The position numbers were made by a program, and so were the translations under genes. A DNA stretch of 64,000 nucleotides from Cordylochernes scorpioides (taxonomy: Eukaryota > Arthropoda > Arachnida > Pseudoscorpiones > Chernetidae), in assembly GCA_030710605.1 (NCBI GenBank), contig CP092882.1, positions 21,214,446 through 21,278,445 on the forward strand. The letters are read 5' to 3'. The notes below the pieces were generated by a model. That model was given only the letters and a program-made list of their open reading frames with translations, was not told where the DNA came from and made no database searches. This document shows, one piece after another, positions 1 through 64,000 of this stretch. How positions within the stretch are numbered: the first letter of the stretch is position 1; every line of letters starts with the position of its first letter.

Positions 1-56
1 AAGAATCTCTCTGAAGACGTGTGGGGGTTATCTAAGTGGAATCCTCCAATACAATA

Positions 57-140
57 GTAGAGCGGTCTGGTAGATTAAACTGGCGATGATGAGACAGGCA
101 TTCTTCAAATATTTTTCTATCGCCGAAAGGACATTAGAAA
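57..140 (+). repeat. HH-3 repeat fragment
   Basis: A decayed copy of the HH-3 repeat: the block TAGATTAAACTGGCGA is shared with copies near 24130, 36190 and 57915. The GAAA and CTGATGAG blocks are run together by deletion, so no ribozyme fold is possible here. Confidence 0.5.
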
Positions 141-289
141 GTTTTTTTATTTGGAAAAATTAAATAACTCATCAGGAATAGTTTATTTTTATTCTAGCCA
201 TTCTATGTTTATGAAATTGATGTGTTTCCATATATCTACACTCATCATTAGAGATAAACTGAATTTTTTTATATTTCATTTATTTCATT

Positions 290-545
290 AAAAAAGAGCA
301 TATCTTGATCGTGCAACTAAAGGTTGCTGATGGCTTGCGCCATCTGTCGGAATAAATATCAACTATTAGTTGATTTTAATCATTCCGTAATTGACCAAAT
401 ACCCATTTTTGAATAATCAAGAAAAGCTAACCACGTTCACGTTTCGTCTGTTAGCTCTCGTCAGCGTGGTGCAAACTGCACCTTAACAACTAAAAAACTG
501 ATCATTTATGTATCCTGAATTTGTAACTAATTGTTACAAAACACA
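290..545 (-). repeat. HH-1A element with decayed hammerhead
   Basis: Shares with the copies at 29525 and 54284 the arm (GTGCAACT, TTGCTGATGGCTTGCGCCATCT), the ATCAAGAAAAGCTAACCACG block and the hammerhead region. On the minus strand, between 469 and 431, the CTGACGA core and GAAAC remain, but stem II is broken and the cleavage triplet before the distal CGTGG is not NUH. Probably inactive. Confidence 0.6.
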
Positions 546-586
546 TCCTGGTTATGTAATTAGGAGTTATACAAGGTCCTATATAT

Positions 587-708
587 GACGTCATCTATTG
601 AGTAAAAAATCAATCATTCCTCCAGGGGAAAGACACTTGTCCCTGGAGGAAATGATTGATTTTACTCAATATTTATGCAAGGAATTATTTTATAGAGACG
701 TCATCTAT
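587..708. repeat. Long hairpin between two GACGTCATCTAT direct repeats
   Basis: Positions 597-670 form a near-perfect inverted repeat (arms about 32 bp, loop about 10 nt). The 12-mer GACGTCATCTAT occurs at 587-598 and again at 697-708. This looks like a small foldback insertion with its target duplication, although the second repeat lies 26 bp beyond the hairpin. Confidence 0.5.
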
Positions 709-712
709 GTTA

Positions 713-1137
713 CAATATTTAACTGATTAATATAGATATCCCATCGGTGAATCTTCCCAATGAATTTTCAATTTCTAATTCACCAGTTTGCTATAACACT
801 TGCATTGATCCTTCTGCTTATCTCAAGTCTTATCTATGGGTTTATTCTTAGTGAGGGAGTGTTGATCGAGACACGGGTAATAAGACATCAATTGACCAAT
901 ACTAGAAATACTGATATCTTATTAAATCGAATAGCGTTGTGAAGTTCTATCATCAATACCTCGAATAAGCGATATATATATTTATTCCGAAAGAGGGCAC
1001 ATTTACAATTGCTAGTTTCATGATCAGGAATTAACTTTTTCTTTATTATATTTATCCACACCTCAGTACAATTTCACTTTTTCACTATTTTTTTCACATA
1101 TTTCATATAAAGACTATAATATTCTTCTTGGTAAGAT
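713..1137. other. AT-rich spacer, no recognised feature
   Basis: Contains a 60-codon open frame at 760-942 with hydrophobic content but no recognisable domain. I see no repeat family member here. Confidence 0.3.
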
Positions 1138-1420
1138 TTAGACGACAAGATGAAATAAAAGAAGAAGAGTTTCTTTTAATAGAAATATATCGAAGCAAGC
1201 TTTCGGGCAAAAACCCTTCTACAGGTGTGATTACAGCAACATACGTGGTACTATAATGCAGGTACAATGGCTAAATAGCCATTTTAGCCATTGTACCTGC
1301 ATTATAGTGCCACGTTTGTTGCTATAATCACACCTGTAGAAGGGTTTTTTTGCCCGAAAGCTTGCTTCGATATATTTCTATTAAAGAAACTCTTCTTCTT
1401 TTATTTCGTTTTGTCGTCTA
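1138..1420. mobile_element. Foldback element FB-4
   Basis: A long palindrome that begins TAGACGAC and ends GTCGTCTA, with arms of about 135 bp. The central part is the nearly perfect GGTACAATGGCTAAAT palindrome. The same arm motifs (GTTTCTTTTA, GCAAGCTTTCGGG, AACCCTTC) recur in the palindrome at 62676-63080, so this is a family of non-autonomous foldback elements. Each arm has a CTGTAGA / GGG...CCC / GAAA order (1334-1359 on the plus strand) resembling a hammerhead core with one mutated catalytic position. Confidence 0.6.
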
Positions 1421-1540
1421 CATATTTCATATGTTAAAGACATCTATTCTTTTTTTTTTCACATGCGCAAGAATTCCAAATTATATATACTTAATATCAT
1501 AGGTTGAAAAATAAACTACTTCTATATATATATATATATA

Positions 1541-2028
1541 TAATAATAAATAGTTATTTAATTTTATAGTCCAGTTTTGTATTAAGATTATCTTCACTAT
1601 TATGATCATTTAAATTCAAATTATAAAATTTGTAAAATGTTATTAATTTGTAGATAGAGAGAGAAAAAAAAAAAAATTCTTTACTTCTACTACATCCTCA
1701 AGTTAATTATATATTTATAATTAATAACAATAAAAATTAACAACGTAACGTCTATTACATCGGCTTTTACACGTCATTCAGACATACTCTAATCCTATAT
1801 ATAGAATAATCGAAGAGAGAATATATATAATAGTTAGAAAAAAGAGAGAAAGACAGAACCATGCACTTTTAATCAAACTAATAATAAGGAAAAAAAAAAA
1901 AAAGAGTTTTATAAAGAAGGTAGATAAGATTGTTAGTATATATATATATTTTTTTTTATGATTTTATATTTTATCCTTTTTTTTTAAAGATTTTTAAAGG
2001 TTTTTTTATTTTATAATATGATTATAAA
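1541..2028 (-). repeat. Partial downstream unit (pseudo-LTR) of copy A
   Basis: Reverse complement of the 5' part of unit B (5756-6240), including the AAAAGTGCATGGTTCTGTC block and the CGTGTAAAAGCCGATG block. It stops at the TATATA tract at 1523-1541. It is the start of a second unit directly downstream of A, the same arrangement as B to C and C to D. Confidence 0.8.
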
Positions 2029-2159
2029 TAGTTGTATTTAGTAATATATCTATAGTATGAATTAACATTTGTTATAAGTTTGGATATTATGTTTTGAAAC
2101 CCTAATGGTAGACCAGACATACACAAAAAACTTTAAATTGAAATAAATTGGAAAAAGAG

Positions 2160-2243
2160 ATCTGCTGGAACGGGGATCTTCAGATAAAAATTCCAGCGAC
2201 ATTTCACCCCTTCTTTATTATGTCATAGATCTCTTTTAAACCG
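2160..2243 (-). ncRNA. Conserved pseudoknot candidate, copy A
   Basis: Reverse complement of the structure at 9819-9902: an outer 11-bp stem (AAAAGAGATCT with its complement), a 7-bp stem GCTGGAA/TTCCAGC, a small ATCT/AGAT hairpin, and GGGG/CCCC pairing that crosses the 7-bp stem. Present in all three units downstream of the coding region. The role is unknown; template recognition by the reverse transcriptase is one possibility. Confidence 0.45.
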
Positions 2244-2838
2244 GATTTTATGTGTTAATATTAAGTTGTTTCAGTGAAATATTTAAATGAACATATATAA
2301 CAGATACAAGTGTTAACAAATTCAAACTGTAAACCTACCTCGGCCGCAGCGTCCTCCATTGTGAATATCTATTTCTGGCTGACACATGTCGCGGGAGGGG
2401 AATGTTCCCCCACATTTCAAATTTAGACCATTTATTCAGAATTTTTTTGAACAACAAGAAAATTAAAGAAGAAAGGAAAAATAGTTAAGGGAAGAAAGCT
2501 AAATTTCATAATCTTTACAGCTAGTTATATCAAAATAACTGATTTAACGCTTATTCATCTTTTAATATTCCTTTAAAAAGGCAAATTATAAGAGTTTAAT
2601 AAAGCTATTAATTGTGCAAATTCACCTTTATTTAACTTCCATTTTCCTCCCCAGAAATTGGAGATTAAACAAAAATGAACTATATACTTTAACACTTTAA
2701 AAATCTTGTGAAAAAATCTTTTAATCAGTTATTTAATCAAAGTTTAATTAACTGTTAAAGATTATAAATTTGTATTAGTTAATATTAAGAGAAATTATAG
2801 AAAGTTGATTTCATAAATGGATATTTCCATTTATTTTT

Positions 2839-5262
2839 TTAAAAATATTTTATAATTGATATACTGTTGAAATATTTTACTTGTTTGATACTAAATTTGT
2901 TTTTAATAAATTCCATGTTTAAATTTTTAACATCTTCTATGAAATTATCTAATATATTATTTATTCTATAAAATCTTAGAAACTGACCATAATATATACC
3001 TTTACAGCAATTTAATGATATATTAGAATTCATATTACAGTATTTTATAATATTGAAATTATAATTACTCTTTTTATTATAAACTCTAACAGCATTATTT
3101 GTAAGGTCTATATTCAAGTCTAAAAAGTTAACTTTTTTGTTTCTATAAATTTTTTCATTGTTCTTAAGTTTCAAGTATTTAGGATATATTTCAGGTATTA
3201 ATTTTTTAAACAGTGGATTATTAAATATTATTATGTCATCTACATATCGGAATATTTGCCAATTAATATTATTTTGTAGAAAGTATTCTCTTTCGTACCA
3301 GAACAATATTAGATTTGCTAATAACGGACTAGAAGAAGTACCCATGGGAACGCCTTCTGATTGAATATATATTTTATTTTTAAATTCTATATAGTTAAAA
3401 TTTAAAAATGTTTCCAGTAGAGTTTTTGCTGTTTTAAGATCTAATTTAAATGTTTTATATCTGTTATGAATAATTTTAATGTAGAAAGTTTTGTCATTAA
3501 TGAATTCATTAAATAAATTGGTTATTTTATTATTTAGATCTCTTAAATTTATTTTAGAATATAGGTCCTCAAAGTCAAATGTGTGTACTGTTTCAATGTT
3601 TGTCCAATTGTTCATTAAATAATTAATGATTTTTTTATTTGAGTCGATAAATTTATAATTATATTTATTAGTTAATTTATTTATAATAAATTGTAGTGTT
3701 GAGGCTAATTGTATATCAATATTTTTTATGACTGAATTTATACCAGATGTGATTGTTCTGAAAGAAATAGGTTTTTTGTGTAGTTTAGGAATTATATAGA
3801 ACTTTGGTATGTTTGGATTTTTGTGGTTATTATAAATTTTTAGTGAATTTTCAACATTTTTGATGTCTTTTTTGATTTTTGTGCCTGTAGTTCTAGCAAA
3901 AGTGTATTTATGATTATTATCAATTTCCTTTTTTAGTATATCGTGGTATAGATTTTTACAAATTAAAGATAAATTATTGGAACATTTATCTATAGGAGTG
4001 ATAATATAGTCCTTCTGTAAATTAATTATATTTTCTTTAAAAGAAGGAATGTCTGAATTGGGTTTTGTGTATTTAAGTGTATTATTATAATAATTTATAA
4101 TTTCCTTTTTAATATTATGTTTCCATTCCAGAAAAGTAAATTCTGGAATACTGTATTTTATACTAGTTTTATTTATGAAAATATCTATATCTTTTAATAT
4201 AGATTTAATTGTATTATTATAATTGTGTTTAATTTGAGGTATATATTTATACCCTTTATTTAAAATTTCTTGATTTTCTGGATTTAAAAAAGAAAAGTTG
4301 CTAGTTAATATATGACCTGAGAACTTATATTTATCAATATAGTTGTTGCAATTACATTTAATTTTTTTAAAATTTGCCAAATTATTAATAAATTGGTTAT
4401 AATTGCAAACTAAATTACCTATATTTTTATTGTATCTCCAGATTGTTTTAAAATTTAAATTTTTTATAGGGAAAAGATTATTGATGATTTGGTTATTAAA
4501 AATATCATTAAATTTAATATGATTAAATAAATTGTTATTAAATTTAATGATAATATTAATGTTATTAGTAGTTTGTTTAATTTTTCTGTATTTAAAGATG
4601 TCGTGTGTGATATCTATTAATCTGTTAGTCAGATTATGAATTTTAATATATTCTATGAGTTTGATAAATTTATTATTATTTAGTTTAAATAATGTTTTAA
4701 TAAATTTATCGACGAAGTTGTTAGTGTACATTTGTTTTGGGTCCAGTAATTCTTCAAATTCAATGTAACCTAATTTATTTGTAGTTTTACCTCTAGTTTT
4801 ATTACGTTTAGTTTTAAATTCATTTTTTTTGTATTTGCAACTGATTTCATAAGTTGAAATTTCTTCTGTTTGTGGTTTGTATGTGTAGTTTAATTCGTCG
4901 TTAAGTCCATAAGGGAATAATGTGTTGTGTTTATAAATGTAGTTGTTTTCTAATAATAGTCGTTGTTTTTTGTTTTGACATATGTCTAGTATTTCTATCT
5001 TAAAGTTGTTAAAAGTATGTAATTGATTGTGTTCTTTCATATATATATTACCAATTGATTTTTTAGCGTGGTTTCTATGTAGGTTTATTCGTATATTTAA
5101 TGGATTACAAGTTTGTCCTATATATGATAGTTGACAAATTTGGCATGTTAATTTATAAATAGTATTCACTAATTTACAACTAGTTGTTTGAAAAGTGTCA
5201 TGGTTCTTAAGAGAGGGACAAGTTTGACAATTTTTTCTTAGGCAATTCTTAGCGAGTTTAAA
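2839..5262 (-). CDS. Naiad-type Penelope-like GIY-YIG / reverse transcriptase, copy A
   Basis: Retrotransposon polyprotein: nicking endonuclease plus reverse transcriptase. Numbered from the GTG at 5169 (776 codons), the GIY-YIG-like domain comes first: IY at 4-5, a CxxC pair C9/C12, YIG at 16-18, R27, catalytic-type E74 and GLN at 88-90. The reverse transcriptase follows: KLHK (462-465, typical of Penelope-like elements), FDFED (531-535, motif A), VPMGTSSSP (607-615) and YVDD (642-645). The frame is open without an ATG up to 5262, adding a Cys-rich stretch (CxxxxCxxC) that resembles the usual zinc-binding lead-in to this endonuclease, so I include it. Only this copy has both domains in one frame, thanks to an 8-A run. 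Its C-terminus is cut 18 codons short of B and C by an AA-to-TT change that makes a stop. Confidence 0.85.
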   Translation of the reverse strand, partial: FKLAKNCLRKNCQTCPSLKNHDTFQTTSCKLVNTIYKLTCQICQLSYIGQTCNPLNIRINLHRNHAKKSIGNIYMKEHNQLHTFNNFKIEILDICQNKKQRLLLENNYIYKHNTLFPYGLNDELNYTYKPQTEEISTYEISCKYKKNEFKTKRNKTRGKTTNKLGYIEFEELLDPKQMYTNNFVDKFIKTLFKLNNNKFIKLIEYIKIHNLTNRLIDITHDIFKYRKIKQTTNNINIIIKFNNNLFNHIKFNDIFNNQIINNLFPIKNLNFKTIWRYNKNIGNLVCNYNQFINNLANFKKIKCNCNNYIDKYKFSGHILTSNFSFLNPENQEILNKGYKYIPQIKHNYNNTIKSILKDIDIFINKTSIKYSIPEFTFLEWKHNIKKEIINYYNNTLKYTKPNSDIPSFKENIINLQKDYIITPIDKCSNNLSLICKNLYHDILKKEIDNNHKYTFARTTGTKIKKDIKNVENSLKIYNNHKNPNIPKFYIIPKLHKKPISFRTITSGINSVIKNIDIQLASTLQFIINKLTNKYNYKFIDSNKKIINYLMNNWTNIETVHTFDFEDLYSKINLRDLNNKITNLFNEFINDKTFYIKIIHNRYKTFKLDLKTAKTLLETFLNFNYIEFKNKIYIQSEGVPMGTSSSPLLANLILFWYEREYFLQNNINWQIFRYVDDIIIFNNPLFKKLIPEIYPKYLKLKNNEKIYRNKKVNFLDLNIDLTNNAVRVYNKKSNYNFNIIKYCNMNSNISLNCCKGIYYGQFLRFYRINNILDNFIEDVKNLNMEFIKNKFSIKQVKYFNSISIIKYF

Positions 5263-6790
5263 TTAACATAAAAGAGGTGCTAACACTAATATGTTTGTAG
5301 TTTTTTTTAGTTTTTTTAGTTTGTTATTCTTATGAATTTTTGAATATATTTTACTTAATTGTTTTTGTGGTGATAAAATTTATAATAAATTGAATAATTA
5401 ATCTATAAATATAGATATTACTGTTTGTTATCTGTTATATTTTTAAGAATAACTAATAAAAAAACATCTTTAAACTAACTAAACAATGAAAAAAACAAAA
5501 GTTCTGAAATTATTTTTTCTAGAATTACTTTTATAATTTAATTTTTAATAATCAAACAATGAAAGATAATTAAAATTTGTATGAAGATTTATTTATATTA
5601 GAATATCTAATATAATTTAATTTGTATATTATGTTATATATAAAAAATATATCATAGAGCAAGCTCATATGAATTAATATAGTGCAGAAACTATATAACA
5701 AAATTATAACAGTGATTCTAATTTTAAAACTTAAGGATCAAACTAGTAATCAAACTTATAATCATATTATAAAATAAAAAAACCTTTAAAAATCTTTAAA
5801 AAAAAAGGATAAAATATAAAATCATAAAAAAATATATATATATATACTAACAATCTTATCTACCTTCTTTATAAAACTCTTTTTTTTTTTTCCTTATTAT
5901 TAGTTTGATTAAAAGTGCATGGTTCTGTCTTTCTCTCTTTTTTCTAACTATTATATATATTCTCTCTTCGATTATTCTATATATAGGATTAGAGTATGTC
6001 TGAATGACGTGTAAAAGCCGATGTAATAGACGTTACGTTGTTAATTTTTATTGTTATTAATTATAAATATATAATTAATTTGAGGATGTAGTAGAAGTAA
6101 AGAATTTTTTTTTTTCTCTCTCTATCTACAAATTAATAACATTTTACATATTTTATAATTTGAATTTAAATGATCATAATAGTGAAGATAATCTTAATAC
6201 AAAACTGGACTATAAAATTAAATAACTATTTATTATTATAATTAATTTAGATTTAGCTTGCTAATCTAATCAAATCTAACTGATATAAGTTATCATTATT
6301 ATCAGTTTGATCCTTAAGTTTTAAAATTAGAATCACTGTTATAATTTTGTTATATAGTTTCTACACTATATTAATTCATATGAGCTTGCTCTATGATATA
6401 TTTTTATATATAACATAATATACAAATTAAATTATATTAGATATTCTAATATAAATAAATCTTCATACAAATTTTAATTATCTTTCATTGTTTGATTATT
6501 AAAAATTAAATTATAAAAGTAATTCTAGAAAAAATAATTTCAGAACTTTTGTTTTTTTCATTGTTTAGTTAGTTTAAAGATGTTTTTTTTTTATTAGTTA
6601 TTCTTAAAAATATAACAGATAACAAACAGTAATATCTATATATTTATAGATTAATTATTCAATTTATTATAAATTTTATCACCACAAAAACAATTAAGTA
6701 AAATATATTTAAAAATTCATAAGAATAACAAACTAAAAAAACTAAAAAAAAACTACAAACATATTAGTGTTAGCACTTCTTTTATGTTAA

Positions 6791-7234
6791 TTTAAACTCG
6801 CTAAGAATTGCCTAAGAAAAAATTGTCAAACTTGTCCCTCTCTTAAGAACCATGACACTTTTCAAACAACTAGTTGTAAATTAGTGAATACTATTTATAA
6901 ATTAACATGCCAAATTTGTCAACTATCATATATAGGACAAACTTGTAATCCATTAAATATACGAATAAACCTACATAGAAACCACGCTAAAAAATCAATT
7001 GGTAATATATATATGAAAGAACACAATCAATTACATACTTTTAACAACTTTAAGATAGAAATACTAGACATATGTCAAAACAAAAAACAACGACTATTAT
7101 TAGAAAACAACTACATTTATAAACACAACACATTATTCCCTTATGGACTTAACGACGAATTAAACTACACATACAAACCACAAACAGAAGAAATTTCAAC
7201 TTATGAAATCAGTTGCAAATACAAAAAAAAATGA
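6791..7234 (+). CDS. GIY-YIG domain frame of Penelope-like copy B
   Basis: N-terminal part of the retroelement protein, matching copy A residue for residue to its end. The usual call starts at a GTG (6884), which a nuclear gene would not normally use. The frame is open to 6791 without ATG and encodes a Cys-rich lead-in (CxxC then a Cys 20 residues on), so translation may begin after splicing or at a non-AUG codon. It terminates at a TGA right after a run of nine A (7223-7231); copy A has eight. The reverse transcriptase frame overlaps it by 32 bp. One A less would fuse the two. Confidence 0.75.
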   Translation, partial: FKLAKNCLRKNCQTCPSLKNHDTFQTTSCKLVNTIYKLTCQICQLSYIGQTCNPLNIRINLHRNHAKKSIGNIYMKEHNQLHTFNNFKIEILDICQNKKQRLLLENNYIYKHNTLFPYGLNDELNYTYKPQTEEISTYEISCKYKKK

Positions 7235-9269
7235 ATTTAAAACTAAACCTAATAAAACTAGAGGTAAAACTACAAATAAATTAGGTTACATTGAATTTGA
7301 AGAATTACTGGACCCAAAACAAATGTACACTAACAACTTCGTCGATAAATTTATTAAAACATTATTTAAACTAAATAATAATAAATTTATCAAACTCATA
7401 GAATATATTAAAATTCATAATCTGACTAACAGATTAATAGATATCACACACGACATCTTTAAATACAGAAAAATTAAACAAACTACTAATAACATTAATA
7501 TTATCATTAAATTTAATAACAATTTATTTAATCATATTAAATTTAATGATATTTTTAATAACCAAATCATCAATAATCTTTTCCCTATAAAAAATTTAAA
7601 TTTTAAAACAATCTGGAGATACAATAAAAATATAGGTAATTTAGTTTGCAATTATAACCAATTTATTAATAATTTGGCAAATTTTAAAAAAATTAAATGT
7701 AATTGCAACAACTATATTGATAAATATAAGTTCTCAGGTCATATATTAACTAGCAACTTTTCTTTTTTAAATCCAGAAAATCAAGAAATTTTAAATAAAG
7801 GGTATAAATATATACCTCAAATTAAACACAATTATAATAATACAATTAAATCTATATTAAAAGATATAGATAGTTTCATAAATAGAACTAGTATAAAATA
7901 CAGTATTCCAGAATTTACTTTTCTGGAATGGAAACATAATATTAAAAAGGAAATTATAAATTATTATAATAATACACTTAAATACACAAAACCCAATTCA
8001 GACATTCCTTCTTTTAAAGAAAATATAATTAATTTACAGAAGGACTATATTATCACTCCTATAGATAAATGTTCCAATAATTTATCTTTAATTTGTAAAA
8101 ATCTATACCACGATATACTAAAAAAGGAAATTGATAATAATCATAAATACACTTTTGCTAGAACTACAGGCACAAAAATCAAAAAAGACATCAAAAATGT
8201 TGAAAATTCACTAAAAATTTATAATAACCACAAAAATCCAAACATACCAAAGTTCTATATAATTCCTAAACTACACAAAAAACCTATTTCTTTCAGAACA
8301 ATCACATCTGGTATAAATTCAGTCATAAAAAATATTGATATACAATTAGCCTCAACACTACAATTTATTATAAATAAATTAACTAATAAATATAATTATA
8401 AATTTATCGACTCAAATAAAAAAATCATTAATTATTTAATGAACAATTGGACAAACATTGAAACAGTACACACATTTGACTTTGAGGACCTATATTCTAA
8501 AATAAATTTAAGAGATCTAAATAATAAAATAACCAATTTATTTAATGAATTCATTAATGACAAAACTTTCTACATTAAAATTATTCATAACAGATATAAA
8601 ACATTTAAATTAGATCTTAAAACAGCAAAAACTCTACTGGAAACATTTTTAAATTTTAACTATATAGAATTTAAAAATAAAATATATATTCAATCAGAAG
8701 GCGTTCCCATGGGTACTTCTTCTAGTCCGTTATTAGCAAATCTAATATTGTTCTGGTACGAAAGAGAATACTTTCTACAAAATAATATTAATTGGCAAAT
8801 ATTCCGATATGTAGATGACATAATAATATTTAATAATCCACTGTTTAAAAAATTAATACCTGAAATATATCCTAAATACTTGAAACTTAAGAACAATGAA
8901 AAAATTTATAGAAACAAAAAAGTTAACTTTTTAGACTTGAATATAGACCTTACAAATAATGCTGTTAGAGTTTATAATAAAAAGAGTAATTATAATTTCA
9001 ATATTATAAAATACTGTAATATGAATTCTAATATATCATTAAATTGCTGTAAAGGTATATATTATGGTCAGTTTCTAAGATTTTATAGAATAAATAACAT
9101 ATTAGATAATTTCATAGAAGATGTTAAAAATTTAAACATGGAATTTATTAAAAACAAATTTAGTATCAAACAAGTAAAATATTTCAACAGTATATCAATT
9201 ATAAAATATTTAAAAAAAAATAAATGGAAATATCCATTTATGAAATCAACTTTCTATAATTTCTCTTAA
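7203..9269 (+). CDS. Reverse transcriptase frame of Penelope-like copy B
   Basis: Carries the rest of the retroelement protein, 688 codons. Residues: KLHK at 356-359, FDFED at 425-429 (catalytic Asp 426), VPMGTSSSP from 501, YVDD at 536-539 (catalytic Asp 538/539), then FLDLNID, typical of the Penelope-like palm/thumb border. All catalytic residues are present. The start shown is only the first ATG in frame (MKSVAN), inside the overlap; the real protein probably begins in the upstream GIY-YIG frame. The C-terminus is 18 residues longer than in copy A and identical in copy C. Confidence 0.85.
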   Translation: MKSVANTKKNEFKTKPNKTRGKTTNKLGYIEFEELLDPKQMYTNNFVDKFIKTLFKLNNNKFIKLIEYIKIHNLTNRLIDITHDIFKYRKIKQTTNNINIIIKFNNNLFNHIKFNDIFNNQIINNLFPIKNLNFKTIWRYNKNIGNLVCNYNQFINNLANFKKIKCNCNNYIDKYKFSGHILTSNFSFLNPENQEILNKGYKYIPQIKHNYNNTIKSILKDIDSFINRTSIKYSIPEFTFLEWKHNIKKEIINYYNNTLKYTKPNSDIPSFKENIINLQKDYIITPIDKCSNNLSLICKNLYHDILKKEIDNNHKYTFARTTGTKIKKDIKNVENSLKIYNNHKNPNIPKFYIIPKLHKKPISFRTITSGINSVIKNIDIQLASTLQFIINKLTNKYNYKFIDSNKKIINYLMNNWTNIETVHTFDFEDLYSKINLRDLNNKITNLFNEFINDKTFYIKIIHNRYKTFKLDLKTAKTLLETFLNFNYIEFKNKIYIQSEGVPMGTSSSPLLANLILFWYEREYFLQNNINWQIFRYVDDIIIFNNPLFKKLIPEIYPKYLKLKNNEKIYRNKKVNFLDLNIDLTNNAVRVYNKKSNYNFNIIKYCNMNSNISLNCCKGIYYGQFLRFYRINNILDNFIEDVKNLNMEFIKNKFSIKQVKYFNSISIIKYLKKNKWKYPFMKSTFYNFS

Positions 9270-9818
9270 TATTAACTAATACAAATTTATAATCTTTAAC
9301 AGTTAATTAAACTTTGATTAAATAACTGATTAAAAGATTTTTTCACAAGATTTTTAAAGTGTTAAAGTATAATAGTTCATTTTTGTTTAATCTCCAATTT
9401 CTGGGGAGGAAAATGGAAGTTAAATAAAGGTGAATTTGCACAATTAATAGCTTTATTAAACTCTTATAATTTGCCTTTTTAAAGGAATATTAAAAGATGA
9501 ATAAGCGTTAAATCAGTTATTTTGATATAACTAGCTGTAAAGATTATGAAATTTAGCTTTCTTCCCTTAACTATTTTTCCTTTCTTCTTTAATTTTCTTG
9601 TTGTTCAAAAAAATTCTGAATAAATGGTCTAAATTTGAAATGTGGGGGAACATTCCCCTCCCGCGACATGTGTCAGCCAGAAATAGATATTCACAATGGA
9701 GGACGCTGCGGCCGAGGTAGGTTTACAGTTTGAATTTGTTAACACTTGTATCTGTTATATATGTTCATTTAAATATTTCACTGAAACAACTTAATATTAA
9801 CACATAAAATCCGGTTTA

Positions 9819-9902
9819 AAAGAGATCTATGACATAATAAAGAAGGGGTGAAATGTCGCTGGAATTTTTATCTGAAGATCCCCGTTCCAGCAGATCTCTT
9901 TT
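9819..9902 (+). ncRNA. Conserved pseudoknot candidate, copy B
   Basis: In order: outer stem AAAAGAGATCT, GGGG, GAAATGTC, stem GCTGGAA, hairpin ATCT-GA-AGAT, CCCC, TTCCAGC, AGATCTCTTTT. GGGG can pair with CCCC across the GCTGGAA/TTCCAGC stem. It lies about 550 bp past the stop codon and about 125 bp before the start of the next unit. Confidence 0.5.
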
Positions 9903-11066
9903 TCCAATTTATTTCAATTTAAAGTTTTTTGTGTATGTCTGGTCTACCATTAGGGTTTCAAAACATAATATCCAAACTTATAACAAATGTTAATTCATAC
10001 TATAGATATATTACTAAATACAACTATTTATAATCATATTATAAAATAAAAAAACCTTTAAAAATCTTTTTAAAAAAAAGGATAAAATATAAAATCATAA
10101 AAATATATATATATATATATATACTAACAATCTTATCTACCTTCTTTATAAAACTCTTTTTTTTTTTCCTTATTATTAGTTTGATTAAAAGTGCATGGTT
10201 CTGTCTTTCTCTCTTTTTTCTAACTATTATATATATTCTCTCTTCGATTATTCTATATATAGGATTAGAGTATGTCTGAATGACGTGTAAAAGCCGATGT
10301 AATAGACGTTACGTTGTTAATTTTTATTGTTATTAATTATAAATATATAATTAACTTGAGGATGTAGTAGAAGTAAAGAATTTTTTTTTTCTCTCTCTCT
10401 ATCTACAAATTAATAACATTTTACAAATTTTATAATTTGAATTTAAATGATCATAATAGTGAAGATAATCTTAATACAAAACTGGACTATAAAATTAAAT
10501 AACTATTTATTATTATAATTAATTTAGATTTAGCTTGCTAATCTAATCAAATCTAACTGATATAAGTTATCATTATTATAAGTTTGTTCCTTAAGTTTTA
10601 AAATTAGAATCACTGTTATAATTTTGTTATATAGTTTCTACACTATATTAATTCATATGAGCTTGCTCTATGATATATTTTTTATATATAACATAATATA
10701 CAAATTAAATTATATTAGATATTCTAATATAAATAAATCTTCATACAAATTTTAATTATCTTTCATTGTTTGATTATTAAAAATTAAATTATAAAAGTAA
10801 TTCTAGAAAAAATAATTTCAGAACTTTTGTTTTTTTCATTGTTTAGTTAGTTTAAAGATGTTTTTTTTATTAGTTATTCTTAAAAATATAACAGATAACA
10901 AACAGTAATATCTATATATTTATAGATTAATTATTCAATTTATTATAAATTTTATCACCACAAAAACAATTAAGTAAAATATATTTAAAAATTCATAAGA
11001 ATAACAAACTAAAAAAACTAAAAAAAAACTACAAACATATTAGTGTTAGCACCTCTTTTATGTTAA

Positions 11067-11510
11067 TTTAAACTCGCTAAGAATTGCCTAAGAAAAAATT
11101 GTCAAACTTGTCCCTCTCTTAAGAACCATGACACTTTTCAAACAACTAGTTGTAAATTAGTGAATACTATTTATAAATTAACATGCCAAATTTGTCAACT
11201 ATCATATATAGGACAAACTTGTAATCCATTAAATATACGAATAAACCTACATAGAAACCACGCTAAAAAATCAATTGGTAATATATATATGAAAGAACAC
11301 AATCAATTACATACTTTTAACAACTTTAAGATAGAAATACTAGACATATGTCAAAACAAAAAACAACGACTATTATTAGAAAACAACTACATTTATAAAC
11401 ACAACACATTATTCCCTTATGGACTTAACGACGAATTAAACTACACATACAAACCACAAACAGAAGAAATTTCAACTTATGAAATCAGTTGCAAATACAA
11501 AAAAAAATGA
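11067..11510 (+). CDS. GIY-YIG domain frame of Penelope-like copy C
   Basis: Same protein as the corresponding frame of copy B: IY, CxxC, YIG, R, E and GLN motifs are all present. It has the same AUG-less open extension (from 11067; GTG at 11160) and the same nine-A run before the TGA. The endonuclease would nick the target to prime reverse transcription, if the family behaves as other GIY-YIG Penelope-like elements. Confidence 0.75.
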   Translation, partial: FKLAKNCLRKNCQTCPSLKNHDTFQTTSCKLVNTIYKLTCQICQLSYIGQTCNPLNIRINLHRNHAKKSIGNIYMKEHNQLHTFNNFKIEILDICQNKKQRLLLENNYIYKHNTLFPYGLNDELNYTYKPQTEEISTYEISCKYKKK

Positions 11511-13545
11511 ATTTAAAACTAAACCTAATAAAACTAGAGGTAAAACTACAAATAAATTAGGTTACATTGAATTTGAAGAATTACTGGACCCAAAACAAAT
11601 GTACACTAACAACTTCGTCGATAAATTTATTAAAACATTATTTAAACTAAATAATAATAAATTTATCAAACTCATAGAATATATTAAAATTCATAATCTG
11701 ACTAACAGATTAATAGATATCACACACGACATCTTTAAATACAGAAAAATTAAACAAACTACTAATAACATTAATATTATCATTAAATTTAATAACAATT
11801 TATTTAATCATATTAAATTTAATGATATTTTTAATAACCAAATCATCAATAATCTTTTCCCTATAAAAAATTTAAATTTTAAAACAATCTGGAGATACAA
11901 TAAAAATATAGGTAATTTAGTTTGCAATTATAACCAATTTATTAATAATTTGGCAAATTTTAAAAAAATTAAATGTAATTGCAACAACTATATTGATAAA
12001 TATAAGTTCTCAGGTCATATATTAACTAGCAACTTTTCTTTTTTAAATCCAGAAAATCAAGAAATTTTAAATAAAGGGTATAAATATATACCTCAAATTA
12101 AACACAATTATAATAATACAATTAAATCTATATTAAAAGATATAGATAGTTTCATAAATAGAACTAGTATAAAATACAGTATTCCAGAATTTACTTTTCT
12201 GGAATGGAAACATAATATTAAAAAGGAAATTATAAATTATTATAATAATACACTTAAATACACAAAACCCAATTCAGACATTCCTTCTTTTAAAGAAAAT
12301 ATAATTAATTTACAGAAGGACTATATTATCACTCCTATAGATAAATGTTCCAATAATTTATCTTTAATTTGTAAAAATCTATACCACGATATACTAAAAA
12401 AGGAAATTGATAATAATCATAAATACACTTTTGCTAGAACTACAGGCACAAAAATCAAAAAAGACATCAAAAATGTTGAAAATTCACTAAAAATTTATAA
12501 TAACCACAAAAATCCAAACATACCAAAGTTCTATATAATTCCTAAACTACACAAAAAACCTATTTCTTTCAGAACAATCACATCTGGTATAAATTCAGTC
12601 ATAAAAAATATTGATATACAATTAGCTTCAACACTACAATTTATTATAAATAAATTAACTAATAAATATAATTATAAATTTATCGACTCAAATAAAAAAA
12701 TCATTAATTATTTAATGAACAATTGGACAAACATTGAAACAGTACACACATTTGACTTTGAGGACCTATATTCTAAAATAAATTTAAGAGATCTAAATAA
12801 TAAAATAACCAATTTATTTAATGAATTCATTAATGACAAAACTTTCTACATTAAAATTATTCATAACAGATATAAAACATTTAAATTAGATCTTAAAACA
12901 GCAAAAACTCTACTGGAAACATTTTTAAATTTTAACTATATAGAATTTAAAAATAAAATATATATTCAATCAGAAGGCGTTCCCATGGGTACTTCTTCTA
13001 GTCCGTTATTAGCAAATCTAATATTGTTCTGGTACGAAAGAGAATACTTTCTACAAAATAATATTAATTGGCAAATATTCCGATATGTAGATGACATAAT
13101 AATATTTAATAATCCACTGTTTAAAAAATTAATACCTGAAATATATCCTAAATACTCGAAACTTAAGAACAATGAAAAAATTTATAGAAACAAAAAAGTT
13201 AACTTTTTAGACTTGAATATAGACCTTACAAACAATGCTGTTAGAGTTTATAATAAAAAGAGTAATTATAATTTCAATATTATAAAATACTGTAATATGA
13301 ATTCTAATATATCATTAAATTGCTGTAAAGGTATATATTATGGTCAGTTTCTAAGATTTTATAGAATAAATAATATATTAGATAATTTCATAGAAGATGT
13401 TAAAAATTTAAACATGGAATTTATTAAAAACAAATTTAGTATCAAACAAGTAAAATATTTCAACAGTATATCAATTATAAAATATTTAAAAAAAAATAAA
13501 TGGAAATATCCATTTATGAAATCAACTTTCTATAATTTCTCTTAA
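11479..13545 (+). CDS. Reverse transcriptase frame of Penelope-like copy C
   Basis: 688 codons, differing from copy B at one residue I can see (Leu to Ser in YPKYSKLKNN). KLHK, FDFED, VPMG and YVDD are intact. B and C share changes absent from A (Arg to Pro shortly after the A-run, Ile to Ser and Lys to Arg near residues 236-240), so they descend from a common source after splitting from A, or have exchanged sequence. Confidence 0.85.
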   Translation: MKSVANTKKNEFKTKPNKTRGKTTNKLGYIEFEELLDPKQMYTNNFVDKFIKTLFKLNNNKFIKLIEYIKIHNLTNRLIDITHDIFKYRKIKQTTNNINIIIKFNNNLFNHIKFNDIFNNQIINNLFPIKNLNFKTIWRYNKNIGNLVCNYNQFINNLANFKKIKCNCNNYIDKYKFSGHILTSNFSFLNPENQEILNKGYKYIPQIKHNYNNTIKSILKDIDSFINRTSIKYSIPEFTFLEWKHNIKKEIINYYNNTLKYTKPNSDIPSFKENIINLQKDYIITPIDKCSNNLSLICKNLYHDILKKEIDNNHKYTFARTTGTKIKKDIKNVENSLKIYNNHKNPNIPKFYIIPKLHKKPISFRTITSGINSVIKNIDIQLASTLQFIINKLTNKYNYKFIDSNKKIINYLMNNWTNIETVHTFDFEDLYSKINLRDLNNKITNLFNEFINDKTFYIKIIHNRYKTFKLDLKTAKTLLETFLNFNYIEFKNKIYIQSEGVPMGTSSSPLLANLILFWYEREYFLQNNINWQIFRYVDDIIIFNNPLFKKLIPEIYPKYSKLKNNEKIYRNKKVNFLDLNIDLTNNAVRVYNKKSNYNFNIIKYCNMNSNISLNCCKGIYYGQFLRFYRINNILDNFIEDVKNLNMEFIKNKFSIKQVKYFNSISIIKYLKKNKWKYPFMKSTFYNFS

Positions 13546-14094
13546 TATTAACTAATACAAATTTATAATCTTTAACAGTTAATTAAACTTTGATTAAATA
13601 ACTGATTAAAAGATTTTTTCACAAGATTTTTAAAGTGTTAAAGTATATAGTTCATTTTTGTTTAATCTCCAATTTCTGGGGAGGAAAATGGAAGTTAAAT
13701 AAAGGTGAATTTGCACAATTAATAGCTTTATTAAACTCTTATAATTTGCCTTTTTAAAGGAATATTAAAAGATGAATAAGCGTTAAATCAGTTATTTTGA
13801 TATAACTAGCTGTAAAGATTATGAAATTTAGCTTTCTTCCCTTAACTATTTTTCCTTTCTTCTTTAATTTTCTTGTTGTTCAAAAAAATTCTGAATAAAT
13901 GGTCTAAATTTGAAATGTGGGGGAACATTCCCCTCCCGCGACATGTGTCAGCCAGAAATAGATATTCACAATGGAGGACGCTGCGGCCGAGGTAGGTTTA
14001 CAGTTTGAATTTGTTAACACTTGTATCTGTTATATATGTTCATTTAAATATTTCACTGAAACAACTTAATATTAACACATAAAATCCGGTTTAA

Positions 14095-14178
14095 AAGAGA
14101 TCTATGACATAATAAAGAAGGGGTGAAATGTCGCTGGAATTTTTATCTGAAGATCCCCGTTCCAGCAGATCTCTTTTT
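14095..14178 (+). ncRNA. Conserved pseudoknot candidate, copy C
   Basis: Same sequence as the structure in copy B, at the same distance from the stop codon. Identity among copies means no covariation can be read here. Confidence 0.45.
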
Positions 14179-14302
14179 CCAATTTATTTCAATTTAAAGT
14201 TTTTTGTGTATGTCTGGTCTACCATTAGGGTTTCAAAACATAATATCCAAACTTATAACAAATGTTAATTCATACTATAGATATATTACTAAATACAACT
14301 AT

Positions 14303-14911
14303 TTATAATCATATTATAAAATAAAAAAACCTTTAAAAATCTTTAAAAAAAAAAGGATAAAATATAAAATCATAAAAAAATATATATATATATACTAACA
14401 ATCTTATCTACCTTCTTTATAAAACTCTTTTTTTTTTTTCCTTATTATTAGTTTGATTAAAAGTGCATGGTTCTGTCTTTCTCTCTTTTTTCTAACTATT
14501 ATATATATTCTCTCTTCGATTATTCTATATATAGGATTAGAGTATGTCTGAATGACGTGTAAAAGCCGATGTAATAGACGTTACGTTGTTAATTTTTATT
14601 GTTATTAATTATAAATATATAATTAACTTGAGGATGTAGTAGAAGTAAAGAATTTTTTTTTTTCTCTCTCTATCTACAAATTAATAACATTTTACAAATT
14701 TTATAATTTGAATTTAAATGATCATAATAGTGAAGATAATCTTAATACAAAACTGGACTATAAAATTAAATAACTATTTATTATTATAATTAATTTAGAT
14801 TTAGCTTGCTAATCTAATCAAATCTAACTGATATAAGTTATCATTATTATCAGTTTGATCCTTAAGTTTTAAAATTAGAATCACTGTTATAATTTTGTTA
14901 TATAGTTTCTA

Positions 14912-14916
<5 letters not shown>
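14303..14916 (+). repeat. Partial downstream unit D of the Penelope-like array
   Basis: Repeats the first about 610 bp of units B and C, then ends inside the leader at ACACTATA against a (TA)n tract (14914-14946). It has no coding part. Confidence 0.8.
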
Positions 14917-14946
<30 letters not shown>

Positions 14947-14949
<3 letters not shown>

Positions 14950-15324
14950 TATACATTATATCATTAGTTAACATATATAAAAAGTGGAATATGTTATCTT
15001 CATATTTTATTATAATTTTTGTTTATAATATATTAATTTAATTAGGCCTATAAAAACACCCCCTTAACTAGTTTCCAGATGTCGCTAACTATAACCCTAA
15101 GTTATTAGTTAATTAGGGGGGCACAAGACTAATTTGGTGAATAAAAAGCGAGAGAAATGGATACTAGTTTACCATAATTAATTAAGGTTAATGGGGTCTT
15201 GTTATAGTATTAGTTAACGTAAGTATGCGCATAGTCGCTGCAATAACTCTTCGAAAATATTTTTTATTTCTATAATTTAACCCCCCCCACACATACATAT
15301 ATGTTTTGAAAATAGAGCAATCCA
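14947..15324. other. AT-rich spacer
   Basis: No open frame or recognised family. Contains a run of eight C (15283-15290), close to the end of the Penelope-like array. Confidence 0.3.
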
Positions 15325-15552
15325 TAAATAAATCTTTAATTAAAAAGGCATATATTGGATCAAAATATCATTTATTTTATCAATTATTCAGTTGACTGAA
15401 CGCCAACTTTTATCAAGGTATTATAACGTATTAATGTGTGTAAACAACAGGTGTTATAACACCTTGATTAAGGTTGGCGTTCAGCCAAATGAAATATTGA
15501 TAAAATAAATGATAATTTGATCCAATATATGCCACTTTAATTAAAATATTTA
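15325..15552. mobile_element. Foldback element (MITE-like palindrome)
   Basis: Arms of about 90 bp are inverted copies: GCATATATTGGATC on the left and GATCCAATATATGC on the right, with AACGCCAAC/GTTGGCGTT further in. The spacer is about 30 bp. No coding capacity. Confidence 0.65.
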
Positions 15553-16889
15553 TATGTGTGTTCGTAGTTTTACATTAATATGTGAGCAGGAAAGACACGA
15601 TATTGTAAATTAAAACCTGACTTATTTATTCAAAGGGGAGTGGCTATTCCATTTAACTACTTAACTATTTTTAACTATATGCAAATATGGTGTCAGATAA
15701 AAGCTACAGTACAGATAGAAAGCAGTGATGAATTTCTCTGAGTTGTAAAATACCTATTTAGATACTATGGTGCATTTCAAACAATTTTGAAATTATAAAG
15801 ACAGAGGGTCTTTAAAAGGAGGAAGTATCCCACTCTGGAATAATACTCAAATGCACTTTTCACTGAGCCATTTCATCAAAAGAGATTGAAAATTCCTGGA
15901 AAAAAACATTGTTCACGGGAGAATAGATGGGAAAATGACAGAAAGAAGAAGGCTCAGAAGATGATTTCCTGACCTAAGTAAGAGCCATCACTAGACTGAC
16001 CTTGAGAGAACTGTCATTAGAATGAACGAGTTGGAAAAAGGCCATCAGCCGGATTACAAAATTCTAGTAATGGATAAACGAAGAAATTACTGGAAGTCTC
16101 TTAATAAACTTTTATAGAGGTAGACACAGAAGAAAGCTGAATTTAACTATCACGGTAATCAATATAATCGTACTTGAAAATTTCTTAAGTGACCAAACTG
16201 CTAACGTCGCGACCTGTTTCTTTATCAAATTCTTCTCTTAGCTACTTACGTACCAGGAAGCCCTTCACCAGGCTTTCAAACTATGTATAATTTGTGTATG
16301 TGCATTGTTTTGAAGCCTATTGAAGGCTTATTGGCCCGAAATCTTCCCAATCATAATTTGCTAATAAATTTCGTCGAACATATAAACGAAGTTTTGTTTT
16401 AGTTTTTATTGATTTTGATCACTTATTGAAATACTTAGACCCTAAGCGACTCTCTCTAAAGCTTTCATTGCCACAGGAAGAGAAGGCGAATGACTAAACA
16501 GGTTGTCACATGGTATTGTCCAATAACCATGCGAAACATAAAATCTGTGGAAACCGGACAATATTTTATGTCGCCATATTAGAACTATGACATCTTCACG
16601 CATTTAAAAACATATAGAGTTCTATAATTACCTTTGATGTGAAATTGATTCAATCACTTCGTCTCAAAAAGTCAAAACCTTTGATAAAACCTTATTCACT
16701 GCATCCTATTGAATCAATAGAATTGAGATCCTAAGAATAGTAAAATTTCAACTCTGTACCGCGCTGATTTACTCTGTTTATACGAGTCCTTTGTTGGACT
16801 TCAGGAATTGGACATTTAGATTCTGTGTTTGGGCCAAAATTAATTAAACATTTTTATAGCTGTCATCAATTACATGTTTTTTAAAATTT
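15553..16889. other. Unclassified sequence
   Basis: Mixed composition, no long open frame. The part at 15770-16400 is less AT-rich and may be old retroelement or MITE sequence, but I recognise no motif. Confidence 0.3.
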
Positions 16890-17200
16890 TTCCATTTTAG
16901 TTGAGCTGCTCTTTATCAGATCTCCAGTGCATCTTACCATGCCTATCTGCCTTGAGGTCTTCTCTTTTATTTTTTCATTGCTTCTCATTCAGCCCATCAG
17001 TTCAATTCTCTTCTTCTCTATCCGCCTTTCTATATTTATTTAGTTTATTTATAATACTCTTTCTCCTACTTTCGTCATCAATACATTTCCTATTTATACA
17101 TTCCTCATACAATTATTCTTTCTTTTCAGGATGTCCTTAAAAGTCCTCGTTTATTCCCCACAATCTTCTCAAAGCATTTCCCTTGCTTACCGCGTTAACC
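16890..17200 (+). repeat. Pyrimidine-rich repeat related to the 19.4-kb minisatellite region
   Basis: Shares with 19370-20340 the order CTTGAGGYCTTCTCTTT, then CCA(T)TCAGTYCAATTCT, and a TTCAG..TGTC..AAAAGTC end. It seems to be a copy of the parent repeat without the internal 106-bp expansion. An 79-codon open frame here is a by-product of the pyrimidine-rich strand. Confidence 0.4.
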
Positions 17201-18040
17201 CATCTTGTGTTTTACATTCTGCACTTAATTCACATTTCAAATGCTCTCAATATTCCTTCCTATTAATATAGATCACATCTCATTGATCTTTTTCTCTCTC
17301 TGATGGTCTCTTCAACAGGCTTCATTCCTCTCCTAATCTTCTCAAGACACCTATCTTCATTTATTACACCCTACTTATCATTTTCATATTTTCCGTGGAT
17401 TTCAATCAATTCCATATTTACTTGTTTAACTGATAAATAGAATGCGTGTTTTATAAATATAAATTAGTGTAAATACATACACATTTTTGAGTATCAAAGA
17501 AACATTTTTATTAACTACAAATAAATCCATGGGTGTCTCTTTATTTTTGTATTGCACTGCGACCAGAGCTCCTGTCACATTAGATGAAATACTAGCGACA
17601 TTATGTGACAATAGAACTGAGGTGACAGGGCAATGTTGGGAAAGTGGTACGGAATGCTCGCATCCAGTTTATAACCTATTTATTATATAATATGCTCGAT
17701 CTTCAGAAAAACTTAACGATGTATGCAATTGCAAATTCCCTTTGAAATTAAGGCTCTTTAGTGAAAATTCCTTTTTATTAGAAAGAGAATTGAATTGATC
17801 AAAGTTCAAAAAGATTAATGAAACGATTCTAATGGAAATTTCAATCGAAATATAAAGAGATAGGAGAAATAGAATTTTATAAAGTATTTACAGGGAGGAA
17901 AGAGAAGATAACGCCACAGAATTGGATGGAACGGCATCCTCAAATGAAATAAAGAGATAACAAAATTATGCCAAATTTTATTTATCGAAATGAAATTGAA
18001 GGAAACCTTTTTGGTGGGCGCGCGTGTGCCGAAATAAACT
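17201..18040. other. Unclassified sequence
   Basis: Two short overlapping open frames on opposite strands (17426-17690) show no domain. No repeat family was recognised. Confidence 0.3.
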
Positions 18041-18049
18041 TGAGTTACA

Positions 18050-18345
18050 GTAAATGAAGTGAATGTATTTTAGCCGTAGATTTGGCCTAGCCTCTCTACC
18101 AGCTAAACATCTCTTCGACAGATTGCGAAGATTTCCTTTAATCCCTAGTGGATCTCATGAAATGAAGTCTGCCCTGGTCTGAAGAGGGTCATTATTCCGA
18201 AACCATGATCTCCAGATGGACGTTTCTAAGTTTGCCAAAAATGATGTTATGACTTTACACCGACCCGAGTCTGTTAGTTTGCGGAGATGATCAATAGAAC
18301 ACGTTTAGTCCAGCGTATATTTTGACGGGAGAATCGACCTTTATT
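18050..18345 (+). mobile_element. HH-2 element
   Basis: Matches the HH-2 copy at 25077 over the hammerhead block, the AGTTTGCCAAA block, ACCGACCCGAG and the TTTTGACGGGAGA end. It is more diverged, and its left arm is unlike the right, so the terminal palindrome is largely lost. Confidence 0.6.
18167..18221 (+). ncRNA. Type I hammerhead ribozyme candidate (HH-2)
   Basis: Core CTGAAGA (18178-18184), stem II GGG...TCC region, then GAAAC and ATC as cleavage triplet, followed by TCCAGATGGAC, which pairs with the GTCTGCCCTGG lead-in (stem I). Stem III is minimal, ACC-AT-GAT. All invariant core bases are present. Activity cannot be judged from sequence. Confidence 0.6.
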
Positions 18346-18748
18346 TTATACATAAATGAAGTTGTGTCCAGCAAAGGTAGATTTCTACAAACTTCTCCCT
18401 GGTAAATAATGAATTTTTAAATATTCGATTGTTTTATGAATGCTATAAATTAAAATAAATACTGGCTATATTGTGTGTGGTTTCATTAATTCACTCTTTA
18501 AACTTGAGGTATAGTTGGCGTCTTCCCTTTGAATGTAGCTGATCTAAATAACCACTGGTCTTACACACAAAAGATAAGTGGGTCAGGTGTTGATATTAAA
18601 AATAAAGAAGGTATCTCCTGACCACGAGCACATGTGCTTTTTAGATGGCAGAGCGCCATCTAGTGGAGCAAAAATAAACTAAACGTTTATTTAGCTTGCT
18701 CCGTGATATTTGGCCAACCCAATTTATTGATAAATCAAGAAAAGCCAT

Positions 18749-18788
18749 CCACGAACGCGTTTCGCGCTGTTGGCGCTCGTCAGCGTGG
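18749..18788 (-). ncRNA. Hammerhead ribozyme candidate (HH-1B, left arm)
   Basis: On the minus strand: CCACG (stem I), CTGACGA core, stem II GCGC with loop CAACA and GCGC, GAAA, the tiny stem III/loop ACGCGT, cleavage triplet GTT, then CGTGG closing stem I. ACGCGT is self-complementary, as in hammerheads that work as dimers. Confidence 0.75.
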
Positions 18789-18954
18789 TGAAGGCTGTAA
18801 CCACTGCGTGACCCACTTATCTTTTATTTTTTTCTATTGTTTTTTCATGTGTTAAGCGTCTTTACGCAAATTTGGCCTTAAATACCCATTTCTTGATTTT
18901 TCGGGAAGCCATTGGGACCAAAAATATTTTTGGTCGCAGTGGTTACAGCCTTCT

Positions 18955-18994
18955 CCACGCTGACGAGCGCCAACAGCGCGAAACGCGTTCGTGG
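18955..18994 (+). ncRNA. Hammerhead ribozyme candidate (HH-1B, right arm)
   Basis: Mirror copy of the left-arm ribozyme with identical core: CTGACGA at 18960-18966, GCGC/GCGC stem II, GAAA at 18980-18983, GTT before CGTGG. All invariant hammerhead bases are in place. Confidence 0.75.
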
Positions 18995-19436
18995 ATGGCT
19001 TTTCTTGATTTATCAAGAAATTGGGTTGGCCAAATATCACGGAGCAAGCTAAATAAACGTTTAGTTTATTTTTGCTCCACTAGATGGCGCTCTGCCATCT
19101 AAAAAGCACATGTGCTCGTGGTCAGGAGATGCCTTCTTTATTTTTAATATATATATATATATATATACAGGCAATTTACACACGTGAATAGATTCACTCC
19201 TGGTCAAATATTTAAAAATATATATACACACAGATTATTAAAATAATAAAAGCTCTAACAGTGTGGAATACTGAATCTTTCTAATATGATAACTATTTTC
19301 TTATTACTAACGTCCTAATTAAATTCTATACCCGCGTGTGTGTTTTGAAGTTAATTTTGGGCCATTTCTTCTTTTCTTGTTTTGAGCTGGTTCTGGTCTC
19401 CAGTAGCACCAGGCTTTTCTATCTTGAGGCCTTCTC

Positions 19437-20290
19437 TTTATTCCCATCTAGCTTCTTATCCAGTCCATAGTTTAATTCTTATTCCTGCTGTTCTCTCTTT
19501 CTATTCACATTTTTCTCTTGAGCGTTCTTTATCAAACATCATATTATTCCTATCTAGCTTCTTATCCAGTCCATAGTTTAATTCTTATTCCTGCTGTTCT
19601 CTCTTTCTATTCACATTTTTCTCTTGAGCGTTCTTTATCAAACATCATATTATTCCTATCTAGCTTCTTATCCAGTCCATAGTTTAATTCTTATTCCTGC
19701 TGTTCTCTCTTTCTATTCACATTTTTCTCTTGAGCGTTCTTTATCAAACATCATATTATTCCTATCTAGCTTCTTATCCAGTCCATAGTTTAATTCTTAT
19801 TCCTGCTGTTCTCTCTTTCTATTCACATTTTTCTCTTGAGCGTTCTTTATCAAACATCATATTATTCCTATCTAGCTTCTTATCCAGTCCATAGTTCAAT
19901 TCTTCTTCCTACTGTTCTCTCTTTCTATTCACATTTTTCTCTTGAGCGTTCTTTATCAAACATCATATTATTCCTATCTAGCTTCTTATCCATTCCATAG
20001 TTAAATTCTTCTTCCTACTGTTCTCTCTTTCTATTCACATTTTTCTCTTGAGCGTTCTTTATCAAACATCATATTATTCCTATCTAGCTTCTTATCCAGT
20101 CCATAGTTCAATTCTTCTTCCTACTGTTCTCTCTTTCTATTCACATTTTTCTCTTGAGCGTTCTTTATCAAACATCATATTATTCCTATCTAGCTTCTTA
20201 TCCAGTCCATAGTTCAATTCTTCTTCCTACTGTTCTCTCTTTCTATTCACATTTTTCTCTTGAGCGTTCTCTATCAAACACCATATTCTT
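19437..20290. repeat. 106-bp minisatellite, about 8 copies
   Basis: The motif TTGAGCGTTC recurs at exact 106-bp steps (AGCG at 19521, 19627, 19733, 19839, 19945, 20051, 20157, 20263). Copies differ mainly by TTATTCCTGC versus TTCTTCCTAC, with the variants in two blocks (first half, second half). The array sits inside a longer pyrimidine-rich repeat also seen at 16890. Confidence 0.9.
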
Positions 20291-21105
20291 CTTCCTACCG
20301 TTATATTTTCTTCAGAGCTGTCTCCAAAAGTCTATTTTTTCTTACGATTCACTCTATTCTAATCCGGGGGTTGGGGCAATCGATGTTAAAATCGAAGAGA
20401 CACCTCTTCCGTCAAAATAGACACTAAAACCGAGCACTGTCATTCTCTGCCATCTACAGACATGTATCAATGACTAAGTTACAGCTACAGCTATAGTAAC
20501 TTCTAAAGACCCAACTGAAGGCTATAGTTTCGTTCTGTGGCCCTCGGTCCAGGAGGCCTTCGAGCCCCTGAAATTCACACGAATTTAAAACCTGAAGTTC
20601 TGGTCCTCAAGTGGGTATTCTGAAAATTTAACAATAAAATTATATATACAAATATATTTAATACATCGATAAATCCCTTTTATTCAAAATAAATCTTGCA
20701 TAAGCCTGTCAGATTAATTTATCAATCAGGAGATTTGCAACACGATTCTTTACTAGATGAAATAAAATACCATTTTTTCGCGTTAAATTTCTAAGCGCGC
20801 ATATTTAACTAAACGATTGCGCCACAATACCAGCTCATTGTCGCTTCTTCGCCTATTTGAATCCTTGGAAGTGAACAACGCGCGAGAGAGGAAATAAATG
20901 ATTTTTATATATTTTAAAAAGGAAAGGTGTTCTTTATTCCACATGACCACCATACTCTTTCATGGGCGTGTAACATATAAAGAGTTTAAAATTAAACTTT
21001 GGAGTGTAAATACTAAAATGGAAGAGAGTCAAACAAATTATCACAATACAGATGAGTAGACTTGTCACTTATAATACCAAATTCTGTACAAATATATAAA
21101 TACAT
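20291..21105. other. Decayed HH-2-like fragment and unclassified sequence
   Basis: 20385-20425 has CACCTCTTCCGTCAAAATAGAC, an HH-2 arm motif. The rest shows no recognised family. Confidence 0.3.
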
Positions 21106-21107
21106 TG

Positions 21108-21300
21108 ATTATAATATAATATAATGCTGCTTATGATTGTAAAACGACATTTGAAAATTATCCCGGTGTTTCTTTTGAACGAAAAATCGAAATTCATTTT
21201 AAGGAGAAATAACGATTATTTCTATCCTTAGGGATGAAGTATGAAAGGATGAATTGTGAAAGGTAATGATAAACGGAAAAATAAAAGTGTCCAGGATCAT
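21108..21300 (+). repeat. FB-5 element, single arm
   Basis: Matches one arm of the palindrome at 26735: GTAAAACGACATTTG, TTTCTTTTGAACGAAAAATCG, AAGGAGAAATAACGA and GTGTCCAGGA. Only one arm is present. Confidence 0.65.
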
Positions 21301-21639
21301 TGATTATATAAACTCTTTAATGGCAATGATAGCAGTATTGCAACAGAACGGTTGCAGTGTTCATACTAAAACAAGAGTTACATGATCATACAAACCCTCA
21401 AAATAAAACCTAGCTTCCATAACCTAGTATAAACTTTTAAAAAGTATGATCCAAAATTCCTAAGTATAAAAATATATCCAACTACACATAGTCTGGTGGT
21501 GAAAGAATTATCGATGTAATTATTTGTCTTTTTTTATCAGCGTTGTAATCAATTGAGTAATCGATACATCAGCCATTAGCCGCTCCAACTGCTCCCAAGT
21601 ACCGCCGTATTAGATGCTTCGGAATGTCGAAACTATAAT

Positions 21640-21750
21640 GTATTAGTACCTCATTGTAGTAACTAATTGTGTCTAGTTTTGTATATGTTTATATATGGTA
21701 TTACTACCTCATTGTAGTAACTAATTGTGTGTAGTTTTGTATCCGCTTAT
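21640..21750. repeat. Short tandem duplication
   Basis: The segment TACCTCATTGTAGTAACTAATTGTGT.TAGTTTTGTAT (about 45 bp) is repeated twice, about 60 bp apart. Confidence 0.5.
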
Positions 21751-22439
21751 CTAGCACTAAGGCGTACTTTAGATTGGATTAAAGAGTTTAGAGCAAAATA
21801 AAGGTAATATTTCGAAAGTCCGAATGTTCTTTTCAAGCAGGTCACGAATCATATGTTCCATATTGCTGAAGAAATGGACTTTTGGAGTTTTTTTTTTCTG
21901 GGGATGGATTTTATGAATTTTTTATGTAGTCTCGGGGGAAGGGGAATTGGGGTGTACGATTTCTATTGATCTATTTTTGTCAACTTTGGAGGACCCCAAT
22001 AAAAACTTTCCAGAAATAATCTTTCTTGCTTTATAAGGATGTTATGGTATGTGATTTCGTTGCTGGTCCCTTTAGGACAATGGTTATTTAGAATGGCGTG
22101 CACGGCTAGCAATTCATATGTGTTCAAATGGGGGTGAAACTAGAGAAGCAAATAATTATTAATTATTATCACGATTTTATTTATTATCATAATCATATTT
22201 ATTGTTTTTTTTAAAGATATAAAAACCTTTTTAAAATTCTTCTTTTTGGCGTTGTTTTTGTTTTTTAAAGGCTCTCTCTCTATATAAAAATATAAAGAAT
22301 ATAATATTTTTATATATATAATGGAAAATAAATCTATATTTAAAGATATTAGACATTTTTTATATGTTTTGGAGAAAAATAAATAATAGAAAATACATTA
22401 TGCCAGGGGTTGGATTTATCATATATATATATAGGTATA

Positions 22440-22600
22440 ATGTTTAATTGATTTCTGTTCTACTAGATGGCGCTCTGCCATCTGAATTAAAATTATATTT
22501 CATAGATTCAAATATTCTGCTAAGTCTACCACCAGATGTCGCGACTTCCCTTTATATAACCTATTGTTGTTGTTTCCCGTTGGCCGGCTCGCACCTTTTG
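22440..22600. repeat. HH-1B arm fragment and CCAGATGTCG repeat
   Basis: ACTAGATGGCGCTCTGCCATCT is the HH-1B arm. It is followed by CCAGATGTCGCGACTTCCCTTTATA...CCCATTGTTG-type sequence, also found at 23780-23850. Confidence 0.45.
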
Positions 22601-23279
22601 TAAATTATATAAATAAGCCTTTCATTTTTTTTATTATTACGCCTTAAGTCAGGCAGTGTTTTTCTCAAGTTATGTTCTAGATATTTTTAATGAGCAAATT
22701 AAAGCAATATTGATCCAAAAATATATATATATCAACTTTTCTCCTTTAAAACTTTCTTCATTCAATTTAATCAACAGATTCAATTTTTTCTATAAATTAT
22801 AATTAAAAAAAAAAAACATATGTATGTACTGTATGTATATATATATGTTTGTCGGCTATACACATCCACAATACGTAACTAATCTGGCTGAAATTTCTAC
22901 AGTCTATAGAATTGAATCTGGAAAAACTTATAGGCAAATTTCCAGGCTTCAATCTCGAATATCTTTGGAGTTATCAACGAATTTCTTTATTTCACTCGCA
23001 ACCAGCGCCTCACTGCGGTAACTGCGTGAAGTAAAGTTGGGGAAGATGGTTGGAATCCAGCTGCGGGAGGATGACCCACGACGTGACGGGGATTGGTGTG
23101 TGGGGGAGGTGGAGCGGGACAAGAGTGACATAAGACGTAATGATGGCGTAGGGGCAAGTAAGCACTTGCTATCATCAAATATATCGTTTATGTGTATATC
23201 AGATATAAAATATATTCAAATAAAAATCAAAATAATCAAATATCGTTGTGAAAATTGATATTTTTATATTTTGAAAACA

Positions 23280-23350
23280 CACACAGGTGAAAATGCCCTC
23301 GAGTAAAGCCAGTTGTTGCCTGAGTCATTCGGCTAGTATAAGATACAATA
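23280..23350 (+). repeat. Helitron-like 3' end
   Basis: GTTGCCTGAGTCATTCGGCTAGT is the same terminal block as at 60009: a hairpin remnant, then CTAG followed by T. Confidence 0.4.
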
Positions 23351-23919
23351 GCCGCACACACTTCAACACACCTCTCTCTTTTATATCATTTATATTTCCT
23401 ATGTTGCAGGGAGTCAACCTGGTCAATAAAAAAAATTCAGCATGTATAGCACGCTCGAAGAAACATTTCTCCGATAATTCTTGGAATTTTTCCTGTACTT
23501 CATTTTTACAGAAATATTTTTGATAAAGAGAAAGGTTTTTCTTTCAGAAATATTTTAATTATTTTCAAAATATATATTATATTTATTCACAAAATATTCT
23601 TAATATGCATAATTTGAAATATCAAATTATAATTTATATAATTAATAAAATGTAATATGTTATAAGTGATACTCTATTTAGACAATATCTATCTATTTAT
23701 ATATATATATATAGGTTATATAAAACTGTATAGTCTAATTTAAAATTATTGTCATAGAACAAACTACTCTGTAATGTCGACCGCCAGATGTCGCCGCTTT
23801 CTCTTTATAAACCCATTGTTGTTGTTTCCCGTTCTGGTTAGTAGACCGTAAAACCACATTCTCTCTTTCTTTCCCGTTGACCGGGTCAAATATTTTGTAA
23901 GTATGTAAATACGTATTTC

Positions 23920-24275
23920 AAATTACGAAATTATTTTAGACGCGTAATATTCTTTTTAAAATAAAACAACTTCTACTGCCCTTACTGCAATGTAAAAATT
24001 AAAGGGAGGGCCTGACTCATCAGTGGTGAACCCTCCCAGCGGTTTCGCCAGTTTAAAACACACATAGGGTAAAATGCTCTCGGGTAAAATCAGTTGTTGC
24101 CCGGGTCATTCGGCTGGTATAAGATAAAATGGTAGATTAAACTGGCGAAATCGCTGGGAGGGTTCACCACTGATGAGTCAGGCCCTCCCTTCAATTTTTC
24201 CATTGCAGTAAGGGCAGTAGAAGTTGTTTTATTTTAAAAAGAATATTACGCGTCTAAAATAGTTTCGTAATTTGA
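23920..24275. mobile_element. HH-3 palindromic element with nested Helitron-like end
   Basis: Arms of about 125 bp in head-to-head inversion share ACGCGTAATATTC, CTACTGCCCTTACTGCA and the permuted hammerhead core. Between the arms, 24058-24120 carries GGTAAAATGCTCTCGG and CATTCGGCTGGTA, the Helitron-like 3' block seen at 23280. Confidence 0.7.
24132..24180 (+). ncRNA. Permuted hammerhead-like core (HH-3)
   Basis: Order is CTGGC, GAAA, TC...GGG stem III region, TTCACCA, CTGATGA, GTCAG. CTGGC pairs with GTCAG (one G-T wobble) in exactly the register of stem II, but GAAA precedes CTGATGA, so stem II is open and stem I would be only CACCA. The mirror copy lies on the minus strand at about 24015-24060. 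Confidence 0.45.
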
Positions 24276-25076
24276 TAACAGATGGCGCCCTATTTTATTT
24301 TCATCTTTACCTTTCTAAAGCCAGTATTGTTTCATTTTCAATATTATGTTACCATATTAAAGTAAATTAAGATTTAAAATTGATTTTAATGTTTTTTCAA
24401 CGACTCTCTAGCAATACAATAATACTTATGTATTCAAGACAAAAACAAGAAAATAATAATTCATCTTACTACAGAAATATTTTATATCATAATATATATA
24501 TATTGTGTTAATATATTTTCTCCAATATATAATTGTGGAACTGTAGAATTGAGTAGCAAGCTGAAGTTTTGGGCTGACATTATTGAATGTCAGTTTGGGA
24601 ATAGGGAAAAAAATATATAAAAAGGTCATATTTTATCGACACCCTGTCAGTTTCTCCGCTATCTTACTTTACAATTTATTGAGTCGGACATTTCACTGGA
24701 GTAGAGATATATATTTGCATGTTTTTTATCATAGCTCTCTGAAGTTTATAATATTATTATAAATATGATGTGGAAGTCTGACTCAGCTAGTTGGACCGTA
24801 CTGTAAATTATAGATTTTGTGACTTTCCAATAGAATAAAATATATTTAATAAATAAATTTGAAAATTTTAAAAACGCGCATATTGCAATAGAGTTTGCAT
24901 TGGATGTTTTGAGTGTTTATGTTATATATTTTTGATAAATTACTAAAATCTGGTGTCATTTATAGATTAAATTGAAAGCTGTAGAGTTATTGATTCCAAA
25001 GATTGGATCCTCTGAAATGTGTATAATGATGTCCTAGGATAAATTTAGATGGATATTTTGCCGGGAGGATATTGAT
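24276..25076. other. AT-rich spacer
   Basis: Short open frames only; no repeat family recognised. Confidence 0.3.
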
Positions 25077-25364
25077 CTAAAGAGACAAGGGTCGCCTCTC
25101 CCGTCAAAATAGACGTCAAAACCAGACGCCATCTATTGACCGTCGCCGCAAACTAGGCGGATCTCATAGAATAAAGTCCGCCCTAGGCTGACAAGGGCCA
25201 TTAGCCCGAAACCATGGTCTCTAGGCGGACGCCTTTCAGTTTGCCAAAGCTGGTGTTGTGGCTTTGTCACCGACCCGAGGCCGCTAGTTTGCGACGACGG
25301 TCAATAGATGGCGTCTGGTTTTGACGTCTATTTTGACGGGAGAGGCGACCCTTGTCTCTTTAGA
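25077..25364 (+). mobile_element. HH-2 palindromic element
   Basis: Inverted terminal repeats of about 85 bp (CTAAAGAGACAAGGGTCG at the left and its complement at the right; GACCGTCGCCGCAAACTAG versus CTAGTTTGCGACGACGGTC) enclose one hammerhead and a short unique part. Related copies: 18050, 25990 and 63690. Confidence 0.75.
25176..25230 (+). ncRNA. Hammerhead ribozyme candidate with self-complementary stem III (HH-2)
   Basis: Strong stem I (GTCCGCC-CTAG with CTAG-GCGGAC), core CTGACAA, stem II GGGC/GCCC with loop CATTA, GAAA, then ACCATGGT (a palindrome) and cleavage triplet GTC. The core position G8 is A in this copy, so it is probably inactive, although the fold is well kept. Confidence 0.6.
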
Positions 25365-25559
25365 GGATACGTTTCTTGCTTTATTTCTATAGCTATATAA
25401 TATAAATAAAGAAAAACATATCCTTGTACACCGTTTATAGTATTATAGTTATTTATTTTTTTTAAATTAAAATATTTGAACATATACATTTCTATAACGC
25501 GCACACACGATTCCTTTTAAAATAAAATACATTTTAAAAATGTTCAACTAATAAGAATA

Positions 25560-25630
25560 TTTATTGGAAGGGCCTGGCTCATCAGTGGTGAACTCTCCAA
25601 GCGGTTTCGCAAGTTTAATCTACCAGTCAG
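25560..25630 (-). repeat. HH-3 repeat fragment
   Basis: GGCTCATCAGTGGTGAACTC and GCGGTTTCGC.AGTTTAATC match the HH-3 block on the minus strand. Confidence 0.6.
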
Positions 25631-25829
25631 CTATGTTTGTCTTTTAGGCTTTTTGCTCTTTTTAAGTGTCAAAGAGAAATTATTGGCAAAGGTATTTTAA
25701 AAGACCTATATGCTTTGAGTATATAGTGTGTGTTTGTGTGGAGATATATACTCGTATATACATGCTTCGAGTATTGCTGTTCCACAAATTAATACATTTG
25801 TATATAATGGAGGTTTTTTCAATAAGATC

Positions 25830-26240
25830 GCCTTACCTATCAAAATAGACATCAAGAGACTCATCATCATCATAGACTCAGGTTGTCGACAAAAAAAAAA
25901 AACAAAACAATACCAGCTTCGGTAAAATGAGAAGCGCACACCTGGAGACCTTATTTTTTGGCTTCTATTTTGACGGGAGAGGTGACTACCTTAATTTTAT
26001 AGATAATTATCCTCTCGGTAAATTTCCAACGATATTTGAGCCATGGAGTAGCCACTATACCAGCTAAACACCTGTTTGGCAGATTGTGAAGATTTCATTT
26101 AATCATCTTTGGATCTCGTGATATCATAGCCTGCCTTTTAAACTGAATAAGGCCTTAGCCAGAAACCATGGTCTACAGGTGAGCGCTTTTCAGTTTTTTA
26201 AAAGCTGTGACACCGACCCGAATCCGATATTTGGAAAGAC
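25830..26240 (+). repeat. HH-2 fragments with decayed hammerhead
   Basis: 25845-25985 has the HH-2 terminal motifs CAAAATAGACATCAA and TATTTTGACGGGAGAGG. 26125-26180 has CTGAATA, GGCC..AGCC, GAAA and ACCATGGTC, a hammerhead with a damaged core. Confidence 0.5.
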
Positions 26241-26269
26241 AGTCAGTCTATGGCGCCATAGACATGATC

Positions 26270-26450
26270 ATTTCACATACCTGGTTGACTTTTCCTGATT
26301 TATCAAGAAAATGGGTTGACCAAATATTTAAGAATAACATAAATCAAGGTTTAGTTGACTTTTATTACACTATTGACGCTCTGTTATCTAAAATAAGCAT
26401 GTGAGCGGTCAGAAATTACCCTTTTTTATTTTTAATATTGACGCATGAGT
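26270..26450 (+). repeat. HH-1B element, 3' arm
   Basis: Contains GATTTATCAAGAAAATGGGTTG, GGTTTAGTTGACTTTTATTACAC and a decayed ATCT..AAGCATGTGAGCGGTCAG, matching 19005-19150. No hammerhead remains. Confidence 0.55.
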
Positions 26451-26734
26451 TTTTTCTTACCTTTTTCAAACACACATACTTATAATATTCGATATTCTAT
26501 ACATATATATCGAGAATAAATCTTCGTAAAATTGAAAGGTTTTGAGAAAATCTATTGTTTTTGATTAAACATATTCCAATATTTGTGCGTGTAACGATTC
26601 TGAATCTTATAAAGTTCGCGATATAATCAATAATACGTTTTAAAAATATTATTGATAGAGTTTCTTTGAAAAGATATTTTTCTACACCGATATCGTTCTT
26701 CTTTTATTTACTTCCAGAGGTTCATACTTTAGAA

Positions 26735-27145
26735 TATGATGTGTAACGCCGTTTGATAAGTTTTACTGCAAATGTTTCTTTTGAACGAAAAATCGTAATT
26801 TATTTTAAGGAGAAATAACGACTATTTCTATCCTTAGGGATGAAGTATGAAAGGATGAATTGTAAAGAGTAATGATGAATGGAAAAATAAAAGTGTCCAG
26901 GGATAGGACATTTGTGGTAAAAATTGTCAAACATCGTTTTACCCCTGGACACTTTTATTTTTCCGTTCATCGTTAATCTTCACAATTCATCCTTTCATAC
27001 TTCATCCCTAAGGATAGAAATAGTCGTTATTTCTCCTTTAAATAAATTACTATTTTTCGTTCAAAAGAAAAATTTGCGGTAAAACTTGTCAAATGTCGTT
27101 TTACAATCATAAGCCTCATTATATTGCATTATGGGGTATGTAGAT
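26735..27145. mobile_element. Foldback element FB-5
   Basis: Arms of about 180 bp in inversion, meeting near 26905-26935; they share GTGTCCAGGG, TCCTTTCATACTTCATCC and AGAAATAACGACTATTTC. There is no coding capacity. A one-arm copy lies at 21108. Confidence 0.7.
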
Positions 27146-27285
27146 ATGGTGTATGTGATAGAGGCTGGGATTCAAAAACTCTTTATTTCCCCTGACAGCG
27201 AGTTGTGTCGAGACAATCGTCAGTAAATAAATAAATCACGGAAAGTTGATGTAGCTGTGTGTGTGCGCTTTTAAATTATATATAT

Positions 27286-27597
27286 TATTTGCCTATCCCT
27301 AGTACACGTGGTACAGGCCATGATAATCATGGTGGGTAGAAGTAGGCGACTGCTTTTACTGTAAGTGTACCACATGTCTACACATGTGAAAAGCAGTTCA
27401 ACTTTGCACTTACAAATATGCCAGAGCCCCGTTTGGTTACTTGCACTCGTTGGTGGGGTTGGAATTTTGCAAGAATCGGGGGCCATTGGAGCATTATTTT
27501 TTTAAACATAAAAAAGTGCCCAATGCGGGAATCGAACCCGGGTCGTAGCGGTCGAAAACCAACGGTTTAGACCATCCTTCCACCGACCCCCCGCTTT
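27286..27597 (-). mobile_element. tRNA-derived SINE
   Basis: The minus strand begins with a tRNA-like head (A-box TGGTCTAA, B-box GGTTCGATTCC at 27538-27528), followed by a conserved body (GTGCAAGTAACCAAACGGGG) and a tail with the CCATGATTATCATGG palindrome and GTACTAGGGATAGG. Transcription by RNA polymerase III is expected. Other copies are at 28035 and 59041. Confidence 0.75.
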
Positions 27598-28034
27598 TAA
27601 AATAAATATCTATAATCTAATTCTGAATAAAAAATATTTGTTTTTAGTTCAGTTTGTTATATATTCTAAAATTTAATTTATTAACGGAATTGCGTATATA
27701 TTTTGGTTTTCAAAAGATTTTGTATCGCTAAAAACTATTTCCTCTAGAATTTGTTACAGAGAATTAATCGGGTCACACTGGCCATTGTATCCAATTTGGA
27801 AGCTGTCCAAAATTTAAAGTGAAAAATACAGCCATTAATCACAGAGCAGACTTTCTCCAAGATGTATCTGGCCACATTTCCGACTGGGCTAGAGAATAAC
27901 TTTGTAAAGTTTATGGATAAACTGATTTTTACACAAGTTTCTTATGTTTTTGACGGAACCATTTTGTTATATCTGTTCTTATAAAGAAATAACTTAACGA
28001 AACACACAAATAGAGAGGGTATTATATTTTTATT

Positions 28035-28320
28035 ACTTATTCCAAGTACGCGAATGGTATAGGTCATCATAATCATGGTAAATATTTAGCGACTACTTTT
28101 TAAGGTAAGTGCATCGCATGTCTACAAATGCAGAAGGAAATTCAACTTTTGTACATGTGTGCCATAACCCCGCTTGGCTCCTTGCACTTAATGGTGGAGT
28201 TTGGACTCTTGCAAGAATCATGGGCATTGAGACAATTTTTGTTTGTTAAAAAAAGTGCTTAATCCGGGATTCGATCCCATGCTATAGCTGTCGAAATTGG
28301 GCGGTTTTTACCACTCCTAT
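28035..28320 (-). mobile_element. tRNA-derived SINE, older copy
   Basis: Same family as 27286: B-box-like GGATTCGATCCC at 28267-28278 (read on the other strand), the GTTTGGACTCTTGCAAGAATC body and the CCATGATTATGATGACC tail. More substitutions, so older. Confidence 0.65.
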
Positions 28321-29524
28321 TGTATGTGGATTTATCTTGAATCTGATTCACCTATAAGTAATTAGATATTTCCGAGGCTGTGGAGACTCGCCCATGTCAT
28401 CCAGAGCATGCATGTCATTGAAATTCGTGGGGCTACATCTAACCGCCATTGTCCCCCAGAACTGCGACACAATATCTGAGGACTGATTGGCACGGCACGC
28501 ATGGACGGCTTGACAAACAGCTGCTCCATTGTCATGGTTACCTGGCCTTCCTATTCCCTGGATCTTTCTCTCCTTTGACCTCCTTTCTTTATTTTCCTGG
28601 GAGTTGCTGGCTGCTTTAGCGTCTTCTGTACGATTGGATACAGTGTTGCTCTTTTTCTGCTTTCTCTCAGTATCTCTATTTGCCTTCTTTAATATCTCTC
28701 TTTTTGGTATCGGCTGCTCATTCTTTTGACTCTATAGAGATGTGTAAATATTCCTAGAGTAATTTTAACATTATATTTTTATGTTTTACACGATAAAGGG
28801 CGTGTGAAAGAATAAGAATAGGAGAATCATTCGAAAATTAGCTATAAAAACGAATTTCTTTTTTCAAACTCAAGATTTATATAAATATTCGTAAAAAAAT
28901 CATATTTTCAGAATCATTTTAACAGTAGCAATTTAATATTAATGTTTCAATATATTTTAAACTTAGCTTTTATTTCATCTTATAATAAAAGTTAAGTTTT
29001 AAGCGGGGAGCTTGATTTTAACTGCTTTTTAAAAAATTTCGTTTTTTACCTTGTATCTCTAATTTTTGAATTAACGAAATAGGTTTTTTTATTGAAAGTT
29101 TGTTAAGTTTTAATAAATGGAATTATTAAGCGATATCATATGTTGATATATTATCGTTACGAAATACAGCGGTGGAGGTTGAAAATTGAAAAGTTTTGAA
29201 AGAGCTTAGATTTGATTTTATGTAGAAAGATTGCAAATATTACTTCCATATGCTGACATCACATTTTTGTACAAAAAGTCCAATCATAAAATTCGTCAGA
29301 AAATAAGCAATTGCCGTTTAATTTATTGAGATAATATTACCCCGGGAGCGCAGAACGCCAACTACCCGGTGGCGGTTTGAATATTTTATAAATGTGTAAG
29401 GTCATACTGCCATGTGTAGAATGGGTAGTTACAGTTAAAATAATTGAAAACATCTCTAGGATTATCATTATCTATTCGACGTGTACTAAAGAAAACTTTG
29501 ATTAAACGTAAAATAAGAATAGGT
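28321..29524. other. Unclassified sequence
   Basis: 28380-28740 is richer in GC and pyrimidine-biased, with an open frame of 66 codons lacking any domain. The rest is AT-rich with no recognised family. Confidence 0.3.
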
Positions 29525-29970
29525 TTAAGAAAAAGGCATCTCCTTATCGTGCAACTGAAAGTTGCTGATGGCTTGCACCATCTATCGGAATAAATATCAA
29601 CTATTCTCGTTGATTTTTAATTATTCTAGAATTGGCCAAATACCTATTCTTGATTAATCAAGAAAAGCTAACCACGGAAGCGTTTCGGGCTGTTGGCCCT
29701 CATCAGCGTGGTGCAAGCTGTACCTCAACGACCAAAAAATTGGTCATTAAGGCATCCTGAAAAATCATGAAACGGGTAGTTAAGGCCAGAATTGCGTGAG
29801 AACGCTACACAATGTGAAAAAATAGTACAAATGTGATATTGTACTTGGATAAGGTGCATAAATTAAGAAAAAGGCATCTTCTTATCGTGCAACTGAAAGT
29901 TGCTGATGGCTTGCGCCATCTATCGGAATAAATATCAACTATTCTCGTTGATTTTTAATTATTCCAGAAT
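29525..29970 (-). mobile_element. HH-1A element with direct terminal repeats
   Basis: The about 105-bp arm (AAGAAAAAGGCATCT to ATTATTC.AGAAT) occurs twice in the same orientation, at 29525 and 29863, 338 bp apart. Between them lie the ATCAAGAAAAGCTAACCACG block, a hammerhead and a unique segment. This is a tandem (pseudo-LTR-like) arrangement of the same family that is palindromic at 54284. Confidence 0.75.
29672..29711 (-). ncRNA. Hammerhead ribozyme candidate (HH-1A)
   Basis: Minus strand: CCACG, CTGATGA, GGGC with loop CAACA and GCCC, GAAA, a small stem III loop (ACGCTT), TTC as cleavage triplet, CGTGG. Every invariant core base is present and stem I closes exactly at the cleavage site. 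Confidence 0.8.
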
Positions 29971-30501
29971 AGGTTTGTTCATCTAACTTGTTCTTGTCTG
30001 TGAAATATCAGAATTTATAAAATTGTTGCTGATTAAATAACAGACATTATATTTACTCTCTAAGAAACAACAAGAAGTAATTGGTCAAATAACGGGAAAA
30101 ATCCAAGGACGGTTACATTCCATTCTCTACTTGTGTTGTACGGCTAAGTGAACTCTGGCCATTTTTTCATCTCCAAATCAATAAATGGAATCTCTCTTTA
30201 GTTTTTAATTCTACTTTTATTAGCTCACTTTATTGATATCGCTTTAAGAAAAATGAAATAAAAAAACGATACATATTTTGGAAAAAACGTCTTTATTTGT
30301 TGCTGCCATCTTTAGGCCATAAATAAATACTGAGAAACCTTTTTTTAAATTTTAGTTCAGAGGGATATTTGACCGGTAATTTTTTGTTGATAAAATTATA
30401 CCGTTGGGGCTACTTCATTTTGTTCATTTCACATAACAATTTATTTTCTAGTTTCTAAGTGACAATAAGTTGTTTGCCTTATTTATGAAATCGGTGGAGA
30501 A

Positions 30502-30532
<31 letters not shown>

Positions 30533-31031
30533 ATAATTTGTATATTATCAATAGTGTATAATTTCTTTTCGCTAAAATAAGTATGTAAATATGTTAAGCT
30601 TGTGTTAAAATGTAAATATGCAAATTCATCCATCTATAAAAATTGTACAAAAATAAAAGTTGGCAGACATCGCGGGCGAATGATACGGCACATCGCGGGT
30701 GCGCTGCTTAATTGGCTAGAACTAATTCTTGGGAATTGCATGCATGACGGTTGTACCCTTCCATTCGATCACGACATATATATATATATATATAGTGGTG
30801 AAAGATTGATTTCTCTATCTTCTAATTTATCAGCATTGGCAAGCCCTCGAGTTGAAGAACTCTTCCACAGTCCTTACTTCTCCAAATATTAACTCGAAAG
30901 CTTGACCAATGTTAGAAAATAAACTTTTTTTTCGTAGTGTCGAATACGTGATTAAATATTTGAAATAAATCTTCTGCAATTGCCATCGCGATGGAATATA
31001 AAGAGATGTTTACCTGGTAAAAAGGCTAGGC
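29971..31031. other. AT-rich spacer with microsatellites
   Basis: (TA)n at 30501-30528 and 30775-30793. 30640-30775 is similar to the reverse complement of 33930-34000 (TCGAATGGAAGGG block), an unnamed dispersed repeat with a possible A-box but no B-box. Confidence 0.35.
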
Positions 31032-31232
31032 CAGGGATCGGTAACCTTTCGAATCAGAAGAGTCAAAAATTAAAATTTACAAAACCAAAGTTTTTAAAGA
31101 GCCACAATTTTTTTTTCTTGCTAGCAACAAATAGTACTAACATAAATAAAGTTTTTATTTAACAAGTACTACACGCAGCTTCGCATCCAAAAAGCCGCAG
31201 GTTGCTCGCAAGCCACAGTTTGCAGACCCCTG
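31032..31232. mobile_element. hAT-like non-autonomous element
   Basis: Ends CAGGGATCGGTAACC and, inverted, CAGGGGTCTGCAAAC, typical hAT termini. Flanks GGCTAGGC (31024-31031) and AGCTAGAC (31233-31240) agree at 6 of 8 positions, consistent with the 8-bp target duplication of hAT elements. No transposase inside. Confidence 0.7.
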
Positions 31233-31827
31233 AGCTAGACCTGGCTGTACGTACATCCAGCTTTCCCTGTTCCAATGGTCTCCAGCCAGACCGAGCTGAG
31301 AGCTATATATTCACAATGAAATCACGGGATTGATGATGATCTACAGAGCAAGGATTTCACAGATTGGTCTATTCTAAATTTATTTTCTACATTATTATAA
31401 TTTGTAAAAAATTAAAACATATACGTATATTAAATGAACAAATGATATTGCCCATGTATACACGTTATATATATATATATATATATAGAGAGAAAGAATG
31501 ATGTAAACAAGTGGAGAAAGAATGGAGTAAAAAGGAAGCAGCGGAGGAATCCTGGCGATTACAATTAGAGGGATGTTGGCCGGAAGTCTCCTGCTTCCTT
31601 TTGTCTTCCGGTTTCGTCCTTTGATCATCAGACTGCTGGCGCCTTGTGGCGGTACTTTGTGGAACTACACCTCCCCAATATTGTACACATTGCTGTACCG
31701 TCGCATTCAGAAGATTCTTATTCGTTTCTTGCGCCGGTTTCAATAAATATTAAAATAAGAGGGAGATCAATAAACGCCATTTTTATCTTTAATAGAAGCT
31801 TTCAATCTTGGTGTAGAATATATTACA

Positions 31828-32247
31828 CTAGCCGAATGACCCGGGCAACGCCCGTGTTTTACCCGATTGAATGTTTTTATTCAAATGCTATTTTTTACAA
31901 TTATAAATTGGCGCCTTAAATAAATGCATATATTAGTTAATAACTATAGCCTATGTGCTTTATCTGTCTATGTACTGTTGGCTTCCGTAGGCGTCTCTTA
32001 CTGGGAAAAAGAAAGAGAGGATTCCATTTAGTTATTAACTAATATATGCATTTATTTATGGAGCGACCCGCTCCAACACAATAGTTACAAAAACCAAAAA
32101 GCGAGTGGGGGGGGGGGGGGGGGGGCAAAGGTGGCGTGATCGTAGCCAACCAATAGGAGAGCGCCATTCCAAAAAAAAAAAAGCAAACGGTGACAGAGAT
32201 GAAAAATGAAGAATTAAGAACGCATGACACTCGTAACTGTATATAGA
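31828..32247 (-). mobile_element. Helitron-like non-autonomous element
   Basis: On the minus strand it starts TCTATATACAGTTACGAG and ends with a GGGCGTTGCCC hairpin, then TCATTCGG and CTAG, followed by T: the 5'-TC, 3'-hairpin-CTRR signature of Helitrons. A 19-G run (32107-32125) interrupts it. Nearly the same element is at 60417-60837. No Rep/helicase. Confidence 0.6.
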
Positions 32248-32347
32248 ATTTATTTGTTTCGCCACTTTCATAGCAACAATACACAGTTATACACGGATAT
32301 ATCTTCATAAAGATATAGGCTGCCTGGCCGGCACATTCATAGTTCCT

Positions 32348-32486
32348 CAAATTAAAGATACTTATGCCAGTAAATCTTTTTTTATTGTCTCAACAAAAAT
32401 CTTTTGTTCGCTTCTGACGAGGACAAAAGATTTTTGTCGAGACAATAAAAAAGATTTACTGGCCGAAGTATCTTTAATTTGAAGAA
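32348..32486. repeat. Palindrome, arms about 60 bp
   Basis: AAATTAAAGATACTT..GCCAGTAAATC and its complement at the right; AAAATCTTTTGT..ACAAAAGATTTT at the centre. The loop contains CTGACGAGGAC. Confidence 0.6.
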
Positions 32487-32576
32487 CGGATATATCTTTG
32501 AAGAAAAAGCTTATATTTAATTTAATATTAGAGCGTACTTTTTGCATTTAAAAAGGTATTTATATGAATTAATAAA

Positions 32577-32675
32577 AAGGCAACTCCTGATCATAATATT
32601 AAAAGTTGATGATTTGCCATCAAGCCATCAGCAACTTTTAGTTTCACAATCAGGAGATGCCTTTCCCCTAATTTA
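32577..32675. repeat. HH-1A arms without centre
   Basis: Palindrome AAAAAGGCAACTCCTGAT ... ATCAGGAGATGCCTTT made only of HH-1A arm sequence; the hammerhead part is absent. Confidence 0.55.
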
Positions 32676-32835
32676 TTCACCTGAACCCAGTACAATTCAC
32701 TTTTGTACGATATAAAAAAATATATTAATAGTTGAAATATTTGCCGGAATGTTAATGATCATTAACTTACGCTGCCTTACACGCTAGTGTGTTACTCAGT
32801 GACGATACCTAGGATGAGTAGACTTACCCATTAGT

Positions 32836-33142
32836 GTCGGCATTCTGAAGAGAAGGGGAGGCTATATACATAATCTAATTGATGTAAATAATTATATGCA
32901 AATAATCATTGTCAGGATTAGAATGACGAATCCTGTATGGGACTTTGATTCCAGTAAAAGGCTTGTTGCTGCTGTTGTATATAGTCACAGTGTAGAAAAT
33001 ACTATACCTACTACTTATAGGTTTCTCTCTGTATTCTTAGTTCTCTTCTCTTCAATTACTCTGTAAACCGGCGAATCCTATATAGGACGAGAGGTCCTCA
33101 ATAAAGACTTTTGTTGTTGTAGTGCCGGCATTCTTCTCTAAC
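32836..33142 (+). mobile_element. Candidate solo LTR or retroposed insert
   Basis: Starts TGTCGGCATTCT and ends TCTCTAACA, with an AATAAA (33099-33104) near the 3' end. TAGTGTCGGCATTCT at the left and TAGTGCCGGCATTCT at the right are near-identical and may instead be a target duplication of a retroposed sequence. Which of the two is undecided. Confidence 0.35.
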
Positions 33143-33229
33143 AGACAGTTTATACGATAAATAAATAACGACTTGTATATTGATAGATTTAAATACCACA
33201 TTCATTTCAAACTAGGAAACAAAATACTA

Positions 33230-33505
33230 GTTGATTTAGGGTTGTTCCACATATATTTATTTCTCAGGAATCCTAAAGACCAAATTTTGGTCGTATAGGT
33301 ACAGCCTGCACCACGCTGACGAGGGCCAACAGCCCGAAACGCGAACGGGGTTGGCTTTTCTTAATTTATCACGAAATTGAGTTGGCCAAATATTTTGTAA
33401 CGTACCTATATCAATGTTTAGTTTATTTTTCTTCCATTAGATGGCTCTCTCTACCATCTAAAATGCTGATTTGAGTGGTCAGGATAAGCCTGCTTTATTT
33501 TTATT
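33230..33505 (+). mobile_element. HH-1B element
   Basis: Has the hammerhead block, GGCTTTTCTTAATTTATCA, GAGTTGGCCAAATATT, ATTAGATGGC and GTGGTCAGGA in the order of the right arm of 18593-19150. The left arm is missing. Confidence 0.6.
33311..33350 (+). ncRNA. Hammerhead, probably inactive (HH-1B)
   Basis: CTGACGA, GGGC/GCCC stem II and GAAA are intact, but the position that should read NUH before stem I reads GAA and stem I is CCACG against CGGGG. Confidence 0.55.
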
Positions 33506-33693
33506 TCTAATTATATATTAGTAAATATATTTACCTTAAGAGAAAGTCACACAGTGTACTACAGTAACTACACAGAGTAACTACAGTGTAGTTATCTTTA
33601 AATATAAATATAAGTAATGAAATCATTATAAATCAAGAATGTTTCTTCCACATATAAACTTCTACTATCTTCACTGCAATGGAAAAATATATA

Positions 33694-34171
33694 CACCGGT
33701 ATGTTCGCCCACACGCGCTGGCTCCCAGATTTATTTTGTAAAGATTGATACATGGATGAATTTGTATTTACAATTTAACATAATAATTATAGTGAAAATA
33801 AATTATACATTTTGGGTATTATACAAATTATGACAATATTGGGAGGGCTTGGCTCATCAGTGGTGAACCCTCTCGGCGGTTTCACCAATTCAATCTACCA
33901 GACCCCTCGTATATTGTATATATATATATGTCGTAACCGTCGTGGTCGAATGGAAGGGCGCGACCGTTGTGCATGTATGCGTCAAAAAAGAACTTGTTCC
34001 ACACTCGTGAGCGCGCCCGCAGGAGGCGGAGGTGTGGCCTTCGCCCACACGCGCTGAGTCACAGATTTATTTTGTACAGATTTATACATGGATGAATTTG
34101 TATTTACAATTTAACATAATAATTATGGTGAAAATAAATTATACATTTTGGGTATTATACAAATTATGACA
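33694..34171. repeat. Direct repeats around an HH-3 fragment
   Basis: About 138 bp beginning GTTCGCCCACACGCGCTG / CTTCGCCCACACGCGCTG and ending ACAAATTATGACA occur at 33694-33833 and 34036-34171. Between them lie an HH-3 block (33840-33905, minus) and the unnamed TCGAATGGAAGGG repeat. Resembles a tandem-unit layout. Confidence 0.6.
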
Positions 34172-34765
34172 TGTATATACTTGTATATTTCTAATATATA
34201 TATATATAAATTTATTCTCGGCACAATATATACCGGTGTATAAAATATAAATGAAGATAAAATAAACACAGAGTGGGTTGACTCTATGATATCCCACACG
34301 TTATATTTACAACTTTGAAATAACTAATTAATCTTTTCTATTTTACTTTTCTCCTGAGGAAATAAAAAGAGTATTTCACTAGTTCACTTTTTTTTTCTTT
34401 GTGAAAATAATTTTAATAACCAAGATGACGTGGAATATTCAACCTACGTTTGATCAATTTAAAAATTTCCCCTTCTTTGCCGCAATAAATTTAATGAACC
34501 TCATTTTGTTTTCTTGAACCGATTTTTCGCACAATTTGATTCCGGTATTATAAATTACTCTCCCTCTATTGAAATTTATATGAGTATTTTTAAATAATTT
34601 TCTCACCTTTTGAAATGTGCTTGCTAAAGAAAGTTGTTTTGGGGGGATTGTATAAAAATGGATATTATTTATAAACACTAATATCAACTTAAAATTTACT
34701 TTTTGATTATAAAATAATCTATAATAGAGCAGGAAATAATTTTACAAATTTTTAAATTAAAAACT
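34172..34765. other. AT-rich spacer
   Basis: A 77-codon open frame on the minus strand (34454-34687) has no recognised domain. Nothing else seen. Confidence 0.3.
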
Positions 34766-34769
34766 ATTT

Positions 34770-34985
34770 TTTACGATCATTCATATCGTTGATTTTTAAT
34801 TATTCCAGAATTATCCGAATTCTCATTCTTGATTAATCAAGAAAAGCTAACCACGTAGGCGTTTCGAGCTGTTAGCCCTCGTCAGCATGGTGCAAAATTT
34901 TCCCTAACAAAAAAAAAAAAAAAAGCCTGGTTTTTCAGGCATCCTTAGAATCTTTAAACGGGTATTTAAGGCCGGAAGGGCGTGA
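34770..34985 (-). mobile_element. HH-1A element
   Basis: GTTGATTTTTAATTATTCCAGAAT, ATTAATCAAGAAAAGCTAACCACG split over the usual spacing, then the hammerhead and ACGGGTATTTAAGGCC, as in 29600-29790. Confidence 0.65.
34851..34890 (-). ncRNA. Hammerhead ribozyme candidate (HH-1A)
   Basis: CCATG / CGTGG stem I (one G-T pair), CTGACGA, GGGC/GCTC stem II with loop TAACA (one G-T pair), GAAA, CTA as cleavage triplet. Substitutions relative to 29672 keep the pairs as wobbles. Confidence 0.6.
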
Positions 34986-35009
34986 GAACGCAAAACTATG
35001 TGAAAAAAG

Positions 35010-35130
35010 AGTACAAGGTGCAAAGGTGGCGTGATCGTAGCCGACCAATAGGAGGGCGCCATTCCAAAAAAAAAAAAAAGCAAACCGTGACAGAGGCCAC
35101 GCATGACGCTCGTAACTGTATATAGAATAT
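35010..35130 (-). repeat. Helitron-like element fragment
   Basis: GGTGGCGTGATCGTAGCC, GGGCGCCATTCC, an A-run and CTCGTAACTGTATATAGA are the 5' end of the element at 31828 and 60417. Confidence 0.6.
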
Positions 35131-35700
35131 CAAAATATCAAACAAAAACCATTGCCGATTATTTTTAGAAAGCTGGAGCTCATTAGAAAATAAAAATAGT
35201 ATTAATAGAAAAATTGACTTACCAGATGTATATACTCAGTTTAAAACCTCTTAGATTCTATGTTGTTTATATATTTATTTTTATTTCATTTTTAATTTTA
35301 GATATTTATTTTTATTATTCATTTATTTTATGTCATAGAGTTATTTCAATATTTTTGGTTTTATTTATTTGTTATTAATTTCTTTAATTAATTCGAAATC
35401 TCGTAATTATCGACATTTATTTATATATATTATACTGTTTTTCTTTTGATTATATTTACTTTGTTTGGAATGTATATATCCTAGATGGTATATCGCCCAA
35501 TAAGCTTGTAAGACATCCGTGGTTCACCGCGACCCGCTGTGTGCTTCATAACAAAGCCCTCGTAAAAGATGGACGGACGATTGGTCCATCGAAATATAGG
35601 ATTAATAGAAAATCTTATTACAATCTAAAATAAGCCTTATTTTTAAATATATAGATATTATGGATTGCTCTATATATTCAAAATTATATATATTTTTAAT
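35131..35700. other. AT-rich spacer
   Basis: No open frame of note and no recognised repeat. Confidence 0.3.
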
Positions 35701-35965
35701 ATTCTGATCGAGTAATTAAAATTTTCTGATGGCTTGCGCCATCTGTCGGGTTAAAATTCAGCTAATTGTTTTGAAATTTAAAAAATATTATGTTTCTAAT
35801 ATTTTGAAATATAATTCTGAAGTATTTAAAACACCGCTGAAAGGGTTCAACACTGGTGAGCCAGGCCTTTATATTAACTCATTATTGCAGCAAGGGTAAT
35901 AGATAATTGTTTAATTTTAAATAGAATCATACGCATCTATAATAATTTTAATTTCGTTTAACAGA
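35701..35965. repeat. HH-1A and HH-3 fragments
   Basis: TGATGGCTTGCGCCATCTGTCGG is the HH-1A arm. ACCGCTGAAAGGGTTCA..ACTGGTGAGCCAGGCC is an HH-3 core with CTGGTGA in place of CTGATGA. Confidence 0.5.
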
Positions 35966-36109
35966 TGGCGCGCTAATTCATCATTGACATAAGTGTTCTA
36001 ATAAAACACTCTACTTGATGTATGTGGAAGAGCAATTGCTTAAGCAATATTATATATTTATAATTATATGTGTTTCTACTGTCCTCAAAGCTTATGTCCA
36101 TATTTCATA

Positions 36110-36320
36110 TAAAATACCATTTCCAAGAGGTCAGCTTCAGTATCGGCATAAAAGTAAAACAGAAAAGTGCAATTCTACAGCGGTATGGTAGATTAAACTG
36201 GCGAAACCGATGGGAAGGTTCACCACTAATGAACCAGCCCCTCCCGTTAATTTATCTTTGCAGCAAGGCAGTATACAATTGCTTAATTTTAAACATAATC
36301 ACACGCGTCGAAAAGAATTT
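36110..36320 (+). repeat. HH-3 element
   Basis: Carries GTAGATTAAACTGGC, GAAA, CC...GG, TTCACCA, CTAATGA, CCAG and the ACACGCGTC arm. The core is mutated (CTAATGA). Confidence 0.6.
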
Positions 36321-37247
36321 CAATTTCGTAAATGTTTTTATTGTTATATATTTATAATTAATATTTTAAAAAATAAATGTATAATTTCAATCTCTATGAC
36401 TCTTTTGAAATATATTTAATATATTTTACACTTTGTTTGCATGACACACACATGAATAATTATGTTTTCATCCAAAATTAAATGCATTCATTTATTACAA
36501 GATGGCGCCATTTAATACCAAAAGAAAAGATAAAAAATTATGTTGTTTTCCAATAGCAAATGTTTTCCATAATGTGTCTATTGATGAGTATTGGTTGCTT
36601 GGAGACCAGGTAAACAAACAATGGCCTAAGAAATAACGACCAAACGAAAGAAGAAATCAATCAAACATACGATCATTGGCAGGGTTGCCGGGTCAAATTA
36701 GAAGATCATATTGCAAGGCTTCATTTTTTTAATACCTTTACAGAAAACTTGGGAAATATTTACTTAGTTTTTGTGCCGAGTTTTTATTTGCCACGACTTT
36801 TAAAATTATATATCTATATCTATTTTTTGCGAAAAAATATTTTAAAATAAAATTGGAAGATAATTTTTAGTTTAGAAAATGATATATAAATTACATAGAA
36901 AGATGAATTATTTGGAACATATATAACGTATTTTTAGTTTCTCTCTAAAATATGGCACAAAATATTTATAATATATAAATATATATTTTGACGAGGAAAT
37001 AATTTATATTTTATTATTTATTAATTTGATTATTCAATGAAAATGTTTGAAACATTATTTTAATAATTTATATTTGTAAAATCATCATTTAGTTGCCCAG
37101 CTTGCTTGCTCGATTATCTCTAGCTGTAGAAAGTTTGGTTGATTTGTTAATAATTGTCGACTGGTCGTGGTGACATTTTCAATAAATACTTTCACATCTC
37201 CAGATATACAAAGACTTTATTTCTACGCTACAATATGAATGAAAAAT
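36321..37247. other. Low-copy-looking spacer
   Basis: 36500-36740 has more balanced composition and no repeat family that I recognise. The rest is AT-rich. Confidence 0.3.
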
Positions 37248-37430
37248 AAAAAGGTCAGGTGTTGATATTAAAACAAAGAAGGCATATCCTGACCACTAAC
37301 ACATGCGCTTTTTAGATGGCAGAGCGCTATCGTTTAGTTGATTTCTGTTACACTAGATAGCGCTTTGCCATCTAAAAGGTACATGTGCTAGTGGTCATGA
37401 TATGCCTTCTTTGTTTTTAATATATATTGC
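37248..37430. repeat. HH-1B element lacking the hammerhead
   Basis: Both arms (TGATATTAAAAC.AAGAAGGCAT and its inverse) are present with AGATGGCAGAGCGCTATC and GATAGCGCTTTGCCATCT fused at the centre. Confidence 0.65.
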
Positions 37431-37534
37431 TACACGTCAAGCTTTGCGCGCATTGCCTCTATGGTATTTCATAAAGATTTTTCGGCGTTAAATGAGTTAC
37501 TGTGTTTTTTAGAGGTTTATCTTACTGATTTAAA

Positions 37535-37870
37535 GTGACATTTTGTTGGAGATTAGCATCTCCAGATCAGGCAGTAGATTGAGGAAGACAAGCTGAAGAT
37601 CGGCTAGCAGACCTTGGGTGCTGTGAACTACCTTTCTTTGCGACTGTCTCCAGGAGTCCACCGCCGTGTCAAAGCCCAGACGTCCATCCAAGAAAGCGTT
37701 GTCTTTACAAACAGCAGTGCGCGACAAAGCTGCTCTTCACGTCGTAAGAAAAAGGACGCAAAGCCCATAGAGACAAAACTCCAAGGCAATTCTTGATAGA
37801 AGCACGTCAGATCCATGTCAGTAAAGACAAGATTTGCAAGCTGTGCATCACAGCTGCAATATGGAAGGCG
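37535..37870 (-). other. Unidentified GC-richer segment with open frames
   Basis: Balanced base composition in an AT-rich setting, open for 60-65 codons in several frames. A related stretch lies inverted at 38200-38400: both have GATC..CGG.CAGACCTTG, GTGCTGTGAACTAC and CTCCAGG. I do not recognise the protein. It may be part of an old transposon or gene fragment. Confidence 0.35.
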
Positions 37871-38199
37871 CTATGTAAAAAAATATTTACTATTCTATAA
37901 ACCGATTTTGATTTATCTTTTAATGTAGATAATTAGGAGGAAAAAAACATCAGAATGGCACGGTGTGTGTGTGTAATTTGCTAGATATGAAGTAAAATTA
38001 TAATATATATAATGTCAAAGTGGTATGGAGGGAAGTTTATATAGGGTAGAAAATATAATGATTAAAATTGTTAATCTGTACATAAAATTATGAATATTTA
38101 ACTACATAGCTCCTCACTATGGGAGCTATGACTCGAAGTTTGCAAATCATATTGCTACTGACATGGGGTTGACGTGTTTCTATTGAGAATTCATTTGGA

Positions 38200-38400
38200 A
38201 ATTTGTCTCTAGTAGCTTTTCTTCTTTTCTCTTGCGGCGTGAAGAACGGCTTTATCGTCATATCTTCTATAAGGACATCATCCTCTTGGATCCCCCTGGA
38301 GTCAGTCGTGGGAGATGTAGTTCACAGCACGCATGTCCTCAAGGTCTGCCCGGAGATCTTCAGTTTGTTAACTACCCAGCATATCTACCAAAATGTCACG
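38200..38400 (+). other. Inverted relative of the 37535 segment
   Basis: On the minus strand it reads CTGAAGATCTCCGGGCAGACC, GTGCTGTGAACTACATC and GACTCCAGG in the order of 37590-37660, at about 70 to 80 percent identity by eye. Confidence 0.4.
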
Positions 38401-39115
38401 TAGATCATTAGGAACGACAAACCTCAGTGTGAAACGGCAATTTGTGTATGTAGAACAAAATAATAATTGATAAAATACCAGAGAGGTAAAGTGGGAAGTT
38501 TATAAAGTAGCAAAATATAATTTAAACGACTACAATAAATGTATTAACAATGTCTTTTCCTTCAAATTACAAGGTAAGATACGTTTGTAATAAGCTGGAA
38601 TATTATAATAACTTAAAAACCTATCTAAATACTTGAAAATATCTATAGAAGAGAAGAAGAATCAAAGATGATTGAGTAATATATATATATATCATCCATT
38701 TAAAAAATTCTCAGAGCTATATGTTCCGGATTGGATTTCTTGAGCGAATGCTGTCTCACGTGTTAAAAAATTCGATATTCAAATATCCTTCCCTCTCTCT
38801 CTCCTCTATTCCCTCAACACGCCGCCGCACATGTTACGGGATTCTCTCCAAAATTTTCCAATTTACAATCCCAACTCGCAATAGAGATGGATTCAGGAAT
38901 GGTATAAAACTAAATATTTAGAAAGTGAAATCATGGATAAAATGGTACATTTTGTTGAGAAAAGGGACGGTTTTGAAAATTGATTATATTGCATATATAA
39001 AATTTCAAATAGAAATGACAAACAAACAAATATCATATATACATATGATAAATAGAACCAAAAGATAATTGTACGAGATCGGATGTAAAAGTATGAAAAA
39101 ATAATATTTTTTCTC
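38401..39115. other. Unclassified sequence
   Basis: Short open frames on both strands without domains. No repeat family seen. Confidence 0.3.
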
Positions 39116-39117
39116 AC

Positions 39118-39192
39118 TCAACATTTCGTGCAACTGAAAGTTGCTAATGGCTTGAACCACCTATCGGAATAAATATCTACTATTCGTTGCAC
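39118..39192 (+). repeat. HH-1A arm fragment
   Basis: CGTGCAACTGAAAGTTGCTAATGGCTT and TATCGGAATAAATATC match the HH-1A arm. Confidence 0.55.
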
Positions 39193-39285
39193 TCATTAAA
39201 AGAAATGTTGGGTTTCCTTCATTTATAAAGTAAGGGTATTTGGCAAATGTTTTAAAATACAACAAAATAAATATTTCGATAATAT

Positions 39286-39790
39286 TGTTGCGTTGTTGGT
39301 TGAAAAAGAATAACTCCCGTGAGTGCAAAGGATCTTTAGGACTTTATTTAAGCCTAATCAATAAAATAATTACAGAAGAGTGCAAAAAATATAACAACAA
39401 TAAAGAAAACAGCAGTTACAAACTCACCAACTTGCAGCACGGTGAGGGAAAGCAGGAGCAGAACAGGAGACAGAAGTTCGTAGAACCTTCTAGAATCTTT
39501 CAAGAAGTACACCGGCGTTGGCGGTAAGCAGCAGTCCGACCTCTTGAGACAGCAGCTTGCTTGGAGTCCACCACGTAGCTTCGTTCTTCGACCTCTTTGC
39601 ATCCCTATATATCCCCGGGTGGATCTTTCCAGAACGGTCATGGTTGTTTAGCCAATCAGAAATCCGCCAGCACTGAGCATTGCGAAATCGTTACTGATTG
39701 GCCAATCAGCTGTTCTCCGATTTTTCTACATTTTTCTAGAACGTTCTAAAACATTTTCTTCTAGAATGCGCCATATTTTTATACATAACA
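39286..39790 (-). mobile_element. Solo LTR with heat-shock-type promoter
   Basis: On the minus strand it runs TGTTATGTAT ... CGCAACA (TG...CA ends) and is flanked by a 4-bp duplication ATAT (39282-39285 and 39791-39794). U3 side: TTC-GAA modules and three CCAAT/ATTGG motifs; a TATATA at about 39605-39611; AATAAA at 39348-39343. No internal region is present, so it is a solo LTR, probably of a Gypsy-type element by duplication length. Confidence 0.75.
39734..39766. promoter_or_regulatory. Heat shock elements in the LTR
   Basis: 39734-39746 reads TTC-TA-GAA-CG-TTC, a perfect three-module heat shock element; 39759-39766 is a further TTCTAGAA. Imperfect ones lie at 39488-39501 and 39627-39637. 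CCAAT motifs at 39652, 39697 (inverted) and 39702 stand between these and the TATA box. Confidence 0.5.
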
Positions 39791-39917
39791 ATATTTATTC
39801 TAAAGATGGCACAAACTATCAGCAAGTTTCAGCTGCATGGTTATATATATATATATAGGAAGTGTTTTTTTTACATACATTCCTTATAGGAAATATTCGC
39901 GCTAGGGTTGTAATATA

Positions 39918-40388
39918 CAGGGTGATCCAAAAGTCCCGCACTATTTTAAAAATTAATAACTCCGCGAATATTTGCGCTAGAGCAATGCGGTAAACACCAT
40001 TGTGTTCAGGATGCAATGGGATTTTTTATGGCAAATAATGAAAAATTCGAAATTGATTTTAGTTACAATTTTATTCGCCAGATGGCGCACTACCAGAATC
40101 AGAGATTCAGCGGCCAAATTGTTTGATAAATTGAAAAATATAACTGATCGACACGTATTTTTCCTTTTTGAATACCAGGAAAGAACCCTAATAACATCAA
40201 ATAACAAATTAATAAAACACCACTTCGCCAAAAGTATGAAGAATTGGTTAACAATTTTTAAATACAATCAGAGATATGTAAAATAGGTAAATGCAAATTA
40301 AAACATGTAGCAAAAAAAATTATATTTTAGATACGGTTTGTGTTTCCGAAGATAATAAATTTCTAATATTTTTAATTCAACTCTCTCT
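39918..40388 (+). repeat. Left terminal inverted repeat of the mariner-family element
   Basis: Pairs with 50642-51117. Contains the sequence GCCAGATGGCGCACTACC. A 94-codon open frame occurs in both arms (40002-40286; 50773-51033 on minus) but shows no domain. Confidence 0.8.
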
Positions 40389-40839
40389 CATACTGTACCC
40401 AATTTTGAAAAATGTGTCCCCTCAAATAAAAATATTTTTTCAAATCGACCTTTTGCGTTGAAAAACGTGGTAGTAAAATCATTTTTGTATTATTTTTTTT
40501 GCACAAAATTTCTAAAGTTATTGGTGTACAGAAAATATTCCTTATGCTATTTCTTCTAATGAGCGAAAAGCGAAAACTAAACATAAGGGGAAAAATTGTG
40601 TGCACCAGTGTTATTCGAGAAGTTATAACACTCTGGTTTGCACGAAATAATATGTGAGCAAATGACAAACAAAATATTACTGTTCACAAAAAAAAAAAAG
40701 AGTCAAGATGTGAGGACAGCATTTATTATCCCCATATCCCAACACAAAGAGCTGCAAAATATTGGTAGATAATATAATACATGGCAGCTTATATAACACA
40801 TGAGGTAACTGCCTTCTCTCTTGTATTAGGTCACAATCC

Positions 40840-41565
40840 TTGCTCAATGTGGCACCCTTCATTCTCAATCACCGCCTGCAGACGATAAATGACAGAATGG
40901 ACAGCATTAAATAACATATCTGTTGAAATTTATAAAACGTGCCATCTGATAGAAGCCTTCAACATGGCCAATGTGGTAGGCCAGCATCGATAAACACACG
41001 ATTCAATGTACCCCCATGAACAAAAATCGCAAGGCGTCAAGTCTGGTGATCTTGGAGGCCATTGGTATATAAAGTGGCGACTTATCACACGATTTTCAAC
41101 GAACGTATTCTTCAGCAATTGTTTGGCACCGCGGGAGATATGAGGAGGTCCTCCAACTTTCATGAATGTTATTTCGCTTAGTGCTTTTTCCCTGCAATAT
41201 GGGAATACCCCATATGAACATAACGTTCACCAGTTACAAAACGGTTTTAAAAGTTCTTCCATTGATTTTTCAAAGAATAATGGCCCAATAATAAAGAAGA
41301 AGTGAACCCACACAAAACTGTAACTCTAGGCTGATAAAGTGGCATTTCTGTAAAAATCCTAGGGTTTTCTGTTGCCCAAAAGCGGCTGTTTTGAATGTTA
41401 GATTCTCCGTTTAGAGAAAAGTGAGCATCATCTGTCCACAGAACATTCGACAGCCAGTTTTAATCAATATCAATTTTCCGGAAAACCCATGCAGCGAATT
41501 CTTGACGCATCTCAAAATCGCCAACTTTCAGCTCGTGAAATCTTCGAATTTTGTATGGGTACACA
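40840..41565 (-). pseudogene. Mariner-family (IS630-Tc1-mariner) transposase remnant
   Basis: Catalyses cut-and-paste transposition of its own element. Reading down from 41565: an EF..W.FRKIDID region, WTDDAHFSLNGE (second-strand Asp), RFWATENPR, RVTVLCGFTS, then GGPPHISR..KQLL, WPPRSPDLTPCDF (the C-terminal catalytic Asp motif), and RLQAVIENEG.HIEQGL at the end. Several frame changes and a stop break it. The N-terminal DNA-binding half is missing: the LINE at 41568 joins here. Confidence 0.75.
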
Positions 41566-41567
41566 CA

Positions 41568-41840
41568 ATAGAGACATTAAGTGAAGCCTCTTCGGATATC
41601 ACAATCATACTCGGCGATTTTAACGCCAAAAGTTCAACTTGGGGATCATCTGTCCAGGATAACAAAGGTCACCGACCTCGACCTTACACCATTAAATAAG
41701 GGAGAGAACACCTATCTATCCAAGTCGACATGCACAGAATCCGCAATAGACATCACAGCGATAAATTTCAACATCGCACCCACAACACAATGGAAAATCC
41801 TGAGAGGTGCAATCAGTGACCACAGACCAATTTAAAAACC
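41568..41840 (+). pseudogene. Jockey-like LINE, endonuclease domain fragment
   Basis: Apurinic-type endonuclease of a LINE: ITIILGDFNAKSSTWGS, NTYL..STCTESAIDIT and GAISDHRPI. One frameshift lies near 41690. The N-terminal third of the endonuclease is lost. The element continues, broken, to 43094. Confidence 0.75.
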
Positions 41841-42477
41841 CTAAACTTCAAAATTGAGAATGTCCAACAGAATAAAAGAACATGGAACTTTAGGAAAGCC
41901 GACTTGAAAAAAAATTCACAGAAAAACTTGAAGAACTGTGCAACGAAAAATTGAATTACAGAACGCTTGACAAAAACTTGGAAAACTTCTCTTCGTATAT
42001 ATCAAAAGCTGCAAAAGCATCGATACCTAGAAAGAGACGTTAGACCTGTGGATACCTTACTGGAAGGACCACAACATCGAGGCAATGATTGCAGAGAGAG
42101 ACAATATCAATGAACTTCTTTAAAAAAATAAAACAGAAGAAAAGAGAAAGAACACATTGAAATTAGTCACAAAATAGAACAAGAAATTTGGATATGCAAA
42201 CAAGAGAAAAATGGCAGAGTTCTGCAAAAAAATGGATCCAAGAAAGGACAGCCAACACTGCAATATGATTAGAGTGTTAGAAAAGAATCAAAACCGACAC
42301 CAATCCTCCAATACTCTAACCGATACGAATAGAACAGCGAGAACGAGAACAAACAGATGACTAACATAATTGCTGAATATCTTTCAAGCACTTCCATACT
42401 CAAATATACGAATGAAGACAGGACTCTAAAAATAATATAAACCAGTTAGTTAAACAAGCAAGAAACTTCCATCAACA
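41841..42477 (+). pseudogene. Jockey-like LINE, linker between endonuclease and reverse transcriptase
   Basis: Begins with NKRTWNFRKADL, typical of the region behind the endonuclease. Reading is interrupted by many stops and shifts, and it is rich in Lys/Asn/Glu codons. Confidence 0.5.
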
Positions 42478-43094
42478 AGATATTTTCTCGAGAGACTTCA
42501 CACTGAATGAGCTAAATTCATCAATAAAAAAATCTAAGAGGTCACTAAGAGATAATCTAATATTTGGTCAAATGATTAAACACTTTGAAGACAAAGCTAA
42601 TAAACAACTCCTACGAATACTGAACATTTCATGGTAAACTGGTGAACTACCAAAGAATTGGAAGATATCAATTACTGTGCCAATACTGAAACCAAACAAA
42701 GATGCCAAGGAATCCAAGAACTATCGGCCAATTGCTCTCACCAGCATACTTTGTGAAATAACAGAACGAATTATCCACTCTAGGCTCATAGTCTGGCTCA
42801 CTAACAATAATAAAATAAACTTCTACCAAACTGCCTATAGATCCCAGCACTGTACGACTGATCAACTGTTCTACTTCTGTCAATCAATAATAGATTCTTT
42901 CCAGGAAAAACCGCCAAAGAAGACCACAGCTATATTCCTTGAAATGACCTCAGCTTTTATCGAGTGTGGAGGGAGAAATTACGTGAAAAGCTGCACAACA
43001 TCGGAGTAAGAGGAGAAACCTTAACCTGGATTGCAGACTTCTTATGGGGAAGAAGGTTAAAGGTTTGGGTCAATTTTCCAAGGAAGGAAGGACG
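42478..43094 (+). pseudogene. Jockey-like LINE, reverse transcriptase fingers and palm part
   Basis: FTLNELNSSIKKSK, PILKPNKDAKESKNYRPIALTS (fingers), QTAYRSQHCTTDQL, TTAIFLEMTSAF (motif A, catalytic Asp replaced by Glu) and VWREKLREKLHNIGVRG. It stops abruptly at 43094 where an LTR begins; the YADD part is absent from this copy. Confidence 0.8.
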
Positions 43095-43918
43095 TGTGAT
43101 ACTGCAGTCCTGGATCTTCCCAGTTGGTCTCGAGGACCGCGCCATCACCATCTCCTAAGCGGCGAAGTACGCGATCTAGGTATTCATCGTAGATCGCAAA
43201 ATGCGTGGTGTCGCTGGAGACCCACTGGCGATTCTCCACTAAACTCTGCAGCGCTGGCAGAGGCGCCATATTCATTGTACATAGTGTATGTGATGATTTA
43301 AGATCATGGAATTGTTGTAAATAGTCCAGATATCTACTACCACATGTTCCACCACGTAATTGTATATAACTTCTTATTTACTGCAAATAGAAAGCCTCAA
43401 CTAACATCAATCTGTACCGCGTAAGAATCTAATAAAGTATAGCAACTGTACAGATAGAAGGAATGGAGACTAACAGGAGAAAATTAAAGTTAAAACTAAT
43501 CAGGCTTAGGTGAAAATAGGATAGAAGGCCTAGCAAACCCAGTCCAACTTTTACGAGGTCGTGGCCCTCCTGGATAATAAAGCTTCCCCCCCTGTTTACG
43601 TCAGAAAAGAGCAGTGACCTGTTCGGACCCAGCTCAGCTATAAAAGGAGGCCCCGATCCTCAGTTAGTCAGTCCTTAGTTAGTCTTCGTTCCAGTCCCTG
43701 TCCACCGGACGCTCCGATAAAAGGCAAACCCTTTCCTGCCAGAAATCTCCTCGTCCCATTCCTTCTTGACGTTCAGACGCTTCTAAGTGGAATCTCTATT
43801 TGCTTATTTCACCTTTGGCCCAGCTATGTCGCCTTCCACCACGACTGCACGGTAGAGTTGACATCGAGGTTCGTCTAGCATCAGGTAACACTGGTCCCAG
43901 AGGTCCCAAGATATCACA
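43095..43918 (+). mobile_element. Solo LTR inside the LINE
   Basis: Begins TGTGATACTG and ends AGATATCACA (TGTGATA/TATCACA inverted ends). A TATA box, CTATAAAAGG, lies at 43638-43647, with an AATAAAG at 43577. Flanking 4-mers GACG and TGTA do not match, so either the duplication has been lost or the junction arose by recombination; the LINE part between the two flanks is missing too. Confidence 0.6.
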
Positions 43919-43939
43919 TGTATATAATGCATATTATAT

Positions 43940-44338
43940 TTTTTTAAATAGTGCAGACTGTGCACTTTTTATGTATTGACAAGATGTCAATAAAATTATT
44001 TTAACTGTCATTGATGAGGAATTGGAATTTTCAAAACACATAATTAGCACCTCAAATAGAGCTACCAGAAAACTAAACATTCTGAGATGGCTATGTGGAA
44101 CAAATTGGGGAGAAAAACCCAGAATTCTCAGAACAACATATATCACCTTAATAAGGCCGATAATGATATATGCAACACCGGTCTGGGCTCCCTCAAGCTC
44201 ATCAATAAAAGTAAGACTAGACAGTGTTCAAGCAAAGGCGGCCAAAATAATCACTGGTGCTGTTTCATCCACCAACAATTTGAAAATTCAGAGAGAATGT
44301 GTTCTAGACCTACTCGCTCGAAAGCAGAAGACAAAATA
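43940..44338 (+). pseudogene. Jockey-like LINE, thumb region
   Basis: Resumes the same LINE after the LTR: NSADCALF, LEFSKHI, RATRKLNILRWLCGTNWGEK, RPIMIYATPVWAPSS, VQAKAAKIITGAVSSTN. It ends where an R1-like LINE begins. Confidence 0.7.
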
Positions 44339-44346
44339 AAAACAAC

Positions 44347-44937
44347 TTGGATCGGCACTTCGGAAACGAGGAACCAGAGGACGAGATCTCTCTGACCACT
44401 TGTGGTTTGGTGGATCCGCCCTTTTCTGAGAATGAGGTGAAACTGACGGCTTTCAAGTTCGGGAAAAGGAAATCTCCTGGTCCCGAAGGGATCGATAACA
44501 CGGTCGTGAAAGCCCTGTTAAGAATGAACCCATCACTTCTTGCCAGGTTTTTCAATAGGTGCCTGGACACTGGTACTTTTCATGAGGCATGGAAGGTTGC
44601 CCGAGTAGTGCTTCTCGAAAAGTCTGGTAGAAAGAGTAATTCTCCTAATGATTATCGTCCGCTTTCTTTACTAGTGTGTCTAGGTATGGTCCTGGATAGC
44701 CTACTAGCTCAGCGACTGAAGCACTGGCTAGAGAGTAATGAGCTCCTTTCCTCTTTCCAACATGGTTTTAGGGAAGGGAACTTCACAACCACGGCTCTAA
44801 ACGAGGTGTTAGAAGGGGTTGAGATGGGCTTAAATAAGGGTGCTTTGGTTCTTCTCGTGGCCCTGGACATTGATGGCGCGTTCAACTCCATGAGCTGGAA
44901 CAAGCTGATGAAATTTGATGGACATGGGTTGTCCTGA
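44347..44937 (+). pseudogene. R1-like LINE, reverse transcriptase first half
   Basis: Begins in the region before the fingers: FSENEVKLTAFKFGKRKSPG, PEGIDN, EAWKVARVVLLEKSG, NDYRPLSLLVCLGMVLD, QHGFREGNFTTTAL, VLLVALDIDGAFNSMSW (motif A with catalytic Asp). GC content is clearly higher than around it. No endonuclease part precedes it, so it is 5'-truncated. A one-base shift near 44930 moves reading to the next frame. Confidence 0.8.
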
Positions 44938-45358
44938 TAATTTGTGCAGCTTGGTTCGTGACTTCCTGAGGGATAGACGGATTAGCCTCAGTTTTGGTGG
45001 GCGGAAGTTGGAAAGAAACTGTGCTAGGGGTTGCCCCCAGGGCTCTTGCTGCGGACCTATTATGTGGAATATCCTGGTAAACACCGTTTTCCAGGAGGAG
45101 CTACCTGAGGGAGCCTGGCTGGTTCTCTATGCTGACGACCAGTTCCTCATCATTGAGGCTGCTTCGAGAGCGAAGGTTGAGAAGTGTGTTGAAGCTTCTC
45201 TCCAAATACTCTCGAACTGGGCCCATGACTCTGGCCTTAAGTTCAATGTCTCCAAAACTAAAGCCCTCAGCATTAAGCCTAGGGACATAAGAACTAAAAG
45301 GAAAGGGATCAAATGGGAGCACAAGGACGAAAGGACGGAAGGTAGCGTTGGTCAATAG
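44915..45358 (+). pseudogene. R1-like LINE, reverse transcriptase palm
   Basis: GCPDNLCSLVRDFLRDRR, RGCPQGSCCGPIMWNILV (motif B), LVLYADDQFLIIEA (YADD catalytic pair intact), LKFNVSKTKAL. Continues the preceding frame after the shift. Confidence 0.8.
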
Positions 45359-45518
45359 GATGACCATCCTGGGGGTGGTCATTGATGACAAGATGGGTTG
45401 GCAATACCAGGCGGAGGAGATGGTGACGAGAGGCAGGGAGGCGTTGTGTAGGCCTGTCCTGGTTGGCTCTCAATAGGGGGGGGGGACGGTTCTATTTTTA
45501 CGAACCTCTGCCTCTCCT

Positions 45519-45803
45519 GTGTCGAGCCAATCCTGCTATAACAGGGATCAGAAGGTGGCAAAAACTCTAGATAGCGTGCAGAGGACAGCGGCACTCAGAA
45601 TCTTAGGGGGATATCGCACTACCAGCAGTGAGGCCTTTTTGGTCCTCGCTGGGCTTATTCCCCTGGGGTTGAAACTAGAGGAGGAGACCATCAGACAGAA
45701 GATCTGGGAGAACAGAGAAGATGCCCTGGGACTTGAAGCGGGTGCCCTGGAATGGAAGAGGGACCCAAGGAAGCCTCCGCAGTGGTTGCCAAAGTGGAAT
45801 TGA
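45519..45803 (+). pseudogene. R1-like LINE, thumb region
   Basis: KVAKTLDSVQRTAALRILGG, YRTTSSEAFLVLAGLIPLGL, LEEETIRQ: the usual post-palm sequence of R1/jockey-group LINEs. Confidence 0.65.
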
Positions 45804-45824
45804 AGTCCCGGAGGGCCGACAGGG

Positions 45825-46133
45825 ATTGACACGGAGGTTTTCACTGATGGTAGTAAGTCTGGAACCAATACTGGAGCTGGAGTAGTGATTTTCACTAATG
45901 GAGAGCTGATCTTCCAAGAAAGCTTAACACTCAGAGTGGACGAATTGGTCTTTTCAGCCGAGCTGGTTGCGATCAGGGTAGCCCTCAGAGTGTGCGCCGA
46001 GAAGAACTTCAGCCCGGACCGCCTCTATTCAGATTGTATGTCGGTCCTCGTCGCCATCAATCTGGTGAAAGGGCAACTCGCGCATCAAATAATCCAGGAG
46101 CTGGAGATGATAACGCGGGCTCCGGAGGGTTAG
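45825..46133 (+). pseudogene. R1-like LINE, RNase H domain
   Basis: IDTEVFTDGSKSG (first catalytic Asp), GAGVVIF, FSAELVAIRVALRV (catalytic Glu), LYSDCMSVLVAI (second Asp). The C-terminal part is frame-shifted (EFADRLAKAG at about 46160-46195). Confidence 0.7.
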
Positions 46134-46268
46134 GGGACACAGCCTCATCGAAGGTAATGAGTTCGCAGACAGGCTCGCTAAGGCAGGATGCTTTAGAGGT
46201 AGATCACTGAGGACCCCAGTGACCAAGAAAGAAGTTTATAGGAGGATCAGGGGGCACGTCCAGGACTT

Positions 46269-46616
46269 ATGGTTGGACAGATGGAGGAAAGGTGTGAAGG
46301 GAGAGAGGTATTCAATTGGGTAACAACACCCAAGTACCTCTGTAAGGTAATGTCCCACAAATTCATCAGGGTAGTTCGGGACATGGGCTCTTCCCCAAGT
46401 CTCCACATATTTAAAATTAAGAGAAACCCTGATTGCGTCTATGAAGAAAGGGATGTGGATGCACGCCACTACGTCTTGGATTGTCCAAGGGTAGTGGGTG
46501 TGCAGGAAGAGAGGAGGGCGAGGGGCGCGATCGAGAGTAAGCTGCTGAGAAATCACAGCAAGCTTCTTGAGAAAGCCCACGACGTGGCAGCTGAGCTTTT
46601 CCTCAACTGTGAGTGA
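46269..46616 (+). pseudogene. R1-like LINE, C-terminal zinc knuckle
   Basis: FNWVTTPKYLCKVMSHKF, then C-x8-H-x4-C in CVYEERDVDARHYVLDCP, the usual cysteine-histidine tail of R1/jockey-group LINEs. The 3' UTR reaches to about 46880. Confidence 0.65.
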
Positions 46617-46889
46617 ACAGAGTCGACCGGGGGCCGCCTCCCCGCGGTCCCTGCTGGACACAGTAAATAGTTTCCTCTTTTGCTGTGTTAAAAGGCCACC
46701 GGTATAGAAATCCTTCCAGACACGTTGTCTGGGAGGTGGTGTTTCCAGGTACACTGTCCAAGCTCTAGCTTGGATACCGTTACTTGGCTTATGAGTTGAA
46801 CAGAATAGCAGCGAAGGGCATTTCTTCGGATGCCGGCTTGTGGACCGAAAGGTCTGGGTGGCCATCTGCTTCTAGGGTGTACCAACTGT

Positions 46890-47336
46890 GCTTAGGTGGG
46901 ATCCTCCAGTTCTTGTTTATTTTTGTTTTGGCTACTGTTTCTATTTCTTTAAAAGTAAGTTTATTTTTCTGTAGTAAGGGTTCTTTTGTGCCTTTTTTCG
47001 CTAGCGCATCAGCAGCTTCATTGCCTTCAATGCTAACATGTAAGGGTATCCATTGAAGGTGAATTTTTGAGGTATTGAGAGTTTTTGGAGATAACCAATT
47101 ATGTTCCTGCTTACTTTGTCTCTAAGATCCCCTGTGTGACTCAAGTGTTGTATGGCACTTCTACTATCAGTAAGAATCCATATATCGGGATATTTAGTGA
47201 TTCTGATGGATTTTAAGGCTTCATAGATGGCTATAAGTTCGGATCTGAAGACTGAGCAAAAATCTGGGTTTCTTCTGTTTATTTTCTCATTGCCATTTGT
47301 GGTTTTAATGAGAGAATCACTGTCAGTGTGTCCCAA
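46890..47336 (-). pseudogene. Minus-strand LINE, RNase H domain
   Basis: Opposite orientation to its neighbours: SVFRSELIAIYEALKSI (Glu), IWILTDSRSAIQHLS (Asp), LRDKVSRNIIGYLQKLS and further down a KGTKEPLLQK tail. The element runs 49935 to about 46880. Confidence 0.7.
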
Positions 47337-47543
47337 CTCGTCTCTGCTACCATCGGTATAGATAGTTATTACATTTTTAGGAATTTTATATTAATTATTT
47401 CTAATGATAATTGTTTTAAGTATTCTGGATTTTGGTATTGTTTGTTGGTGGGTTCATTTAAAGTGGCATTAATAATAACATTTTGTTAGTGATTCGCATG
47501 GAGATATTTTTTCTGCTAAATAATATTTTTCCACTTTATATTT

Positions 47544-47900
47544 TTAAAATCCATTTCTTTTGGCCAGGTGGAGAGGGCCTTCTTTTTTGTGTCTTATATT
47601 GAATTCCCAATTAAGTATGTAATTGAAAGTTCTGTGTTTGTTTTCATAACTCTTGATTTTGTTTATATATTTTGGCAGATTGTAGCTTCTTCTATCCTTT
47701 AAGGGCATAATGTCTGCCTCGTAAAGTACAATATTATTAGGGCAGGTATTTCGAAGACCTGTAATAATTCTAGCTGCATTTAGTTGTATCCTTTCCAGTG
47801 ATTTTAGATTTGTTTCAGATGCTGTACCATAGATTTGATATCCATATTCCAAGATAGGTCTCATTAGAGATGTGTAAGTTAATTTTAGTGTTGTTGCTTC
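47544..47900 (-). pseudogene. Minus-strand LINE, thumb region
   Basis: RPILEYGYQIYGTASETNLK, LERIQLNAARIITGLRNTCP, ADIMPLKDRR. Follows the palm at the expected distance. Confidence 0.7.
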
Positions 47901-48088
47901 AGCTCCCCACTCTTCCTGAAATACATTTCAAGATTTTTAGTCGGTCTCTTCCTTTTCTAACAACTCCTTCAAAATGTTTACTGGAGTTAATGTCTGGATC
48001 CAGGGTGTAGCTGAGATATTTAGGATGTTTATTATATTGCAATTGTTGTTCTTTCAGAATAATATTTGGTCTTATTTTGTATAGTTTC

Positions 48089-48700
48089 TTATCGGTAGTA
48101 AAAAAACAGGTGGAGAAGAGTCTTGTTCAAATCTCTTTCAGCTTTTTTTTTCCAGTTAGTGTTGCTGCTCCATAGAATAATGTCATCAGCGAAAAGTCCA
48201 ATATTGGTTTTATGTGAAAAATTTTCTTCAATGCCTGCAATAAATAAGGTGAAGAGATTTGGGCTAAGGACTGATCCTTGTGGTAATCCTTGATACAATT
48301 TGAAGGTTTTAGATAGAATGCCATTATATTTGACCCTGATGTATCTATTTTTAAGGGAATCATTTATCCAAGTGATAGCTTTTCCATCAATTTTGAAATG
48401 TTTGTATAATTTTGTAATTAACTTGTTTTTCCATACCCCTTATCAAAAGCTTGTGTAAGGTCTAAAAAGCAGCTATTGTGTGGTTAATCGGTTTTCTGTT
48501 TTGTGCATCTTTTACCTTTTGTGTGAAAAATAAGAGTTGGTCTATTGTCCCATGTCCTTTCCTAAATCCATATTGTTCTTCTGGTAAGAGATTTCTTGTG
48601 TCGGGGTGGTAGGTGAGTCGTCTGAGTATAATTTTTTCCATTAATTTTCAGCAAATACTTGTGAGGGAGATAGGTCGGTAGTTTTTTGGGTTATCAGCAG
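48089..48700 (-). pseudogene. Minus-strand LINE, reverse transcriptase palm
   Basis: CFLDLTQAFDK (motif A, near 48470), YQGLPQGSVLSPNLFTLF (motif B), IGLFADDIILWSSNT (FADD catalytic pair). Three frames are needed, so it is broken. Confidence 0.75.
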
Positions 48701-48724
48701 ATTTGTCAAGTTTTTAAATGGGAA

Positions 48725-49286
48725 TTATTGTTGCATTTTACAGTCTTGAGGCAATTTTCCAGTTTTCCAGGAGTTATTGAAAATAATAAGAAGTCTTTCT
48801 TTGCCAATTTTGCCCAAGTTTGATATCATTCGGCCATGGATTCCATCTGGCCCAGGAGTCTTGTTTAGGTCAGTGTTTTCTAATGCATAAGCTAGCTCTT
48901 TCATATTGAATGTTTTCATGGAAAATATTAGAGCTGGTGACATTTTTACAGTCATGAATAATCCTTTGGGCCTTTGTTTCAACCTTCATTTTATCACTTA
49001 TTTTATATGAATTACCTAAAAGATTGGCAGCAATTTTGTCATTAGTTGCTGGTGTACCATCTGTATTCTTAATCATATTAGTTTTTTCGGTTTGTGACTG
49101 GGATCTGTCAATTTGTTTTGCCAAATTCCAAAGTTTTGTATTTGTATTTCTTGGGTTCAGGTTTTCACGAGTTTGTTTCCATTTTTCCCTTTTCACATTT
49201 ACGTATAATCTTTTTATTTTTGCATTCACAATGTTCAGTTCAGTTCTACAATTTGTTTGGTTTTGGGTGCTCTTTTTGTAGTTCAT
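48725..49286 (-). pseudogene. Minus-strand LINE, linker and reverse transcriptase start
   Basis: KLWNLAKQIDRSQSQ, NTDGTPATNDKIAANLLGN, then NMKELAYALENTDLNKTPG, PDGIHGRMISNLG. Two overlapping frames separated by one shift near 48925. Confidence 0.7.
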
Positions 49287-49522
49287 TTCTTTTAGTTATA
49301 AGTGTTTGAATATTTTTGCCTGGTGTGAATAACTTTGAATCCATTTCTTAATATTACCTCTTGGTATTGAAACTGTGGCTGCTTTAATAATGGTGTTTTC
49401 GAAAGATATCCAATTAGCCTTTTTGAAGTTCCAGAATTTTTCTTAATTGAGCTGGTTTTGGTCTTGGTGCTAATTTCTATCAAATTAGGCAAATGATCAA
49501 TTACAATACTTTTTAATATTTG

Positions 49523-49935
49523 CTATTTGCATTTGTGGAAAATGTCAGGATAGTAAAAACTTATATCAAGGGCTTGTGCAGTATTATAGCTGTATGAATG
49601 ATGGGTAGGATTCCCATCATTTAAGCACATGATGGCATTGTCGTCAAATATGTTTGAAAGTATTTTGCCTCTTGGGTTTGGCGTGGAACATCCCCATAGT
49701 TGATGTTTGGCATTAAGGTCACCTACAATAAGAGTTGTCTGTAAGAAATTTAGCCATTGTTCCATCGTCAATAAGTGTATTGTTTGGAGGGTGATACATA
49801 TTGTAAATGTTGATGGCTTTGTTTTGATTGAGGTAGACTTTGATATCTTGGGCTTCGAGGTCTAATGTGTTTGAAATATTAACGGCTATATCCTCATAGT
49901 ACAAATTCTTGATTAAAAATGCTAGGCCACCCCCT
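49523..49935 (-). pseudogene. Minus-strand LINE, endonuclease domain
   Basis: GLAFLIKN, DIKVYLNQNKAINIYNMYHP, TLIVGDLNAKHQLWGCS, LNDGNPTHHSYSYNTAQALD. The jockey-group endonuclease; one shift near 49740. It abuts the plus-strand RNase H at 49936. Confidence 0.75.
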
Positions 49936-49939
49936 TTAA

Positions 49940-50345
49940 CAGCTTATACAGATGGATCTTCAGACCTTACCCTGAGTTATGGAGGGGCCGGAATTAACAT
50001 AATACTGCAAGATGGAACGCACATCAAAATCAAAGAAGGAGCAGGACAGATTTCGTCAAACTTCACTTGTGAACTGACAATAATATACAGCGACTCCATA
50101 TCTGCTTTAGAAGCAATTCAGAAGGGCAATACTAAAATCACACGGAAAATACACTCGTTACTTACCCAACTGGAACCATTGGAGAATAACTGCATTCTAC
50201 AATGGATCCCTGCCCATGCTGGGATCGGGGGTAATGAAATGGCATCTGAATTGGCAAAGGAAGCCAGAAAGTTGAGCCAATGGAAAGAACAAATGTCATT
50301 ATTTGACGCTGATTCTTTGTCAAAATACAAGATAATTAAACAATA
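49940..50345 (+). pseudogene. Jockey-like LINE, RNase H domain
   Basis: AYTDGSSDLTLSYGGAGINI, NFTCEL, IIYSDSISALEAI, ILQWIPAHAGIGGNEMASEL: Asp, Glu, Asp and the HxGIxGNE signature are all there. About 20 residues between CEL and IIYSDS are lost. Best read as the continuation of the plus-strand LINE of 41568-44338, cut apart by two later LINEs. Confidence 0.75.
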
Positions 50346-50481
50346 AATAAGAAAAGATCAAAATGCGAAATAAACTCTGAGAGAAAAATGACAAAAACTA
50401 TAACAATACTTAGAACAAAACACTATAAAGGAATGACAATACATCCAGATGGCACAATAACCTATAGGCATGCAACAATTG

Positions 50482-50576
50482 TCCTGGTGTGGTCCTTGCT
50501 GCTGCTGTGATGGAGATGCATGGATACATCTGAGGTTCTTGATTGGACACGACATCAACAACGGCATTCCAGAGTA
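50482..50576 (+). pseudogene. Jockey-like LINE, C-terminal Cys-His tail
   Basis: CGPCCCCDGDAWIHLR, FLIGHDINNGIPE, stop. A second copy of this end lies at 63235-63340 with CCDSDAWGHLR. Confidence 0.55.
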
Positions 50577-50641
50577 AAATAAATTATCAGAGATAGATAC
50601 ATATTTTTCAAATGAATCAAAATAGATATATTCGATACTGA

Positions 50642-51117
50642 TAGAGAGTTGAATTTAAAAAATATTAGAAATTTATTATCTTCGGAAACACAAACCGTAT
50701 CTAAAATATCAATTTTATTTTTTGCTACATGTTTTAATTTGCATTTACCTATTTTACATATCTCTGATTGTATTAAAAAATTGTTAACCAATTCTTCATA
50801 CTTTTGGCGAAGTGGTGTTTTATTAATTTGTTATTTGATGTTATTAGGGTTCTTTCCTGGTATTCAAAAAGGAAAAATACATGTCGATTAGTTATATTTT
50901 TCAATTTATCAAACAATTTGGCCGCTGAATCTCTGATTCTGGTAGTGCGCCATCTGGCGAATAAAATTGTAACTAAAATCAATTTCGAATTTTTCATTAT
51001 TTGCCATAAAAAATCCCATTGCATCCTGAACACAATGGTGTTTACCGCATTGCTCTAGCGCAAATATTCGCGGAGTTATTAATTTTTAAAATAGTGCGGG
51101 ACTTTTGGATCACCCTG
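50642..51117 (-). repeat. Right terminal inverted repeat of the mariner-family element
   Basis: Inverse of 39918-40388 with few differences; ends GGATCACCCTG before TA. Confidence 0.8.
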
Positions 51118-51119
51118 TA

Positions 51120-51740
51120 TATATATTATAAATGTAATGACGGAGATATTGGGTCTCTCTCTATATATTGCCACCAAGGAAAATTAGGGAAGACAAACTT
51201 CAGGATGGAACACCAATTTATATAAGGCAAGAACAAACTATGAAGGATAAACAAAAGAAAAGAAACGAGGGAAGTTTACAGAGTAGCAAAATATAAACAT
51301 AAGAAATAATACTCTGTTAATAAAATAATAAATACTTTGTTACAATATATATATATTAGAAGAATTTATACAAATATTTATTAGAATGTGAGAAGGTTAT
51401 TCAATATAATTAAAAAATAAAACTGTGTTCTCTTATAATGTATTGACCGGTGTGTACTTTATATTGGAGCTGAATATCTATCTTTGATATAACTACTTAT
51501 AAACATTTGTTGGGTTATAAATAGCGGTGTAATTGTAGGATTAGAAGTCACACAAGGATTTCGATTGAAGCATATCTCAAAATACACAATAATTCCGTAT
51601 TTTAGCTTAGTGTATTTACTTAAATGACACTAAATATATAAGTTTCCTCTAATAAGATACTCATACTCTGTTATAATTCCACTATATCTTAAGGATTGTC
51701 GAAATATTTTAAAAGTAATATCAGTGCATGTTTTTAAACT
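51120..51740. other. AT-rich spacer
   Basis: No recognised element. (TA)n at 51342-51358. Confidence 0.3.
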
Positions 51741-51743
51741 ATA

Positions 51744-52006
51744 TATATCGTCCCTACAACTGCAAACTATCGAATGTGAAAAATTCAATTTTGAAGGAGA
51801 GAGAAATGAAGAGACCATGTGGCCTACCCTCAGTAGAGGAAGGCATTGAAGGAGGGAGAAATGAAGAGACCATGACATGGTCTCTTCATTTCTCCCTCCT
51901 TCAATGCCTTCCTCTACTGAGGGTAGGCCACATGGTCTCTTCATTTCTCTCTCCTTCAAAATTGAATTTTTCACATTCGATAGTTTGCAGTTGTAGGGAC
52001 GATATA
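51744..52006. repeat. Perfect 131-bp inverted repeat with one-base spacer
   Basis: Arms 51744-51874 and 51876-52006 are identical in inversion over their whole length, around the single A at 51875. Each arm also holds two copies of GAGAAATGAAGAGACCATG about 50 bp apart. The arm contains no family motif seen elsewhere in the window. Confidence 0.85.
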
Positions 52007-52790
52007 TTCATGATAAAAATGTGAAAAATATTTAAAATTACAAAATATTTTCTCACAATGATTTTCTTCACAAATACTTCTTGCAAGATATAGTCGATAT
52101 TTTATTAAGCCCGTTGAAGAGCGATTATCGCTTGAAAGCTAGTGTTTTGAAATAAAAAGAAACTCATTGTGAAAAAATATATTGTAATTTTAAATAACTA
52201 TATATATACATATAGAAAAAATATATATAAATACTACGGTAAAATATCTTGGGGTTTTCATCATCCTGAAAACGGAAAGACTAAAGCAAGCAGAAATGGA
52301 ACATTTGTTGATATGTAACTATTCAAATTCCAACCTTCACACAGAATGGTAGGACGGATTGAAATGATGGGAAGAAGCTTTAAAGAAATAAAAAAAAAGA
52401 TAAAGAGACATGAGGCTTTTAGACTCCAGGACTTGCCCAAGTATTGATAAACTGATGATGATCTATTTTTTTAATCAAAGTATCCCAATTTATTTGTGTA
52501 TGTACTAAAAGAATCACCTCTCCCTTTAATTATACATTAGAACATTTCATTATGTTTATCACTCTGGTAAATAATTTACTAGTGGTGATAAGGAATGGGC
52601 CAAAACACCAAATTTGACAAGTTCAGACAAAATTCCAACCGTTTTGATAGAGATGACGCTACTAGTTTATTATCCCACTGTTTCATCTGGCAACACCATT
52701 ATTTTGAAGCGTCATCATACGGCTTCCCTTTTCAGTAACCGTCATTTCTCTGAAGTGTAAACAACATAATTTCTGTTTGCTCTTGAAATG
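52007..52790. other. AT-rich spacer leading to a mariner
   Basis: Nothing recognised up to about 52690. 52690-52790 may be the 5' untranslated part of the following mariner. Confidence 0.35.
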
Positions 52791-52799
52791 TCAACTTTT

Positions 52800-53830
52800 G
52801 TATCAAATAATGGGTTTTTGCGGGGAGTTTTACTTCATTACTTCAATAATGAAGAAAAAGTTGCTGAGAGTCATCGTATTTTAGTATAAGTTTATGGTGA
52901 CCATGCTATTGCTGAAGAAACATATCAGAAATGGTTTGCATGGTTTAAAAGTGGCAATTTTGATTTTTAGGCGAAGAGAAACTCGGAGCGCCACCAAAGT
53001 TTGGGGATGAAGAATTAAAGGCAAGGATCGATGAAGATCAAACATAAACGCAAAAGGAACTCGCAAAATCACTTGGAGTCACTCAACCAGCCATTTTTCA
53101 TCGCTTAAAAGAAATGGGAATAATCCGAAAGGTAAGAAATTTGGTGCCGTATGAACTGAAGCCAAGAGGCGTCGAATGCCGTTTTTTCGCGTGTGAACAA
53201 CTGCTCCAACGTCAAAAAAGAAAAGGGTTTTGCATAGAATTGTAACTGGCGATGAAAAGTGGGTCCATTACAATAATCCAAAACATAGGGCAGGTATGGA
53301 TACCCTGGTCGTGCCTCATCATCGTCGGCCAAACCGAATATTCATGGCGAGAATATTATGCTGTGTATTTGGTGAGACCAGCTAGGAGTGGTATATTATG
53401 AGCTGATACAACTGAACGAAAGGATCACAGGGAGGTCTACTGAAGACAATTGGTGCGTTTGAACCGAGCATTGCGAGAAGAACGGCTGCAATACGCCAAT
53501 AGACACGACCAAGTTATTTTGCAACATGATAATGCTCAGTCACATGCTTCAGCACCTGTTAAAACGTTCTTAGAAACCACCAAATGGAAAGTCCTACCCC
53601 ACCCGCCGTATAACCTAGACATTGCTCTTTCCGAATATTATCTTTTCCGATCAATGCAACATGGCCTGGCTGACCAGCAGTACTCAAATTACGATGAAGT
53701 AAAAAAAATGGATCGATGAGTGGATAGCGGCCAAAGAGCTGGCCTTTTTTCGCGATGGGATCCGCAAATTTCCAGAAAGATGGAAAAATGTAGTGGCTAG
53801 AAACGGACAATACTTTGAACATTGAATCAC
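52800..53830 (+). pseudogene. Classical mariner transposase, decayed
   Basis: DD34D transposase. In order: YGDHAIAEETYQKWFAWFKS (helix-turn-helix part), FGDEELKARIDEDQT, KELAKSLGVTQPAIFHRLKE, VTGDEKWVHYNNPKH (first catalytic Asp), VILQHDNAQSHASAPV (second Asp), PHPPYNLDIALSEYYLF (SPDLAPSD region altered to NLDIALSE) and FFRDGIRKFPERWKNVVARN, GQYFEH at the end. At least four stops and several shifts; the third catalytic Asp region is changed. Inactive. Confidence 0.85.
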
Positions 53831-53889
53831 TAACCAATTTTTCACAATAAAGCTTCAAATTTCGAAATTATAACCGCACGAACTTATTT

Positions 53890-54000
53890 ATACTCCTAAT
53901 ACATTCTTTTGTTGCATATTCAAAGGGAGAAGTGCCTCTTTTGTTACATTAATACCATCCTCCAACAACTTTAAGTTGTATATATTACTCCTTAAAGAAA
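53890..54000 (+). repeat. Dispersed repeat also found at 63685
   Basis: AAAGGGAGAAGTGCCTCTTTTG, ATACCATCCTCCAACAACTTTAAGTTGTAT matches 63688-63745 with few differences. Confidence 0.5.
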
Positions 54001-54029
54001 TGTGAACTTTTTTGACGCATATGATTCCT

Positions 54030-54215
54030 TTCAAAATAAAACAAATTTCTACTGCCCTTACTGAAATGATAAATTAATAGCCAGCCTGGCTCATCAGTGG
54101 TGAACCCTTGTTTTAATTTATCAATTCAGTAAGGGGGCATTAGAGAAAATTGTTTTACTCTGAAAAGAACCATTCCCATCAGAAATAATTTAAATCTTTT
54201 ATAACAGATGGTGCA
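54030..54215. repeat. HH-3 palindrome, shortened
   Basis: CTACTGCCCTTACTGAAATGATAAATTAA and its inverse enclose GGCTCATCAGTGGTGAACCC. The GAAA half of the core is deleted. Confidence 0.6.
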
Positions 54216-54283
54216 CATTTGCCTTATAATATTCTTTAAAAATATATAGAGTCGTAAAATAAATTTTAAAATCTTTCATATTT

Positions 54284-54600
54284 TAAGAAAAAGGCATCTA
54301 CTTATCGTGCAACTGAAAGTTGCTGATGTCTTGCGCTATCTATCGGAATAAATATCAACTATTCTCGTTGATTTTTAATTATTCCAGAATTGGCTAAATA
54401 CCCATTCTTGATTAATCAAGAAAAGCTAACTACCGACGCGTTTCAGGCTGTTGGCCCTCATCAGCGTGGTGCAAGCTGTACCTCAATGGAATAATTAAAA
54501 ATCAACGATAATAGTTGATATTTATTCCGATAGATGGCGCAAGCCATCAGCAACTTTCAGTTGCACGATAAGTAGATGCCTTTTTCTTAATTTATGCACC
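54284..54600. mobile_element. HH-1A palindromic element
   Basis: Arms of about 110 bp, nearly identical in inversion: TTAAGAAAAAGGCATCTAC at the left and GTAGATGCCTTTTTCTTAA at the right; GTGCAACTGAAAGTTGCTGAT and AATAAATATCAACTATT inside each. Between them lie the ATCAAGAAAAGCTAAC block and one hammerhead. Confidence 0.8.
54430..54469 (-). ncRNA. Hammerhead ribozyme candidate (HH-1A)
   Basis: CTGATGA, GGGC/GCCT stem II with loop CAACA, GAAA, ACGCGT, and cleavage triplet GTC. Stem I is weakened (CCACG against GGTAG). Confidence 0.65.
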
Positions 54601-55173
54601 TTATCCCAGTACAATATTACATTTGTACTATTTTTTCACTTTCATATTTTATAAAAAAAGAAAGTCTGATTGATACTCGAATTATCAAACAAATATCTTC
54701 AGTGTTTGTAGATGAATAAATGTAGATACATAAATAATGCATTTAGCCAACAATAGATGTAAATAAATACATCAAGGTTACACCAGCCACAAAGGAGGAA
54801 GTCCCCACACTGATGTACACAACTGTACTCCTGTATATTGCAGATGAGAAAACTTTAATTAGCTCAGATTGAATTTTGAAACTCTTTTTTTTTTCTTCCT
54901 TTGTGTAATGGATTTTTTTCAATCGTACCAAACTAATTTAAATTTCAGCTTTTTTTAAATTTTATTTTTTGGGGATATTTGTATTAATATTTTAATATAT
55001 ATCAGGATTGGGGCTGTAATTCCGTGATACAACATTCTGGCAACAATCTTGGATAGATATTAATGCTTTGATATAAAGGCCATGGCTCTAAACCAGACTC
55101 TATCTAACCGAAGATGTTCTATGTCTTTATTTATAACGAGAAATTATCTTTAATAAACCCTCTTTATAACATA

Positions 55174-57157
55174 CTAGCGGATGTGTACCCGGCTTCGCCC
55201 GGGTTTTAACCGAGTGAAAGTTTGCCTAACGAATATTATTGATAATAATATTCGGGAACACACAGAATATTATGGTAATAATGATAATATAATTCGTTAC
55301 GTCATATATTTATATAATATATGAAATTTATTTTTCGAGCAAACATATCCACTCTCTACTGAATATATTTTTAAAAAGATATACATAAATAAAAATATCT
55401 AGAGATATACTACATGATCTTAGCCAAAAGGCCGAGAAACGATATTTTATATATAGAGATAACCTGGCTTCGTGTGTCTTCTGCTCGAGTGAATGTTTCG
55501 CTTGTAGAATTTTGTTCCTGCCTACTATTAATCATTATCTGGCTTCGCCCGTGGTCTGCTTTAGTGAATATTCCCCAAAATATTTTTTTAATGCAATCAA
55601 GCATGATACGGCAATATTATCATCATCATTTCTGACTAAAAAATATTGTTGCTCAGTACTTGGTTAAATATAATTTTTCTTGGTTAAAGTGCGACAAAAA
55701 AACTCTTCCAGATTTAACTCTCTGTCCTGTTCTATTTTCAGCGAGATTAGTTACATATTGAGGGCGTGCATAGCCGACAAACATATATATATATATATAT
55801 ATGTTCCCGGCTTCGCCCGATTTTTACCCGAGTAAAAGTTTGCTTAACAAACATTTGTTAAAACGATTCCAGCAAACATCCAATCCCTACTGAATCTATA
55901 CTTGTCTATACTCTCGATAATTTTTTTCCCGTCTCTTGAAAAATACTCGATAAGTTGAAAAAATAAGTATTAATTGGTCCACTCGGTAATTTGAAGTTGA
56001 AGGAATAGTATCTTGCCACAAACGAAGATTTGTAAATAACTGTATTTAGCGAATGTACCCGGCTTCGCACAGTTTTTATCCGAACTTAACGAACATTTGT
56101 TAAAACGATTCTAGAAAACATCCAATCCACCTATATATTGATTTATAAACGTATATAAATATAAATATTGTTATATGCGTTTAAATATATTTTTGAAACA
56201 CATATTTTTTAAAAACATTTATTATATTTAAAAAAGGATATTGCCACTTTTGTGAATTTGCTAATTAATTATTTCTTTTTTCTCAATGAATTATATATAT
56301 CAATTTAAAATTTCATTTTTGTTATCATCATCACATACAATGTAATTTTTTTACATAAACAAACGATAATAAACAACAACAATTAGGGGCTCAAAAATAA
56401 TTTATTATGGTTAGCAGCTCCGTAAATAAAGATATTTTCACAACAACAATTAAAGTTGCATCATCATTTTTATAAAACAACAGCAAATTAAATTAACAAT
56501 GTAAAAATATATTTTAACATTCATTTTTACATTTAACACAAAAACGTTACAATTTTTTCTTTAAATACATATTAATATTGAAATGCCAAGTATTTTTTAC
56601 GTCATTGGAATATTATATTACTAAATTCTCAATTTAAATTTATTATTCTTGGAAAACATTTTTAGCATTGTTACAATTTATAAATATAATTTCACCAGAC
56701 CCCGCTAGAGGCGCTGCTTGCGAGTGAAAGTAGAAAATTTGCAAATAAAATTGCAAAGAATATTTATATCAAATCGAATTCAAACCAGAAATCTTCCCAG
56801 TAGTATAGTAAATAACTTCCTAAAGTTTCACGGCGATTGGATAATCTTACCTTTTAAAAACCTTCATCGTGTGAACAAACTAACATTCATCGTGTAAACA
56901 AACCACGTGTTAATTATTAACCAATCAAATTCATTTATCGTCGCGACCAGTGCTGCGCCCAAGCGGTAAAAGGCTGGAACTAACGCTTTTTGGTTTTTTA
57001 TTTTTTAAAAAAAGCACATTAACTTTTTTCGTTTTTTGAATAGCCTATATGTTAAACGAAATCTTCAGCTACCTACATGCGAAATTCCATAATGATTGAG
57101 TCAGTAGATTTTGCGTGAAGCGATAACAAACATCGATTTGCATTTCATTTTTATAGA
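55174..57157 (-). mobile_element. Helitron-like mosaic
   Basis: The minus strand starts TCTATAAAAATGAAATGC at 57157 and ends CCCGGGCGAAGCCGGG hairpin, TACACATC, CGCTAG at 55174. Further 3'-type blocks (CCCGGCTTCGCCCG at 55807, CCCGGCTTCGCAC at 56053) show nested or repeated copies. No Rep/helicase coding sequence. A U2 fragment is included. Confidence 0.45.
55402..55443 (-). pseudogene. U2 snRNA 5' fragment
   Basis: The minus strand reads ATCGTTTCTCGGCC, TTTTGGCTAAGATC, ATGTAGTAT: the 5' end of U2 snRNA with few changes, including the branch-site pairing segment GTAGTA. Similarity ends after about 40 nt, so it is a 5' fragment rather than a gene. No Sm site or later stems. Confidence 0.75.
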
Positions 57158-57895
57158 TATAAGGAAGGATAATCTCTATAACACTTTTATTTAGAAATGA
57201 CCTCTGTTTAGTATAGTTTTGAATGAATAATTCTCTAATATTTTGCATATTCTCATTATAAAATATTCCTTAAAACTTTCTTCAATCTGTAAATTGTTTT
57301 CCTCGAATACACACAATACTTCAAAATTTGATTTCAATTAACTATATTTGCATACCAACCCTTTGTACATTTTTCTATTGTGTTGGTATTTTTCTCTTTT
57401 CATCTAAATAAAACTTGCATACTAATTCTTGTACATATTTCAAATATCTTTCTTTCTTTCCTCTTTCAATGTTTAGTTTACCCTTGTAGTGCAAGTGTCC
57501 TTAAGGGAACATAGTGCACTAAGTCGAAATAAAATAAAAGTATAGCAGACTATAACGAATCTACTTATAACATAAACTTTATAATCGAATATCCTTTTAA
57601 CAATACCTATTTATAGCCAATCTACTCATGACAAAAAAAAAAAAACTCATACAAATTACTCTCACTATAACAACACTATTTCGACATACAATGAATGGTT
57701 CCAATTTCCTATAACGATGGTGCTCTATTGCATTATGTTTGTATTTATGTCTAAAAACATTTATTTGTTGTTTGCGGACAATAATGTTTATATACTTTCG
57801 TATTTTTACTGTCCTCGAGGTTTATAGTTTGTTCAAATAAATTTTACAAGAGTTTTTCTTCAGTACAGTATATATCAGCACAGAGCAGTCCAATG
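57158..57895. other. AT-rich spacer
   Basis: Holds only the 57488 hairpin and part of an HH-3 leader (TGTCCTC...CAATGTAATAATAGAGCGG, 57812-57907). Confidence 0.3.
57488..57520 (+). ncRNA. Small conserved hairpin
   Basis: AGTGC / GCACT outer stem, GTGTCC and GG.ACAT inner part, loop TTAA. The related hairpin at 60180-60210 has AGCGC / GCGCT: the T-A pair is C-G there, a compensatory change. Both are followed by a GAAATAAAA stretch. Confidence 0.4.
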
Positions 57896-58070
57896 TAATA
57901 ATAGAGCGGTCTTGTAGATTAAATTGGCGAAACCACTGTCAAGGTTCACCACTGATGAGCCAGGCCCTTCAAATATTTGTTATCATTGCAGTTAGGGCGG
58001 GCAGTAGGAAATTGTTTTATTTTAGTAAAAACCTGCGCTTCACACAAATAGTTTATATTTATGAAACTAT
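57895..58070 (+). repeat. HH-3 element
   Basis: TAGAGCGGTCTTGTAGATTAAATTGGC, GAAA, CC..GG, TTCACCA, CTGATGA, GCCAG (57950-57963) and the CATTGCAGTTAGGGCGG arm. TTGGC with GCCAG keeps stem II through one G-T pair. Confidence 0.65.
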
Positions 58071-59040
58071 TTTAAAAGAAAAACTTTCTACAATGTAACA
58101 CTGTGGTACGCAACAATCTCTACAAGCTTCTACATTTCTCTTCGACACAAAAAAAAAAATCCACAGAAATAAATAACTTTCGAGGTTACTATGTTAACTT
58201 GGAGTAAGTTGAACTGCAGTAATTAATGACCAAGAGAAACACGTGACACAGGCAGTTAATGACAGAGAAGAAGGTACAACTACATCCATCTTCCTACGCC
58301 ATGTTCCCCCGGAAATTCCTGTGATCACGTGTCATATTGATGACGTCAGCAAGGCTATTATCTTGTCAAGAGGAGAAGGGTCCGTTTAGGTCAGGTCCTT
58401 TTTTCCCCATCAATTTTGGAACCTTAATCGTTTGATGTTCTTTTTCAATTTTGGGAATATCTTAACGTACACAGGCTTTTTGGGGAAAATATTGTGTGCT
58501 ATATAGCCATTCTCCCTTAATACAACGTATTTCCTAGTTAGCCCGTTATACCATTAAGATATATTTGTGAGAACAGGCCGTCTATTGTCCCATGGCAACA
58601 TTGATGTGGTCAAAGGTCAATGCTGAGAAATATAAGTGCTTGGTCGTAGAACTATCGGTACGAATATTAAAAGTGATCATTATTAATCCGAGATATAGCT
58701 ACTATCCTATAACAACAAAAAGCATTTTTAAAGACCTTCTAGTTTTATTAAGATTTCCCGAGAGTATATAAGAGAGTATATACAGAAATATAACAGCAAT
58801 ATATAAATATAACGCGTTACATATTGGACTTTATTTATCAGGATAAAAATATATGGCAAGCATATACTTTTCCGACTTTGAGAGTCATAACGTTTTATTT
58901 AAATATATTTTTTCCTAACGATTCCATTAGAGTCGAATATTGAAAACTAGAATTTTTACTTTTTTTTATCGAAGTTTCAACCAATATTTATTTTTCACAC
59001 ATGAGTGATAGTTTTGAATATTATTTTTTAGAAGTTTTTT
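58071..59040. other. Unclassified sequence
   Basis: 58180-58450 is less AT-rich and has CACGTG and TGACGTCA motifs but no transcript features. The rest is AT-rich. Confidence 0.3.
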
Positions 59041-59245
59041 ACTTATCCCTAGTACACGTGGTACAGGCCATGATTATCATGGTGATTAGTTAGCGACTGC
59101 TTTTACTGTAAGCGCACCACATGTCTACACATGTAAAAAGCAGTTCGACTTTGCACTTACAAATGTGCCAGAACCCCGTTTGGTTACTTGCACTCGCTGG
59201 TGGGGTTGGACTTTTGCAAGAATCGGAGGCCATTGGAGCATTTAT
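59041..59245 (-). mobile_element. tRNA-derived SINE, body and tail only
   Basis: Matches the body and tail of the 27286 copy at high identity (TGCCAGAACCCCGTTTGG, CCATGATTATCATGG) but lacks the tRNA-like head: a 5' truncation, as expected of LINE-driven insertion. Confidence 0.7.
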
Positions 59246-59787
59246 TGTAAAATACATAGCTACATATTCTAATTTAATTGCCGAGGTTATTCCGAAAGAT
59301 GGGGCAATCCATCTGAAAATTGTAGTTGCACGATCTAGAAATGCCTTTTTCTCAAATTCCTCACCTGATCACCGAAAAATTTCATTTCCGTGCTATATTT
59401 TATATGAATAATGGTTATGAAGGTATCAATATATCTCAAAATTATTCTTCTCGAGTTGTTTCTACAATGCTTAGACAATTCCTTCTGTAATTCCACGGCT
59501 GAGAACAGATTGTAAATACAGGGGATAGAAACTACTTTGTCAATTGATCTTATAAACATTAGACAATAATGCGCCGATTCTACTTAAGAAATATAACCAT
59601 ACAGTTCTTTTTTCTCTTTTTTTCTTCTCTTTTTCACATTATTAATCATATGACTATTATATTCACGGCCTAAAAATATTAAAATATACAGTTATCAGAG
59701 TCATCAAGCAACAATTCTTAATAATCAATTCTGTCACCGTTGCTTTTGTGAATGGAATAAATACCCAAATATGGCCATTTCTCATAA

Positions 59788-59858
59788 CCATCGGTGGTTG
59801 AGTGGTAGAATGCTCGCCTGTCACGCGGGCGGCCCGGGTTCAATTCCCGGCCGATGCA
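59788..59858 (+). tRNA. tRNA with glycine-type body and GTC (Asp) anticodon
   Basis: 71-nt cloverleaf: acceptor CATCGG/CCGATG, D-arm GGTTGAGTGGTAGAA, anticodon stem CTCGC/GCGGG with loop CTGTCAC, T-arm GGGTTCAATTCCC, discriminator A. The body is that of metazoan tRNA-Gly(GCC), but the anticodon (59820-59822) reads GTC. The first acceptor pair is C-C, not G-C, and the T-loop has A for G, so it may be a pseudogene. A 16-T run follows, a possible polymerase III terminator. Confidence 0.75.
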
Positions 59859-59924
59859 TTTCTTTTTTTTTTTTTTACAATTTTTAAAACTCATTTATAT
59901 ATTATACAAGAATGACATCCACGG

Positions 59925-60012
59925 CGCCAATTTATAATTGTAACGAATAGTATTTGAATAAAAGCATTTAATCGGGTAAAACCCGGGCGCGTTGCCCGGG
60001 TCATTCGGCTAG
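59925..60012 (+). repeat. Helitron-like 3' end
   Basis: GCGCCAATTTATAATTG, ATCGGGTAAAACCC, the hairpin CCCGGGCGCGTTGCCCGGG, then TCATTCGG and CTAG (60009-60012) followed by T. The 3' end of the family at 31828 and 60417, here on the plus strand and 5'-truncated. Confidence 0.55.
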
Positions 60013-60179
60013 TAAGACAATAATGCGCCAATTCTACTTAAGAAATATAACCATTCAGTTCTTTTTTTCTCGTTTTTTCCCTCTCTTTCACATTGTTAAT
60101 CATATAACTATTCTATTCACGGCCTAAAATTATTGTATATATATATGTATAGACAAATGTAAAGGCATACATGTATGAC

Positions 60180-60210
60180 AGCGCAAGTGTCCTTAGGGGG
60201 ACATAGCGCT
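60180..60210 (+). ncRNA. Small conserved hairpin, second copy
   Basis: AGCGC / GCGCT outer stem and GTGTCC / GGGGACA inner stem. See 57488 for the compensatory pair. Confidence 0.4.
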
Positions 60211-60239
60211 TTAAATTGAAATAAAAAAGCGCTAATTTT

Positions 60240-60370
60240 TATTTTAAATTAATAGAAAACAAACTTCTACTGTCCTTACTGCATGAAAAATATTGGGAGG
60301 GCTTGGTTCATCAGTGGTAAACCCTCCCAGCGGTTTCGCCAAAGTTAATTCATCAGACAGATTTTCGAGC
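60240..60370 (-). repeat. HH-3 element
   Basis: Minus strand: TTGGC, GAAA, CC..GGG, TTTACCA, CTGATGA, ACCAA. The outer stem II pair is T-A here instead of C-G. Confidence 0.6.
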
Positions 60371-60416
60371 TCCAATACTGTATAGGACGATTCTGTTTAT
60401 GCAGAATATATGTATA

Positions 60417-60837
60417 CTAGCCGAATGACCCGGGCAACGCCCGTGTTTTACCCAATTGAATGTTTTGATTCAAATACTATTTGTTACAATTATAAATTGG
60501 CGCCTTAAATAAAAGCATATGTTAGGTAATAACTATAGCCTATGTGCTTTATCTGTCTATGTACTGTTGGCTTCCGTAGGCGTCTCTTACAGGGAAAAAG
60601 AAAGAGAGGATTCCATTTGGTTATTAACTAATATATGCATTTATTTAAGGAGCGAACCGCTCCAACACAATAATTACATAAACGAAAAGGCGAGTGGGGG
60701 GCGAAGGTGGCGTGACCGTAGCCAACCAATAGGAGGGCGCCATTCCAAAAAAAAAAAAGCAAACGGTGACAGAGATGAAAACTGATGACTGATTGTTGAT
60801 TAGGAGATGAGGAATGACGCTCGTAACTGTATATAGA
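60417..60837 (-). mobile_element. Helitron-like non-autonomous element
   Basis: About 420 bp, starting TCTATATACAGTTACGAG and ending with the GGGCGTTGCCC hairpin, TCATTCGG, CTAG, then T. Highly similar to 31828-32247 throughout, which defines the family's two ends. No coding region. Confidence 0.65.
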
Positions 60838-61264
60838 ATGTGTCACTGTATATGTGACACTGAATGGTAAACTCTTAATTATGGTATTTAATCATACCAT
60901 GGACATAAGCTTTAGAGCAATGCTCCTCCACAAGCAATAAGAACAGTAGAAGTTGGTTTCATTCGAATTTAAAACAAACATTCGTGCTTTATAGGTCTTT
61001 TTAAGTAAAAATTAATCTTTTGCAATCTTTAACATTTTAAACTAGGTATTTGTACGGAGAGAAATATGTTATATTAAAGATTTATTACGTGCATCAGGAC
61101 AATGGCACGGTGTATCACCCTAGTAACAAGTCTTACTAAGTAATGAAGCCCTACCTAACCTTCTGAAAAACAAAATTCAATTCTGCTAGGGAACACCAGC
61201 CGTGATAGACTCCCCTCCCAGGACAAGGGCTGAGATAAGCTAATCAGCGAATCGCTGTTTTCTC
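60838..61264. other. Unclassified sequence
   Basis: 61080-61260 is less AT-rich; no motif recognised. Confidence 0.3.
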
Positions 61265-61500
61265 TAAGGATCAGGTGTTGATATTAAAAATAATGAAAGC
61301 ACATTCTGACCAGGAGCACATGTGCTTATTAGATGGCAGAGCGCCATCTAGTAGAACAGAAATCAACAAAACGTTGATTTAACCTGTTCACTGATATTTA
61401 GCTAACCCAATTTCTTTATAAATCAAGAAAAACCATCCACGAACGCGTTTCGCGCTGTTGGCGCTCGAGCGTGGAGCAAGCTGTACCACTGTGACCAAAT
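61265..61500 (-). mobile_element. HH-1B element with broken hammerhead
   Basis: Matches 18581-18800: TGATATTAAAAATAA, GAGCACATGTGC, AGATGGCAGAGCGCCATCT, ATCAAGAAAAACCATCCACG. In the hammerhead (61437-61474) CTGACGAG is reduced to CTCGAG, so the core is lost. Confidence 0.7.
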
Positions 61501-62495
61501 ATATATAAATATTTAACATTTTATATAAGAGCTGTGAGAGGGGGATACTTTGAACATGATGTCGCACTGCCAGAAATACTTTCAGAACGAAAAGTCATTT
61601 TTAGAGATGGATATTCTATATAATGAGATATCACTATAAAGTTATATATATTCATAGAATCAATTGAATTTTAAGTAGCTTCCTATATAGCAATCTCTAT
61701 GCTAATTGGACAAAAGGTGATTTTAATGGCGTTTGATTCTTCAACGTTTAAATTCCGAGCATTAACTATTCTTAAGGGAATTTAAGTGATTACCTTTTAC
61801 ATTTCAAGAAATTTCTATGTAGAAGGAGGGAGTAAAATCTATATTCCAAATCACATTAGCTGTTAATTTAACGTTTGTTTATTTTTTTTTGTAAAAAAAA
61901 GAGAATAAATGAATTATTTGAAGACTATAGAGTGGCTTCGAATCCGATATATTTGCATTTTTTTCAACTTTTTTTTTTTAAACTGAAATTGAATCCATCA
62001 AAATAGGAATATTCAGAAATAATTTTAGAGAAAAAAAAAAAAAAAAAGAGAGAAGAGTGGCTTGCAAGAGGTTCTTCCCTCCTGGATGGGATTTTTTCTC
62101 TCAAATGGTATTCCATTGCTAATATAAAGGATTATATTATTTTAGGGATATACCGAAATGTTCGACGCAAAGAACAACTAGAGTTAATGTCATTAAAATA
62201 ATGAAAATGTAGAATTCCTTATATACTTCCCTTTAGATGGGCTCAGTTGCATTTTATTCAGAATTCAAATTTTGAATAATTTTTCAAAAATATAATAATT
62301 ATTCAAAAATAGTATAGTCATTTTATAGAAATAGTTGATTTTTAGATCGTTTAAACTATCCCCAACATGCTTTTGAACCCCCCTCTCACCTAAAAATAAA
62401 GGTTGGTATATAGGTCCACTGGGGGAAGAGGTGACTTTAGGAACGTATGGTTTAGGACAGATGACTATACACCTAGAGATATATTTTGACAGGAT
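61501..62495. other. AT-rich spacer
   Basis: A 16-A run near 62032. No recognised feature. Confidence 0.3.
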
Positions 62496-62670
62496 GCATC
62501 AGCGCGCCATCTGTTATGGGAAATTCGAACTATTTTTGACGCATATGTTTCTTTTATATATATATAACAATATTCTGCTACCATTATTGCAATATATGAG
62601 GATTCACCATTGATGAGCCATGATTTCCCATTATTTTTTATCTTTGCAGTAATGGAAGTAGAAAATATTT
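62496..62670 (+). repeat. HH-3 remnant
   Basis: GACGCATATGTTTCTTTTA arm, GATTCACCATTGATGAGCCATG and TTGCAGTAATGGAAGTAGAAAA. The GAAA half is missing. Confidence 0.5.
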
Positions 62671-62675
62671 TCTTA

Positions 62676-63080
62676 TTAGACGAAAAACAAGGTGAAGGAA
62701 GACGAGTTTCTTTTATTGATGCATAGGTGCAAGCTGTCGGGTAAAAACCCTTCAACAGGCGAGCAATGAAGCGTGACTTATAAGAACTATGGTACAAATG
62801 GTAGGAAGGAATATATATATATATGAAAAGAAAAGTTTTAAAACTATTTATATATGTCTGTTAATATTAACAGAAGACCGATTTTTGAGAAAATTAAATA
62901 TTAAATCTGCAGTCTGAAACCACGAGACGGCGCATGATTAGGGTTATTGAAATAAACATGTGGGAGGTTTAAATAAAGGACAGGAGAGGATGATAAGCTT
63001 CTGGAAGAATTTACCCGAAAGCTTGCACCTATGCATCAATAAAAGAAACTCGTCTTCCTTCACCTTGTTTTTCGTCTAAT
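62676..63080. mobile_element. Foldback element FB-4
   Basis: AGACGAAAAACAAGGTGAAGG and its inverse are the ends; GCATAGGTGCAAGCT and AGCTTGCACCTATGC lie inside. Arms are about 90 bp, the centre is unlike that of 1138-1420. The same GGGTAAAAACCC hairpin motif is present. Confidence 0.6.
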
Positions 63081-63234
63081 TTCAATTCAGGGGAAGAATG
63101 CTTTATCTATATTTGCAAAATATTTTCTCTCGATATAAATATATCAAATATAAGTTGCGGGAAGATTGCATTCATGTACCAAAACAAGCACCTCCCCCGT
63201 TAAAGTTTCTTTAAAACAAAGTATTTGGATTCAA

Positions 63235-63345
63235 GATATTGGACATTACGACTGCTGTGATAGCGATGCATGGGGACATCTGAGGCTCTTTATTGGACAC
63301 AACAGCAACAATATTTGGATTCATCCCCCCAGTACAAAACTGGTG
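63235..63345 (+). pseudogene. LINE C-terminal Cys-His tail fragment
   Basis: HYDCCDSDAWGHLR, LFIGHNSNN matches the end of the jockey-like LINE at 50482 (CCDGDAWIHLR, FLIGHDINN). Only this 3' end is recognisable. Confidence 0.5.
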
Positions 63346-63684
63346 TCGTTGCAAATTCTACATCACCACCTTCTCTACTGGAGGGAAGAAACAAATTCAT
63401 TGTTTCGATGTATTTTTGACAGGAGAAGTTCCTCACTTAGTTCCTCTCTATCATCACTTAGTAAAGTTTTTTACTAGGGTGTTTACACAGTGCCATTGTC
63501 CTAAATTTCTCGAATTATAGAGCCGTGTTAGAATTTATTTCCCAAAGTAATACAACGTGGAATACAAAAATGGAAGATGTGGTTCATATGTTCATGTAAA
63601 TCTTTTCCTGCTCTATCCGGTGGTTCTAGCCCCGACAACATAGACCTCCTATATCTCGTTTTATAGACCAGGTTCAAAATAATT

Positions 63685-63925
63685 TAAAGGGAGAGGTACC
63701 TCTTTTGACACATGAATATCATCCTCCCACAACTTTAGGTTGTATTCTTGCCTGAAATTCCGCCCTTGCCACTTAACCAGCTTGGTGAATTCGACCGATT
63801 TCATAAACCTTTTCTTAGGATGTTATGAAATCGAAGACGTCCCTGTACTGATGAGGGTCATAGCCCGATACTATGGTATATAGGTTGTTGGCTTTTGTCT
63901 GAATTTGCCAAAACTGGTGTAGTGG
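63685..63925 (+). repeat. HH-2 element with decayed hammerhead
   Basis: After the dispersed block shared with 53890, it has CTGATGA (63848-63854), GGG..CCC, GATAC in place of GAAAC, TATGGTA and TTTGCCAAAACTGGTGTAGTGGCTT, matching 25200-25270. Confidence 0.55.
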
Positions 63926-64000
63926 CTTATTCTTTATCATCACTGGTAAAGTGTTTTAGTAGGTTAATGCACAGCGAGCACATCGTTCTGATGCACAATC

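Follow-up and report, generated by a model that had tools for sequence, protein, structure and literature searches.

A head-to-head array of a permuted Penelope-like element in a TA repeat of Cordylochernes scorpioides and its bearing on a proposed two-ended integration

The window, a stretch of 64,000 nucleotides from Cordylochernes scorpioides contig CP092882.1, holds an array of Penelope-like element (PLE) copies. Repeat and BLAST comparison showed that positions ~1540-14918 are filled by copy A on the minus strand, followed by copies B and C and a partial unit D on the plus strand. The unit is ~4275 bp long, with a copy spacing of 4271-4278 bp. The features of the array are as follows, with unit positions counted from the start of copy C:

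1523-1541, no strand: left (TA)n target tract; the outer end of copy A (unit 490) lies at ~1540
1540-5755, minus strand: copy A, the 490 arm, from the repeat and BLAST comparison
2842-5262, minus strand: open endonuclease-reverse transcriptase (EN-RT) frame of copy A, 807 codons; ATG absent before the GIY-YIG domain
2842-4263, minus strand: reverse transcriptase region (PF00078), from a Pfam search of the split region
4819-5262, minus strand: GIY-YIG endonuclease region (PF01541), from a Pfam search of the split region
5745-5762, no strand: head-to-head junction of the two arms, a short sequence common to both
5756-10027, plus strand: copy B, first unit of the 621 arm; frameshift at the A-run 7223-7231
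10028-14302, plus strand: copy C, the reference unit, with unit position 1 at 10028; frameshifted at the A-run as in B
10517, plus strand: unit 490 within the array, putative reverse-transcription start site 1
10648, plus strand: unit 621 within the array, putative reverse-transcription start site 2
13935-14000, plus strand: GC-rich patch with an ATG and a GT donor-like site, candidate first exon
14095-14177, plus strand: predicted strong hairpin whose two loops could pair (judged by eye), without an Rfam family match
14303-14918, plus strand: partial unit D, outer end at about unit 621
14915-14961, no strand: right (TA)n target tract

The three long copies share pairwise BLAST identities of 99.0-99.4%. 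After masking of simple sequence, the two arms (A against B-C-D) differed at 8 of 3611 sites when matching copies were compared, and at 7 of 3611 when the last copy at each position was used. The comparison and these few differences bear out the original prediction of a young head-to-head plus tandem array. Three full-length copies, two in tandem and one inverted, had also been proposed; the layout held, but copy A is not full length, as it covers unit ~546 to 490, or ~56 bp less than a whole unit. Both outer ends were correctly read as element 3' ends inside a partial next unit, with copy A stopping at unit 490 and partial unit D at ~621, each adjoining (TA)n. An assembly join appears an unlikely origin of the array because the same architecture occurs at many loci with different flanks. 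Taken as a whole, the array represents a single insertion of a Penelope-like retrotransposon in which a GIY-YIG endonuclease precedes the reverse transcriptase (RT).

The domain order, likewise anticipated, was confirmed by Pfam searches in which the endonuclease and RT regions were submitted apart. PF01541 matched residues 34-114 of the N-terminal 148 residues (E 8e-07, 29.7 bits, above the cut-off of 22.6), and PF00078 (RVT_1) matched within the C-terminal 474 residues (E 1.5e-09). Searched unsplit, the 801- and 688-residue frames returned zero Pfam families at E up to 1. The two domains share one frame, which is uninterrupted over 807 codons in copy A only and has a shortened C-terminus. 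Copies B and C have one additional A in common (a run of 9 compared to 8), which shifts the frame between the two domains. Among the copies read, some of them from overlapping loci, the run has 8 As in 27, 9 in 6 and 10 in 2. The cysteine pairs CQTC and CQIC are found around the GIY-YIG domain in the translation. PLE reverse transcriptases form a clade sister to telomerase. A PDB search with the RT region gave a group II intron-type RT (E 0.18) and telomerase RTs (E 0.47-0.55), none significant, and the endonuclease region gave only chance-level PDB matches (E 0.45 and 2). A single-sequence structure prediction of the 807-residue frame had a mean pLDDT of 32.3 and was left unused. No relatives in viral contigs were confirmed.

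Since the endonuclease is N-terminal to the RT, the element is classed as a permuted PLE. The Naiad and Chlamys elements (Craig et al. 2021, Mol Biol Evol 38:5005) are reportedly permuted PLEs with this same order. As in their reported description, the present element has the GIY-YIG domain before the RT, with cysteine pairs around it; the Naiad label is a candidate one that would follow from this domain order. Among RT-frame variants common to at least two insertions, 10 were synonymous, 11 were nonsynonymous and 1 was a stop; the corresponding singleton counts were 19, 47 and 1, and random change would be expected to give 1095:4697:337. This spectrum suggests that the RT frame is under constraint. 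The endonuclease frame had just 1 synonymous and 1 nonsynonymous shared variant.

A hammerhead ribozyme in the pLTR is common, although not universal, among PLEs. No hammerhead was found in the array by Rfam, an apparent difference from Naiad and Chlamys. At gathering scores, the only Rfam hit in the window was one tRNA, outside the array; relaxing the threshold to E 5 over 9300-15100 gave only a TA-rich match, due to chance and scoring well under the cut-off of its family. A possible hammerhead at CTGAAGA (14147), the sole CTGANGA core in B, C and D, was dropped, as no hammerhead fold could be seen by eye. The ATG and GT of the GC-rich patch are kept in most copies, though not all, and the patch may serve as a first exon, with splicing to the endonuclease frame in the following unit.

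The two outer ends of the array recur throughout the genome. Genome-wide, there were 1570 exact 621+TA ends and 1125 exact 490+TA ends, while the control patterns, both read backwards, gave 0 and 0. The exact 490 pattern overlooks a variant end found in loci L067 and L069 and, therefore, some 490-type ends are uncounted. When outer ends were found without requiring TA, 40 of 41 adjoined a TA tract, the remaining one (L047) being too diverged. All 41 ends read were at 490 or 621. The sampled insertions sit in (TA)n microsatellites. At two loci, a common host repeat starts directly after TA tracts of very different length; thus, the TA tract was pre-existing at those two loci. Target-site duplications were not visible since TA tracts on both sides would hide a duplication.

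Pairing of the ends was examined on C1 up to 180.46 Mb, a sample with the first 100 ends of type 621 and 76 of type 490. There, 57 outward-facing pairs (minus then plus) lay within 20 kb, compared to 4 neighbours in any other orientation. Fifty-four of the pairs were 490/621, 3 were 621/621 and none were 490/490. In 100000 label shuffles, 54 discordant pairs were never reached and the maximum was 44. All 14 individually resolved insertions were also 490/621. Of the three 621/621 pairs, one was two normal insertions, one was genuine (L096) and one, 17 kb wide, is an unresolved candidate. L103 is apparently a one-armed insertion. An exact partner inside 20 kb was missing for 62 of the 176 C1 ends. 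Eight unpaired 621 ends were inspected: 2 had a 490 partner whose TA tract is diverged or short, 2 were head to head with a partner that was not reached, 3 were unresolved and 1 was one-armed. The pairing of 490 with 621 is near-obligate in the sample.

Between the fixed outer ends, the arms join head to head at varied 5' positions. We consider it very probable that reverse transcription is primed from both strands of a cut TA repeat, each strand using a different start site, and that the two cDNAs are then joined. The enzyme would open both strands of the TA tract, and the exposed 3' ends would each prime synthesis within the element RNA, at unit 490 for one and at unit 621 for the other. The two cDNAs would extend toward each other over variable lengths, at times more than two units, which would be possible because the RNA derives from tandem copies. 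Joining of their far ends, in many cases at a short stretch common to both, would leave a head-to-head insertion bounded on either side by an element 3' end. The target sequence cannot decide which end takes which site because TA repeats are identical on both strands; the 490/621 asymmetry probably resides in the RNA-protein complex. The genuine 621/621 insertion L096, the wide 621/621 candidate and the apparently one-armed L103 stand as exceptions to this scheme.

Another possible explanation is fold-back or self-priming, in which a single cDNA, or an antisense template, folds back so that a second arm is copied from it. Such a process was proposed for Adineta vaga Penelope elements from palindromes at their inverted junctions (PMC3846280). 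From the coordinates, the 621 arm is longer in 9 of the 14 resolved insertions and the 490 arm falls within its range, as fold-back would require. Both arms also share variants absent from other insertions in 4 of the 10 insertions displayed. However, in the other five resolved insertions (C8:2.06, C3:111, C18:55.9, C1:201 and C21:22.97), the 490 arm extends further 5' than the 621 arm, and positions 491-621 are present in the 621 arm and absent from the 490 arm. Two insertions of ~160 bp have disjoint arms: 621-513 with 444-490 in L098, and 490-383 with 571-621 in L099. Since each arm in these five and in L098 and L099 has sequence missing from the other, neither arm could have served as the template of the other. 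Moreover, the arms of the C8 insertion differ at 9 of 622 sites, whereas comparing its 621 arm with the window's 490 arm shows 1 difference in 623 sites. Fold-back also offers no reason for 490 at one end and 621 at the other, and we regard it as improbable.

In L1 and in the target-primed reverse transcription of R2, nicked target DNA primes copying, and L1 inverted junctions form at short homology. An L1-like twin priming, with two primers on one RNA, the second of which anneals at an arbitrary internal site, would likewise yield inverted 5' segments joined at short homology. However, the outer end of the inverted arm was fixed (490 or 621) in 14 of 14 resolved insertions, and only these two positions were seen among the 41 ends read even though the unit holds 48 TATAT sites. 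L1 and R2 have one fixed 3' end per insertion, whereas the present element has two. Twin priming is, thus, very improbable. There is similarly little chance that head-to-head arrays were built by two separate insertions in one TA tract or by recombination between old copies. Separate insertions do share TA tracts at L072, L075, L095 and L097, where two element ends face each other across TA, but these are tail to tail and retain TA between the elements. In contrast, the 17 head-to-head junctions contain no more than 27 bases of filler and lack a TA tract resembling the flanking ones, and separate events do not fit the 490/621 pairing at 54 of 57. Palindromic misassembly of collapsed tandem copies is scarcely credible: inverted and tandem repeats are prone to error and N runs occur at two places (L015 with L094; L080), but junctions and flanks vary between loci and the same structure is seen in L098 and L099, which are short enough for single reads.

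Priming from both strands could involve a single RNA used twice per insertion, with a dimeric enzyme, two start sites and each target strand taking one in concerted priming. We hold this version only tentatively. If true, it would account for the missing 490/490 pairs and for the tendency of the two arms of an insertion to resemble each other more than they do a typical other insertion. The difference between the C8 arms argues for two RNAs or a template switch in at least some cases.

Tandem and partial-tandem copies, head-to-head inverted repeats and a tail on one end, the traits by which PLEs are defined (PMC11167929 and PMC3846280), are all present, as is, in copy A, a GIY-YIG domain in frame with the RT. 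The purified canonical PLE of Anolis, PAc (Poseidon/Penelope), cuts and extends both strands; it initiates at two adjacent internal sites, and the interval between them is the genomic 'tail' (PMC11167929). PAc and the present element are alike in their tandem copies and AT-rich target and, as proposed here, in the cutting and extension of both strands and in two internal start positions. PAc has a C-terminal endonuclease, a start within the ORF and a ribozyme, and its start-site use is alike on both strands in vitro (PMC11167929). The activity of PAc on both strands and its two start sites favour the two-ended reading, and the lack of a strand difference counts against it. Unlike PAc, the present element has its 131 bp interval upstream of the endonuclease frame and nearly always one site per end in sampled insertions. 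For Adineta vaga Penelope, PMC3846280 reports inverted terminal repeats arranged head to head, one of which may carry a 31-bp tail, along with tandem and partial-tandem copies, a single 5' junction via microhomology and target-site duplications, and attributes the inverted structures to self-priming, probably on an antisense template. The inverted repeats and the tandem and partial-tandem copies are common to both elements, whereas the disjoint arms found here contradict the self-priming explanation.

For PLE integration, self-priming was proposed in 2013 (PMC3846280). The main text of the 2024 study (PMC11167929) does not discuss inverted copies or the reason for a tail at one end. Our literature search, with subscription papers and the 2021 clade paper outside its scope, found neither a two-ended integration model nor an account of PLEs that target TA. 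Intact arrays had been expected to be informative on how this clade integrates, and the end, pairing and arm analyses in the host genome strongly support this. More than 1000 exact ends of each kind are present in one genome, and the sample points to two primed ends, one per start site. Two-ended priming is a prediction that can be tested in vitro. Nearly all the relatives examined in the same genome appear to be two DNA copies from two fixed points, joined head to head within a TA repeat, and the proposed mechanism would describe a natural two-ended writing of DNA into a simple repeat.

The window corresponds to C20:21214446-21278445 of a host genome of 2.62 Gb in 24 contigs. Between two (TA)n tracts it holds copy A (-), copies B and C (+) and partial copy D (+) of the Penelope-like element. 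The features of the window are as follows.

Features of the window
about 1523-1541: left (TA)n tract, bounding the array
14915-14961: right (TA)n tract, bounding the array
10028-14302 (+): copy C, the 4275-bp reference unit; 10028 is unit position 1
13935-14000: GC-rich patch containing an ATG and a GT, within an element of about 20% GC; possibly a promoter or first exon
14095-14177: strong predicted hairpin following the GC-rich patch; possibly an RNA structure
1133-1426 and 15328-15553: self-complementary sequences (92% and 82% palindromic) on either side of the array, resembling short transposons of the hairpin type
19438-20291: minisatellite, 106-bp unit, 8.1 copies, 98% matches
42600-50350 (both strands): broken reverse transcriptase and RNase H-like frames; LINE-type retrotransposons, as named from translations by eye
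59788-59858 (+): tRNA gene or tRNA-derived repeat (Rfam RF00005, 55 bits)

Copy A spans about unit 546 to unit 490; the B-C-D arm starts at about unit 1, covers two complete units and ends at about unit 621. Between the two arms, 8 of 3611 unmasked sites are different. The frame of copy A is open over 807 codons and, when searched as two regions, gave GIY-YIG followed by RVT_1, both above the curated Pfam cut-offs; unsplit frames had no Pfam match. An extra A common to copies B and C breaks their frame, and there is no in-frame ATG upstream of the endonuclease.

Probes of 2.1 kb and 598 bp matched the genome at least 49 times (97-100% identity) and at least 40 times (98-100% identity), respectively; 40 candidates were scored per search and both counts are lower bounds. 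Thirty loci of about 5 kb (L010-L039), chosen with the 2.1-kb probe, were read for junctions. A minus arm followed by a plus arm was found in 11 of them (L013, L021, L022, L023, L027, L032 and L034 as one junction, L035, L036, L037 and L038) and was absent from the stretch read in the other 19. L035 and L036 carry an identical junction at two places, and the unit positions at which the arms meet vary among the 11 loci. By BLAST estimates, 17 junctions varied between an overlap of 6 bases and a filler of 27 bases; zero or more bases were shared at 12, with a mean, leaving out the five junctions with filler, of 2.75 compared to 0.99 for random joins, an excess that is only suggestive. The arms of L029 and L031 are interrupted by apparent nested DNA transposons (named by eye); L092 and L093 hold the continuation of the element beyond them.

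The outer ends fall at two fixed unit positions, 490 and about 621. Twenty stretches were read, and they take in 21 of the 40 matches obtained with the 598-bp probe. Internal tandem copies continue in five (L044, L045, L048, L052 and L053), and 15, among them L047 (diverged) and the left end of L051, stop at unit 621 or blur into TA there (L040, L056 and L057). When six insertions with a 621 end were read inwards, the opposite end was 490 in five; in the remaining one, at C1:59 Mb, the sequence read ended five bases before 490, the bases that follow are TA, and a genome-wide pattern search found an exact 490 end there. Nine further insertions with a known junction were traced to their predicted ends, with the intervening DNA read in part and an end at the predicted place taken as continuity. 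Seven have one 490 and one 621 end (C1:201, C6:64.4, C22:30.3, C15:6.5, C23:16.7, C3:155 and C21:23.0); at C16:54.2 and C13:53.4 one end is 621, and the place predicted for the opposite end holds unrelated DNA. Discordant 490/621 ends were present in all 14 resolved insertions, the one in the window included, of which seven were picked for a 621 end and seven irrespective of ends.

Single ends, with the partner outside the individual reading
490 end: C1:46.7, C21:25.5
621 end: C14:32.4
Other single ends: L040, L046, L047, L049, L050, L054, L056, L057

Genome-wide, exact 621 ends followed by TA numbered 796 forward and 774 reverse, and exact 490 ends 564 and 561 on the two strands; control patterns read backwards gave 0. 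Pairing was scored on C1 up to 180.45 Mb, the range spanned by the first 100 listed 621 ends, together with the 76 listed 490 ends that fall within it; the other 24 listed 490 places lie past 180.45 Mb and were excluded. Among these 176 ends, 57 pairs of outward-facing neighbours lay within 20 kb: 32 were 621 then 490, 22 were 490 then 621, three were 621/621 and none was 490/490. None of 100000 label shuffles reached 54 discordant pairs (maximum 44). The C1:59 and C1:89.6 Mb pairs are counted here and among the 14 resolved insertions. Neighbours in other orientations numbered four, all same-strand. Spacing was under 530 bp in 15 of the 57 pairs, so very small insertions with two ends are frequent in this part of C1.

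With exact patterns and the 20-kb limit, 62 of the 176 ends were partnerless. A variant 490 end, seen in L067 and L069, escapes the exact pattern, so pairs with this variant are among those missing. Eight of 40 unpaired 621 ends were inspected: L102 and L109 are partnered by a 490 end next to a diverged or short TA tract, L104 and L108 have head-to-head arms within the stretch read before the partner end, the 5' end of L103 joins non-element DNA without an inverted arm, and L105-L107 are the three without assignment. As for the 621/621 pairs, the one at 178.32 Mb turned out to be a pair of 490/621 insertions sharing a TA tract; the one at 5.85 Mb is a genuine 621/621 insertion; and the one at 109.66 Mb is a candidate that spans 17 kb, both arms continuing through the kilobase read.

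A rival explanation of the head-to-head arms is fold-back, in which one cDNA, or an antisense template, folds on itself and is copied into the second arm. The 621 arm is longer in nine of the 14 resolved insertions, which do not decide on this model. In the other five, the 490 arm reaches a more 5' position than the 621 arm and lacks 491-621 (C8:2.06, C3:111 and C18:55.9, fully read; C1:201 and C21:22.97, by coordinates), and therefore neither arm can be a copy of the other. The arms of the tiny insertions L098 and L099 are disjoint. Fold-back copying is contradicted for these five and for L098 and L099, and independent priming of the arms is indicated where they can be distinguished.

The template of the arms was also considered. 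In 17 of 18 rows compared (L035 and L036 being one junction at two places), the distance between the arms of an insertion was below the median distance to other insertions, and in 10 of 18 some arm of another insertion was closer still. Four of the 10 insertions displayed have variants in both arms and in no other sampled insertion: the one in the window (919, 2028, 3754 and 3955), L037 (three), L027 (two) and C23 (one). The window arm difference at 2600 is common to an L037 arm. The C8 insertion is a clear exception to arm likeness, with 9 of 622 sites differing and a 490 arm that has variants in common with L037. These data suggest that both arms often, not always, come from one source locus, and perhaps from one RNA; subsequent gene conversion from one arm to the other may also play a part.

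A TA tract abuts 40 of 41 outer ends picked irrespective of TA, L047 being too diverged to call. The C8 insertion and L056 adjoin one host repeat (85% over 197 bp) that starts directly after TA tracts of very different length, which points to a pre-existing microsatellite at these two places rather than enzyme-added TA. Since TA tracts are self-complementary, the target strand sequence presumably could not choose between the two start sites. At L072, L075, L095 and L097, separate insertions are stacked in one TA tract with ends facing across TA; a tract already hit stays a target.

Other Penelope elements are described as having pLTR ends without and with a "tail"; these match the 490 and 621 ends, respectively (PMC11167929; PMC3846280). 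What is added here is that nearly all sampled insertions of a large permuted family combine both end types, with one at each end, and that, where distinguishable, the two arms would be primed independently.
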